NCBI GenBank assembly: GCA_021234155.1
Contig: JAJEKV010000002.1
Coordinates: 11,398,725-11,462,724 of the forward strand
Length of the DNA: 64,000 nucleotides
Origin: Isoetes taiwanensis
Taxonomy: Eukaryota; Streptophyta; Lycopodiopsida; Isoetales; Isoetaceae
Direction of reading: 5' to 3'
Shown in pieces: positions 1-64,000 of this stretch. The first letter of the stretch is position 1; each line of letters opens with the position of its first letter. Both the position numbers and the translations under genes were made by a program. The notes under the pieces were generated by a model. That model had not been told where the DNA came from, searched no databases, and saw only the letters and a program-made list of their open reading frames with translations.

Positions 1-2
1 CT

Positions 3-728
3 AGCCAGAATGTTAGAATTAAAAACTTTCTAGGATGGAACAGCTGCAAGCCTGCTGGGGCAATGATTCTGTGTAAGGCACTGCGAGGGAGCAAGTTACA
101 CTGCTTTGAGGGAATTGCAGCTTACTGCCTAAAAGATATAGGAAAATTACACTTTAGAGCACACATCCATAACGTGAGCAGCGAGCAGATTAGTATGGGT
201 AAAGAGCTATATGCTCTTTACGGTGCTGGGGAAGTGAAGCACCTCATGATTCTACATAGTGGCAACATCATGGACAAGGCTCTTCACTTCGTTTCATATC
301 ATGCAGGCAAATTCCGGGGTGTTTCATTGTTGCATACAATAAAGTGTATGCTTCAGACGGGGAACTTTAGATTAGCTTCCTCTTGGGTCTTGCCAAGTAA
401 TTCGGCCTATGCATCATTAGAGAGAGTGCAGGCTGCCTGGAGGATCATGCTGTCTCCGCAGACCTGCGCATATAAAGATGTGCGAATGGCATTATTCGGT
501 TCGCAGCCAGGGGTGGTTCCGATAGAGCGTGTGGGCAAGAGGAGAAAGAGGCCATGGGATCAGCCGGGTGTTTTTGAGGACGGTGAAGAGAGCATGGAAG
601 AGGGGAGCAGCGGTGATGAATTCGTTTATGCGAAGAGCGGTGTGGAACCACCGCCACAGGAACCTGCACATCCGTTTGCAGAATTCATCCCGCTCGATAT
701 ACATGATGACGAATTTGACATTGCATAA
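3..728 (+). CDS. Rep/HUH-endonuclease-like protein, C-terminal part (cut by window edge)
   Basis: The reading frame is open from base 3, so the true start lies outside the window; the first ATG inside is at 63. The visible part (about 240 aa) contains AAYCLKDIGKLHF, which fits the YxxK tyrosine motif of single-tyrosine HUH (Rep-type) endonucleases, followed by an HNVS segment and a basic then acidic C-terminus (GKRRKRP, then GEESMEEGSS). From memory this layout resembles the Rep protein of replitrons and related eukaryotic HUH transposons. The HUH histidine motif itself would lie upstream and cannot be seen. Such a protein would nick DNA and form a tyrosine-DNA link during transposition. The stop at 726-728 precedes an intron-like stretch ending TTGTTGCAG at 798, so the mature product may be spliced to the next ORF. 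The alternative is an unrelated host gene with a chance YxxK. Confidence 0.4.
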   Translation, partial: SQNVRIKNFLGWNSCKPAGAMILCKALRGSKLHCFEGIAAYCLKDIGKLHFRAHIHNVSSEQISMGKELYALYGAGEVKHLMILHSGNIMDKALHFVSYHAGKFRGVSLLHTIKCMLQTGNFRLASSWVLPSNSAYASLERVQAAWRIMLSPQTCAYKDVRMALFGSQPGVVPIERVGKRRKRPWDQPGVFEDGEESMEEGSSGDEFVYAKSGVEPPPQEPAHPFAEFIPLDIHDDEFDIA

Positions 729-812
729 TGTGCTTTTTTATTTGCTTATTAGAAATAGTGAGATGCATTTCACTAATGCATAATTTGTGTTGTTGCAGGT
801 GAGAATCGCGTG

Positions 813-1208
813 ATGCTGCTTGGAGAGAATGGCCAGGAAGTAGTTGTCATTAGTGACAGCTCTCAAGAAGCTGATTCCGTTGAGCAGTCTGTTGTAGAAT
901 CATGTGACAAGCAGCCTAGTGTAGACTTTGTGCACTTGTTGAAAGAAGCTGAGAATTCTGTCAGGAATGTTTGTTCTGCTGTACAGAACCTGAGGATAGC
1001 GCTTGCTAGTGTCTTGGAAGAAATAGAGAGTGCCATGGAAGTGGTGGATCGGTGTGAAGCACAAGATGTGGTTTTTGAACGAGGCATACTGCGATCACAC
1101 CTCAACTTGTCAAGAGCACTCCTGATTAAAGAACTTCGAGAGCTGGAGCTGGTTCGCCGACGACATGATCTTGGTGGGCCGAATCTTGCTAAGAGAGGAG
1201 CACCATGA
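813..1208 (+). CDS. Small coiled-coil protein, possible last exon of the upstream Rep-like gene
   Basis: About 131 aa from the ATG at 813. The frame is open upstream to a good 3' splice site (TTGTTGCAG ending at 798), so it could equally be a downstream exon of the preceding gene. It begins with a hydrophobic-acidic stretch (VVVISDSS) that looks like a SUMO-interaction motif. A helical, Leu/Glu-rich region with heptad spacing follows (about residues 45-120), then a basic end. No catalytic domain is visible. Same-strand tandem placement directly behind the Rep-like ORF, and a shared poly(A) signal at 1387-1396, suggest one transcription unit. Function unknown. Confidence 0.35.
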   Translation: MLLGENGQEVVVISDSSQEADSVEQSVVESCDKQPSVDFVHLLKEAENSVRNVCSAVQNLRIALASVLEEIESAMEVVDRCEAQDVVFERGILRSHLNLSRALLIKELRELELVRRRHDLGGPNLAKRGAP

Positions 1209-1386
1209 GCAGCCTTCCATGTTTTTTGGTTCTGGTGTGAGGTCATGTAAATGTGTTTGGTTCTGATAGTGATGTAAATAGAGTCTGTAAAGCAATGTAA
1301 TGTCATGTAACTGCAGTTTCTGGAAATACCTGTGGCTGGATAGTGAATCACTGTTACGTTGGCCTTTTGGTCGACATGCATATGTG

Positions 1387-1396
1387 AATAAATAAA
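1387..1396 (+). terminator. Poly(A) signal of the Rep-like transcription unit
   Basis: Overlapping AATAAA hexamers (AATAAATAAA) lie 180 bases after the stop of the coiled-coil ORF, preceded by TGTA-rich sequence. This is the expected position for plant 3' end formation. Confidence 0.4.
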
Positions 1397-1541
1397 AGGT
1401 TATGAACTTATGTTTTTTTGCACCATTGGACAAATCTATTTGTTTTTAAGGATATAATTTGGTGGCCGTGGATCGTTGGGAATGTCTGGAATATTCCCTC
1501 GATCGACGGCTGCGTTTGAAACTCCAAGTGAACGCCATATA

Positions 1542-1625
1542 CATATGAAAAAGACATTATGATAATAGCCACATGTATATATGCATATGAAAAAGACATT
1601 ATGATAATAGCCACATGTATATATG
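1542..1625. repeat. Perfect 42-bp tandem duplication
   Basis: Two adjacent identical 42-bp units (1542-1583 and 1584-1625), each starting CATATGAAAAAG and ending CATGTATATATG. They produce spurious short ORFs on both strands. Absence of divergence suggests a recent duplication. Confidence 0.9.
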
Positions 1626-1857
1626 AAGTGTGGTGTCAAATATATGATGTTTTAGAACGAAACCATGTGAGGTGTAAAGAATTCTTCAAGGAGACGCAGT
1701 CTATGGTTTGTTTAAGTTCTCCTGTTAGAAGAGGAGTAAAATGTAAGAACATGGCAGATGCTTTTAATTCACTGTTGTGATTATTCCATTTTTGTTGATA
1801 TTTAAAGCGTTGATGCATGCATGAAACGATGAAATAGGTTGATCGGATTAGGCGAAT

Positions 1858-3370
1858 ATGAGGAGATCAAACTGGGTTGCATGTATTTTCCTCTTTGCTG
1901 GAGCATTAAATATGGCCTCAGCCAAGAAAACGAAAGTGCCCGCCCTCTTCATCTTTGGAGACTCGTTGGTTGATGCGGGAACCAACATTTATTTGTCAAA
2001 TTCATCGGCAGTGGTAAATTTCCCTCCATATGGAGAGACATATTTCCACAAATCCACCGGACGCTTCACTAATGGCCGCACAGTGGCAGATTTTCTAGGT
2101 CAGATATTCCTTTCATAAGCTCTTTTGCAACATTTCTACTTCATAACTTACACTATGACTATGCCTAGCTTTGCATGTTCCGGTTTTTAACTAAGTATGT
2201 CTTGTGCAAATTTCATATGTAATCAAATATGCCTTCATGTTTCAGCCCAAGCTTTGCATCTTCCATTGGTGAAGCCATATCTTGAGCCTGGAGCTGACCA
2301 TAGAAAAGGTGCAAATTTTGCTTCTGGAGGAAGTGGCCTGTTGGATTCTTCTGGAGCTAAATATGTGGGTTAGATATTATCCCTCGGTTTTTTTCTCTGT
2401 TAAGATTCTTATTTGGCCGACAAAAACAGGTGGTAGTACCTTTCAAACAACAGATCCAGCAATTTCAACAACTAGCTACAGCATTCAAGCAAAATTATGG
2501 CAAACACGCTGCGCAAGATCTGATCTCAGAATCCTTGTTCTTAGTGGCTGTTGGGAGCAATGACATTCTGAATTACCTTTCCAACTCTACCTTCCAACGA
2601 ACTTCTGTTAATGTAACAGAACTCGTCACATCATTGATGCATATATATGGAGGATCTTTAATGGTGATACACCCCTTCCTGTATTAGAGTTTAAAAATGG
2701 TTATGATCTAGTTAATTAACACATTTTGACAGGCATTACATGCAGCTGGAGCAAGGAAATATGTGATATCTGGATTGGCCCCAATTGGTTGCACTCCCAA
2801 TGCTAGATTAACTGTAAATCAGCTTAATCAAACTGGATGTCTGGCTGCAGCAAATCGAATGGCATTTCTTTTCAATGCAGCTCTTGCGAACCTGCTTTCG
2901 AATCTGCGCCACCAACTTCAAGATGCCAAGATCTTGCATGCCAATGCTTTCAACCTCGTTAATGAGCTGATAAGCAATGGAAAGCAATATGGTATGTTAG
3001 AAAGGTTAACTACTAGGTACTACATTCTTCATAACTAATTAGAAGTCTTGACATTTTTTAGAGGAAATAATGTTGTATTGGGGATTTTGGCTCTAATGTT
3101 TGGGCTTAAATGTTTGCAGGGTTTGCTATGAGTACCACAAGTGCTTGTTGTGGAGCAGGTCCATTCAATGCATTGGTTACATGTGGGAGGAATATAAGCT
3201 CAAATTTTCCTTACAAAGTATACACTGGAAAATTCCCATCCAAATACTTGTTTTGGGATCAACAACATCCCACAGAGGCAGCATATAAGATTGTCTTCGA
3301 GGCAGCCTGGCTTGGAAATAGATCCTACATTCAACCTTACAACATCCACACCTTGATCACCCATAAATAG
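1858..3370 (+). CDS. GDSL esterase/lipase, five exons, 367 aa
   Basis: Secreted SGNH-fold ester hydrolase of the plant GDSL family. Exons by GT-AG junctions: 1858-2098, 2246-2364, 2430-2663, 2733-2991 and 3120-3370. Joined length is 1104 nt with no internal stop, giving 367 aa, normal for the family. Residues 1-22 form a signal peptide ending ASA. Block I is FIFGDSLVDAGTN with nucleophile Ser36. Block III is VGSNDIL with Asn164. The GLAPIGC stretch is conserved. Block V is WDQQHPTEAAY with Asp331 and His334, completing the catalytic set. Paired cysteines (CCGAG...TCG) lie near the C-terminus. All signature residues are present, so it is probably functional. Substrate cannot be told from sequence; relatives act on cutin, wax or other lipid esters outside the cell. 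It is the only clearly intact host gene in the window. Confidence 0.93.
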
Positions 3371-4172
3371 ACAAATCATTAACGTGATCTAAGGCTAATT
3401 GATCTGTGCTCATTAGTTGTGTTCAGTTCAAGCTGATAAAATCATGAGACCAGGTATAAAAAGGCCTTGCAATCAAAACAAACAGATTTGATGGAGAAAT
3501 GGAACTACAAACAGGGCAATCAAGATAGCTTGTGGGTCTACTCTACACTTTAAATCAAATAAAACCATAATAAACATCGAGTGTACTTGCCAGAATAACT
3601 TGCAGCTAGAACACCGCAGAATCAGTGTTAATGTCATGCTATCTGACAGTCTATTTGTGGAGTGTATTCCTCTGGCTTTGCTCGTTCGCCGTTTGGTCTG
3701 TAATCTTCATAGAATAGTTATGGCATAAAGGGCATTTACCAGCATTTAGCAACGCAAAAAAGAATTTGCTACCTTGTTCTTCATTGGAAACTCATTAAGT
3801 AGTACATGTGCCAATGCACTAAAAGTTTTGGCTTTTGTTTTCAAAACTAAAAGGCATGGTGGCAAAGTGTGCTGTAGGCTACTATGTTCATCATGGTGTG
3901 TAAGGTTTTTATTCCTTGGAAGAGAGGCAAAATAAAGCACGTCCCAATGATGAGGTTTAATATTAAGCATAGATGCCACACTTCAATTCAAAGCAAGCCT
4001 AGGTTAGCCATCATGTTTTTCGTTTTCCAAAAAATGCAAACCACCTCAGTGGATAATATTAACACGTAATTCAATCCATTCTGCTCCTCCTAACTATTTT
4101 ATGAGCAAGTTTTTAACTGTCTGGAATTATGTTTGAGTGTGCTGGAGATGTTCTTTTTATTCTAGAGTGATG
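3371..4172. other. 3' UTR and intergenic sequence, nothing recognised
   Basis: About 800 bases after the GDSL stop. No long ORF with recognisable motifs on either strand, and no repeat structure that I can see. The first 100-200 bases are presumably the GDSL 3' UTR. Confidence 0.5.
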
Positions 4173-4175
4173 TTC

Positions 4176-4200
4176 TTATCTTATCTTATCTTATCTTATC
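4176..4200. repeat. (TTATC)5 microsatellite
   Basis: Five perfect TTATC units about 120 bases before the first LINE coding sequence. It may be the tail of an older retroelement, since LINE tails in this window end in such simple repeats. Confidence 0.85.
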
Positions 4201-4318
4201 TTTTAAAGTCGAAAAAAATCTCATGAGAATGGCATGACCCTTATGAAGGAAATGTTAGATCTACTTTGATGGAAGTAGTGGAGGATTTTTTTAGCATAAA
4301 TTCCTTAGCTGCCATGAA

Positions 4319-5089
4319 ATGCTTTCAAATTATGATATTCTGTTGTTACTGGAAACTTGGGCGCATGAGATGTTTCCTCTAACTAGTATTCAAGGTTTTG
4401 TTACAGTGCACTCTATTTGGAATAGAAAAGGCAGTGGGCAGAGAGGATGGGGCGGGATTGCATGTTTTGCAAAGCCAGGAGTAGTTGATCGAGTTGCAGT
4501 GGTTAAGGTATGTGAGTATAAACAGTATTTATGGATACATATAGATGGATCAAAACCAGTCTACCTTGCAGCTGTGTATTTTGCACCAATTGAGCCTATT
4601 CCATCTAAGGTTTATGATCAAACTAGACTTGATGTGAATGATCCATTTGTGCATATTGCCCGGGATGTCGTTTGTTTCCAGACCAAAGGCGCAGTTTACA
4701 TTGCAGGTGACTTTAATGCAAGGATTAGTACATATCAAGCACCAATATTTGAGGAAGATTGCAATGATCTCATGCTGTTAGAGTGTCATGCCGCAGACTA
4801 TGGACTAGACAGAAGCTCAGATGACAGTGTTTGTAACAAAATGGGCAAATCCCTTTTACAGACTTGTGGTGCATTGGAGTTAGTAGTTATGAACCACATT
4901 AAAAAGTTTCCAGATTCTCATAAATTTACATGTTTTCAGCATAATGGGCAATCGATTGTGGATTTGGTGTTGGGGAAATCAAATTGTGATCAATTGGTGA
5001 ACTTTCGGGTCATGGATCAGCTCCCTGACTCTGACCATGCTCCTTTGGAGCTTGAGCTAATCACAGATACATGGGAGCCTCCCAAGTAA
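4319..5089 (+). pseudogene. LINE 1 endonuclease domain
   Basis: Exonuclease-endonuclease-phosphatase fold of a LINE ORF2. Visible motifs are YDILLLLETW near the start, YIAGDFNARI in the middle (Asp and Asn of the active site) and DSDHAPLELEL near the end (SDH motif). The N-terminal strand carrying the usual Asn is missing, consistent with 5' truncation. It would nick target DNA to prime reverse transcription. The frame stops at 5087-5089 and continues in another frame. Confidence 0.88.
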
Positions 5090-6434
5090 ATGCTGAAAGC
5101 AACGCGATTAAGGCTGAATTATAAACTTGCAGGCACATATGCTAATGCACTTCAGAGCATACTCTCTAGTCATGAATGGCCATTAGAAGTAGGTGAATTT
5201 AGTAACCTTCTTATTGCTGATATACTTATGGCAGCCAGGGAGGCGTTTGGATGGACAAGGAAGAGAAATTATAAGTCCAAAAAATGGTTTGATTCAGATT
5301 GTATTAAAGCAAGGGATGCATTTAAGCAGGCAACTGATAAGATTGCAGCCCGCAAAGCATATCGGAAAGTGACAAAGCATAAGAAAAGGGAATGGCAAAA
5401 AGTACGAACCCGAAAACTCATTTCTGATTTGGAACTAGACCCAAAAACATTCTGGCGCCAAACTAAGCAAAGACCCTATCATTGGAGACTTCTCGAGCAA
5501 GATCTTTTGGGATTAGTAAAAAAGCTATATACTATAGATGGTTGCGGACCAATGACTAAAAGCTGGGACAGGTTCAGAAGGCATTTTAACGAGAGGGATG
5601 TTGAAGATGCTCTCAAAAATATGAAAAAAATGGTAAGGCACCGGACAATTTGGGGCTCTGGACCGAAGTTATGTAAATGGGGTAATGAGGAGCTCTATGA
5701 GAAAATTACATGTGTTTGTAATTTGGTGCTGATTGAAGGAGCTTTTCCTGAATCATGGACCATCGCCAGGTAGTTCCAATCTATAAAACCGGTGACGTAA
5801 ATATGGTTAGCAACTATAGAACAGTCTTGGTGGGAAACATCCTGGCTAAGATTTTTGCATCAATGGTGGAAAGGAAAATTTTTACCGGGCTGATCAAAAA
5901 ATGTGAGAGCAACGCGGTCAAAATTTGGATTTCGATGCGAGGTTACTCTACCATAGATCACCCGGTAACTTTCAAGATCATAACCGAGTCCGCAAAAAGG
6001 GCGCAGGAAACAAGGTATTTTGTGCTTTTGTTGACCTTACTAAAGCCTTTTGTGAGGTGGAAAGAGGAAAGCTGCAGGATAGAATGGAATTCTTGGGAGT
6101 TCCAACAGAGTTACAAGAGGCAGTAACATGTTTGTATCAGCGTGTCCTTGTGGAGCTTTCTTTCCCATTTGATAAAAAGCATAAGATCCATAGCACAGTA
6201 GGGGTAAAGCAAGGCTGCCCATGCTCTCCATTGTTGTTTGGATTATTTATAGATGAGGTAGAGCAGTGGTTATATTCCCACGGAGGCATTGGTTATATTG
6301 TTCAGTTGCTCCTTTTTGCTGATGATATTGTTCTCATATCAAGAACAATAGAAGGTCTACAAACGCACCTGGATGCCTTGCAAGCATTTTACATTTCGTG
6401 GCATCCAGATTTAATAAGGAGAAGACCAAAGTAA
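5090..6434 (+). pseudogene. LINE 1 reverse transcriptase domain
   Basis: Three overlapping frames together carry the reverse transcriptase. VVPIYKTGDVNMVSNYR is the N-terminal finger. FVDLTKAFCEVERGKL is motif A with its catalytic Asp. GVKQGCPCSPLLFGLF is motif B. LLLFADDIVLIS is motif C with the FADD catalytic pair. Frame changes near 5090, 5760, 5990 and 6410 break the protein. The residues needed for catalysis are all still readable, so decay came mostly through indels. Confidence 0.9.
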
Positions 6435-7464
6435 TAGGTGTGCTAGATGGAGAACCTTTGGAGGTAGTGAAAGCATATAAGTATCTAGGAGTTGAGGTAA
6501 GCGACAATTATAAATGGAATTTGGCCGCTACCAAAAGGCATGTTGGTGGATTCCGAGCATTGTATGGCATGATGCGTATCTGTAAGGAAAGGAATTTTGA
6601 ACACTGGAATCTTAAGAAATTGCTATTTGGTGTTTTGGTGAAGCCAGTCATGTTGTATGGCTGCCCAGTTTGGGCTCCAGGATTGTCAAAATCGGAATGG
6701 ACTTGCATTGAAAGGGTGCAAAAACAATTTCTGGCATTCGAGCTTGGTGTTAAAATCCAGACACCATACAAAATGATGTTGGCTGAGGTCGGGTTTATGC
6801 CCATAGAAGCTGAAGCAGTTAGTCAAACACTGCATTATTTAAATAGAGTGTTGAATATGGACTCAGATAGACTCCTTAAACGGGCTTTACATATGTCAAT
6901 GCTCAAGGAAGGTGGCTTGTACCAAAAGGTGTTGGAATGGGCAAAGCTTGGGGGATTACTCCCCATAGTTGGCCGGATAAATTTTCTGATATAAGGGGCT
7001 TTGTTGGAGAAACATTTGTCAATAAATATTGGCATTTGACACCTGGAGAAGAGATAAAAGCGAGATTTTATAGATCTGAGTTTAATGCTATTGTAGGGGA
7101 CTCTGAGCAATCATACATGCAAGCAGACTTAAGTGTTAAAGAGCGGCAATTGATTTCGCAACTGAGACTGTCATCGCATCATTTGGCCATTGAAGTAGGT
7201 AGGTGGCATCGTATTCCACGGGAATATCGCCTTTGTCCATGCTGTTTGGTACAAATTGAGAATGAGATACATGCTTTCATTGCATGTCCTACATATGAGG
7301 ATATTCGGGGGGACTTTAGAATTACATGCAGTAGCTTGCGAGAGCTTATGGAAGTTCAACCAAGGAAACTGAGTGCCTACATCAAAAAGGTATATAAGGA
7401 AAGAACAGAGATAATTGCATTTTATGATTATATGCAGGAGATGGAAGTAGCTCATGAACGTTAA
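6398..7464 (+). pseudogene. LINE 1 thumb and C-terminal Cys/His domain
   Basis: Two overlapping frames. The first (6398-6994) has the YKYLGVEV strand and a thumb containing LYGCPVWAPGLS. The second (6937-7464) ends with LCPCCLVQIENEIHAFIACP, a C-x2-C...H-x4-C metal-binding pattern common at the end of LINE ORF2 proteins. The stop is at 7462-7464 and the 3' UTR is about 100 bases. Confidence 0.85.
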
Positions 7465-7570
7465 TTGTGTTCGAAAATGCTTATGATGTATGATATGTAC
7501 ATATTGCCATATAGATCCTTGTTGGGTCTCAAAATGGCGTGATCAATAAATTATAGTTATAGTTATAGTA

Positions 7571-8162
7571 GTCTATCCCATTTAATCGATTCATACCTTG
7601 AACTTCTAAGATCCGCAACCTCATGGTCACTTTGGCTTGGTTGCTATGTATTTTAATCATGCTAAAGTGAGAAAGGATGGCATCTCCAAATTTTTCGGGG
7701 AGGGCATCTTTGCTAGACTAGGATAAACACTATGAAAAAAGTGCTAAAATCCCCTGGAAAACCCCCCTCCTCACAAAGAGGGTATATCCTAATTGGGGAA
7801 AATTAGAAGCTAACAGGGAAGATTAGTAGAAACAGTGGATTCTTAAATAAAAAAAGGGTATATCTTAATGGGGGGAATTAGTAGAAATAGGGAATTGCAA
7901 ATCCATATCGGGGTATTTCCAAGAAAAGGGTATTAGGTCGAAAGAGAATTTGCAAATGGATTGGGATATTTTCAAGAAAGGGGGCCTGGTTCAAAAAGGG
8001 AATTACCACATAACAAAGGAATTATAATTCAATCGAAGAAAAAGTGTACTTCCAATTAAAAGGAATTTTATGATTGTATACTAGGTACTTGTCTTTTCGC
8101 ATTTTTTAACGTTTTTAACTCCAAATAAATGAAACCTAACCAAGAAAGGGGATATTTTTAAT
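7571..8162. other. Intergenic, with degenerate G-rich repeats
   Basis: No gene seen. Between about 7785 and 7990 a degenerate unit recurs (GGGTATATCCTAATTGGGG, then GGGTATATCTTAATGGGG, then GGGTATTAGG with GCAAATGGAT), suggesting an old local duplication. Confidence 0.5.
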
Positions 8163-9150
8163 TAAATAGAATAGAATAAAATAGATTTTTTATCGTCCAC
8201 GGAGACCACTTGGCCTATGGGACCCAAACAAAAAGAGAGCAGCAAGCGTATTACTGTCAGGATTAAAAAACCCCTGCCCCGAAGGGTTTTCGAGGGAAAA
8301 ACCTTAGCAGTAATAAGTATGCTGGCACGTTGTACAATTGTATAGGACAGTTCAATACTGTCCCGGAGGACACAATTGAGTCCGTGCATCCATTACCTCC
8401 TGGAGGTATGACCCCAACAAACCCACTGAAGCCGTATTCAATAACTCATGCAACGGTTGGCCAGGCACTAGTATTCGAACATACCGCTCTCGGATATGGG
8501 CAAACGCTGGGTAGATCTGGAGGGCATGATATTCATCCTCAATGGCGCCCTGGTGGCAACATTGGCAAAGCCTTTCTTCCCGTGCTTCCCGAGCCCAACG
8601 TCCTGTCTCAATGCGAAGACGATGTGCACCCGTGCGTGTGTGCGTCTAAGCATTTGCATCCCAGAGCTTGCGAAGGAAAGTAGCATCTAGGTACAGCTTA
8701 AGTGCCTTGTGATCTTTCTTTGTCCGTACCTGTACGCATCTGTTTGCCTGTACACTCCAGCATGAAAACCACTGAGCTTGCTTGTCCTTTCAACAGGCTT
8801 TCAGGCGTTGGGGACCCATCGCCATGGCCAAAGCAAGGTCGGGCAAACGTGTATCACCCATAGCGACCACCTTCTGGAAGTAAATGATATGGCGTTCCAA
8901 TGGAGCCCGTTGAAGGGGTAGAAAACCTGTCTCCTGGAGTAGGATCTGGTATGGTACTACTGTGGACTTTACCCCAAGGGCTCGTGCCAAGAAGGCTTTC
9001 TGCTGCTCGAGGTCATTCCAGGTGTTGAGGGATATCACCGGACCCCATACTTCTGCCCCATACAAGAGGACCGGCTCGACCAAGGCCCTAAACAAGTGTG
9101 ACTGGTGGCCCCAGGCATATAACTCTGCCTTGTGGCTGTTGTTCTGCATG
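8163..9150 (-). mobile_element. LINE 2, 3' segment (thumb, Cys/His domain, 3' UTR, AATAG tail)
   Basis: Minus-strand continuation of the RT segment at 12932-13662. The frame 9149 to 8790 has LYGAEVWGPVIS and a GFLPLQRAPLERH thumb. A second frame around 8640-8530 reads LRIETGRWAREAREERLCQC and then a Cys-His stretch, matching the C-terminal metal-binding motif of LINE 1. The 3' UTR carries a conserved block (about 8186-8300) ending in an AATAG-type simple repeat at 8163-8185. Frameshifts make it a dead copy. Confidence 0.85.
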
Positions 9151-10605
9151 AAGCCTTATGCAATTAAATTGAGAGATATGATGCATTTTTGCAAGTAAGA
9201 AGCATAATCATACACTCAACTTTTTCAACAACAATATAATTTCAAACGCATCTTTTCAAATTGGACATTCATATGTTTGTAGAAGAGAATTCCACACATT
9301 GTATTCATTATATCTTGGATAAATTCTCAAACTGCTTAGATACATTCTATATGCACATAGACTACAAGCTTGATCAAAATAAACTCCCATTCTTTACTTG
9401 GTCTGTAACCACCATCTGTAGTCATGTCGTTTGGCTTCACATACATGTTTCTCTATAGTTTTTTCAAGACAAAAATATAACACAAACATAAAACATCAAT
9501 GTCTATCATATATAACAAAATTAATTGCATCTGTGCTGTTTTTTTGCAAAAAAAGACTGCCTTGAATTGTAAATAGATAGTAGGTGTTCACTTATAGCAA
9601 TTCATGTCTGTGATTTCGTCCCTAGTAGATAAGGATAAAATCGTCTCATTCCTTATTCTTTCATTCTAACCTTTTTAGAAGAAGCAGCATTCCATTGTAC
9701 TCAACCTCTGAGCCATGACCACTTCTGCAAATGCATCCACGAGAGAGGAAGGAGACGTTGCAATCAATCATGCGATAAGTATCGAGTTTGAGTAACTTGA
9801 TGGAAGAGGTCAATACAATGAAGTATTCATAATAAGGAAGGGCGAAAAAACCTAAACGACTGCCTGTTTCCCTTTGTATGAGGGTGAATGATTAAGCTTA
9901 ACTATGGTCGGTTATGGAGGTGTTCGCAAGGAGGAGAAGAAACCACGAGGCGCATCTACGGCAAAACTCAAAAAGCCACTTGTTAAGTCATGTGTCCATA
10001 GCTAGTGCATTTGGGGCTCGTTCAGGTGTGTCCGTGATCGAAGAATAGGCAAAAAAAATGGCACTTAAACAAATAGTTCTTCTTGCTTTTACGCACTGCT
10101 ATATTGCATGAAAACGGAGAGGGACAAGCTACAGGTGCAATGTAAAAAGAACAGAAAGGCCCTCGAAAAAAAAAGAGAACCGAGTACAAAATTACGAGGG
10201 GAACGGAAAGAAGCTAATTTGGTGCGTGTTCATAAAATGGAGATTTTGGATGGATCTAAAAGGCCTAATTCAAAACCAAACGATAATATCTAAAAAGAGA
10301 TGGACTACGATAACTTATCTCTCCCATTCACATAATAGCAACAAGAAAAGAAAAAGCCTTCACATATTTTCAAGCGCCTCAACAGACAAGCCTCAAGACA
10401 ATTCACTAAACTGAAATGTGATTTACATACCTGGAGATCGATTCAAGGTCATGTACTTTGATGTAAATGTGGCATCTTCCGAGTCCCCAATGAATCTGCA
10501 ATGTGATCTGTGTAAGAAAAGAAATTGACTAGATGAAGGTCAAGAATATACATTAAAAAATATACTATTTTTAGTAACATTTCAAATGGGCCAGTTCTGC
10601 ACAAA

Positions 10606-10886
10606 TCAGGAGCAGAGCCCACTAGGAAAGATAAACCTTACAACATTTTTTGCAATGGCGCATGCTTCTCCGCGGCCCTGGGTTCCTTGGCAGCTTTCGC
10701 TCCGAATCTGCGGCAGATTTGTGCGCCACATGGAAGCTTGAATCTCGGCGGCAACGGGAAAAAAATGGTCACAAAAAAGCTCGAAAAACGGAGAAGGCGG
10801 CACCAGATTCGTGCAAAAGAACATTTTTCCAGGGAAAAAAGGTAGGTCTCTCTTTTTTTGTTTGTCTTTCTTCTCTATCAAAATAA
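10606..10886. other. GC-richer gene-like patch inside the TIR element
   Basis: Both strands are open for about 80-90 codons and base composition rises against AT-rich surroundings. On the plus strand an ORF from 10650 has a splice-donor-like AAAAAAGGTAGGT near 10835-10847, so this could be a captured exon. I recognise no protein family. Confidence 0.25.
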
Positions 10887-11220
10887 AACATTAACTACAA
10901 CATTCGATTATCCCAATGTTTATAGATCCTATCTGTGGAGCCAAGGTGATGCACTAACGTTTTCTTGGACATCATTCAACCATGCCCTTTATTTCTGTTA
11001 GGTAGCCAAATTGATGCTCAATGTTTTGTTTTGATGGGTCAACTTCTAGGATTCTTACACCAGATGAGACAACACAAATTTGATAGTTCTATAGCTATAA
11101 TTTGTAGTGTTTGATTCCATCACTATAATGGGGTGTCTCTTATTAAATTCCCCATGAAACTAAAATGAAAGCTAGTCTTATGATGGGCTTCATATAGAGG
11201 GCAAATGATGGGCTACATAT

Positions 11221-11373
11221 AATTCACGGACTTGAGTCCGTGAATTAAGCTCGTGAATTAAGCTTTGCATACGATCATGCCCACCCCACATAAACAGGGG
11301 GAACACCATAGCAATTTGTAATTAAGCGACATGCCATCTAAGATTTAGGTAAAGTTCACGGACTTGAGTCCGT
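11221..11373. repeat. Two copies of a short perfect palindrome
   Basis: TTCACGGACTTGAGTCCGTG occurs near 11223 and again near 11352, in both cases forming a perfect inverted repeat around a central TTGAG. The first is followed by a partial repeat (CTCGTGAATTAAGC). It is inside the TIR element and may be a nested miniature-element footprint or a protein-binding site. Confidence 0.7.
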
Positions 11374-11529
11374 GGTCTGGTAGTGGGAATGCCAATTAAG
11401 CTTTGAGTTGATTCATGGGTTTGAGTTTTTCATTTTAGCTAGTTCACCAACTTAGGCCAAAGTGTTTATTGCCTTCATGGAATGAAACTCTAGCTTGAGG
11501 TTATGTCTAGACCTATGGTTCATATACTT

Positions 11530-11570
11530 GAGTCTATCTAAGTATAGACAGTCTATCTAAGTATAGACAT
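11530..11570. repeat. Tandem 19-bp imperfect palindrome
   Basis: TCTATCTAAGTATAGACAG is immediately repeated; each unit is itself largely self-complementary (TCTAT...ATAGA). Confidence 0.7.
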
Positions 11571-12302
11571 TTATAAGTACCAAACCAACCTCATGTGAAT
11601 TGCTCGAGCAACTTGCTTATCTTGGTTAATGCTTATATATTATATGATTCTCATAGGGATGTGCTAGGGTCAGCAAAAAAACATGGCCTTAGCCAAACTT
11701 CTACAAAACCCTCTTCTAGCTACATGATGCATTAATTTGACACCAAAAATGCCTTTGGTCCCTAGGCATACCCTACATCTGGAGACCCAGAAATCCTAAC
11801 ATATACAAACGTTGTATGGCCCTATAATGTGAACATTCTTGTATAATTCAAAGACTCGGTCCCTAGAGTTATCTATGGATTAAGTTACAAGCTATGTTTA
11901 TAACCTCTAGTTCACGGCTTGAATTTATTTATTATGAGTATGTTTACTTGTTATTATCTCTATATGTCTAGTCTATTTAGCTAAATGTGTAGGCTTAAAT
12001 CAATGATTTTCTTGCTCGCTTTTTATAGATAACACTTTTTCAATCTATATTCTTCAGCATGTTCATAAACTAAAGTGGTTTGAGCTAACTAACAACTATT
12101 GATTGAAGTAATCTATTTAGGAAGCATGAACTAACAACTAATAATTGCGTTGTAAGACTACATACTCTATTTGAATATTACATCCTATAGTAAGGCATTA
12201 CTTCAAGTTATGCTAAGGTACATGATGCATTGTAGACATATTTAACAACAATGATAAGCTCAATATATAAACAATAGATGTGTCTTTTATTAAGTTTTTG
12301 AA

Positions 12303-12337
12303 TGGATGGATGGATGGATAGATAGATAGATAGAGTT
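12303..12337. repeat. (GGAT)n(GATA)n microsatellite, possible retroelement tail
   Basis: Four GGAT units run into GATA units and are followed by GAGTTTTTAATGTACGCGAT. The arrangement (simple repeat, short T run, then a GT-rich block) resembles the LINE 3' ends elsewhere in this window read on the minus strand, but the similarity is weaker. Confidence 0.5.
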
Positions 12338-12931
12338 TTTAATGTACGCGATAGGACACACACCCAGATGGTGCCCCGCCACTGTACATTATGACCTAGT
12401 AGTTGCAGTAAAAGAAAGAAGGACCATCGTCGATAGTGGAATCTCGGCCTAAGACTTGTTGCTTGATATCTCATAGGTATTATCCTTCTTATATATATGA
12501 TTACTAGCAAAAAAAAAAATATTTTGGAATTAGTGAGTTTTTAGTATCCCTTCTTCCGGCGACTTTCCGGCTAAACGTGGCCATAGCGTTTTTATAGAAA
12601 ATAAAATTAAGTCGTCGTCACTATTTTTATGCACCCAAGCTTGATGATCCTACTTATCTTGGAAAAAAAATTTATGAAAGCATTTTCATCTAAGAAACTT
12701 ATTCTGGAAAAGAAATGCCAAAGCTTATTTTTTAAGAAAAATAGCTTAACCATATCCATCTCATAAACTATGTTTCTTCAGCTTATACATGCACAACAAT
12801 CTTTTTACATGTGCAATAGAAGAATATTTTTCCTTTCCAATACATAAAGGTTCAAAGAAAAAATACTAGAACCAGTCCGTTAAACTAAAAAATGAGAAGT
12901 GGGATTTTCTCAATTTAATTGCATAAGGCTT

Positions 12932-13662
12932 CATGGCATATAGTGCTTTCCAACTTTGCCATGACCCGCAACCCTGATGGCCGCATCGATTGGGTGGTAG
13001 CGAGAGAACTTCGATGCCCAAGTACTTGTAGGTCGGAGCCACCTCTACATCTTGTCCCCTGGTAAGTGAATGATGGGAAGCCTTGGCTGCCGGGATGATG
13101 AAACTAGCGGCACCCTAGTTTTGGCCAAGTTAACTTCGCATGCGGTGAATCGGCAAAAAGTGTCAAGAGCATCCAGGTGACGTTGCATGTCCTCTGGAGT
13201 ATAGGCTAGGAGGTTGACATCGTCAGCATATATGAGTTGCCGGATTGTGTGATGCATGAGATGGGCGCCCGCACCTCTGTGCTCGAGAGCCAATCTTCAA
13301 TTGGTCAATGTATAGGCCAAAGAGTGTGGGAGAGGGGCAACCACGACACACTCAATACTACCCGATTACGGCTGTCACGGCGATGTGATGTCTGACGACG
13401 AGCATGCCTCATTATAGCCTATATATTGCATTACGCAAGTCAAGGGGGGTCCCCGGTGCCATGATGTTCCATAACTTGTCGGGGAACCTTTGTGTCAAAA
13501 GCTTTTGCGAAATCCATGAAACTCTTGATGCTGAGTTTTGTCGGTGATTCATGCTATCCTCAATCAATGTGCACAGAGTGAAGATATGATCAATGGTGGA
13601 ATGCCTGGGCCGAAAGCCTGCTTGTGTGAGAGCTCGCACACCGGCCTCCACAACAACCCCAA
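12932..13662 (-). mobile_element. LINE 2, reverse transcriptase segment (5'-truncated)
   Basis: Minus-strand reverse transcriptase split over frames 13651-13412 and 13293-13045 with a gap between. Reading order: AGFRPRHSTIDHIFTLCTLI (finger), SFMDFAKAFDT (motif A, near 13490), a degenerate GCPSPTLFGLYID (motif B, near 13330), LIYADDVNLLAY (motif C with YADD), then YKYLGIEV and the point of TIR-element insertion. The 5' end stops near 13662. It continues at 9150. Confidence 0.88.
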
Positions 13663-14020
13663 CATTTGGTCCACGGTGAAAAAAACGGTAAAAACAAAAA
13701 AATGAGTTTTTTGAAGATTTGAAAAAAAACCGTAGTTAGTTATATGGGGTGTGGTTTTCCAAGGATATGCTGTAGTTTTTCTTAAGGATGGGTGGTTTCT
13801 TAAGGAGGTGTAGTCTCTTTTTTAAAGATGTGTTGTTTTCTCAAGTAGTATAGTTTTTTGAAGGGATGTTTTTTTTTAAAGCTTTTTTTAAGGTAGTGGT
13901 TTAAGGTTTTCTTAAAATCTATGTATGACCAAGTTGTCCACATGCCATTACTGCCACAAAATGGCAGCATACAAGAGCTATATATGCTTGGCAGACTTAA
14001 CTAGCATTTGACTTCAAACA
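13663..14020. other. T-rich degenerate sequence, no gene
   Basis: Runs of T alternating with GTRGTTTTCTTAAGG-like segments (about 13740-13900) suggest a decayed tandem repeat. No ORF of note. Confidence 0.45.
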
Positions 14021-14600
14021 TGCTACCTAGGCTCCAACATGCCAAGGTGGCTCAAACATGCCAAGGTGGCTCCAACATGGCAACTAGGCTTCAACATGCC
14101 AAGGTAGCTCAAACATGCCACAGACTCCAACATGCCAAGGTGACTCAAACATGCCAAGGTGGCTCAAACATGACACCTAGGCTCATACATGCCAAGGTGG
14201 CTCAAACATGCCAAGGTGGATCAAACATGCCATGCGGGATCCAACTTGTCAAGGTGGCTCAAACATGCCACCTAGGCTCCAACATGCCAAGGTGGCTCAA
14301 GCATGCCAAGGTGGCTCCAACATGCCACCTAGGCTCCAACATGCCAAGGTGGCTCCAATATGCCACCTAGGCACAAACATGCCAAGGTGGCTCAAACATG
14401 CCACCTAGGCTCCAACATATGCCACGTGGGCTCCAACATGCCATCTAGACTCCAACATGCCACTTAGGCTCCAACGTGCCAAATATGCCACTTAGCTCAA
14501 ACATGCCAAGGTGGTTGAAACATGCCATGTGGGCTCCAACATGCCACCTAGGCTCCAACATGCCAAGGTGGCTCAGGCATGCCACCTAGGCACCAAATGC
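14021..14600. repeat. 19-bp minisatellite, left Foldback arm
   Basis: About 30 copies of a 19-bp unit alternating between CTCAAACATGCCAAGGTGG and CTCCAACATGCCACCTAGG. Because 19 is not a multiple of 3, reading frames through it produce long repetitive ORFs with a 19-residue period that are artefacts. Confidence 0.95.
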
Positions 14601-15766
14601 CACCTAGGCACTCCAAGCGGTGACATGGCATGCCAACTAAGCAAGGCCAAGTTTTGACTAGGCCAAAAATGAAAAGATGTCCATCTTTGGTCTTTTCATT
14701 GGGTGATGTTGGCAAATTTTGGTTGACATGGCTAGATGGTGGCGATGTGGACATGATGACTAGCACTTTATGCAAGAAATATGATAACCTTTAGAATTTT
14801 TTGGTAGAGGAGTTTGGCAAGGGATAGAATAGAGGGATCTTGAAGAACTTAAACGCTGACACCTTTCCCCAAATCGAACCAGTCCAGGACTTTGCACAGA
14901 AAGGCTTCCTCACCAGAGGGGAGAGCCCAGACCCCAGGAGACGGACCTCAAAAAGGTTGCAAAGGTAGCCTTTCCTGCCAACGATCCGGGAGGGCAAATG
15001 CCAATGCCCCCCCTCTTGGAGCTCGGTTTCCCTATCCGACCGTTGAATTCACCGTTCAAGTAACTTGCTTCAAGTAAATTCAAAAAAATCCAAGATCTGT
15101 CTGAAAGAACTTATCAAACTGCGAAGCGTCCTACGGTCGACTGTGTAGAAACCTAAGTGTTTTGTCGTTCGAGCAGTACAAAGGCTCCAGAATGGAGATT
15201 TGACTTCGCCATGTCATCCGGAATAGCAAATTTACCCTAGGAACCAAGTTATATGGTCATTTTTTGCAACAAAAAAACACGAACCTCTACATGGCGGTGA
15301 TACGCGGCCACCTCTTGGGCCAATTGACTCTGAACATATTGGACATGAGCTACCTTAAGCGCTTCTTGGAGAAAGGGTGGTCTTCCGCCCACGAAACTTG
15401 GTCTCGAGGGTAATGTCGATGTTTTGAGTCCATTGGCAGAGTCAGTTTATAGTTCCGGAGTGGGAGAGTTGCCCATCCGTGGCCAAGGGCCTTCAGGAGA
15501 GGACCTTTAGGGCGAACTGCTTCTGGAAGGTTTTAAGGGTCCATCTTCTGGCATCAACACCCTCCCTCCACGCGATGACATTGTGCAAGATCCTGGTCGA
15601 ATCTAATTAGGATATGGCCTTTGAAACGTAAACCCTGTGGTTTGCTAGGTTACTGAAGGGTTTACGTTATGGAGGTCGCGATTTAGTCGGTTGCACTTGG
15701 GACATGGTCAAGAAGCTGCAGTTAAAAACATGAAGCAATAAGAATTGAAGGAATGGGGTTTGGATC

Positions 15767-15850
15767 TATTGGCCATCCCGAATGATCCCAAACAATTTTG
15801 CTACTGCAAAAGGCGCTCTTGGCTTCTATTTGCCATTATGGGAGGAGGAT
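15767..15850. other. Loop of the Foldback palindrome
   Basis: Bases between the inner arm ends GGAATGGGGTTTGGAT (ending about 15766) and ATCCAAACCCCATTCC (starting about 15852). It holds no ORF. Confidence 0.75.
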
Positions 15851-16952
15851 AAATCCAAACCCCATTCCGTCAATTCCTATTACTTCGCATTTTCAATTGC
15901 AGCTTCTTGGCCATGTCCCAAGTGCAACCAATAAAAACTCGGCCTCCAAAACGTAAACCCTTCAATAACCTAGCAACACACAGGGTTTACGTTTCAGAGG
16001 CCATATCCTAATCAGATTCGACCAGGATCTTGCACAATGTCATCACGTAGAGGGAGGGTGTTGATGCCAGAAGACGGACCCTTAAAACCTTCCGGAAGCA
16101 GTTCACCCCCAAAGATCCTCTCCCAAAGGCCCTTGGCCACGGATAGGCAACTCTCCCACTCCGAAATTGTAAACTGATTCTGCCAATGAACTCAAAACGT
16201 CGAGATTACCCTCGGGACCAAGTTTCGTGAGCAGAAGACCACTCTTTCTCCAAGAAGTGTCAAAGTAGCTCATGTCCAATTTACGTTCCGAGTCAATTGG
16301 CGTAAGAGATGGCTGCAGAATATTGTCATGTAGAGGGTTCATGTTTCTTTCGTTGCCAAAAATGACCGTATAACTTGGTCCCTAGGGTAATGTCACCATT
16401 TCGGATGACATGGCGAAGTCGAATCTCCATTCCGGAGCCTTTGTATTGCTCGAACGACAAAACACTTGGGTTTCTACATGGTCGAGCGCAGGACGCTTCA
16501 CGGTTTGATAAGTTTCTCCAGACGGATCTTGGATTTTTTTGAACCTGCTCGAAGCAGGTTACTTGAACGGTGGATTCAATGGTCGGATAGAGAAATCGAG
16601 CTCCGGGAAGGGGGGCATTGGCATTTGCCCGCTTGAAGGAGCATTGGCAGGAAAGGCTGCCTTGGCAACCTTTCTGAGCTTCGTCCCCTGGGGTCTGGCC
16701 TCTTCCCTCTGGTGAGGAAGCCGCGCAAAGTCCTGGCCTAGTTCGATTTGGGGAAGGGTGTCAGTGCAAGATCCCTCTATTCTATCCATTGCTAAACTCC
16801 TCTACCAAAAATTCCAAAGGTTATCATATTTCGTGCATAAAGTCCTAGTCATCATGTCCATGTCACCACCATTTAGCCATGTCACCCAAAATTTGCCAAC
16901 ATCACCCAATGAAAAGACCAAAGATGGACATCTTTTCATTTTTGGCCTAGTC

Positions 16953-16964
16953 AAAACTTGGCCT
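16953..16964. repeat. Target-site duplication, left copy, LINE 3
   Basis: AAAACTTGGCCT here is repeated at 23700-23711. Fusing the flanks regenerates the Foldback right arm, whose counterpart in the left arm (AGGCCAAGTTTT near 14650) is uninterrupted. Confidence 0.88.
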
Positions 16965-16984
16965 AGCCAAAATGGGGAGAAAAT

Positions 16985-17518
16985 GTGGCTTGGCTTTTAG
17001 TAGGGGATTTCAATATGGTCGAATCAGCACAAGACAGATTAGGTGGTGGACAGATTGTAAGCGGCTTTGAACGGCAGCAGTGGCAGAAGTTACTCTTTCA
17101 ACATGGGTTTATGGAAGTTGATGGAGATTCATCTTTTACTTGGACTAATAATTGGGTTGGCCCAGGATTGTCACAGGCTCGTCATGATCGAATGTATGCA
17201 AATAGTGTGCTTTGCGATATATGTCCACGGTTATGGAGGCTTAATTATTTGGCACAAGCAGTCTCGGACCATAATCCTCAAATTCTTGAAAATCGTGAAC
17301 TTACTCATAGTCGACAAAAGAGAAAAACGGTATTTAAATTGAATACTAGATGGTTGCCTAATGAGGAGTTTGAAGCGGGATGTCGGGGAGGCTTGGCAAA
17401 AGGCTTCATCTCAACAACATGGTATCGAAAAGAATTGTTGAGGCTTTGGAAAATGTCAAGATTTTTTTGCGAAAAGGTGGGGGGCATAGCGAGTTTCGTG
17501 AAGAAAAAGAGACATTAA
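16985..17518 (+). pseudogene. LINE 3 endonuclease C-terminal half and linker
   Basis: Begins LLVGDFNMVESAQDRLGG, the active-site GDFN of plant L1-type endonucleases. FTWTNNWVGPGLSQARHDR follows, with a degenerate SDH motif (AVSDHNPQIL). The linker continues in another frame at 17380-17757 with helical, charged sequence. The N-terminal half of the endonuclease is missing because the copy is 5'-truncated. Confidence 0.85.
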
Positions 17519-17952
17519 GTAAGTTATATGCTGAATTAGAGGAGCTTAAGAAAGTGGGTACGGACTCTTTTAGATTGCAACAGGTTATTGATGCTATTCG
17601 TGGTCTTGAAGTGGCCCAAATTCAATCAGCACGAGTTAAATCTGGATTAACCTGGCTGAAAGATGGAGATCGTTGTAATAAGCTATTTTTAGAGCTTCAA
17701 AGCGAGAAGAGGTATGCAGCTACTATGCACTCTTTATCTCTTGGGATGGGAGGGTAATGACAGAGCCAAATGAGATTAAGCAGGTCCCTTACTCAATACT
17801 TTGAAACTTTTTTAAGGTCAAACACTTGCCTCATGAAGATGTAATCACGAGGATATTGTGCTTTCTAAGGTTCATGCAATTCTTTCACAAGAGGAATCTC
17901 AATTGTTAGAGGCCCCACTTTCCATATGCAGTGCGGCGGCAACATTTGAGTT

Positions 17953-18728
17953 AACCGGATAAATGTCCAGGTATGGATGGTATCCCTGTAGAATTTTTTA
18001 AAAGGTATTGGGAATGGACGTCAGTAAGCATTATGGAGGCCTACAAAGATTTGTGTACTTCACATCAATTTGATAGGATTTTGAATACGGGTTTGATTTC
18101 TCTTATTCCTAAAGTGAAAGAACCTGTGAGCATTCATGATTGGTGCCCAATAACTCTTCTATCTACTATCTATAAAATTATCATAAAAGCCTATCTTGAG
18201 AAAAGACTTAAGCAGGTTTTGGGATTGAGAATAGATGCGGCTCAGTCAGGCTTTCTTCCAGGTCGGCAAATTTTTCATAATATAGTGGCAGCATATGAAG
18301 GAGTTCATTGGGCCCAATGTTCAGGTCAAAATCTTCTATATTTAAAATTAAATTTTGCTAAAGCTTATGATAGTGTGAAGTGAAATTTCTTGGATGCCAT
18401 GCTTTTGAAATTGGGATTTGGGTCTGGTTTCCGATCTATGATGCCAAAAATGTTGATTTCTGCTAAGGGGGTAGTACTGTATCATGGAGAACCATTGGTG
18501 CTTTTTCCAATTGAACGTGGAATAAGGCAAGGTTGCCCTTTAGCTCCTTTTTTGTTTACTATAGTGGCAGAAGGACTTTCGCAACTATTGCACGAGGCTG
18601 AAAAGGATGGTTTGGTAAAGGGATTATTATTGGAGGAAGGTGAACAGGTTTTGGTTAATCAGTTTGCAGACGATACCTTCTTGCTAGTGGATGGTGAAGA
18701 GAATAATGTGCAGATAATCAAAAAGATA
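17953..18728 (+). pseudogene. LINE 3 reverse transcriptase, fingers and palm
   Basis: PGMDGIPVEFFKRYW opens the domain, then LISLIPKVKEPVSIHDWCPI, QSGFLPGRQIFHNI and LNFAKAYDSVK (motif A). A TGA at 18381-18383 interrupts, and the frame continues with IRQGCPLAPFLFTIVAEG (motif B) and VNQFADDTFLLVDG (motif C, FADD). Coding is cut at 18728, right after IIKKI, by the nested element and resumes at 21978. Confidence 0.9.
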
Positions 18729-18908
18729 TGACGTTTTCCTTCGTTTCAACGAATAGAAGGAAAACGAGGTTCTGGAAATACGGAGGCAGTTGGCAGTTAG
18801 CAGTTAGTTTGTTCTTTTCCCTATTTATGTGCTTCTTCGTCATGTTCTCGCTCATCAGCTCTCTTGAAGCATCTCCTTTCCTCTTCTTCCTTCTCTCTAC
18901 GGTTTGGC
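18729..18908 (+). repeat. A1 repeat (left terminus) with terminal hairpin
   Basis: 180-bp copy matching 21185-21364 with few differences. It begins TGACGTTTTCCTTCG and contains an inverted repeat TTTTCCTTC...GAAGGAAAA close to the tip, a possible recombination or folding signal. A TATA-like CTATTTATG follows around 18815-18830, so it may hold the promoter. Confidence 0.85.
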
Positions 18909-18917
18909 ACATTTTCT

Positions 18918-19014
18918 TCCTTCACGGTTCTTTTTAGGCTTGATAGCTGTTGTTGCATCCACGTTTCTTCACGGTTCTTTTTAGGCTTCATATCGGTGGT
19001 TGCATCCACGTTTC
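18918..19014. repeat. 47-bp tandem duplication in the leader of the split-repeat element
   Basis: CTTCACGGTTCTTTTTAGGC...TTGCATCCACGTTT occurs twice in direct succession just before the Gag-like ORF. Confidence 0.8.
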
Positions 19015-19019
19015 TGGTG

Positions 19020-19574
19020 ATGGCCCCGAAATCTGGTACAGTAAAGCTCAGGAAGAGGCATGCTTCTGGTTCTTCGGAGCAGGTTCCGGCATGGCTGAAA
19101 GCCATGGAAGGCAGATTGGAAGCGAAGTTTGATAGTTTGAGTGGCCTTATGGAGAGCAGATTGCAGGCGAAGTTAGACGATCTGAGTAGCTCTAAGGCAG
19201 AAATTTTTGCGACCCTGGAGTCTACGGTTTCTGCTCTGCAGGGAGAGATCCAACAGAAGAGCATGCGAGCAAGGGCTCCTCTCTTGAAATACCATGAAAA
19301 TAGGAAGCAGTATGATGTTTTTAATCGGTTGGAGGATTGTTTTCTGGATTTAGAGAGCCACCTACAGTCGCACAAGTTCCTGGACGCAAAAGCCAAGAGC
19401 ATCATCGATAGAGGTAAAGCTTTGATTTCTAACAGGAAAAAGATAATCTGCATCAGTGATAGGGAAGGGCCAGGGGTTGCGGAGTGCTATGAAATGGGGG
19501 ATTTTACTCTGTTTGATGGTTTGAAAAACGGCCCAAAGATAGGGCTTGATGGATCCGTGGTCACTCTGTCATGA
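19020..19574 (+). CDS. Gag-like coiled-coil protein of the split-repeat element, 184 aa
   Basis: Start at the ATG of MAPKSGTVKLRKRHASG, because the frame upstream runs back into the A1 repeat. The N-terminus is basic. Residues about 25-75 form a coiled coil (EGRLEAKFDSLSGLMESRLQ, then DDLSSSKAEIFATLESTV). Residues about 90-160 read ENRKQYDVFNRLED ... RGKALISNRKKIICISDREG, which from memory resembles the Gag-like protein of DIRS-type elements in animals (pattern QF-N...GK-LI--R-K-I-IADR). It would package element RNA. The ORF is intact, suggesting the insertion is young or the protein is under selection. The alternative is a LINE ORF1-like or unrelated protein. Confidence 0.5.
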   Translation: MAPKSGTVKLRKRHASGSSEQVPAWLKAMEGRLEAKFDSLSGLMESRLQAKLDDLSSSKAEIFATLESTVSALQGEIQQKSMRARAPLLKYHENRKQYDVFNRLEDCFLDLESHLQSHKFLDAKAKSIIDRGKALISNRKKIICISDREGPGVAECYEMGDFTLFDGLKNGPKIGLDGSVVTLS

Positions 19575-21143
19575 GACTTTGGGGTTTGCCAATTCTAACT
19601 TTCGGTGGGAAGCTGGTGGTTCGATTCTCTGTTCAGACGTTCTGCTTAATCTGCTCAGTTGGTTGGTTGAGATGGTTTTGTGTTGGTTTATGCTAAATTA
19701 AAGACAAAGTTTTCTGGAAGAAGGTTACGGGTATGGTTGGTTCTTTGAGATGGTTTTTCTTTAACAATTTCTTGTTCTGCCAAGCTTCATAATCTCCAAG
19801 CTAATAATTTTCGGGTTAATCCCCAGAAGTGTTAAAGTTGTTTGATTGCATGTGGTGTACGAACAGAGTTTTGAGCTTTCAGGAATTGTTGGTGTTCCTT
19901 GGTTTTCTCAGGGTTCCCATGATTATGTTTTGGTTATTCAATTCTGACCGGGTATTATAGTATGTTTTCAACTCATTGATTGATCCCATGATAGCTATTC
20001 TCAGGAAAAGGCCAAGACATTCCTGTGCTTGGTGGTCTCTGCACAAGTCGTTTGCCTGTCATCTGTTTTCCTTCTTGAACTGATCCATTTTACCCGACCT
20101 GTTTCATGGAGTGCCCTGTTCTATAGACTCGGACTCAGATTTAGCCCTGATTTTGCGACCTTGGAGAAAATTTTTAGCCCTGTTTTTAGCTGGAAGCATT
20201 CTTTGTTGTTGCCCTGTCAATGATTCCGGTTCTCCAAATCCTGGCCTACCTCAGTTGCAATGTCCAAGATCACTTAATAACTCATGCAAGTTCTGCCTTT
20301 TCGATTTTATCTGGTCCATCTTTGCCTGCGGATTTGGGCTCCAGATCGTAGCTTCTTTACTTCAGCAAGCCGCTTCTTTGCCGCTTCTTTGCCTCAGCAA
20401 GCCGCAGTTCCCTCGCCTCACCTTACTTCTTCTTGCTTGCCCCATTTCTTGCTTTGCCCCAGTGATTGCCGCCATTTTTGCTCGCCGTTCTTGCTCGTTC
20501 TACTGGCGCGGAGTTCTTGCTTGCAGTGCCAGCGAACCATACTTTATATGTAGGAAGTATTAATATTAGTTTTAAGTTCTATTTGGAGCCTGCTTATACC
20601 TATATTGTGTCCGCTTCGCCATCAATAAACAATAGTTATTGTTTTTCCTTGGGGGAACGTTTGGTGCCTAGACCTTGATCTTGATGTCTCTGATCCATTG
20701 CAACCTGTTAAAGTTTATGCATAACCTAGGCTTGCCCCTTTTTACTTAAAGTTGTCTTATGATTATGGATTTTTAATGGATCTATTGCAACCAGTTAAAG
20801 TTTATGCATATCCTGGTCTTCCCCTTTCTTTACTTAAAGTTGTCATATGGTTATGGACTTTAATAGACCAGAAGATCTAACAAGCCAAAATATTATCAGT
20901 CTTGCTATGTGGTATTTGAGAGGTTATGGTGTAACTATAACAAAGGTTTTTTGTTATCGTTGTTTCTCGGCACCTCATTATATACTTTATCTTGAGTTAT
21001 TATCTAAGGTTGGTTTTCTGCTCAGACGTCTAAGTGTTGAGCCAAGTTGTTTATGGTTGGCATTAGGTTGTTTCTCGGCCTGGTCCTTTTTAGTTATGCC
21101 TTGACCTCTAAGTGTTGACCTCTAAGAGACTTCTGCCTCTTCT
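19575..21143. other. Non-coding interior of the split-repeat element
   Basis: No RT, RNase H or recombinase motif on either strand over about 1.57 kb. A tandem duplication of about 88 bp (roughly 20691-20777 and 20778-20866, units sharing GTTAAAGTTTATGCATA and ACTTAAAGTTGTC) lies toward the end. The region 20280-20560 has a long Cys/Leu-rich ORF pair without recognisable motifs. Confidence 0.55.
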
Positions 21144-21183
21144 TCAGCATTCTTGTCCATGGCTATCCATAGTATTTCTAGAA
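21144..21183 (+). repeat. B1 repeat, abutting A2
   Basis: TCAGCATTCTTGTCCATGGC...TTTCTAGAA matches B2 at 21938-21977 with one visible difference (CCATAG against CCGTAG). The tip TTTCTAGAAA is a palindrome lying exactly at the B1/A2 joint. Confidence 0.82.
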
Positions 21184-21184
21184 A

Positions 21185-21364
21185 TGACATTTTCCTTCGT
21201 TTCAACGAATAGAAGGAAAACGAGGTTCGGAAATCTGAGGCGGGATTAGCGATTAGCGATTAGTTTGTTCTTTTCCCTATTTATGTGCTTCTTCGTCATG
21301 TTCTCGCTCATCAGCTCTCTTGAAGCATCTCCTTTCCTCTTCTTCCTTCTCTCTACGGTTTGGC
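21185..21364 (+). repeat. A2 repeat
   Basis: Second copy of the 180-bp A repeat, starting TGACATTTTCCTTCG and ending ACGGTTTGGC. After it the sequence diverges completely from that following A1. Confidence 0.85.
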
Positions 21365-21414
21365 CCACCCCCCCACCCTTCTCCTATTGTTATGTCTTGT
21401 TTGCAAACTAACAC

Positions 21415-21570
21415 TTTGTTGGAGGCCTTGTGCCTAGTTTGAGGCCTAGTGCCTGGTTGGGGCCTTTGTGCCTGGTTGAGGCCGGTGTGCCTTGTTGGGG
21501 CCTTTGTGCCTGGTTGAGGCCGGTGTGCCTAGTGGAAGGCTTGGTGCCTAGTTGGAAGCCTTGGTGGCTG
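21415..21570. repeat. GGCCTNGTGCCT short tandem repeat between A2 and B2
   Basis: About ten degenerate units of GTTGGGGCCTTTGTGCCTG type, giving repetitive ORFs on both strands that are unlikely to be genes. Confidence 0.8.
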
Positions 21571-21937
21571 GATGGCCTTGGTGGCCTTTGGTTTGTCTTT
21601 TTTGTGTATGCAGGGTTTAGCGTGGCCGTTTGGAGGAGGGCTTGAGATTCGGGCACAAGATGAAGATCAATGGAGAAGACAATTCAAACATGTTTCGTCT
21701 TTGGCTATTTCTTTGCTGTAATGTATTTTCTCCCAATAAGGCTAGTCAGCATGAGGGTACAAGATCTATTATGTTTTGGACCTAGCATCGGTTAGTGATC
21801 CCATTATTGTCAGGGTTTTTCCTCGAAAACCCGAAAGGGCGAGGTTTTTTAATCCCGGCCATAATGGTTTCACTAGCTTGCTATCTGTATGTACTTGTTT
21901 TTGGTTATCAAGGAGATGCCCAGAGATAGCATTCTTG

Positions 21938-21977
21938 TCAGCATTCTTGTCCATGGCTATCCGTAGTATTTCTAGAA
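21938..21977 (+). repeat. B2 repeat (right terminus)
   Basis: Second 40-bp B copy. The LINE 3 reading frame resumes immediately after it with TTGGATATATTTTC (LDIFS). Confidence 0.82.
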
Positions 21978-22512
21978 TTTGGATATATTTTCAATTGCAT
22001 CTGGTTGTCTCCTTAATTGGGCTAAGTGTAGTGCTTTATGGGTGGGGAAGGAAGTAGTTCCGCAATTTTTATATGAGTATGCCTGGAAGGTTGTTGTACC
22101 ATCTGCAAAGACAAAGCTTCTAGGAGTCCCCTTTGGTTTAGATATTGACATGAATGAAGCATGGGATGAAATTATCTTAAATTTACAAAGGCAACTGATT
22201 TGGTGGAGAGGTTCAAAGTTATCCTTGGCAGGTAGAATTCAAGTAGCTAAGTCAGTATTGAACAATACGCATATTTATTTGGTTTCGGTTCTATTGGCTC
22301 CAGCTTCTAAGTTTGCAGAGATAAAAAAGATTGTAAGAGATTTTGTCTGGTGTACCGATCAAGGAGGCACTGTGAACGTGGCGTGGAAGAAATGTATGTT
22401 GTTTAAACAACAAGGAGGACTTGGTATGTTGGATCTTTCTTTCTGTGGTAAGGTCTTAGCTTCTAAGCTATTGTTCGGTTTGTTGAAAGATGGTTGTGCA
22501 TCACCGGTATGA
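21978..22512 (+). pseudogene. LINE 3 reverse transcriptase, thumb region
   Basis: Continues the RT after the nested element: LDIFSIASGCLLNWAKC, ALWVGKEV, YLGVPFG-type KTKLLGVPFGLD, then WWRGSKLSLAGRIQVAKSVL and GGLGMLDLSFCGKVLASKLL, the usual conserved stretches of plant L1-type ORF2. It stops at 22510-22512. Confidence 0.88.
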
Positions 22513-23691
22513 AGTTACTTAAACAATGTATGGTTTTCAAAGAAGTGTATGGTTTTTCATAAGCTTCTTCACATGGTGTGAGAATTGAGCTCCCTTGGGC
22601 ATTGTTATATCCATTGAAAGCTTCTTCACATGCCTCTCCCCGATCTTGAAGTATACTTGCTTCAGGCCTAGAAGGTAGTCCATTGGATAAGGTGATTACA
22701 TTTGATTGGGAAGCTTGTCTCGGGCATCTTCCCCTTTACGTGGTTGCCTTTGTATACTTGGGGCCCATTGGCCAACTACACCCGGTTGTAGAATTTATGC
22801 AGTCGCGCATTCCCAAGCGAGGTGGAGGAGAGCGGTATTATTATTTCTATTGAGCGTGGTATTTTGGTATTGACATTGCTCCTTGGCAATGGTTTTGAGG
22901 AGACATATGGGTTGTTGGATAAAGATATCATTATATGGGCTTATGTAGCAAGTGCCCTTCCTCTAATTAAGAAGGTGGGTAACAAGAGATCTTTGGAACT
23001 TTGTTCAAGGTATTAAAGAAGGCAAGAAGCTAGTAAGTTCATGCTTCAGATTGCTTACCTCCTCAAATACTTTATCACCTTCTCGAAAATGGCACTTCAG
23101 GACTTTTGCCTTCTCAATGGCAATCCATCCGGAACCTTGTTTGGTCTCAATATAATCCTCAAAGGTAAATGTTCTACTTTGGCGGGTGATTCATCGCTCT
23201 TTGAGAGTTAATGAGATGGTTCATCGCTTTAAGTAGGGAGTAAGCCCACTTTGCCCAATGTGTGGCGGTGCATTGAAACATTGGAGCCTTTGTTTATATT
23301 TGTGTGCTGAGTGAGTAGTCTTAGGTCTGGCTGCATTCTCTTTTGGAGTATCTTTGGATAGTCGGCACTTTCTTTTGGGTATTTATCCAAATCGGTGAAT
23401 TTGCTTCTAAAAGGATTGCATTTCACATGGCAAAGTCTTGGCTAATATGGAGTGTCTGAAGCGAAGGCGAAGAAAGGTCTTTTATGATAAGCGTATTTCT
23501 TCTCGGTGGTGCTTCAAGAAATTAAGTAAGAAGTTGTATAATTGCTTTCGGATCTCCAATTGGCCCGATCGTATTAAAATTCCAATATGGAGTGATCATC
23601 TAAAAGTGATTGATGCTTCAGGGACATTTCTTACTTCTGGAAGTACTTTGTAATATTTTGAGTGCATAATATGAAGTAAAACACGTTCTTC
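22513..23691 (+). pseudogene. LINE 3 C-terminal region with zf-RVT-like Cys motif
   Basis: Heavily frameshifted. Around 23210-23310 the plus strand reads EMVHRFK, a stop, then GVSPLCPMCGGALKHWSLCL, matching the CPxCG zinc-binding end of plant LINE ORF2 (zf-RVT). The 3' UTR leads to the poly(A) run at 23692. Confidence 0.75.
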
Positions 23692-23699
23692 AAAAAAAA

Positions 23700-23711
23700 A
23701 AAACTTGGCCT
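23700..23711. repeat. Target-site duplication, right copy, LINE 3
   Basis: AAAACTTGGCCT, identical to 16953-16964; the As merge with the poly(A) tail. Confidence 0.88.
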
Positions 23712-24022
23712 TGCTTACTTGGCATGCCATGTCACCATTTGGAGTGCCTAGATGGCATGCTTGAGCCTAGGTGGCATGCTTGAGCAACCTTGGCATGTTG
23801 GAGCCTAGGTGGCATGTTGGAGCCCGTGTGGCATGTTGGAGCCACCTTGGCATGTTTGAGCCTAGGTGGCATGTTTGAGCCACCTTGGCATGTTGGAGCC
23901 CACCTGGCATGTTGGAGTCCACGTGGCATGTTTGAGCCACCTTGGCATGTTGGAGCCCACGTGGCATGTTAGAGCCCACGTGGCATGTTTGAGCCACCTT
24001 GTCATGTTGGAGCCTAGGTAGC
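23712..24022. repeat. 19-bp minisatellite, right Foldback arm (inverted)
   Basis: Reverse-complement units (CCACCTTGGCATGTTTGAG / CCTAGGTGGCATGTTGGAG), about 15 copies, fewer than the left arm's roughly 30. The block ends GGAGCCTAGGTAGC. Repetitive ORFs here are artefacts. Confidence 0.95.
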
Positions 24023-24375
24023 TAGCTGCTGGTTTCTTGCTGTTGGGTTATGGCTGCATATGATTTAGCTGCATGTGCTTCGTTCACTGGAGCTTATTAG
24101 GTTCAGGCTTGGGCTTGATCGAAACTACTATTTTCAAAAACCATATGTTGATATTCTGTAAAAACACATGTTATTTTTTTAATAAAAAACAAAAAAAAAC
24201 AACACCTAAAAACAATGCATTGATTTTTTTCAAAAAGCTGTCAATTTTCTATGCATAGATTTTTTAGCCAAAAACTACACGTTGTTTCTAGCATTTTCGG
24301 AACAAAACAACAGGTGGGCTTTAAGTGTTGTTTTTCTTCAAAAAAGACAGTGAAAAACTACACATAGAGCGAAAT
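24023..24375. other. AT-rich spacer, nothing recognised
   Basis: Sequence between the Foldback end and the LINE 4 fragment, with A-rich runs near 24180-24200 and no convincing ORF. Confidence 0.5.
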
Positions 24376-24475
24376 TTAGGGTTAGTGTGCTCCTCTGCCC
24401 ATATTGTCAGCCACTGCTCAAGGATGCCAGCCAACAGTTTTGCAAAGTGAGAGCTGACCATAATAGTATGATAGT
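24376..24475 (-). mobile_element. LINE 4 fragment, downstream part of RT fingers
   Basis: On the minus strand this reads NYHTIMVSSHFAKLLAGILE, then QWLTIWAEEH, the segment that follows PIYK...NY in LINE reverse transcriptases. It joins in frame with 39573-39387 once the gypsy element and one ATAGT copy are removed. Confidence 0.82.
24471..24475. repeat. 5-bp target-site duplication, left copy
   Basis: ATAGT, repeated at 39387-39391 directly beyond the other LTR. Confidence 0.9.
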
Positions 24476-26943
24476 TGTTAGCCTAAAACCTGGAACTTTA
24501 GTCTAACCTCAAAGGAAGTTTAAACAAAGTGGTTAGAACCTCCAGATCACTTAGGGTGATCAATCCTTGTCATGTGAAACAAGAAAAGTCATTTTGAAGT
24601 GCTGGTTTTTTCAAAATCACTAGAGTCCCTGAAACTGAAAAAACTGTCAGGGCAAAATCTGACCTTGCAGACACACCTTGTGAGATTTTTGAGATCTTAT
24701 TGATGGTATAGATGGTCAACAAGCAGAGGAAACTTGTGGTGAAAATTTGATTTGATTTGAATGAAGGAAGGTCAAGAAAATCTAGGTCAAAGATGGGTCA
24801 AAAAGTTGGCCAGTGCCAAAACAGAGAGCCAAAATTTGCAGATGGAGTCTGATAGGGAATTTTGGGTTGGGATCTGTGCAGGCAACTTCAGAATAGCGTC
24901 TAGATCACGTGCATAAGGTTTAACTAGCAAAAAGATGTTTTAATTTTTCTGTAAGTAGTCAAAGCTTCAAGAAAAAGACAAACTCTGTAACAGTTATGAG
25001 AAAAATTCTTTTTATATGTTTTCTCTGGATGTATAGGCTTCTAGGATTTTTATGAGGATGAAATGCAACTACCTGAAGGGAATATAACTTGGAGTAAATA
25101 TTTTGGCTTTGTATTTAGTTTTAAGCTTTAACAAACAATGCAAGGTTATAAAGGATGAATGAATAATGATGACAATAATTTTCCAGGCAAAGACTATGTA
25201 TTATAGCAAGATGATACCGAAAAATCTAATAGTATCAAAAGGTATTACCAAAATAATGGTGCTTGAGAGCAAATTCCAGGGTTGTCTGAGCCTCTAGAAA
25301 GCCTCAAACTACCAATGAAGCACAATGAAGTGATTATTAGAGTTGCAGTTGAAGTGTTTTGATGTCGAACAAGTCACGCCATGTCAGATTCTTCGGTTTG
25401 AGCGAGAAATAGAGCAAAATTTGAGCGAGTAGAGCAAGATAATATCAAGAAATAGTGCGCCAAAATCCAGAGGTATATCTCGAGGGGCGTATTGATTTGA
25501 TCAGTATTCTTTGGCTTAAGAACCGTTCTTCCCACAAACTAGCTTCGGCCGAAAGTGATGTAAGGCCAAATTTGAGCAATTTCTCTCGGATCAAGTGCCA
25601 CAGAGGATCCCCAAGGTCTCGGAAAAGGTTCAGGAGATAATTTCGGGTGAAAATTGGCGGGCTTCAATTAAATTTAGGCACGAATTGGCCGGATTTAGCA
25701 GTCTCCCCTATTTTTTAGGGTTCGTCGAAAAATTCTAAAGGGTTATATATCCCACAGGCCGAAAAGGTTTTGGCGACTCCTGTATATAAGGAATAACGTT
25801 GACCGGTCTAATAAGATTGTGTGCCACCTTGAGGGGACAACTAGCCCGTGTAATACGGCCCCCGCCCCGCCACGTGGAAATGGGAATGAAAATAGGGGGT
25901 GATGTGGAAACGATGTAGAGGTGATGTGGAAATAGATAGGGTAGATAGGCTATAATAGGTTTTTTATTTTCTATGGCACGCATCCCAAGAATCCAAATTT
26001 GAAGGCCTTTACAAGGGTTTTTTCAAAATTTAAAAAAGCCAAATTAGCTCTTTTTTGCCAAGCTTTCCATCTAGAGAAATTTTGGTTGAGCTGAAACACT
26101 TCAATTTTTTGCCCTTTTGACCCATGGTCAATGAATACTGCAACTTGGAGATGGTGAAAAAATCATGGGAAAAAGATGGGGAAAAGGTGCAAATAGGCTA
26201 TAATAGGGTTTACGAAGATGAAATGAGGGTGAAAATAGAGTTTTCTTGCCCTTTTCGGTTTTCAAGATCATTAGGGGGCAATTCTCAAATGAAGGTAGGA
26301 CCAATAAAAAGTGGGTAGTGGAATGATGAGAAAAGGACTCAAAGGTGGAAAAAATGGTGAAAGAAAGGTTTTTGAAGGCTCTTGGGATATAAAAAGGTGT
26401 ATATAAGATGAATGGAATGAGGAAAAGATGGGTACCTCTGTAGCACTTGATTTCATCTCATATTGTTTCTAAAGCTCAAATCATACCTCATAGTGAAAAT
26501 AAGTTTGCTCACAACCTAAGGGTCTTCAAACTTCTGTAAGGGTCTTCCAAACTTCAAGGCTAGAATAAGAGCAAATTTCACTTCCAAGATGGCATTCTCA
26601 TGTGTGTGACCTCAAAACTACTAATGCAACTCAAGTAAGCTTCATAAGGTTGAACTTTGGTAAAATGCCTTGTGGCTCCTTGATAAACGTGCTATAGCCT
26701 TTGCCTGGTCTTCAAATCAAAGGGAAAATGTTAAACAAATGGGAATGTGTCTAGAAAGGTGCTTTACCTCAAGGAAAAGACTAGGCTATAAAATGAGATC
26801 CCCAATGCCTTCCAATCTTGGTCAAATGTCTTCCAAACTCTAATGGGATCACAATAGCCTGGAACTTTTCCTTAGAGGAAATATAAATGAAACAAAAGGT
26901 TTGATACATAGATGCTGGTCCATGTTGCCAAACATGGGCAACA
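24476..26943 (-). repeat. 3' LTR (left), 2468 bp
   Basis: Plus-strand ends are TGTTAGCC...GGGCAACA, near-identical to 36922-39386. It carries a short extra stretch near 24938 (TTTTAATTTTTCTG) absent from the other LTR. It contains the palindrome-prone tip TGTTGCC...GGCAACA. Confidence 0.93.
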
Positions 26944-26960
26944 TCTCCTCAAAGGAAAGA
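26944..26960 (-). promoter_or_regulatory. Candidate polypurine tract
   Basis: Reading toward the 3' LTR on the minus strand, the last internal bases are TTTGAGGAGA followed by the LTR start TGTTG. It is a short purine run in the position where plus-strand priming occurs. Confidence 0.4.
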
Positions 26961-27524
26961 ATAGGCTGGTCCCCTCAGCCTAACAGATGTAAACTTAGAC
27001 TGAGGATCTTCAGATAATGCAAAAATTTACTGGTGCAGGTGACAGAATGATGTAGAATGATGAAAGAGAGTGGTATGAGTATGAGATGAACTCTGCTATG
27101 GTGGAAATGTGGTGCAGAGCATTGGAGGAAATGAAAATAAAAGAATAGAAGGCTGAAATGGTAGGTAAGGCAACTTATAGGCAGATGGAAATACAGGAGA
27201 AAAGAATGAACCTGCATATGACAGTAAAATCAAAGTTAGCATGAGTGCCAAGCAAGATATGGAAAATTATATATGGATAGCACTCTAGAACTCCAATGAA
27301 GAAGCAAGGTCTCATGAAGAATAAGCCAGTTTACAAGGCAGATGAAATGTGTTGACAAATGGCCCCACATCATGACAACATAGAACTCATTAGTAGGTAA
27401 TAATCAAAGTCTTATCCCCTGTGGCCACATCCCTGCAGCTAAACAGAAACAAACACTATTAAACCTCAAAGGAAATATGCAAATCAAAAGAAATTTTAAA
27501 AACTCAACTTTGAAGCTATAAACT
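26961..27524. other. Non-coding tract between integrase stop and 3' LTR
   Basis: No conserved motif; short ORFs only. Typical of the 3' untranslated part of large gypsy elements. Confidence 0.5.
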
Positions 27525-27527
27525 AAC

Positions 27528-28855
27528 CTATTCTAAGCTAGAACAAATGTCTATATAGAAATGAATAGGCTTAAGCGGGGCATCTTTGAGGCCAATATCT
27601 TTTAAGGGGTTTGGCAACTCTAAACCTGTACCAAGATCTGTCAATCTATAAGATGAGCAGCCAGCCTCTCCTAAAAATCGATAGGGGCCCTCCAGGGGGT
27701 TTTCAAACTTGGAAAGCTTTCCTTCATCTGCAACATTCCACTTCAAAACTAATTCCATAGGTGCAAACTTATCTTGTAGTTTGTGAGCAGCCTTGAAAGT
27801 TGCTGCACTCTTTAGCCTTCTTGACAAATTGTAATTCTCTGCAACAAACCTTTCTTCATCCAATTTTAACAGATTTTCATACCTGTGCTTCAAGGCTTCA
27901 GAAAACTCCAACTCAAGCTTGAGTGCCATCCTTAAAGAGGGTATCTCTAACTTTCATTTGGGAATGATGACCTCTACTCCATATACTAAACTGAAAGGTG
28001 AGGCATTAGTAGCTGCTTTAGAGGTAATTCTATGAGCCCAAAGAGCATCATATAATTTCAAGTGCCAATCCCTTTGGTTTTGGCAAACTGTTTTCTGCAA
28101 AATACCCTTAAGCACTTTGTTAGTAGACTCAGCTTGGCCATTTCCTTGAGGATAATAGGCTGAGCTTTTCACATGCTTGATCTTGAGGCTTGAAACAAGA
28201 AAATTAATCACCTCATTAATAAAAGTAGAGCCTCTATCAGTCAAAATTTTAAAGGGAATGTCAAACCTGGAGCAAATATTCTCATGCAAAAATCTAGCAG
28301 TAGTATGGGCATTTGCTTTCCTTAAGGGTCTTTGCTTCTGACCACTTAGTGAACAGTGCGTAGCTACAACAATGTATTCATCTTTGGGCTGAGGATGGAG
28401 GATTGATAGGACCAACATAGTCCAATCCCCAAACTTGAAATGGACCAGGGGAGACAATTCCTGTAAGAGGAGCAGGGTGCAAGATTCTTTTGCCAAAGAT
28501 CTGGCATTGATGACAAGTCTTTATAACATCATAACAATCTTTAAATAAATGAGGCCAAAAGTAACCAGACCTCAATATCTTCTTGGCGGTTATTATGCGC
28601 TGCAAAATGACCACCACAAACACCTTTGTGATTTTCAGCAAGTACCAGGGCAGCTTCATCTTCATCAACACATCTTAAGAGTACACCATCCCTGTTTACC
28701 TTGCACAAAATGTCACCAACCAAGGAGTAAGTCAAACATTTTAAACTTGTAAGCTTGGCTTTTTGAAAATTCAGAAGGTATCTCTTGATACTGAAGGAAC
28801 CTCCTAATAGGTTGTTGCCAACCTTGAGCTTGTATAGCTGACAAGTCCTGCTCAT
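27528..28855 (-). pseudogene. Integrase and C-terminal tail of gypsy pol
   Basis: Three frames joined by frameshifts: 28855-28541, 28671-28378 and 28496-27954, then 27929-27528. The HHCC zinc domain is visible as ENHKGVCGGH ... CHQCQIFGK. The catalytic core starts WGLDYVGPI (first Asp), has LTDRGSTFINEV (second Asp) and YPQGNGQAESTNK (Glu). A typical C-terminal piece WAHRITSKAATNASPFSLVY follows, with a tail ending in SLE. It would insert the element DNA into the genome. All three catalytic residues survive, but the frame does not. Confidence 0.92.
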
Positions 28856-29235
28856 TTACAACAAGGTTAGTCATTTCTTCTTCTTGTACAACATCCTCAT
28901 GTTCAAAGTAGGCAGCAGGTAAGTATAAACTCGGATTGTTCAATACATGAATGACCTTTACCTTTAAATCATAAGATTGGAGCCTACAAGCCCATCTATG
29001 AAGCTTGGGTTTTTCTAATTTCTTACCATACAAAAAAGGCATGGGGTTCTGCTGCATGTAGATAGTGGCTTGGGATTTTTGTAGAAGATGTCCCTGTCTT
29101 TCTATCAAAAAGATGAGAGCAGCAGCACTCCTTTCTACCTTAGCATACTTCTCTTCAGCTTGAGACCATTGTTTGCTTGCAAAAGCAATGGGGTGCCTAT
29201 CCTGCAAAATGGCAACTCCAGCAGCTTTTTTAGTA
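28713..29235 (-). pseudogene. Gypsy RNase H domain, 5' part lost at the foreign insert
   Basis: Minus-strand frame opening TKKAAGVAILQDRHPIAFAS, then KQWSQAEEKYAKVERSAAAL, KLHRWACRLQSYDLKVKVIH and a connection segment. The leading YTDAS strand with the first catalytic Asp is absent because the roughly 4-kb insert begins just upstream (minus sense). This is the RNase H normally fused to RT in Ty3/gypsy. Confidence 0.87.
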
Positions 29236-32200
29236 ATGGTTATATAAACTTTAAATGGTAATGAAAGGTTTGGAGTTTTTGGGTTGCCCCTAGGGGGGCA
29301 AGCCCTTGTTTATGTGGGTTTATGGCATATTCCAGGTATGTGCCAATATATGCCTGGAATATGCCAATGACTGCTAAAAACTTGATATCGGAGGTAAACT
29401 GGCGGTGGCCATTTGTTGGTGGCGACCACTTTCGAAAACCGCATACGGTCTTTGGGTCCTCGCTATAAGCATTCTTATTCAAGAAGCTTTTGGATCTTGA
29501 CTTCTAAGAGATGGTAGAAAAAGAGCAAAGTTTTGGCTTGGCGCGGATGATGGAATCAAGAAGTCCCGAGGGACAAGCACTGAAGATGGGAAAAACCCAA
29601 ATGACCGGGGAAAGAAATCTGGTAGGGATTGCTTTCGGTTTAAGACCAAGTGATCGAGAACAAAGGTAATTTTGCTGCGTTTTGGATTCAAGCAAGAAAT
29701 TAGATTTAATAGCAAGAAACAGAGTATCTAGAAGCCAGGAGCAAGCTATTTGATGAGCTGCAAAGCTTGGTGAAGCAACTCCTTCATGTTCGATTAAGAA
29801 TCGAATCTTCTTGTATGCACTATGTTAATTGATTGCGGTCTGCGGTAGCAAGAAATTGCTCTTGCCAAGGCGCGGTCACATGTCTGTCACATTTATTACT
29901 CATTACGCTCATAAGGTGCGTTTGATGCATAGTTTTCCAGTTTAACTTACGTTAATACTTTCTTTTTCTCTGTTTTACCGATTTGGTGCCTTAGCTGGTT
30001 CGTTTTGCCTCCACAAATTCTCATCCATGACATGATGATTAGGTAATTTTTGCATTGCGCATGGTATGCTATATCATGTTTACCTGAGAAAATGGTAATG
30101 ATGTGCAGGTCAAAGTGCAACTTTTCTTTACATACCAGACTATGCATAAATTCTTCGTGGTCAGATTTCTTGTCCGCATTAAAGCGATCTGCATTTCCTT
30201 CCCCTGTTTGTTTCTTCGTGCATCTTTATCAGCTTGAATTTTTCGAGACCCCATGCCTTTAATGACACCTTGTAAGATTTTAGCTTTTCTGGCTGGATAT
30301 CTGACATGCAAATAAGAAATATCCCATGTTGTTTTTGTTTTCTAGAAATATAGTATATCAATGGTGCAGTCTTTCCTGTGGCATTTATTTGAATCTAACA
30401 GAAGCTTTTCAGTAGGATTTTGGTACGTCTACTTTATTTCCTAGATCGCATGTGAGAAAAAATGTGCAGCTTTACAATCTATATTATATCCTTGCTCTGT
30501 TATTTGATACCATGTTTCTAGGTATAAAGCAACATAGGAGAAGAAATCACATGCTTGCAATAGATTGTCGAATAGATTCTTCTATCCCTAAAAGAATTTT
30601 CCGTTATTCATTCTATTGTGCTGTACAAGGGAGCGAAGCCAAGAATTATGTCTTTTGCGCTATGAAAAAGCAGGATCATTATATTCACATGTGTTGGATA
30701 TAAGGAAGCACAGAAGCAAAGAATTTTGGTGATTTGAAGGGATTCGTCTGTGAAAAAGACTAAAGAGCCAGAAAACTTGCCTGTTTTGGATATTCTAGCA
30801 AGAGGGATATATTATATTTACTTCAGCCATGGATGGCCCAATTGTGGGAAGAAGAAAGAACCGGCATGCGGGTAATTTGCCTTCAAAAAGAGGGCAATAT
30901 CTTGAGGCATTGTCAATTATATGGAGATGATATGACATCAAGAAAAACATGCAAACACTAGAAGCAAGTGCTCATTTCAAATTCTTTGGATGCCCACAAA
31001 CACCGGATCGTGAATTAAAACTGATATCGATGGTAAGTCTTTGGATTTATTCTCGCTTAAATCTTAAAGCTAGCTTGTCTATGATAAAAAGCGGTGCATT
31101 TTTTCTTTTGTCTTGGCAAGACAATCATTTAAAGGCAATTGTTCTACTTTGATAGCAGACACTAAAGATGGATTTGGTTTGCTTAAGACTCATCTTAATC
31201 AATGATAATGGGATCATATATCTTTTACATCAGGGAATGAAGCACTTAGGTCCTATGCTATCATGATCAACGACGAGATCGAATCTGTGCAACAGGAGGT
31301 GCAGATAGATATGAAAATCCCCAAATGTTCGGATCAAGACTCGCCATTACCAATCTATTTGAAGATGAGTGCAAGCGTATTATGCGCAACATAAATTTGT
31401 ACATTTACATTACACTCGTCCCTCCCTTAGATGTTGCATAGGTCGAGAACAGAATAAAGTTAGATCTAAGATTACATCTTTGAAATATGTAGGAAGGCGA
31501 ACGCGGTAGCTTCTCTCAAAAAACTTGTTCTCATGGAATATTATGGTCTCAATATATGCCCAAGGCAATATTGGAATGGTCAATTGACCTTATTGATAGT
31601 ACCAACAGAATGTAGGCATCATTGGTTGCATATGAACCTAATCTTTACCCCACTCTGATATCTTATTGTTGGTATCATGTAGATCCATCTATATTTTTCC
31701 CAGTTGATGTCAGGTTCACCTCTCCAAGAACATTCTGCAATATAAAGGTACTGTATTATGTTCTGGCAATATTAGTATCAAATATATTATACATGGCTTT
31801 ACTGTACATTGCAGGTTGCAAGTGTGAACCAGATACAGAATGGAGATGATGTAAAGTTTACAGTGAGGACACAGCTTATTACTGACAAATACCAAGTGTT
31901 TTAGCACAAACAACTAAGCTCGTCCATCTAGGGACAATTGCTTTTGTGCATCCATCGGTCATAGTTGTGAGAAATAGCTTGCAGTCATTTGTAGCTCTGG
32001 CGTATTATTTCCAAACGTCATTTGATTCTCATTTGTTGTTGAGACATATCGCGGCAATTACAAATTAAATCTACAAAGTTATAGTTTGACTAAAGCTGTG
32101 GTCTCGCACTCATAATTAAGCGTTCCAATAATTTACTTTCAGCATTCCCATTTCGGATATAATTTCTTATCCCAAAATTGTGTTCATACAAAAAAGAGGG

Positions 32201-33263
32201 AGAAAAAATCTCAGGAAGCTCTTACATTTGAAGTTTAGTTAAATGCATTTCAGGTTCGCACGCCTGATGCCAAAGTGGCATAATTTTTTTTAAGAATGTT
32301 ACGAGATTTTCACCCGTCCGTTAAAATTGCATTTCTTGAACCTTCTTGTGCAAGCAATTGCATTTTCGGCCTCTCTCTAATGGCGTCTGCCAGGGATATT
32401 TGTATACAAGATAATCTATGAAACACAATTCTTGGATTGAAAAAAACTTGTTAAGGGTGGCTCCATATATCTATGAAATACAATTATGGATCCAAAAGAA
32501 CTTGTTAATGGTGGGTGCCAGGTAATTTATATGGAACATAGATGTTGGATTAAATAAACTTGTATGGGAGGGCTCTTGTGTAATTAATCTATTTTGGACA
32601 CACTTGCTTTATCCAATGAGTTGTGTTCACAATTTTTCGCAATGCATGTAGTTTATACCTTGCCTTTTTTTTTTGCCCTTTGCTAGGGCGACTTCGTTGT
32701 TCCCACGGCTATCCCACGGCTATTGAGCCCTCGTGACATTCTTTGTCTATAGAACGAAATAGCTCTTCATTGAAAAGGATACAATTTTAATAATGGCTTT
32801 CCAATTGAGATTTTACACATTGAAAATGTGATATAAATCATCACCATAAGTGTGATAACCATCAAGTCAATTGGGTATGGTCAGGTTGCAAGGGAGCATT
32901 CAATGTTCTTTGTTGTTTGCTCTCGAAATGTAATGAGACTTTTTCATTATTGTTCCAAGAACACATGATGTAACATTTGAAAATTTGGTGGACTCTCTTG
33001 CACATACAATTAGTTTTTCTTCTTCAATGAAATTAACACCTTGCATTGATAGGAACAATCTGATATCATGGCAATGCCATATAAGCTTGTATTTTATTGA
33101 AAAATTGTGGCATTCAAAATATCATAATGGGGAACATATAATTCTTTCGATAGTAACAAGCTAAAATACGAAGAGTAAACAACATTAATCTTAAGAACTT
33201 GGAAAAACAGAAACCATGAAAACACACTTTCACGCCATCGAAGGGCAACCCCTCGTGCGCAGC
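29236..33263. other. About 4-kb foreign insert inside gypsy pol
   Basis: Pol reads to ICHSTLLT at about 33264 and resumes with TKKAAGVAIL at about 29235; everything between has no gypsy homology that I can see. The left part (29279-29300) and right part (33240-33262) share GGGTTGCCC in inverted orientation, a weak hint of terminal repeats. Inside, 29511-29665 is an ATG-initiated exon-like ORF ending at a good donor (CAAAGGTAATTT), and further gene-like patches occur near 30829-31030 and 31235-31380. A hairpin GGCATATTCCAGG...CCTGGAATATGCC lies at about 29325-29365. No product recognised; probably a transposon that captured gene fragments. Confidence 0.6.
29511..29665 (+). CDS. Candidate first exon of an unrecognised gene in the insert
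   Basis: Begins MVEKEQSFGLARMMESR and runs 51 codons plus two bases to a consensus donor AAAGGTAATT. Composition is less AT-rich than around it. No family recognised and downstream exons are not certain; it may be a captured gene fragment. Confidence 0.25.
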
Positions 33264-34300
33264 ACCTTGTTAAAAGTGTAGAATGGCAAATAGCTTCTAT
33301 GATATGCAAAAAAGCCTTTTCACACTCATCAGTCCAAACAACAGGCCTATATTTACTTTCTCTTTTACTAACTTGGCCTATTCTAGTCAATTTAGAGATG
33401 GGACTAATAAGGTGAGAGAAATTAGGCACATACACCCTTAAGAAAGAAGTCATTTTCATAAATCCCTTGACCTCTTTAATTGTCCTGGGTGTTTGAAGCT
33501 TTTTTAGAGCTATGATCTTCTCTTCAGCTACTTGAAGGCCTTGAGCAGAAACCTCATGACCTAAAAGCTGGCCTTTGGATGCCAAAAAGATGCACTTCTT
33601 TGGATTTAGATTAACTCGGTCACATGCGCACAATGTAAATATCCTTGTTAGCTCTGAAATATGAACATTTGTATCGATTACCTAGGCATAAATCATCAAG
33701 ATAGACCCACGAATTGCTTTCGAGGAGTCATGCTTGCAAAAGACGGTATCCATAGCTCTCTGAAATGTAGCAGGGGCATTCATTAATCCAAAAGGCATCC
33801 TTTTCATTGCATAAGTTCCCCATGGAGTAATGAAGGATGTCTTTGGCTGATCCTCCTTTTGATGCTAATCGATTAAAACTAGAGAAACCATCCAAAAATG
33901 AGTACATAGACTTGCCGACCAATTGCATAAAGAATTTCTTCCAAAAAAGGCAAAGGGTAACAATCTTTAATAGTAGCTTTATTTAGATCTCTATAATCCA
34001 CACATATTCTTAGAGAACCATTCTTTTTTAGAACTGGAACAATACAAGAAACCCAAGAAGGGTTCACAATGTCAACTATCAAACGACTCCTGCATTTTGA
34101 ATAATTCCTGCTTGATAAGATCTAAAAGTGAGGAATTAATCCTTCTCAATCTCTGCATAACAGGTTTAGTATCTTCACGAACTTTTATCTCAAACTCACA
34201 AATGCTTCTATCAACCCCTTTCAACTCTGAATATTCCCATGCAAAAACATCCACCCAATCTTCAAAGTACTTAACCATTTTACCTTTGCATTCCTCTTCA
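33094..34300 (-). pseudogene. Reverse transcriptase of the gypsy element
   Basis: Minus-strand RT in several frames: VMQRLRRINSSLLDLIKQEL, SWVSCIVPVLKKNGSLRICV, DYRDLNKATIKDCYPLPF, MYSFLDGFSSFNR, then [13 protein letters not shown] (catalytic YLDD, near 33690) and NPKKCIFLASKGQLLGHEVS, LQTPRTIKEVKGFMKMTSFL, ISPISKLTR. Indels at about 34080, 33900 and 33700 break the frame. RT sits downstream of the extra RNase H and is severed from its own RNase H by the foreign insert; the frame past about 33264 to 33094 reads into that insert. Confidence 0.92.
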
Positions 34301-34439
34301 TATAGATCTCCCATTTGCAAAGTTACGGACATACCTCCCTTATGCACTTCAAGCTCTTTGTGTGATTCCTCTTGTGCTAGGTTGATGGTCAAGATAGGAT
34401 GAAATTGAGAGAGCTCATCTTCATCTAGAACATCTTCCT

Positions 34440-34860
34440 TGATAGCTCCCTCAGATAGATACTCTAAGAGTGTCTTCCTGCACAAAGAATCAGCCTCAAA
34501 GTTTTTGGACCTTGGAATATGATAAATCTCCCAATGATCAAACAAAGTTAGCAATTCTCGAGCTTGTGTGTTCAGATCCTCCATATCTTGATGCTTTGTT
34601 TGGTATTCTCCCAAAATCTGTTTGCAAACGAGTTGTGAGTCTCCATAGATAACAATATAGGAAATATTCATGAACCTTGCTTCTGAGGGCTGCAATGAGG
34701 GCCCTATACTCTGCTGCATTAGAAGAAATATTAGGATGAATTCTCCCTATTTTAGTCATCAGTTTAAGATCTGCATCCTTCAGAATAGCAGCAGAAGAAG
34801 CAATCCCTAATTTTTTAGACATACCTCCATCAAACCAAAGGTAGGCCTTGTTTTCTTTTG
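34440..34860 (-). pseudogene. Additional RNase H domain upstream of RT
   Basis: KAYLWFDGGMSKKLGIASSA opens the fold (first Asp). SSNAAEYRALIAAL gives the Glu and YGDSQLVCKQI the next Asp. HIPRSKNFEADSL closes it with the final Asp. This D-E-D-D layout and the AD ending match archaeal/plant-type RNase H (aRNH) captured by Tat-lineage retrotransposons. Here it lies between protease and RT. A frameshift near 34700 splits the domain. Confidence 0.85.
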
Positions 34861-35431
34861 GATCAGAGAACTCTACATGAGCAAAGTTGATAACGTCTTC
34901 ACTCATATCAACATCTAGACCTAAACTGTAAACTCCTAGCTCCTCTTCCTGCAATATATCCACATCTATGAACCTAATATGAGCAGAGGGTTCAGTTTTG
35001 TTTACCAATTTAATGGAAGTTGCTCCATTTGAAATAGTGCAAATGCCTTCAGACCATATAGGCCTAGCATCTACTGTTTTCATCCACCTTCTTCCCAATA
35101 ATAAATCATAGATGTTAGCATGGTTAACATTCTCAAAATCAACAACCACAAATGTAGCTAAAACAATGATTCCTCCTGTATTAACAGACACATTCCTCAC
35201 CACTCCCTTTGGTACTACCTTAGCATTGGAAAAGGATTTTAGAACAATAGAAGTATTGTCTTCTACCTTGAGATTCAGTATTTTCATAACATGATAAGGC
35301 ATGACATTTAGAGAAGAACCTCCATCCAGCAAGACCTTATCTAAATGGGAAGTACCTATAGTAGCACTACAAGTAAAAGCACCTGGATCTTCAGTGTGCT
35401 CGGGTAAGGCTTCTGAGAAATGTTGTTGCAA
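34861..35431 (-). pseudogene. Retroviral-type aspartic protease region
   Basis: Minus-strand frame from 35431: FTCSATIGTSHLDKVLLDGG followed by SSLNVMPYHVM, the D-G-G-S active-site version seen in Tat-like elements instead of DTGS/DSGS. The flap-like and hydrophobic strands continue to LLGRRWM. The frame runs directly on into the additional RNase H. Confidence 0.8.
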
Positions 35432-36887
35432 GTCTCTGCAGCAATTTCTTTAACATTTTGGGTATTCTTGATAAACTTTTCCTGTATGATGGTGCAATCC
35501 TCAATAGAGTTAGTAAGTCTGATAACCTTGGAGTTTTCATAAGCAATTCAAATTCATCAAGCTCGGAATCTTTTGTTTTATACCTTTGGCGGGGGAGGAG
35601 CTATATTATGGGGATTTGGCTGAAATGTTACCTTAGGAGCTGTAATTGGTGGAGCGAGAACTTGCGAGAGGTACTGAATGGAGCACGCACGTGTTTGCAC
35701 AACCATAACATCTTGTTCTTCTTGCTCTTACGCACGAGGTCTCAATAAAACTAACATTTGACACTGTTTACCTTTTTTTCTTGCTTTGCAAGGTAATTCT
35801 TGACAACGCAAAACTTCTCCTCATGACCTATCTCTTTACAAAAGAACAAACAGGACACTCTCTACCAAAATGGCCCCTTTTGTGGCATTTAGGACAAGAT
35901 CTTGCAAAGCAATTTTCAGCCCTATGATAGGGCTTACCACGATTTGTGCATTCGGTATGGTAGAGCTAGAAGAAAGAGCATTGTTACTATTTTTTAACTC
36001 CATGAGTTGTTTGGTAACTTCAGGAAGAGCTTCAGGATACCTTACTTATCTCAGATTTCATTTTGAAACCACGAGGGTCTAACTCTTCAGACTTTTGGCT
36101 TCTTCTTTTCCTACGAACTGCATACATAGGGACGGCATTAGCATAATGTAACTCATTCAATTATCATGATGAGGAGGGTAGAATGGATCTCGACTTCTTC
36201 ATCGGGCAAATAGCTTAGCATTTCTACTAAATCTACAGCCTTTACAAATGTCTTATGGATAGAATCTAGCTCACCAAACTTTTGAAGTTTTAATAACTTC
36301 CTATAGATCTTAGGCACGGACATCAAACCTCACGATAAAGGAAGCAACCGGATGCAAAGTTGGGTGGGAAACATGGTTCCTATTACACACCAACAAATAA
36401 GAGTTAAATCTTTCCACATCTTGTTTCACACTTTCACCCGATTTAATAGAAAAGGAATTGAGCTCAAAAACAAGATCACGGGGTGAAGTAGTCTTACCAA
36501 ACCTTGACAGAGAAATCTTTGTTCCAATTCATCCCACTTAGTACCTATTGGCAGTTCAAAATCCAACCGGGGACTGGCCTCATCACCTTTCATGCATTTG
36601 GTAAACTCAGCAAACCTGGTACCTTTCTTCTTTCAATGCTCCTCATAATATTCTTCAAAAGTCTTCAAGAAATGGTTAGCATTCATGGAAGAATCATAAC
36701 AAGGGGAAGAAACAGGTGCAGTAAGAGCTTGTGGAGGAAAAGGCAAAGTAGAAACATTTGTAACATTTGTTGTGGAACTGGTAGCCACTTTCATGCTTAC
36801 CCCTACTAAATCTGGTTCACCTGTTACCTCAGATGGTCCAGCAGGCTCAGCAGGCTCAGCAGGCTTTCTTGGTGCCATGGAGTTCAA
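35432..36887 (-). pseudogene. gag, decayed, with CCHC zinc knuckle
   Basis: Starts near 36887 or 36875 with MAPRKPAEPAEPAGPSEVTG. A stretch reading FAEFTKCMKGDEASPRLDFE and later FPTQLCIRLLPLS in broken frames follows. Near 35895-35855 it reads CPKCHKRGHFGREC, a C-x2-C-x4-H-x4-C nucleic-acid-binding knuckle. Multiple stops and frameshifts lie in between. It would form the particle and bind RNA. Confidence 0.82.
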
Positions 36888-36900
36888 CTTCCAGGTGAAA

Positions 36901-36918
36901 ATCTCGGTAGAACCTCCA
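36901..36918 (-). promoter_or_regulatory. Primer-binding site, probably tRNA-Gln
   Basis: Three bases inside the 5' LTR the minus strand reads TGGAGGTTCTACCGAGAT. Its complement ATCTCGGTAGAACCTCCA ends in CCA and contains TAGAACC, which pairs with the GGTTCTA that begins plant tRNA-Gln (from memory). Confidence 0.6.
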
Positions 36919-36921
36919 AAA

Positions 36922-39386
36922 TGTTAGCCTAAAACCTGGAACTTTAGTCTAACCTCAAAGGAAGTTTAAACAAAGTGGTTAGAACCTCCAGATCACTTAG
37001 GGTGATCAATCCTTGTCATGTGAAACAAGAAAAGTCATTTTGAAGTGCTGGTTTTTTCAAAATCACTAGAGTCCCTGAAACTGAAAAAACTGTCAGAGCA
37101 AAATCTGACCTTGCAGACACACCTTGTGAGATTTTTGAGATCTGATTGGTGGTATAGATGGTCAACAAGCAGACGAAACTTGTGGTGAAAATTTGATTTG
37201 ATTTGAATGAAGGAAGGTCAAGAAAATCTAGGTCAAAGACGGGTCAAAAAGTTGGCCAGTGCCAAAACAGAGAGCCAAAATTTGCAGATGGAGTCTGATA
37301 GGGAATTTTGGGTTGGGATCTGTGCAGGCAACTTCAGAATAGCCTCTAGATCACGTGCATAAGGTTTAACTAGCAAAAAGATGTAAGTAGTCAAAGCTTC
37401 AAGAAAAAGACAAACTCTGTAACAGTTATGAGAAAAATTCTTTTTATATGTTTTCTCTGGATGTATAGGCTTCTAGGATTTTTATGAGGATGAAATGCAA
37501 CTACCTGAAGGGAATATAACTTGGAGTAAATATTTTGGCTTTGTATTTAGTTTTAAGCTTTAACAAACAATGCAAGGTTATAAAGGATGAATGAATAATG
37601 ATAACAATAATTTTCCAGGCAAAGACTATGTATTATAGCAAGATGATACCGAAAAATCTAATAGTATCAAAAGGTATTACCAAAATAATGGTGCTTGAGA
37701 GCAAATTCGGGGCTGCGAGAGCCTCTAGAAAGCCTCAAACTACCGATGAAGCACAATGAAGTGATTATTAGAGTTGCAGTTGAAGTGTTTTGATGTCGAA
37801 CAAGTCACACCATGTCAGATTCTTCAGTTTCGAACAGAATAGAGCAAAATTTGAGCAGAGTAGAGCAAGATAATATCAAGAAATATTCAGTGCGCCAAAA
37901 TCCGGAAGAGAGGTATATCTCTCGAGGGGCGTATTGATTTGTATTCTTTGGCTTAAGAACCGTTTCTTCTCACAAACTAGCTTCGGTAGAAAGTGATGTA
38001 AGGCCAAATTTGAGCAATTTCTCTCGGATCAAGTGCCACAGAGGATCCCCAAGGTCTCGGAAAAGGTTCAGGAGATAATTTCGGGTGAAAGTTGGCGGGC
38101 TTCAATCAAATTTAGGCACCTAATTGGCGGATTTAGCTTGATCTCCCCTATTTTTAGGTTAAATCGAAAAATTCTAAAGGGTTATATATCCCAGGGCCGA
38201 AATGGTTTTGGCGACTCACGTATATAAGGAATAACGTTGACCGGTCTAATAAGATTGCGTGCCTTGAGAGGGGACAACCAGCCCAGTAAACCGGCCCCCG
38301 CCGCCGCTGCGTGGAAATGGGAATGAAAATGGGAGGGGGGTGATGTGGAAACGATGTAGAGGTGATGTGGAAATAGATAGGGTAGATAGGCTAGAATAGG
38401 TTTTTTATTTTCTATGGCACGCATCCCAAGAATCCAAATTTGAAGGCCTTTACAAGGGTTTTTTCAAAATTTAAAAAAGCCAAATTAGCTCTTTTTTGCC
38501 AAGCTTTCCATCTAGAGAAATTTTAGGTTGAGCTGAAACACTTCAATTTTTTGCCCTTTTGACCCATGGTCAATGAATACTGCAACTTGGAGATGGTGAA
38601 AAAATCATGGGAAAAAGATGGGGAAAAGGTGCAAATAGGCTATAATAGGGTTTAGGAAGATGAAATGAGGGTGAAAATAGAGTTTTCTTGCCCTTTTCGG
38701 TTTTCAAGATCATTAGGGGGCAATTCTCAAATGAAGGTAGGACCAATAAAAAATGGGTAGTGGAATGATGAGAAAAGGACTCAAAGGTGGAAAAAATGGT
38801 GAAAGAAAGGTTTTTGAAGGCTCTTGGGATATAAAAAGGTGTATATAAGATGAATGGAATGAGGAAAAGATGGGTACCTCTGTAGCACTTGATTTCATCT
38901 CATATTGTTTCTAAAGCTCAAATCATACCTCATAGTGAAAATAAGTTTGCTCACAACCTAAGGGTCTTCCAAACTTCTATAAGGGTCTTCCAAACTTCAA
39001 GGCTAGAATAAGAGCAAATTTCACTTCCAAGATGGCATTCTCATGTGTGTGACCTCAAAACTACTAATGCAACTCAAGTAAGCTTCATAAGGTTGAACTT
39101 TGGTAAAATGCCTTGTGGCTCCTTGATAAACATGCTATAGCCTTTGCCTGGTCTTCAAATCAAAGGGAAAATGTTAAACAAATGGGAATGTGTCTAGAAA
39201 GGTGCTTTACCTCAAGGAAAAGACTAGGCTATAAAATGAGATCCCCAATGCCTTCCAATCTTGGTCAAATGTCTTCCAAACTCTAATGGGATCACAATAG
39301 CCTGGAACTTTTCCTTAGAGGAAATATAAATGAAACAAAAGGTTTGATACATAGATGCTGGTCCATGTTGCCAAAAATGGGCAACA
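36922..39386 (-). repeat. 5' LTR (right), 2465 bp
   Basis: Near-identical partner of 24476-26943, TG...CA ends, followed by target duplication ATAGT at 39387-39391. The element promoter should lie here, read on the minus strand. Confidence 0.93.
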
Positions 39387-39573
39387 ATAGTTGGCTCGGC
39401 ATTGAGGGTCCTTTTCCTTGTATATGGGCACAACTCTACTAGTGGTCCAATGCGGAGGGAAGCCTTCTTGCAATGCTTTATTGAATAATGCCGTGAGGAC
39501 AGGCACTAGTGGAGGCCCAGCCCATTTCAGAAGCTCCGCCTGCATGCCATCTAAATCTGCTCCCTTCCCATTA
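39387..39573 (-). mobile_element. LINE 4 fragment, RT finger region, with target duplication ATAGT
   Basis: Minus strand reads KGADLDGMQAELLKWAGPPL, then LTALFNKALQEGFPPHW, SRVVPIYKEKDPQCRANY, a classic LINE RT start. The next codons lie across the gypsy element at 24475, where the frame goes on as HTIMVSSHFAKLL. Confidence 0.85.
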
Positions 39574-40053
39574 AAAGGAATCTTATGGTTGTATGCTAGC
39601 TACTCAAATCATTTTGTGTTTTCAAATTTAATCAACTCCGGATATAAATCAAACGTAATTAACTTGGAATAAATAAAATGTAATTGTCTTTATGCATTTC
39701 ATTTTTTTTCCTCTTCAGCGATGGCAGTCAACCCCTGTCACAAGCTGAAGCAGTGTTTTTTTAGGCCAGCATTTTTCTTAAACCTGTGCCATTTTTTTGA
39801 TGTTTTACTTACAGATTTCAAGATTTGGAAGGTTTTTGTCGATTTCTCGCTCACCAAAAGGTAAATCTCCTTGGCACTTTGCTTTTTTCTTATTTCTCGC
39901 AAGGACCTGTCCATTGCTTTGTAATCTTTGTCTCCGATGATTGAGGTAAGTTAAGGAAGCTAATATTTGCAAGTTCAGGAAATACCTGTGTAAAAATCTT
40001 TGATTTTGATGGAATATGATGCAAGTTTTTGCTATGAACTGTTGTGTTAATTT
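39574..40053. other. Intergenic, nothing recognised
   Basis: AT-rich with T runs; no gene or repeat identified. Confidence 0.45.
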
Positions 40054-40228
40054 ATATAGAATAGAATAGAATAGAATAGAATAGAATAGAATAGAATAGA
40101 ATAGAATAAATTTTTTAACATCCACGGAGACCAATAGGTCATGGGACCCATACAATGGGCTAGTACAATCATTACTACTAGGATTAAAAAACCCCTGCCT
40201 CGAAAGGTTTTCAAGGGAAAAATGATAC
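40054..40228 (-). mobile_element. LINE 3' end (LINE 5), extreme 5' truncation
   Basis: About ten AATAG units (40057-40108) are followed by TTTTTTAACATCCACGGAGA, then the same block found behind LINE 2 (AGGATTAAAAAACCCCTGCC). Only about 120 bases of 3' UTR plus tail remain. Confidence 0.8.
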
Positions 40229-40754
40229 TAGACAAGCGGAGATAATGACTACTGATTTATGATGCTATGAAATACTTCTGTACTGGAAATGTAACTCTTT
40301 TGCAATAAAAATAACTTTTGATTTGCAAATGAAATTTGATGATGTGAAATGTGAGTCTGGAATCTGAACTCAAAATTTGGATAAGCTGCTTAGAATATAG
40401 GTAATCAAAGTTACCAAAAAATATAATTAGCAACAATGGCTTACAACCAGATAACACGGTATTATTTTATAAACAAAGAGGATTATGATCAAATGTAACA
40501 TGATATTATCGTACAAATAAGGAAAGGGGGATTATGGCCAAATACCCCGATTCTAAAAATCCATTTTATACTTCGTTGTTCCACAGGAAAGGGGGATTCT
40601 ATAGGTATTTTTTGGAGGGTATTTTCTGGGGTATTCAAGCATCTTTTTCATTGTGGAACCTTGTTCATCACATGCACTATAAACTAATTTTGTAGTTATT
40701 GCTTATCCTCTAATGATTCATTGGCAATGATCAATACGTGTGCAAATGGTTTTT

Positions 40755-40822
40755 ACAAGTTTTTTGTTGGGGAAAAAAGTTTTATTTAGAAATAAAACTT
40801 TTTTTCCCAACAAAAAACTTGT
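40755..40822. repeat. Near-perfect 68-bp palindrome (33-bp arms)
   Basis: Left arm ACAAGTTTTTTGTTGGGG... (40755-40787) pairs with ...CCCAACAAAAAACTTGT (40790-40822), with a 2-base loop and one mismatch. It would form a very stable hairpin in RNA or cruciform in DNA. Confidence 0.92.
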
Positions 40823-41185
40823 GGTTAAGATGTTTTGCCACTGCGTCATCTTGGATGCTGGTTGGTAATGGTTCAACCCCTTTCTCAAACACTTTGCATA
40901 GAACTCCCTCTAACTCGAAAACTTAAAGCTTCATAGATGATTTAAGTCGCTTCATGCTTCGCAATGCAGAAGGACTGCCACGTATACCACCATCACGCTT
41001 TGCATTTTTTGTTGCAGCTGTGAGCTCTCTTATATTTCCTATAAGTTTTCAAGTATTAAAATATACACACACAAAGGAAAGCAACTTAATCACTAAAGGA
41101 TGTGGACAGCAATTACCCAGTGAGGATGTCGCAACGGATTGCAATTGCTGGCTTTCTTCTTTTTTCGGGCTGTGTGCGACATGAA

Positions 41186-41434
41186 TTACAAAGCTATTAA
41201 AGAGCTGCAACTATAAGGATAGCAAATATCAAGAGCATCTCTAAGCCTATGTCTAAAGTATCCCCGGCCAAAAATACTAGCACCACTAACCTCAATAGGT
41301 TCGATCATACCTGAAATCACACTCTCTGAAATCTTATCTTTCATATTAGGTGATGCAGCAGTGTCATTTAATTTGTGCCCATCCTTATGACTTTTTGACA
41401 TGTCTTGTTTAACTGCAATCAACTTAAAAATCAT
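41186..41434 (-). CDS. Unrecognised minus-strand ORF
   Basis: 82 codons, hydrophilic, ending in RGYFRHRLRDALDI and a Cys-containing tail. No known motif. It lies among other minus-strand ORFs (41788-42012, 42372-42599, 43152-43729) that could be exons of one host gene or fragments captured by a transposon. Confidence 0.2.
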   Translation of the reverse strand: MIFKLIAVKQDMSKSHKDGHKLNDTAASPNMKDKISESVISGMIEPIEVSGASIFGRGYFRHRLRDALDICYPYSCSSLIAL

Positions 41435-42371
41435 TAATTACAAAGGAACCACATACTAATTGTTGCACCGCAACATAAGCTATATGTTTCAATCATTGTT
41501 CCAGACCAAGATCCTGTTTCTTCAAGATTAATGTCCTCTGTGTTAACTTGGTTTTTCAAACATGCTATATTTGCAATAACTTCTAAAATAGCATCTTGCG
41601 CACGAACACCTGTATTTGTATTGCTACTAAATTAAGATGTTGCAAGTCTTCTAATCTGAATATTTCAGCATGCATTAAAAAGAATGAAGAAATTGAAATG
41701 GAAGGCATGCATTACTATCTAAATCATTACTTTTGGTATTGAAATCATCTCCCATTGTGAGTCCCTTTTTAACTGTCAATGCACTGCTCAAACGTCTTGG
41801 CAGAAGCTTCTTTCCTCAAAACATGGCACGGATGGGGGGGTAGAAATATGGGCTGTAAATCTTCCAGTTGACTTCTTCTCTGCTAACAATTCTTTAATAT
41901 AAGTCCAAGATAACAAAGAACAAAATAGACACCCAAGTAACCATTGCAAGACTTTGGTAGTGTTTCCATTTGCATTCCCTTCCATCTCTTCAAACCGAAC
42001 ATAGATAGCCATGTATTTGTTAGCTTATGTTCACAAAAGCTCTCGCAGCATATTTTTGTTGTGCTACATATATAGAAGCATTGAGTTAATGTGTCAAATG
42101 CAATCCAACTCCAGCATCAAATAATAATAAAACTTTGATTAATGAAATTACCAGAAATGTACAAGACAACATGGTACATCACAGGCATGCATACACTCTA
42201 TAACAATTATTGGTAAAAGCTTGCCATCCAGTTTTAGTGATCTTCGACAAAACGAACATGCAGAATTTAATTCAACACTCTCCTTCATAGTATTTCTAGC
42301 TATTGGTGTTGTGGGAGAGGAGGATCTAAATCAAATGATTTCTGCATAGCTTGTCGAGCAAACAACATTGT

Positions 42372-42599
42372 TTAACTCATCCAAGGTGCCATCTCTACAT
42401 ATTTATAAGAGAAAAGGCCATCGCTTGCATCCTTTAGTGCAGGTTCAGTTTCAGCAAGTTCCTTTCTATGCAAATCAATAACTGCCTCGATGCCGACCCT
42501 TGCGACCGTAGGTAAAGTTTCCATTAAAGCTTGGCACTTTCCAATGTCAAACCTTAAGCGAACTTGCTTTCCTTCGAGATATTTTACCATGTCCTTCAT
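42372..42599 (-). CDS. Unrecognised minus-strand ORF, helical
   Basis: 75 codons starting MKDMVKYLEGKQVRLRFDIG and ending VEMAPWMS. Amphipathic-helix composition and codon usage look protein-like, more so than neighbouring ORFs. Function unknown; it may be the last exon of a gene whose other exons lie at higher coordinates. Confidence 0.3.
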   Translation of the reverse strand: MKDMVKYLEGKQVRLRFDIGKCQALMETLPTVARVGIEAVIDLHRKELAETEPALKDASDGLFSYKYVEMAPWMS

Positions 42600-43079
42600 A
42601 TCATTTTACTTCTACTGGTTGATTGAAATTCCAGTCCAAGCTTGTCAATGTCATCTTGAATTGCTGAAATCCATCCCTCCAATTCTGTAGACATTGTTGT
42701 AATAAGCTACAATGTTACTTGAAACTTACCGTAAGTATAAGCTGCAACTGCATCTAATCATGACTGTAATTATGGCTGTGACTATGGCTGCAACTATAAA
42801 CAGCATGGTCCACATTGATGAAGCTACCAACTGCAACTAGTTACTAGAATTACCAACTACAAGTTGACACATGAATTTTAGTCTGACTAAATGCTGCAGC
42901 TGCAGCTAACAACTGTGATTACAAACTTGCACCTGCAACTTGCAATCAGCAATCACATACTTCTAACTTGCTAACAAGTGGAGCTTCAAAGCTTGCTCCT
43001 GCAACTTCAAACTAACAACTACATACTACTAACGTGCTAAAACTAACTTAGTTTCTTCACAGCTAAGCTTCAACTACAG

Positions 43080-43146
43080 CTACCAAATATCATCTACAAG
43101 CAACGAACACGACAAATAGCTACCAAATATCATCTACAAGCAATGA
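43080..43146. repeat. Short direct repeat
   Basis: AGCTACCAAATATCATCTAC followed by AAGCAA occurs twice about 40 bases apart. The preceding 42730-43080 is low-complexity (GCTGCAACT/AACTACAACT-like). Confidence 0.75.
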
Positions 43147-43438
43147 CACAATCAGAATGGAACTGAAAATTGTATCTCGCCATAAAACAAATTACATACG
43201 AGATCGTAAAAAGTAGGTTGACCGTTACCTGGTATTTTTATTTTAGAATTGACATCCTTGACCTTCACATTTGATGTCACATTAGAGTGTGCATACTTTT
43301 GTGAAGATAATTTATCAGCAATGATAGGCACATTCATTTCAGGAACAATACTTTTTGTGTCATTTTCTAACTCATCATTCGCATCATTGTTAGAAATTGT
43401 TCTACTTTTTGCTGCTGATTTTGCATGACCATAAAAGC

Positions 43439-43729
43439 TCATCCAATCGAATTCACAACCAATGCAATGTAAGAAGAACACATCCAATGCTTGCGGTACC
43501 TGCCCTCCAAAAACCTTGTTACGCTCATGTATTCTTTTGTAATGTGAGAGGAACTCCTGTTTTCCTTCAATAACTTGAACCTATAACAGGCCTTACCAGT
43601 TACTTTTGGACCCCACAATTTCCGCGTTTCGTTGTTATCGACATACTTTCCCTCTGATTTATACAACTCCCTGTAGCTTAAACCTTTGTCGCTCAACTCA
43701 GAAATTGCATGACTTGGAACAACTTCCAT
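43439..43729 (-). CDS. Unrecognised minus-strand exon-like ORF
   Basis: 96 codons, starting MEVVPSHAISELSDKGLSYR, with FLEGRYRKHW near the end. Well-behaved composition suggests true or formerly true coding sequence. The sequence just upstream (minus sense) contains CAGGTAAGT, a strong splice donor, so exon limits are uncertain. No family recognised. Confidence 0.3.
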   Translation of the reverse strand: MEVVPSHAISELSDKGLSYRELYKSEGKYVDNNETRKLWGPKVTGKACYRFKLLKENRSSSHITKEYMSVTRFLEGRYRKHWMCSSYIALVVNSIG

Positions 43730-43895
43730 GCTTCAAAAACTTACCTGCATTATGCCATAATTTGCATTAAACCATTAACATTCAATGAAGGAAATACTTA
43801 TGAAAAGATAGAAATCAAGATTGCAGGATATAATAGCTAATATAGTGGCACCATAAGGTCATGCAACATTGAAGAATAAATATGATATGGCCTAA

Positions 43896-44403
43896 ATAGA
43901 ATAGAATAGAATAGAATATACATTAACGTCCCTCAGGCCGTGAGGCCCCCGGACTTGTGTAGCGTCCTGCGAGCTCCCAAAGGGTGCTGCCAGCAAACAG
44001 ACGCATAGGTTTATGTAGCCATCTAGCGGGCTTTTCTTGTTCTTTATACTACCCGCATCGTGCTTATAGCTGGCTTCTTGGCCATACACGATGCATCGCT
44101 ATAAATAGTTTTGAACTGTACTTTGTGGGCCCCTCTGATCCGCCTCATCCGTGCTTCTCAGATTATTAGCCCTCTCTCTTTGTGCACCCCCCGGTGTCTT
44201 ATTATCATCTCTTTTATAGCTTTCGCTACATCTGTGAGTGTCTCTTCTTTGTCCATCAGTGCTGGGAGTGGGAGATCCCACCTGACCTTGTTAAATTTGG
44301 ACCTTATGTCTGTGTATACCGGGCACTCCTTTACCAGACACAGGAAGCTGAGCAACAGTATGCAAATGAAAATGCCAGGTATTCTAGAAGTGTTGAAACA
44401 AAG
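43896..44403 (-). mobile_element. LINE 6 C-terminal fragment with AATAG tail
   Basis: Minus strand from 44355 reads FLCLVKECPVYTDIRSKFNK followed by DLPLPALMDKEETLTD, the region following the Cys/His motif of LINE 1/2-type ORF2 (compare CPTYEDIRGDF in LINE 1). A short 3' UTR and an AATAG repeat (43896-43918) follow. It lies where the Helitron Rep coding sequence ends, so it may have interrupted that element. Confidence 0.8.
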
Positions 44404-44461
44404 TAGAATTAAGCAAAGATGTGCAAAGAAATTGAAAAATTACATTTCCAAGATAACTTAC

Positions 44462-46740
44462 CTAGCAATGGAGGGAGGAAGAAGTAGGCTCCAACGGATT
44501 CTCGGCTTCAACTGTGCTTTCAGAGTAGAAAGTTGTAGGCTTGTTGGCCAGATCCAACATGGTCAACAAATGTACATGTGGCAAGCCTCTCTTCTGGAAG
44601 TCAATAACATAGACTTTCGCTATTATGCGGCCGCATATACCATGATTAGTTATTAGATCTACCAGTTCCTTTACTTTTATATGAAACATTCTAGCCACTA
44701 ACTCTGGTCAATCACTTGGCGATTGACCATATAATAACTCCCTTCTAATCTCTTCCCAATTTTCATTGGCAGTCATGGTTATAAAGAGGTCTGGCCAACA
44801 TGGCATCCTGATACCATTGGGTCATGTATCTTGGGCCTCCTATATGTGAGGATGGTAACACAATTTTTTGACCAATCGCACCTGCATCATCCCCTTCAAA
44901 GTCCATAATACCCTGCAACATGTCTTTTCGAATGGTGTATTGATTCAACACAATGAATTGTAGCCTTTCTTGTTCCATCTTTGCAAACATATCACAAATG
45001 TACTCTTGAAACAATCGGCCAGCCATGTGAAGGGGAGAAGCATGTCCTTGACGTGTGAACATATGATGTCTATGGTATTCCATAATAGTTACTTCCTTTG
45101 CACCACTCCGTCCATGAGGTATTTTAAGATGTCATCCATCTGTACCATAGGGAAGAAGTAATACAAAGTGTAACAGATCATATGCAACGTGATATGCATC
45201 TAGAAACTTCAAGCCGCCATCTTTAGAGTGTATAATAATGTCCCTCTGACCATCCTCGGGCTTATCTTCAATAGGAATTAAAACAACCACCTCATTTGCA
45301 GTTGGAGCATTATATTGCCTCCTTACAGGATTTTGCACATTGCATGAAGGTATTACAAACACATATCCATGGTTGGATGCATACACATAATTTCTGCCAC
45401 ACCACAAAATATGCTAACAAATGGATTGAGCTGCCTCATAAGGGCCTGCAATTGCACCACTATTTCTTGCATCAATCCATCAAAAATGGACATCCTACGT
45501 TCAATTTGCATGTCATCACCATCCATGATGTATATCTGTGCAAATTTTGCATGCTCTTGGTGCCCTTGTGCTGGCAATAGTGTTCCCATCTTATGGCACA
45601 TGCGGCCATTAACCCTAAAAGTATAAGCCCCAACAACAGCATTTGCCAGGGCCTCATCAATTTTCATGCCCACTGAGGCAAATGAAAATATATTATTGTA
45701 CTTTCTAATGTTCGTTCGAAAGTGATCACCCAAACTATCTGCTCTCGTATATAGCTCTAAGCCTGTGGTGGTTCTAGAATCAATGGCAGCTGCACATTTC
45801 CATTAGCACATGCCCTGCACTTCTTTTTAACTGTGAGTTCTGTTTTCCACTGCATAGCCCCACAGTACAAACATCTATGATCCATGTTACCAAGGTCAGA
45901 GGAGGAGGTAAATTCCACGTCCGTGCTATCTTGTTGAAACCGCTTTTACCAGTAGGACGTTCTTCAGGACCAATAGCAGTGTTGTAATCAAACCTCATAG
46001 CTATATGCTTTGCCTTGCTTCTGCGATGGAGCCGTTTCCTCCTTTGACTATTGCTCTCACCTTCAGGTATCATATAAGAAGGGTTACATATTAAGCTTGT
46101 TAATTGATCAACATTAGCATCTGCTACTATTATAGACGCTTGTCCAACATGACATTGTTCATTTCTCAATTTTGTATCATTATCAACAGCATATTGTGAC
46201 CTCAAGGCTCTTTCCTTTGCCATTCTTTTGCGCCGCAAGCGTTTGCTTCTCTGAGTATTACTTTCATTCTCAGGTGTCGTGTATGAGGGGTTACCCACTA
46301 TCATAGGTGGCGTTATGTGATGTGATGTATCTATGATTTCGGTCTGAGATGGTGTGTTAAACCCATGAGCATTCACATATGTGGACTGCGGCAACATCAA
46401 CTGATCACCTATTTGTTCATCTATTGTGGGAAATAATTGCATCCGAATACTATTGACTTCAGATGTGATGAAGCGGGACCCTCCCCTCCCCCCTTCCAAA
46501 TGTGCAGTAGATCCTCTTACTATAACCATATCTACCGATGCTATATGCTAGTTTCATGCTCTACCCTTTGCAGCTCGTTTACGTGCCAGTCGTCTCTTTC
46601 TAGTAGACTTAGTTTCATTGATGGGCGTCATGTATGATGGGTTGTTGGCCACAGCAGGTGGTGTTTTTTGATGGGACTTCCACATATAAATCCTGGTATA
46701 TTGCAATCTGTACAATTTAGATGTTTGCAAGGAACCCTAA
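44462..46740 (-). pseudogene. Helitron Rep protein (N-terminal and HUH region), helicase absent
   Basis: Minus-strand pieces in order: N-terminal basic repeats (46655-45985), a Cys motif CLYCGAMQWKTEL ... CRACANGNVQLP, FRTNIRKYNNIFSFASVGMK, RQYNAPTANEVVVLIPIE, GRLFQEYICDMFAKMEQERL, IGQKIVLPSSHIGGPRYMT, and at the end VYVIDFQKRGLPHVHLLTML with the HVH metal-binding motif of the rolling-circle nuclease. These match the Helitron-like N domain throughout. The tyrosine motif and the Pif1-type helicase that should follow are missing; a LINE tail begins about 60 bases later. Several frameshifts confirm it is dead. Confidence 0.88.
45985..46655 (-). repeat. Three degenerate protein repeats at the Helitron Rep N-terminus
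   Basis: NPSYMTPINETKSTRKRRLA, NPSYTTPENESNTQRSKRLR and NPSYMIPEGESNSQRRKRLH, each followed by a basic RKRxAKxxA-type stretch, occur in order. They look like a triplicated nucleic-acid-binding or nuclear-localisation module. Confidence 0.75.
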
Positions 46741-47386
46741 ACTGGATATTTGGCATGCATTCTAAGCATATGCTTATTAACTAAGATCTAAGCATACATC
46801 AATCAAGAAATCTAAGATGGGACTTAGGACTCACCTCTGACATATTAAGATTTTGTCACCCTTGTCAAGTGCGCAAGAATAGAAGTGAGGTAAGATTTTG
46901 TCCCTCCCTCAAAGTGCAAGTGCGAAGTATCCCCTATAAACATCAGAGCACAAAAGAATACATTAAATATTATCAGATATCCAAAACACAATGGTGCAGA
47001 TAGACATAATGTTAAGCCTAATATGCACATGCCAAAACATCATGAAGGCAAAGTATCTAAAATGCTTTGGATTTATGGCTGTTGAATTATTGAGTAATTA
47101 AGTTGAATTTGTGTAAAACAAAGTGAAACTTTAAGATGGTCTTTTATTTTAAGAATGCTTAAACTTAAGCATTCAGGCACACTACATATCCAATCCATGT
47201 TGCATAAGGTATTCCATAAATAACGTAGCTTCCATAGCCTCCACAAACTTATGGATTCTCACAAGACCGCGTACGAAAGCTAGCATGCATTTGTTTGCCA
47301 AAATTTTCAATATCTAGCTCAATTTTAGCCTCCGACCGTATCTCAACCCCAAGCAACCCTAAAATTTCATACCACTCTCCAAAAAC

Positions 47387-47623
47387 TCACAAAACCCAAA
47401 TCAGAGCCTTAATGTTCACTTGCATCCTATCATTCCCCAGTGCAAAACGTTTTGCGGCATCTTCCAATTCGCTTTTCCAATCCTCCACCTCTGCTAAATA
47501 TTGAAAATATGCATCAAAATCATCGTCAAATAGTGGTAAGGCATGGCCATCTCTAAAGAATTGTGCCACAAGTTTTGGGTAGGAATCCCATGGAACATTC
47601 ACCACCACCATCTGCATTAACAT
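47387..47623 (-). CDS. Unrecognised minus-strand ORF
   Basis: 78 codons with well-formed acidic/aromatic sequence (WDSYPKLVAQFFRDGHALPL, DDDFDAYFQYLAEVEDWKSE). It reads like a real exon but I know no family. It is upstream of the Helitron on the same strand and could be part of it or of a flanking host gene. Confidence 0.3.
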   Translation of the reverse strand: MLMQMVVVNVPWDSYPKLVAQFFRDGHALPLFDDDFDAYFQYLAEVEDWKSELEDAAKRFALGNDRMQVNIKALIWVL

Positions 47624-47687
47624 TTTAAGTCAACTCATTTTTCATGTTGGCAATCCATTATGACCTTGTCCTTTTTAAATGGAAAAA

Positions 47688-47920
47688 ATTATGTAGGCTC
47701 TCTTTATACAAAATTTGGCCAACTTCATATGCAAAAACTTAAAAAGTCCAATACCATTTGTTGGGATGTTTGACCCTAGAATAAGTTAAAAAAAATTATG
47801 TATGCTCTCTTTATACAAAATTTGGCCAAACTTTATATGCAAAAACTTAGATTGTGAATATGTATGCTCTCTTTATACAAAATTTGGCCAACTTTATATG
47901 CAAAAACTTAGATTGTCAAT
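47688..47920. repeat. Three copies of a 60-bp repeat
   Basis: Units containing GCTCTCTTTATACAAAATTT, GGCCAA and ATATGCAAAAACTTA occur near 47697, 47803 and 47866, the last two nearly adjacent. No ORF. Confidence 0.85.
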
Positions 47921-49279
47921 AACTTTGTTTCTCTTAATTTTGTGGTGTAAGTTAAAGTTCACCTAATTTTGTGTTGCTAGTTAAATTTTGGCATTTCATG
48001 CTTATGTTAAAAAGGGGGGCATTTGATTCAAATTGTATGCTAGCATTTATTTGTTGAACACTAAGTTTATTTTAATTTAAGTTGACTGAATTATTTCTGC
48101 ATGGACACTAAACCACCTTACTTCACTTGGTATATGTGTTTCGAGATAGAATTTGATGCCCTACATCAATGACACAATCAATCAATATTGCTAGAATAAG
48201 TTCAATCAATAATACAACAATCTAATAAATGGAGGGGCCCAATTATCTAATAAATAAATCTAAGAAATACACAAACTATCTAAGACATATCTGCAGTATT
48301 TTAGTTGAACCTTTAGTTAAAATATATGTAGATATCAGTTGAACCTTTAGTTAATTAAAATATCAATAGATTAGAAACAAGGCAAAATTGAAATAGGGAA
48401 ATACTCCAACAGGCCAGTGCGCACGAAGAACGTTAAGTGTTTGTTTATAGGCAAGAAGATACAGTATCTTGCTATTCCGATCAGCTTAGAAGAAAAAGAC
48501 CCTTGTGAAGGTTAAAACTGGGGCAGAAAATCCAAAACTGGCTCAAAGAAGAGAACAGGGTGCAAGATCTGGCGAAAAGATGTGCCTTTTGTCTTTCTGA
48601 CTTGTTAAGGTCGATCTGGCGACCCTAAATTAACGGTGGAGCGAGCGAGAGCCGCGGATTAGATATGGTAGATGGATTCAGATTTCTGCTCCAAAAGAAA
48701 GAAGATTTCTGAAGGCCGCATGCATGGCTATTGGCTACATGATCCATGTCCAGGAAGGCCAAAACTGGCATTCAACATCTGAATTTGCATCTGTATTGGC
48801 ATTCAGCATCCAAATTTGCATCTGTTTGCATACCATCTGGTAGCATTCCCTATTCTCAAGCAAAAATGGCCAGATTAATATGGATGTCTCTGACATGGCC
48901 GCCCAAAAGGGTTTACGCATCGGGATCTATCTAGCATTCAAAATCGGCTTTGTATCTTTATGCCTTGTAAAAAACCCCTAAATTGTAGAAATTTACCTTC
49001 TCACAAAGAAAAATCGGGGCCAGGCTATGGCAGCAACAAATGCTCATCTCCAATAAAGGCTTGATTGGATCAAACAAAAGCTCAGATCTAAATCTGAAAA
49101 AATGCAAGAGATGAAGTGTGAGATGAAAAAAAGATGAAAAAATGTAAGAGATGAATGCTACCTGTGCAAGCAAACAGAAATGGACACCTGCACCAAGCTC
49201 CAAGCTGTGTCTCCAAGTTCCAAACGCATACACGGTTCCTCCATCAGAATGCAAACACCTTGATAAGGCATCCAACCCT
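47921..49279. other. Intergenic, no gene recognised
   Basis: AT-rich to about 48400, then more balanced. A short duplication (TTGGCATTCA...AAATTTGCATCTGT) lies at 48755-48825. Nothing assigned. Confidence 0.4.
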
Positions 49280-49345
49280 AAGAATAGAATAGAATAGAAT
49301 AGAATAGTTTTTTTAACGTCCATGGAGACCAATAGGTCATGGGTC
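49280..49345 (-). mobile_element. LINE 3' tail fragment
   Basis: Five AATAG units, then TTTTTTTAACGTCCATGGAG, ACCAATAGGTCATGGG. This is the same 3' core as at 8186 and 40109, with almost nothing upstream retained. Confidence 0.78.
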
Positions 49346-50082
49346 ATAGGAAGAAGGTCGTTTGCATTGAACACAGCAGCCCATCATCAAGGCAGATCAC
49401 CACCCTAAATTGTAGCTGCTCATCCGTTCCAAATCCTTTTAATAATTTTATCATCAAAATCTTCCTATAATTATTTTGAAAGGGAAAGGCATTTTCGTTT
49501 GACAGGCACAAGTTTTCCTTTGATTATTGTGAAATGGGATAAGAATACCGAAAAAAATGTGGTTTTTGCCGGAAAATGACTTTTTGGGTTCTAAAAGTCA
49601 CATCCTGAAAAGGGCACACCGGCATCAGCAAGACACCCCAAAAACTTTTTAAGTAAGTAGATGATTTGGCAATGTTCAAATTGTAGCAAACATCATAATA
49701 AGTAATATATATTGAATTATATATAATTAGCTATAATTTACAAATTGTATTTAAAAATCTCATGAACATTGTTTGACAAAGTAAAAAGATTATTAAACTA
49801 GTCAAAAGCACGTTTGATGACTTTGCATAGCAAATTGCAAGATTTGGAGTCATACATTGGATTGGACGTGATGTGTAGCTGCTCTTCTCTGCAATCACAT
49901 TTGAAATTCAATGATCATGTTCTAAAGCACAACAGTTACGGATAACTCATGCATCAATCATTTAAATTGGAATATCTTTCTAGAGAATGAAAAGAGAATG
50001 TAATACTTACTTTCACATCAAAGGGCCTGAAGCTTTGCTTGTAAAAAGACGTTGACGGCATGCCTATATTTTATCTGCCACC

Positions 50083-50214
50083 TGTCACTCATTATGCCAT
50101 TAGCACAATGTCACTCATTATGCCATTAGCACAATCTACTTCGTTCTATGTGTAAAGGACACCAATGAAAGCAAGCAAGCATATATCCCACTCATTATGC
50201 AATTAGCACAATCT
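50083..50214. repeat. 26-bp tandem repeat plus a third dispersed copy
   Basis: TGTCACTCATTATGCCATTA followed by GCACAA occurs at 50083-50108 and 50109-50134; a variant is at 50189-50214. The third copy is again followed by similar downstream sequence (CTAAAGGAC), so the duplicated unit is longer. Confidence 0.85.
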
Positions 50215-51455
50215 AGATTGTTGTATGTCTAAAGGACCTATTGAAAATAGATATTCCCCTCTCTTTCTGTCCTATTCCACAAAAATGTTTTGAAAAAAAA
50301 CAAACCCTCTCCTAATTGTCTTTTGCAGGTCACGCTAATTAGAATAACTTGGGCTTCTCAAAAATGCATTGTTAGCTCTATAGGAGCTTCATATGGCAGG
50401 AAGCAGACAGTAATAGGGCATGAAACGACAGACAGAAATAGGGTGCTTGAAACCAGAATTGGCGCAATATTGTGAAGTTGCCGCTTCTGCTGAATGAAAT
50501 GGCAAGGCTGCAAAAATCGTAAATAAAGTGAATAAATTCTTTGCTCAGATTTGAGCAATATCATGGCCAATTTTGCATGGGAAAAAATGAGATAAAAGCA
50601 AAGCATCAAGCAGCACATCCTAAAGAGATTACAGAAATGGCATGAATCTTACCTCAACCGATTCACAGATTGCAAGAGAAAGGTTAACCCCTTTATAGTA
50701 AATGTTTACAACCTAAGAAGTCTATTCAATTATCCCTGCTCTTCTCCAACAGATAAGCATTATATGAGATAATAGAAGCATTTGCAAATACAACATGGTT
50801 TAGGTGTATGCGTTCTCCGGCAATTTCTCACGGAAATCAAAATGCCTAATGAATGTGGTTGATTTGGTACTCTGAGAAAGTGCATGACAATTGCAAAGAA
50901 GATATAACTCTTTGAGGAAAAGCCTTGGAAATTGAGAATATTTCAAGAAAAGCATAAAGTTATAGTGCTAGACATCTGTTCTTTGCCACAAAGAGAATAA
51001 CATGTTTTATTTATGCACCAGCTAAAAAAAATCAACCTGGAATTTTCACTAAAATCTTCAGTCTTGAATCTCAGCACTACAATTCAAAACATCATTTCAG
51101 TGGCATTCTTGCATGGCAAAAGAGGAAATGCATAATGATTGCATATTAGATAAGATAGACTTATGGTAAGATAATCAGAAAGCAAGTCATGGCCATTAAG
51201 CACTAAATAATTATGACCATCAACAGCAATTGCGTACTTACCAAGACTTAGAGGTTTAGTTTCAACCTCTCATACCTTGCTGGAGTTCAAAATACTCCTG
51301 GAAGTTCCCTGCCCAGATCGTCAAATCTTTTGAAGTTACATTAGTTACAATTGAGCAAATGCATAAGAGTGATAAAAGAAAGAATATGACACTGAGATAT
51401 GCAAAAGCAAGCTAGGTGCTTCATACCTGAAGCCTTAGGCAATATTTTCATAGAA
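50215..51455. other. Intergenic, no gene recognised
   Basis: AT-rich with scattered short ORFs on both strands (for example 50290-50475 plus) without motifs. Confidence 0.4.
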
Positions 51456-51515
51456 GGAAGGAAGGAAGGAAGGTACTTTTATCGTCCATGGAGACCAATC
51501 GGTCTATAAGGGAAA
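51456..51515 (-). mobile_element. LINE 3' tail fragment with GGAA-type microsatellite
   Basis: GAAGGAAGGAAGGAAGG then TACTTTTATCGTCCATGGAG, ACCAATCGGTCTATAAGGG. Same 3' core as the other LINE ends but attached to a different simple repeat. Confidence 0.72.
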
Positions 51516-52123
51516 AGACATGCATCCTAAAGATCTGCCATCACCAGCCCTGCAGGCTCTATACCACCTATATGAAATGAGAAGAGTTTGGATGAATAAA
51601 AGAATCCAAGTTTGGATGAATAAAAGAATCCAAATTCTACAGCCTATCTAGAACAATCAAAATCCTTATGAAAATAAGCGAAGTAGTCTTCGTGCCTGCA
51701 CAATGATGACATACGAGCGCCATGATTAGGAACATTTGCTTCATGCTGTCTAAAAAGGTGCATCAATCTGCTCTGTAGAAGTTTCCTGCTTCAGAAAAAG
51801 AACCATAGAAGGTGCAGAATACAGACCCAATACTCTATCAAGATTCTAGCAAGAAAACTCCATGAGTAAGAAAAGGAAAATAATGACAACAAGAAAATCT
51901 TTAAGAATTTAGCATTTGGACACCAGCCGTTGCACTTCTAAACACAAAAACGCCCTCTGTCAGTAGGCAAATGTTAGCATTCCTGCAAAAATTTTCTCCA
52001 AGCATTTTAGAAGAATATAATGAGAACAAACAGAGATCGAGGAAAAAAATGCCCGAAGAAAAAAGTTCCTGTGGATCTACGCCAATAGACTTGCAAAAGC
52101 CAGCGCTGCACCAGAAAACCCTT

Positions 52124-52189
52124 TAGAACAAATACCCACTTCAGAACTTTGCTTTGTAGAACAAATACCCACTTCAGAACTTTGCCTTG
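52124..52189. repeat. 33-bp tandem duplication
   Basis: TAGAACAAATACCCACTTCA followed by GAACTTTGC occurs at 52124-52156 and 52157-52189 with one difference. Confidence 0.9.
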
Positions 52190-52763
52190 CATTAAGACAA
52201 ATGACTGAAAAGCAAAGCCTAAACACGTATACCAACTACCGAATTTGTTCTACATGGATTGAAGACTTGAAACTAGTGCTAGTATTGTGGGTCGATCGAG
52301 CAAGAAGAAATGGAATAATGTACCAAACCCGTTCAAATGTTCTTTTTTACTCCAATCTGTAAAAAGGTCACAAGCAAATTCCAACAGAAACGAAGAAATG
52401 AAAAGCATGGAAAAAGGCATGGCCTTATAATATTCATAACTATTCAGTCTTTCCAATTTCTCGTCTATCCGGATGGTGCTTTAAAAAATGTCCACAACAG
52501 ACCATTACTCAAAATGATTCAACAACTTTCATCTGATGCGAGTTTCCACTAGTAGATGCAATGCACGTGGACATCTCAATTTTATGGTCCTTGGAGATGG
52601 CTGGGATATTCTTGACGTTTGCACGGAGGCACTTGGCTTTGTAGAATGCTATGTCTAAGCCTGGTACTGGTGCTCCTTCAAATGCTTGTTGATCACCCTC
52701 TAAACGTTCTTTTCTGAGTGAGTAATCTGAATGATGTAAAGCGATCACAATTCTAACAACAAT

Positions 52764-52800
52764 AAGAAGAAGAAGAAGAAGAAGAGATTTTAACGTCACG
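52764..52800. repeat. (GAA)n microsatellite, possible LINE tail
   Basis: About six GAA units then GAGATTTTAACGTCACGAGA, reminiscent of the TTTTAACGTCCATGGAGA core of the other LINE 3' ends. It is read through by a minus-strand Leu-rich ORF (52509-52799) that I do not trust. Confidence 0.5.
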
Positions 52801-53065
52801 AGAAGGTGCCAACAGAATCAAGCCAAAAAATAAACATCAGCGGATGCCCATTTAAGAGGGACAGGAACGAGACCAATTCAATTCATGAAACAAAGCTCAA
52901 CTCATTCTATGCACATAGCAACCCCTTAATCCAGGCAAATGAAGCAGAATGTGCTCAAACCCAAAAAGCTACCAAAATGCAAATCCATAGAATACGAAAT
53001 GCTAAGATAGAAGTTTTAGATCACCTTTGCTATAAGAATTGGCGTGGACCTTCTTCTTTGCCCTA

Positions 53066-53480
53066 TTTCGAGGTCATGACCCTAAAAATGCTTTTACAGA
53101 GACTGCAACCATAGCACCCCAAGAGACTACGTCTTGGGTTAGTAATTTATGAAAGGCATTGCTTCCTTCCTCTAGATTCCCACATTTAACGTACATATCA
53201 ACCAAATTACTACCTAAAATAAGGTTTAGTTCAAGCCCATTGAACAACTTATTCGTGTAAGAGCCTGCCCTGATTTAATGCTCTCATGATGGCATATGCT
53301 TCCAAGGCACCTAAGAAAGTCACACGGCTGGAATCATATGCATCTCTTGACAACTTGATTGGTGCGGTGAGCTTCTTAAGTAATCCCCCGCAATCATTGT
53401 GTTCCATGTTACTACATCCCGGCCGGTAACCCGAGGAAAAGCTAGCAACTAACGAGAATGGCATGGGTGTGTGCATTTGC
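53066..53480 (-). pseudogene. PLS-type pentatricopeptide repeat (PPR) fragment
   Basis: Minus-strand sequence reads GRDVVTWNTMIAG, then VTFLGALEAYAIMRALNQGR, LLHE, then after an in-frame stop and shift NLILGSNLVDMYVKCGNLEE, GSNAFHKLLTQDVVSWGAM. These are diagnostic L, S and P motifs of plant PPR proteins, which bind organelle RNA, many as RNA-editing factors. At least two stops and two frame changes occur, and neither an N-terminal targeting sequence nor an E/DYW tail is present. It is a decayed fragment of about 1.5-3 repeats, unlinked to a complete gene here. Confidence 0.85.
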
Positions 53481-54414
53481 TACCCTTTCAAATTGTGAAA
53501 ATGATTCTGGTGAAGAATATCAAGATGCTGAGGAAGATCTTGTACTATGCATTGCGTTTGGAGTTGCTTTCACATATATTTTCTTTTCTACATAAACAAT
53601 AGCTTTAGGTGAACTAACTCTTGCTTTTGAATTTTGGAGGAACTGGCGAGATCTTGTATTTGTTTGTATGGCTTTAACACGTATCTTTGATGATGTTGAA
53701 CCCTTCAAGTGATTCACTTTATTCCCTTGCAAAAATCTCGGAAGCATCGGGTGGAAGTTTCTGATTATTTTTTTCTTGCATTGTAAATATCATACTTGCT
53801 TTTGTTGGAAAATAAAAGTATATCTTTCTTTGTTTGTTTTGAGCTTTAAAGATTTGTCTGTGTTTTTCTCCAAGCATGTGCTATTTAATAAAATTTATCA
53901 ATGGTAGGCCTGTTGTTTTGTAACAATGATTTCCTTTGTGCCAAACACAATCTTTTGACGCCACTTTAGCTTGTTGTAGGAATAATTATAGACGAATATA
54001 CCAAAGATAAGTTAGTCTCCATTGGAGATTTGCACACGAAGATTTTTCTTGGCGCTTTTAGTTGCTTTGTCTTCCAGTTTGCGTTGCTGATGAATAATGG
54101 TAGTTTGTTTATTTTTCCACATGCAAGTTATCGCTTCAAGAGTACCTGGTAATGGATGTACTAATAATGCATAAATTTAGTATTGTTCCAAATTGCAGTT
54201 TTGTCAACTTTTTTACATGGGCATTTTCGTAAATTTTGCAAAAATGCAGAGGCATTTTAGCAATTTTCCCTTTTATTTATCAATCAACATACACAATAAT
54301 TTGGTTAGGGATAATCTCCGAGCCACCCTGCCTCCGTCGATTTTCCTGCGTAATGGATCAGGCAGATAATATTTCCACCAACAGCAAGAATAAAAGATTT
54401 GAGATTTTTTTGCC

Positions 54415-54681
54415 ATGGATTCAAAGAGCTCAAGAAGAGCAGCAGGCCATTATCGTTGTAATCGAGTGCAATGTCCTCTGCTCGAACATTATGTCAAAAA
54501 CAAGCCCATGACTGGGGAACATTTGCTGACTTATGCACTGGGAATCTTGAGTCAGATATTAGAGATTCCTATTGATGAATTATTACCTCTCCAAATACCC
54601 ACCGATACAAAGGATCTCACAAGAAGCCAAAGTACAAGTAAAAAATGTGATATCAATGAGCAGTTTGCTCTTTCGTCTTGA
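54415..54681 (+). CDS. Unrecognised small ORF
   Basis: 88 codons with plausible protein composition (GEHLLTYALGILSQILEIPI, DELLPLQIPTDTKDL). An overlapping frame (54236-54511) is also open. No family known to me; weak support. Confidence 0.2.
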   Translation: MDSKSSRRAAGHYRCNRVQCPLLEHYVKNKPMTGEHLLTYALGILSQILEIPIDELLPLQIPTDTKDLTRSQSTSKKCDINEQFALSS

Positions 54682-54699
54682 ATATGCTACTTATTGTTA

Positions 54700-56113
54700 G
54701 TCTCTTAATATCAATGTTGTGTAGATACATTGGCCATCAATCGTTGGTTTGTCCTCAAAACTCTTATTTCTCAATGTTTTTAATGGCAATTGTAGGCCAA
54801 CTTCCTGATGTCTGAATTGGAACCGATAATAGTTACCTTCTCTTGCTGAATCTCCGATACTGCACTCTTCCATTCAAAGGGACCTCTGTAAGAAAGGGTC
54901 CTATGTTCTGGGTTCCTAGACTCAGTCTGCCACCCCTGAATAGGCTCTTGCATAGTATGCATGCCTCTTGCATCTTACATTAGCCTCCAGCTCATCTGCA
55001 TATACCAGATTTTTTCCTCTTATTTTTCCTTTTCACAGCATCTAAAAGAGAGGTTGGATTGGATGGCTTTGTGTCTAAAGCTCCAACCATCGATTGCATC
55101 ATCTAAGTTACGTGCCTTTGGAAATACGGCCCCATTTGGCGACTAGCTTGTTTTACGGCTTAGGCTTAGTTTTGCATAAACTGCGGTGCGATCAATGTGT
55201 CGGCTCCACTCACAACTATGGATTTTGTCTCCACCCTTCGAGAATCTTTTGTTAAAACCTTTGTGACCATCTTCAACTCTTCCATTGCATCGACATCTAG
55301 ACAATTGCACACATCAACAAAAAAGGCTGTCTTGAATAAAAGATGTGCGGTGCAAACCAAATACACGGTGGAAAATCGTCCTTGAAATTAGCGACCTCGG
55401 CAACCTAGCACAATCATAAAAGAAAACGAGTCATAACAAGACACCAACAAAATGCAACACAAATACCTACAATAATTTACAAACATGTTGCATTAGTTCA
55501 TGAAAATTATTTATTAATAGTACCCTAGAGATCTGTACATAGTCGATTCCCTCATTAACAACACTTCTTACATTCTTTGGTGCATCCCAAAAATCATTTT
55601 CTTGATTGAGTTTGTTGCATTTATAATTTCTCCCACATTGTCACTATTCGGTTGGAACTCTTGCCATCGTCGCCACTCCCATCTTGGATATATCCATTTT
55701 AACTTCATTAATCTCAGTCTTTAAAACCTCCGGTGACCATGAGTTAACATATCTTCACATCTGCGGTAACTCCCTTTTAGGATCTTGTGCCGTTTAACCT
55801 TACTTTGAGCTCTTTCCAATTCATGTGATTCTACGCCAACAAAAGTAACACATTAAGTTACTTATGCCTTTGTCGAATCTTACCTTGATTATTTGCTTGA
55901 TTTCTTTAAACTAACTTCAATTCTATGCTGTTGCTTCTAAGCCCATTCGCTCACGAACTCGGGTCCTTTTGTGTATACCATTTATTCTACAATTTATAAC
56001 TAGATTTGAAGTCTTTGTGGTGAGATGATGCTAAAACATATAAAAATTTCTGAAAATTTGTTTCACAGAGATGCATGTAAAGGTCACTTTTATAATGCAT
56101 ACTATATATCAAA
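54700..56113. other. No gene recognised
   Basis: Short ORFs on both strands (for example 55197-55385 plus and 55166-55366 minus) without motifs. Minus-strand sequence around 55030-55130 has faint helical, Trp-containing pieces but nothing that can be assigned. Confidence 0.35.
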
Positions 56114-56134
56114 TCAGACATGACTGCTACTAAC

Positions 56135-57000
56135 CGCTTTTCTCAAAGTGGTAGTGATCTCAGCCGCTTTTGCACAAGCAATTCGTAAGCACCGCATTAT
56201 CTCAGAGATAGTTACTCCTAATCCACCTCCCTTTTGAACAGCACATAACTCCCCATGGGCATTGACACTTATTGTCAGGCGACTTCCCATCACAGCTTCT
56301 TCTTTCAAAGTTGGGTCTAATACCTGTGAAACCACTGAGAAGGCTAATCCCACAAAATAACGTTTGGAGCCAGAAAACCCAGCCCCATACAAAAGGTCTA
56401 TTCCACACATATCAGGAAATTCATGTATCGTACCACTAGATCTCCTTTATCAAAGAAAGCAAAGCTAAGAGCAATTGGCAGGTGATGTAGAATTAATGGA
56501 ATGGGCTCCCTCACCTGTAAAGACGAAAGCACAATACAAATTAATCATGTCAGCAGTAATCTCTAGTCTCCAATATGTGGTAGAATTTTTTCCATAAACT
56601 CCAAAACATCAGGCTGGTACAACCATATGGTGGTTAACTAGTAGTTATTAAGGTAAAAAGTATGGCAAATTAAGAATGACTTCAGTACCCACTTATCCAA
56701 GCAGCAGAATGTAATACCTGTGCAACAACTCCAGTATCAAGTGTACGGACTAATGCCTCCTCATCAATGTGACAGGCCCAGCACTGTGGATCAATGAAGC
56801 AACCATTTGTTATAGAAATAATGCAGAAAAAGGCCCTCAAACAGGACACCAATCTACCAGCTTGAGGAGATACTATGCTCTGGTGTGGTAGTCCAGAATC
56901 AGTCCATCCTTGATAAAGCATATTGAAACGTGATCGATTTCTGGATATTGATGTCCTTTCACAGCAAGGATTGTCCATATATGATGATTTTGCCTGAAAT
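56135..57000 (-). pseudogene. Exosome subunit RRP45-like exons, distal copy
   Basis: Minus-strand exons with GT-AG borders: a' 56993-56718, b' 56514-56434, c' 56323-56135. Exon b' reads VREPIPLILHHLPIALSFAF and c' VLDPTLKEEAVMGSRLTISV, NAHGELCAVQKGGGLG, IMRCLRIACAKAAEI. Exons b' and c' match the second half of the RNase PH-like exosome ring subunit RRP45 (EXOSC9/CER7), which helps hold the RNA-degrading exosome ring. Exon a' (92 codons, no stop) does not resemble the expected preceding part of RRP45. The N-terminus and earlier exons are missing and the gene is disrupted by the tandem duplication, so it is a fragment rather than a working gene. Confidence 0.7.
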
Positions 57001-57773
57001 ACAACTAGCACATAACTCCCCATGGGCATTGACACTTATTGTCAGGCGACTTCCCATCACAGCTTCTTCTTTCAAAGTTGGGTCTAATACCTGTGAAACC
57101 ACTGAGAAGGCTAATCCCACAAAATAACGTTTGGAGCCAGAAAACCCAGCCCCATACAAAAGGTCTATTCCACACATATCAGGAAATTCATGTATCATAC
57201 CACTAGATCTCCTTTATTAAAGAAAGCAAAGCTAAGAGCAATTGGCAGGTGATGTAGAATTAATGGAATGGGCTCCCTCACCTGTAAAGACGGAAGCACA
57301 ATACAAATTAATCATGTCAGCAGTAATCTCTAGTCTCCAATATGTGGTAGAATTTTTTCCATAAACTCCAAAACATCAGGCTGGTACAACCATATGGTGG
57401 TTAACTAGTAGTTATTAAGGTAAAAAGTATGGCAAATTAAGAATGACTTCAGTACCCACTTATCCAAGCAGCAGAATGTAATACCTGTGCAACAACTCCA
57501 GTATCAAGTGCACGGACTAATGCCTCCTCATCAATGTGACAGGCCTAGCACTGTGGATCAACGAAGCAACCATTTGTTATAGAAATAATGCAGAAAAAGA
57601 CCCTCAAACAGGACACCAATCTACCAGCTTGAGGAGATACTATGCTCTGGTGTGGTAGTCCAGAATCAGTCCATCCTTGATAAAGCACATTGAAACATGA
57701 TCGATTTCTGGATATTGATGTCCTTTCACAGCAAGGATTGTCCATATATGATGATTTTGCCTGAAATACAACT
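56240..57773. repeat. 767-bp tandem duplication across RRP45-like exons
   Basis: 56240-57006 and 57007-57773 are near-identical direct copies. The left border lies inside the RRP45 exon c coding sequence (after GELC) and the right border inside the intron before exon a, so the upstream copy of exon c is cut off. Confidence 0.93.
57007..57773 (-). pseudogene. Exosome subunit RRP45-like exons, proximal copy (exon c truncated)
   Basis: Minus-strand exons a 57760-57485, b 57281-57201 and a truncated c from 57090 to about 57007, which then runs into the other copy's intron. Exon b differs from its twin by Asn for Asp in the FFNKGDLV stretch. A transcript would splice a-b-(partial c), possibly skipping to the second set; either way the protein would be abnormal. 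Confidence 0.7.
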
Positions 57774-57899
57774 AGCATAAAAGATTGACAAAAGAAATGG
57801 TTTCCATAGGGTCACGAAAATATGATTTTACTGAAACGGAAGAGTGCCACTGGCAACAGAGGTATAAGCTTTATAGTTCATAAATAAATGATCCCAGAG

Positions 57900-58109
57900 C
57901 TAGGCAACAAAAGCCGAACTTTGTTTTCCCAGAAAAGCTTCAAAAGCGGTTACTAGCTGAGCTTGATGTTTGTCATAGCCAATCAACGCCACAACATATT
58001 CTACAAGTAAGACTCTGTGCCTTCTTTCAAGCTGCAAGAGCTTGTCTCTGACAACTGGCTTAAGATCTTCGGCCCTAGCACCATCGACATCGAGAGGAAA
58101 AGTCTCCAT
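57900..58109 (-). pseudogene. Nab2/ZC3H14-type PWI-like N-terminal exon with premature stop
   Basis: From the ATG at 58109 the minus strand reads METFPLDVDGARAEDLKPVV then RDKLLQLERRHRVLLVEYVV, ALIGYDKHQAQLVTAFEAFL, GKQSSAFVA and TAG; beyond the stop the frame goes on LWDHLF. The pattern (YVV-L...FLG..S..FV-WLWDHL) matches, from memory, the PWI-like N-terminus of Nab2/ZC3H14-type poly(A)-binding zinc-finger proteins, where a Trp should stand at the stop. One TGG-to-TAG change thus explains the truncation. It lies head-to-tail before the RRP45 exons although these come from unrelated genes. Confidence 0.5.
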
Positions 58110-58333
58110 TCCGGCATTTGAAAACTTGAGTGTGGAACGCGGGCAAGCATTCTCCCCAACGCGGGCATAACTTCCCAATACACGCTGGAATTTCCATTAA
58201 TTTTCTCGCACCGTCGATCAAATCCAATGATGGAAAGTGCATCCACGTGGACAAAAATCCTAATTGGCAGCAACGTGGACACTCTAAAATTGCTTCAAAG
58301 TGTCCACTTGCGTTTGTGCAAACGTGCGAATAA

Positions 58334-60430
58334 TAAATACTAAACTTATGTATAATCTAGACTAATATATATTGTAATAATTGTCAAAATTAAAAAAATT
58401 GTTAAAACTTTATTATTACAATGTTGTTACAAAATTATAGAATGCCAATCTTTTGAACTATTAAGCTTTGTATATGATTAGTTAGATGCTAAAAGTTTTA
58501 AAAGTTTTTAAATAATATAAATCGTAAAAACTATTTAGGGTGAGATTCGACTAGGACTTTAAAATGTTTAATTTTAATTAATTGCCCAATATAATTTTGC
58601 CATGTCAAAAAGTCGTTGTTGTGATTTATTCCACTTGAGTGGAAGTTAATTAAAAATACTTATGTGGCGTTGCCATGAGTTTTTTTTAAAGGACAGCCAA
58701 TATTGGCGGGCTCTAAAAATAATATATGTGTCCCTTGCTCAAATATTGCCACGTGGATCTCTATTTTGTTTTTTTGTTCTATTTTTCTTTCTTGATCCTT
58801 TAATGTGTCCTACGTGGATTTTTTTATGTTTCATATATGTGGAATCACCCCGTAGAAATTGCTACTTAAATTAGGGAACTTTAATGCCACGTCATTAAAG
58901 AATGTTCACCGTAATGGAATCTCACCCTTAGTATTAAAATGTTGTCTCTCCAAAATATTTATAGGACATTTGGTTGAAATAATTTAAATAATAAAGTTTA
59001 TAATCTAATCATATTAGATAGTTTAATATTGATCAAGTAAATACTACAATTGATAAAAATTAATCAAAAGTTTATTTCAGCAATAATCAACTATCTACAA
59101 AATAGTCATTAAAACATAAAATAAATCTTTTAATCAATTTTAACCTAAAACTAATCTTAGATCTCAATGTTATAGAAATTGATATTAACCAGAAAAATCT
59201 ATAACTCAATGTTCCCAAGTCTAGAGCTATAGCTGACATAAGAGCTTCATAAATCTATTCTCAAAGTAAAATTTGAAGCTAGGAAAAACACAAGGGGGGT
59301 TCACCCAATGGTCACGTATGGACCAACTGCGTGAACATTTAGGGGTTTTTTAGGGGGTGAGTCGACCGTATACGGTCGGGATATTATACGATTGCACTAT
59401 TCAATTTCCAGCTTTGGACGTAAGGGAGCAAAGGCGGGAACCAGAGAACCCGTAGGTGGTCAATTTGGGCATTTTGAGTGGTCGATTTGAGAAGGAGCTA
59501 ACCGTTTGCACATTTGTGGTTCATGTAGTCGGCTTCATTTTCTTCTTTGGCAACAAGGGAGCTCAAGAACAACTCAAGAACTTGATCACCAAATTGCATT
59601 ATCTCACCACCACTCAGTTTCTTACTCGATTTTGAAGTCATTTGCAGCAAATTCATTGCAAGGTGAAAGTGGAAGTCATTGGGAAATTCAAATAAAACAA
59701 CTGGATACTTGTTTCTGGCAGTTTCTGGCTGGATCTTCTTGATGCAGCAGCCAAGAAGACTTCATTGTTCATATTTGATCAAAGGTATATATTATTTGGA
59801 AGTTCTTAAGCTGAAAAATCGTTTCAGGTCTCTTTATGCTGCCACCTTTATGCATAAAGAATGCATTGTATGAGAATAAGGGGTTTGTCATGTCACTTAT
59901 TTGAATACTTGCCGTCTTAATTTAGTATGCTTTCTTAATGATGTTTATGCCCCAAAATCAGGGTTCAGTGTTCCTAAAGCCACATTCATACCACTAACTC
60001 ATCATTGCATTGCATATACCTGATACCTGATTATAGATCATAAACAAATCTCCCATTCAAGCATTGTCACTAATACTCTTTCTCATTTTTTAATGCAGCA
60101 GTCATTTTCATCATACTCTGAAATATGGAAACATCTTGTTTTTTTTTTCAACAAGCAGAGAGAGAGAGTAACTCTTTCATTAAAATACATGATGGAGCTT
60201 GAATGAGTCTTCATAAAAAATTGTCTTTGTTGATTATGTGTCAACAAGCATATCTATATACAAAGCCTATATCGTGGCTACCTATCACAACAATTTTTAA
60301 TTTTAAAATGAACACTATAAACGTATTATTACTTGCTGGTATTTTTAAAATTATTGTCCTAGATATGGCTTATAGCCTAAGTATTAAGACTTCCCCATCA
60401 TTATCTACAACTTCTAATTGAGACATAATG
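58334..60430. repeat. Diverged dispersed repeat, left copy
   Basis: Segments here (58334-58510, 58920-59050, 59195-59220, 60125-60430) match 62258-63290 in the same order and orientation. Shared stretches include AAACTTATGTATAATCTAGA, CCAATCTTTTGAACT and AACTCTTTYATTAAAAYACATGATG-like blocks. It is AT-rich, with no coding motif. The part 59280-60110 has no counterpart on the right and is presumably an insertion or a deletion there. Confidence 0.7.
59506..59742 (+). CDS. Unrecognised ORF within the left dispersed repeat
   Basis: 78 codons, Gln/His/Ser-rich (LLWQQGSSRTTQELDHQIAL). It occupies the segment absent from the right repeat copy and is somewhat less AT-rich than its surroundings, so it may be a captured exon. 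No family recognised. Confidence 0.2.
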   Translation: MHICGSCSRLHFLLWQQGSSRTTQELDHQIALSHHHSVSYSILKSFAANSLQGESGSHWEIQIKQLDTCFWQFLAGSS

Positions 60431-62257
60431 GGCAAACAAATTGCAAATATATTATATTGAGCTTAGAATAGAAAAGCAAGTGTCACATTAATGAATTAGA
60501 GGATGCCATAATATTCTGGCAACAATTATTTAGTATCGCTGCTACTCCTTTTTAAACACCCAAATACTAAATTATAAAGAATGCAGCTGAAAGTCTTATA
60601 AGAAAACTTAAGAAAAATTGTTTTGGTCTTCCGAAAATATTTATAGAATCGATATTTTTTATGACTATCAGAATAATATATCTTGTGGCCTAAGAGCTCA
60701 CAATCAGCTGGTGTATTACATGAAACAGGGAATCCTGCTATCGATGAGCATGTGGCCCGACAAAGCCTACTGCGACTGAGTTCGGGGAAGTTACACCATT
60801 CCCGCATCGGGTGTCGAAGGTCCGAAAGACAAGCTGTACATCAGAAGGTTGAAGAACATTACTGATTTTGCTTCAACTGCATCTGTTTACGACAAGATGC
60901 GATATTTAACAAAATTTAGATACATTCATATTTAGTAAATTGGCTTTATGGAAATTATATGTATTTTTTTTAATTCTTCTTAATTTTAATAATTTTATAA
61001 GTTTATATATCCTTAAATTAAAAATATGATGGTTATCAGAGCATAAATTTAATTTACGCTAATTTTCACTTATATAGACCATTTTAAAATATATACATTT
61101 TGCATCTTAGTTATTTAACAAATTTAAAATTTGACAAAAAGGATAATTTATAAGTGAATCATGACAGTTTGATAAGCGATTAATTAATATCGTTATGATG
61201 ATTTGGCAATTTCCTGATTGTAGCATTTATCATCAAAAAAATTAAATGGATCACGATAGTTTGGATAAGCATTCAAATTAAAACCATTGTGATGATTTGA
61301 CAATTTACAAATTGTAGCATACATCATAATAAATAATATATTGATTAAGTTCCCAAAATGTTGTTTGGGTCTGGTGTTACATAAGATTTCCTAAGGTTTG
61401 TAAATGTATTCGTAGCCTATTTTGTTATAAATCTGACGTCAGCATATGTGTTTTGCTCTTTTAGTGGTCGTTAAGTTTTTGTTTGGAAATTGTGGTTTTT
61501 AGAAGGTCACTGCTGGCGATGGGTTCGCGTTCGCGTGGAGCAAATGGAGCAGAGCTGTTTGTTGTTGGCGATTCTCCACAGCCGGGCCTCCAAATCCGTC
61601 GATCCATCTCCACCATGTCCATCCAGACCTTCTTGGCGTCCCAGACTTTGGGGCTTTATCCCAGACTTGAAGTTTTTGCTCAGGCCTGGCATTTTTTTGC
61701 CAGATTTCTCCGGCCCAATCTGGCATCCAACTAATTTTTGACGCTCTGCATGCATTAGCGCAGTCTCTGATCGTTTTTTTTTAATACCTCCTGAATGCCT
61801 CTTCTAATTTTGACTCGTTGAACACCTTATCTCTTCCTCCGATGAAGACCCAAGATTTTATCCTTCTTCCTAAGAAATTATTTCATTTACTTCTACCTCT
61901 GGTTATGGCTGCAGATAGTTATCTGTTTTTCTTGCAAGCAGAAACACCCTTTCCTTTCCAGGATTTTGGAGCTGCTGATTACTCTTGCATGCATGTATCA
62001 GGTTGAGATTATTTACACATTGACCCGAACCTTTGGGTGACGTGGAAATGGGGATTTGACCTCATCTTAATTTGTGGTTGACGGTTGGTTATTGGGTTTT
62101 GGATATGCTTGGGAATATGCTTTTTTTGAATGGCCAGGATTGAGCGATTACAGGATTGAGCGATATATATAGTCAAGTTAAAATAGTAATCTTATAAATG
62201 ATATTTTAGAATCTCATGAACATGGTTTAATAAAGTAAAAAGATTATTAAATTAAAA
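60431..62257. other. AT-rich sequence with two GC-richer ORF patches
   Basis: 60683-60865 (plus, HETGNPAIDEHVARQSLLRL) and 61499-61735 (open on both strands) stand out in composition but show no known motif. 61195-61345 contains a unit (GATGATTTGACAATTTACAA, ATTGTAGCATACATCATAATAA) that also occurs near 49660-49700. Confidence 0.35.
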
Positions 62258-63290
62258 TTACTAAACTTATGTATAATCTAGACTGATATATATATCGTGA
62301 TACTTGTCAAAATGAAAAAAATTGTTAAAACTCTATTATTTTGAGGTTGTTACAAAATTATAGAACTCCAATCTTTTGAACTGTTAAGCTTTGTATATGA
62401 TATATTATATGTTTTTAACTATTAAGTTTTTAAAATTTTTAACATACGTATAAATTATAAAAAATTATATATGGTTAAAATGTTATCTCTCCAAAATATT
62501 TTAAGACATTTTAGGTTGAAATAGTTTAAAGATTAAAGTTCATGCTTTAATCTTATTAGATAGTTTAATATTGATCAAGTAAATTATAAAATTGTGTTAT
62601 ACGAAAATTAACCATATAAAAGCACAATTCTCTTAGCTACTAAAGGTATCACTTGTATAAAACTTCTTTGTTATAGGCCGATATGAAACCCAATGTTCCC
62701 AAGTGTAGAGCTACGGTGACAAGAGGTATATTCTTTTTGTACTTGAAAGCCTATCACAATGTTAAAGCATTCAAAATGGGTCAAGAACCCATCATTTGGG
62801 AAGTCCAAGAATATTGTATCATTACCTTCCATATGTCGAATGTTTTAACGGTAATAACCATTGGAACCTATCATAAAGTACTATTTCCAAACCGTTCCTT
62901 CACTAAATTCATTCTCAAAGTCGAATTTGAAGTAGAGAAAAGTATTATAGACATCTTTAGCATACTCTAGAATATAGAAACAAAATGACTTCTTGTCCCC
63001 CATGTTTTTTCAACCCCGGAGAGAGCAACTCTTTTATAAGCATACATGATGAAGCTGAATAAGTCTTCATCGAAAATTGTTCTTGTTGATCATGTGTCAG
63101 AAGCATATGTTTGTGCAAACGTACATTGTGGCTACCTACTATCACAACTATTTTTAGTTTTAAAATAAAGACTCCAAATGTATTGTTATTTGCTGGCATT
63201 TCGAAAATTTTGTACTAGATAGGCCAATGGCTTCTGGCCGAAGTATTAAGGCTTCCTCATGATTATCTACAACTTTCAATTGAGGCAATT
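62258..63290. repeat. Diverged dispersed repeat, right copy
   Basis: Same family as 58334-60430, direct orientation, more compact. It includes a PuPy-rich hinge (GGAGAGAGCAACTCTTTTAT) and ends where the palindromic MITE begins. Confidence 0.7.
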
Positions 63291-63744
63291 TTTTTAATAT
63301 AACACGACCATATAACAATACATAACACTAAACCATTACGTCCAACACTTAAAAATTAAATCCCCCTTGAAACCCCCTTTGGTTTGGGTGTATATTCATA
63401 TGGGGGGTGACTCCGGGCATCAAGAGCTGTTGGATAGGCATATTCACCCTTTATTCCTTAATCTATACCGTACGTAAAGTTCCTCGTTTGTGGGGTATGC
63501 AAGTACAAAATTTGCTATATTGTATAACAAGTTTTGCAAAATACTATACGATTTGTGGTTATATACTACATGGTGTTGATTTTTACATGCAAAATATAAT
63601 TTTAGGGGCTCTCGCTGCCCTACGTCACCCCCCGTGTAAATATGCACCCAAACCAAAGGGGGTTTGAAGGGGGATTTAATTTTTAAGTGTTGGACGTAAT
63701 GGTTTAGTGTTATGTATTGTTATATGGTCGTGTTATATTAAAAA
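63291..63744. mobile_element. Palindromic MITE-like element, 120-bp arms
   Basis: 63291-63411 is the near-perfect reverse complement of 63625-63744 (arms start TTTTTAATATAACACGACCA and end ...TATATTAAAAA). The loop is about 213 bases, total about 454 bp. No protein is encoded; the overlapping ORFs are by-products of symmetry. Size, AT-rich tips and lack of genes fit a miniature inverted-repeat transposon. The superfamily cannot be set, as the target duplication is unclear among A/T runs. Confidence 0.85.
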
Positions 63745-64000
63745 GATTGTGGGCCCCTTCGGGGCAAAAAAGGATTCACAACATTAAAACAATGATATCG
63801 ATAACACATGGTGAATGATAGTGGATGGGGAACCATTGGGAATTTTAATGATTCCATTAGAAGAAAAAATTAGAAATGAAAGCAATAACTACGATGATCT
63901 ATGAGAATGGAAATATTCTAAATACTCTAAACTAGAATGCTAAAAGATGCATTTTATGCATGTAATAGTAGAACAATAGCATACTTATGGCATGGGACTC
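63745..64000. other. Window end, nothing recognised
   Basis: AT-rich sequence with a short GGCCCCTTCGGGGC hairpin near 63753-63766. Confidence 0.4.

Follow-up and report, generated by a model that had tools for sequence, protein, structure and literature searches.

A probable split-direct-repeat tyrosine-recombinase retrotransposon, reduced to a Gag-like ORF, within a LINE of the lycophyte Isoetes taiwanensis

Overview

A LINE of the L1 type in the lycophyte Isoetes taiwanensis is split by an insert that is most probably a non-autonomous tyrosine-recombinase (YR) retrotransposon with split direct repeats (SDRs), organised as in Ngaro and PAT elements; we put the probability of this reading at about 0.93. 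The features read directly from the DNA that carry it are (i) the order of the repeats, (ii) the exact ends of the insert, (iii) the empty site in other LINE copies, (iv) a target preference, (v) a multi-copy family, and (vi) a relative that has Gag and reverse transcriptase (RT), matches RNase H weakly, and contains a stretch bearing YR motifs. The window is the whole 64,000-nucleotide stretch analysed, taken from contig JAJEKV010000002.1 of assembly GCA_021234155.1. Coordinates are those of the window, and its features lie on the forward (+) strand, with the exception of the palindrome, which has no strand.

Architecture of the insert

The insert (18728–21977) has the order A1…B1A2…B2. The left terminal repeat, A1 (18728–18908), begins with ATGACG, a start shared with other copies, and is followed by a Gag-like ORF (19020–19574) and an internal region (19600–21143). 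B1 (21144–21183), the inner copy of the right end, terminates in CTAGAA and adjoins A2 (21184–21364), the inner copy of the left end. An apparently non-coding right arm (21365–21937) then leads to the right terminal repeat, B2 (21938–21977), which also ends in CTAGAA. The repeat coordinates in the earlier note hold to within one base, as does its claim that the internal B1A2 joint equals the two outer ends joined: B1 ends at 21183, A2 starts at 21184, and 0 bases separate them.

B1 and B2 are identical at 39 of 40 positions. A1 and A2, aligned over 18724–18908 and 21180–21364, are 93% identical, with 13 of 186 columns differing; 11 of these 13 differences fall within a single 38-column patch, a clustering equalled in 0 of 20,000 random placements. 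When direct repeats were collected across the whole window (at least 30 nt, at least 85% identity, copies more than 150 nt apart), A and B were the sole pair set among 12 pairs to form the A1…B1A2…B2 pattern. Between 16000 and 25000, 0 inverted repeats with a length of at least 20 nt were reported, leaving the inverted-repeat arrangement of DIRS1-like elements without a counterpart here.

Two structures at the ends may be candidate recombinase sites, as judged from their sequence. The tip of A1 folds into a hairpin with an 11-bp outer stem (18732–18766; DNA fold −12 kcal/mol, z −3.86), the A2 counterpart of which is weaker (−8.7 kcal/mol, z −1.77), and a perfect 12-bp palindrome, ATTTCTAGAAAT, spans the B1/A2 joint (21174–21185). 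Palindromes of this length are centred at only 0.04% of window positions.

The internal region contains no recognisable RT or YR but does have an 87-bp tandem duplication at 20692–20864. A Pfam scan of 10 of its 37 open pieces (at least 45 aa) gave 0 matches above cutoff and one weak match (E 0.052). In other loci where it is whole, this region is 90–97% identical, and the right arm is 94–99% identical across nine complete copies.

The host LINE and its empty site

The left part of the host LINE (16967–18727, where 16967 is not an established LINE limit and the frames are broken further upstream) ends in …AAAAAGAT and gives an RVT_1 match at 18384–18731 (E 7.9e-10). The LINE resumes in frame directly after B2 (21978–22512), beginning with TTTGGATA…. 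Once 18728–21977 is removed, its frame stays open for 292 codons from 18384 and aligns to human L1 ORF2 without a gap at the junction (best PDB match, E 2.8e-20). Comparison of the two flanks of the insert shows a match of just 1 nt.

The joined flanks (150 + 150 bases) were used as a query against the window's own assembly. All 40 LINE copies scored (of 304 candidates) match at 97–99%, with 39 running from base 1 to base 300 and 33 spanning exactly 300 bp. Four of four copies read base by base contain the exact empty site, AAAAAGAT directly followed by TTTGGATA, without a gap. The insertion therefore duplicated no target bases, and the joined frame and the empty sites together uphold the proposal that the LINE breaks and resumes without target duplication.

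These empty sites refute an LTR retrotransposon, in which A1 and A2 would be ordinary LTRs and the remainder unrelated sequence. Such an element would account for direct repeats that enclose a Gag-like ORF, but the target duplication that it should leave is absent, the LINE resumes only past B2, which places the terminus beyond A2, and each of the 11 right ends examined in the family is a B2 end. In addition, the RT-bearing relative described below has a YR-like sequence and no match to the rve integrase. We regard this alternative as having next to no chance of being correct.

The family in the assembly

The search for relatives covered the window's own assembly (1,658,258,908 bp, 1110 contigs). 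The A1 query returned 40 scored matches of 543 candidates; these are spread over 14 or more contigs that each exceed 1 Mb, so contamination is unlikely. Twenty further loci were fetched and their layouts read. Nine (L031, L033–L039, and L044) are complete with the same ends, in the order A1, gag or gag remnant, B1A2, arm, B2. The other 11 (L032, L040–L043, and L045–L050) are partial, truncated where a contig stops, rearranged, or clustered; among them, L042 reads A-arm-B and L049 reads A-B, with one A and one B each.

The ends are uniform. All 15 B1/A2 joints read CTAGAA followed by A(T/C)G, all 11 right ends (10 other loci and the window) are CTAGAA, and all 17 left ends are A(T/C)GA, those of L034 and L035 being extrapolated by 2 nt. 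Other copies thus stop at the letters of A1 and B2, and not at the positions corresponding to 21183 or 21364.

Of 12 copies compared, six have an A1 and an A2 without a single difference over 181 columns, while A varies between some copies. In the other six the two differ at 2–29 columns, and they also differ in the window copy, at 13. B1 and B2 differ at 0–6 of 40 positions across nine copies with both compared. Identity of A1 and A2 within a copy is a prediction of the restoration of ends from the internal joint, and recent insertion of any repeat-bearing element also fits.

Dating of the insertion from the divergence of A1 and A2 was abandoned, given that 11 of the 13 differences lie in one patch at which other copies also have odd variants, and that assembly error is possible in a polished Nanopore assembly (PMC8566536). 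A further locus, L051 (contig C283), in which A1 and B1 lie 7 kb apart, was considered as a possible autonomous copy and rejected, with 0 Pfam matches at E≤0.1 in three forward frames.

Target-site preference

GAA stands directly left of the insert at 8 of 16 distinct target sites (background 2.1%, P=5e-10), and GAT at three more; two of the 16 come from one cluster, L047. By position, 12 of these sites carry G at −3 and 14 carry A at −2, and every one of the 16 has A or T at −1. Among 10 distinct insertions for which both ends could be read, 0 have flanks that match over 2 nt or more. B likewise terminates in GAA, the letters preferred at the target, as is expected for recombination through a short shared core. 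At the window's site, GAT is retained on the left and GAA stands on the right. Two features of SDR elements, the lack of target duplication and insertion where the target has a short sequence in common with the B1/A2 joint, are thus found. Judged from these sequences, insertion is best described not as duplication but as recombination in which the two partners share a short core, at times with a mismatch.

The ends and targets also bear on a rival origin of the repeat order, that of a head-to-tail dimer (A…B + A…B) of two short elements, for example Helitron-like units, that share just their ends. Helitrons begin with TC, end with CTRR, insert between A and T, and likewise leave no target duplications. 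The two interiors of the insert have no significant similarity to each other, as a dimer of this kind would predict, and both a single A-arm-B unit (L042) and an A-B remnant (L049) exist. L042 is also explicable by recombination between A1 and A2, comparable to the formation of solo LTRs. The identical order and arm recur at unrelated sites, a diverged version occurs in the RT-bearing relative, and the expected A-gag-mid-B monomer is found in 0 of 20 loci (L041, which meets a contig end, is uninformative). A Helitron is rejected by the ends ATGACG and CTAGAA and by the GAA or GAT to the left of the insert. A dimer is a very improbable account.

An RT-bearing relative

A divergent Gag match accompanied by a long frame on the minus strand of contig C974, read as three pieces (L058, L056, and L057), is one copy among many Gag places. 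Its order is A1, Gag, an RT/RNase H frame, YR-like sequence, and a B1/A2 joint, and it was read as far as part of the right arm, without B2. This Gag has a CCHC zinc knuckle (E 7.6e-6) and is 47% identical to the window's Gag over 168 aa. The following 674-aa frame matches RVT_1 (E 3.3e-16), whereas the window copy has no RT match; RNase H families match weakly (E 0.011–0.2, below cutoffs). No methyltransferase is among the Pfam matches (E≤1) in this frame, the C-terminal part of which matched nothing assigned.

The sequence after the RT frame is tyrosine-recombinase-like, as suggested by weak profile scores and by motifs read by eye. All 17 PDB matches of the YR-like frame at E≤1 are Cre or its variant Tre, with a best E of 0.013, and the frame carries the arginine motif AFLRSSEL. 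The motifs HSGRRGGAT, HGRW, and DGYV lie in a different frame; together these motifs resemble the R…HxxR…Y signature of a tyrosine recombinase, at scores below the usual cutoffs. PF00589 matches at E 0.06, below cutoff, and is absent at E≤0.1 in the whole-frame scan; the PHROGs integrase matches at E 0.08 and 0.41. Searches of Pfam, PDB, and PHROGs with the C-terminal piece gave no match, and for the N-terminal piece the AlphaFold model is unusable (pLDDT 42). As one or more frameshifts interrupt this YR-like sequence, no activity is claimed for it.

Right after the YR motifs, a B-like sequence ending in CTAGAA directly adjoins an A-like start, ATGACA. The A1 and A2 repeats of this copy are 98.3% identical over 180 nt, and the portion of the right arm downstream of the joint is 81% identical to that of the window over 143 nt. 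With its A repeat at 69% identity to the window's, this copy is a relative and not a proven partner. The earlier note had anticipated an active partner elsewhere in the genome; a copy with RT, a weakly matched RNase H, and YR-like sequence between A1 and B1 exists, but it is divergent in A and Gag and its recombinase is frameshifted, so that it does not demonstrate such a partner.

The Gag-like ORF

The Gag-like ORF of the window copy encodes 184 aa plus a stop and has a predicted coiled coil but no zinc knuckle. The open frame around it (257 codons) exceeds the longest open run (238) in 1000 order-1 random sequences. As the window copy matches neither RT nor YR, its description as Gag-only and non-autonomous stands. 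Homologues of the ORF are numerous in the assembly, with 150 scored of 682 candidates, at 46–100% identity. Comparison of this Gag with Pfam, NCBIfam, and PDB gave no good match, and scans of viral contigs with the Gag, a Gag motif, and the RT frame of the relative found no relative. An AlphaFold model (pLDDT 62) shows, with low confidence, a long coiled coil and a helical hairpin, for which there are 0 matches among PDB folds at E≤0.001.

Selection was assessed on seven of 16 listed copies, namely six in which the 184-aa ORF is intact (including the window) and L039, chosen for its divergence. Against the six intact ORFs, L039 gives dN/dS values of 0.20–0.24 over 113 codons (dN 0.15, dS 0.71), which indicates past purifying selection on Gag. 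When near-identical intact ORFs are paired with one another (15 pairs), the ratio varies erratically between 0 and more than 1 on 1–22 changes. L051 and the window copy are 93% alike in the noncoding middle and just 77% in gag, and the copies look mosaic; because of this, the selection is not assignable to the short form of Gag.

Placement among known elements

Split repeats have arisen more than once (PMC4157794), and placement here is by structure. The relative on C974 is Ngaro-like in having the order A1-gag-RT/RH-YR-B1A2, a YR-like sequence in direct orientation with the joint past it, and no methyltransferase match; the family also resembles Ngaro in the absence of target duplication and in insertion by short identity. 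It differs in its land-plant host and in the window copy retaining just a short Gag. The Ngaro- or PAT-like architecture proposed earlier is supported by the repeat order, the ends, the empty sites, and the relative, with the choice between Ngaro and PAT separable only by an RT tree.

A genuine SDR element of the PAT or DIRS branch is a serious possibility, although a Ngaro-like one seems the likelier. PAT elements (Pat1, Toc3, and Kangaroo) share the split direct repeats A1-B1-A2-B2, and Pat1 has a Gag zinc finger (PMC4157794), as the relative has CCHC in its Gag. Against this branch, the RT frame of the relative has no methyltransferase match (E≤1), its internal joint follows the YR-like sequence, and this sequence is in direct orientation, unlike the inverted YR of Kangaroo. 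A derived Pat1 lineage also lacks the methyltransferase, and Toc and Kangaroo elements are present in green algae (PMC4157794). DIRS1-like elements share RT/RH with a tyrosine recombinase, the absence of target duplication, and short target identity (PMC3266345); their repeats are inverted terminal ones with internal complementary regions, whereas those found here are direct. VIPER of trypanosomatids has A1 at the 5′ side and B1-A2-B2 at the 3′ side in T. cruzi and C. fasciculata (PMC6681497), a likeness of repeat layout alone, with host and sequence being different.

Proposed mechanism of mobilisation

For a non-autonomous SDR retrotransposon, the repeat layout suggests the following cycle. 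An RNA that starts inside A1 and stops inside the right arm or B2 would be packaged by Gag, and the enzymes of an autonomous relative would copy it into cDNA. The missing ends would be restored with the internal B1A2 joint as template, and the cDNA would close to a circle with the junction CTAGAA-ATGACG. The relative's tyrosine recombinase may then join this junction to a genomic GAA-like trinucleotide, and the product would be target-GAN followed by A1…B2-GAA, with zero bases duplicated.

This mechanism would be that of the known SDR type and is not new; the novelty therefore lies in the land-plant host range and in the Gag-only satellites.

Land-plant context and implications

A 2022 review holds tyrosine-recombinase retrotransposons to be absent from land plants (PMC9033089). 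The SDR elements described here contradict this statement and extend the known order to land plants. Plant resources do use the DIRS label: a 2024 review counts DIRS among plant retrotransposon groups, with no example given where they are named (PMC11630846), PlantRep has a DIRS class (PMC9035001), and a fern annotation table has 361 "DIRS" fragments, with no structure given in the table (PMC6890710). In the main text of the Isoetes taiwanensis genome paper, the term "DIRS" does not occur (PMC8566536). The literature searched, which lies outside Repbase and subscription journals, yielded no description of a lycophyte SDR YR element.

The window holds other elements with a bearing on plant host ranges. 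One is a Replitron domain, a type that seed plants and hornworts are reported to lack (PMC10741241). Another is a Tat-like LTR element with an added RNase H upstream of the RT (RT read by eye), an arrangement that has been described from clubmosses and gymnosperms (PMC10508981). Both elements fit a lycophyte host.

At its widest, the finding could mean that SDR YR retrotransposons make up a large lineage that has long resided in lycophytes. Part of it would be a class of satellites with a stand-alone short Gag (184 aa, without zinc knuckle); this Gag would be subject to purifying selection and, acting in trans on the autonomous relatives, would either help with packaging or interfere. This broader view is speculative, and we consider it unlikely as a whole. 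More immediately, the family suggests that LTR-based annotation may miss SDR YR elements, and it provides a plant system for testing the regeneration of ends by split repeats and the choice of GAA sites by a tyrosine recombinase.

Terminal repeats and unusual copies of the split-direct-repeat element

The two copies of the left terminal repeat, A1 (outer) and A2 (internal), differ mainly within one 38-column patch, at approximately window positions 18773-18808 in A1 versus 21229-21264 in A2, and scrambled variants of this patch occur in several of the copies fetched from the same assembly (loci L043, L044, and L046). These differences may reflect a mutation hotspot, template switching, or an assembly error.

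The copy at L044 (C1018:11212583) lies ~205 kb from the window copy at 18728 and interrupts the same LINE at an identical nucleotide position, a pattern that could stem either from a duplicated block or from two hits at one preferred site. At L047 and L048 (C919:21434500-21454400), many copies bearing A and the right terminal repeat, B, are clustered, some of them inverted or nested, and their interiors are partly different. At L051 (C283:91000-99900), the interior between A1 and B1 spans 7 kb, of which ~5 kb is unlike the window's element and possibly represents captured or nested sequence; Pfam matches were absent from this ~5 kb in the forward frames.

Other repeats and mobile elements in the window

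A large imperfect palindrome (14644-16967, 86%) lies directly upstream of the host LINE, and minisatellites of one kind occur in opposite orientations at 14014-14655 and 23700-24022. Further along, a tandem duplication of ~770 bp (56237-57777) has copies that are 98.7% identical.

The minus-strand element at 24476-39386 is probably a Tat-type Ty3 LTR element; 2.5-kb direct repeats (96%) would be its LTRs, and an added RNase H (RVT_3) lies upstream of the reverse transcriptase. A second, distinct non-LTR element of the endonuclease-reverse transcriptase type occupies 4295-7461, its coding sequence split over several frames. The window that holds the split-direct-repeat copy probably also includes a Replitron, whose HUH endonuclease domain matches PF21859 at 3-725 on the plus strand (E 1.9e-6, 28.6 bits versus a cutoff of 28.5).
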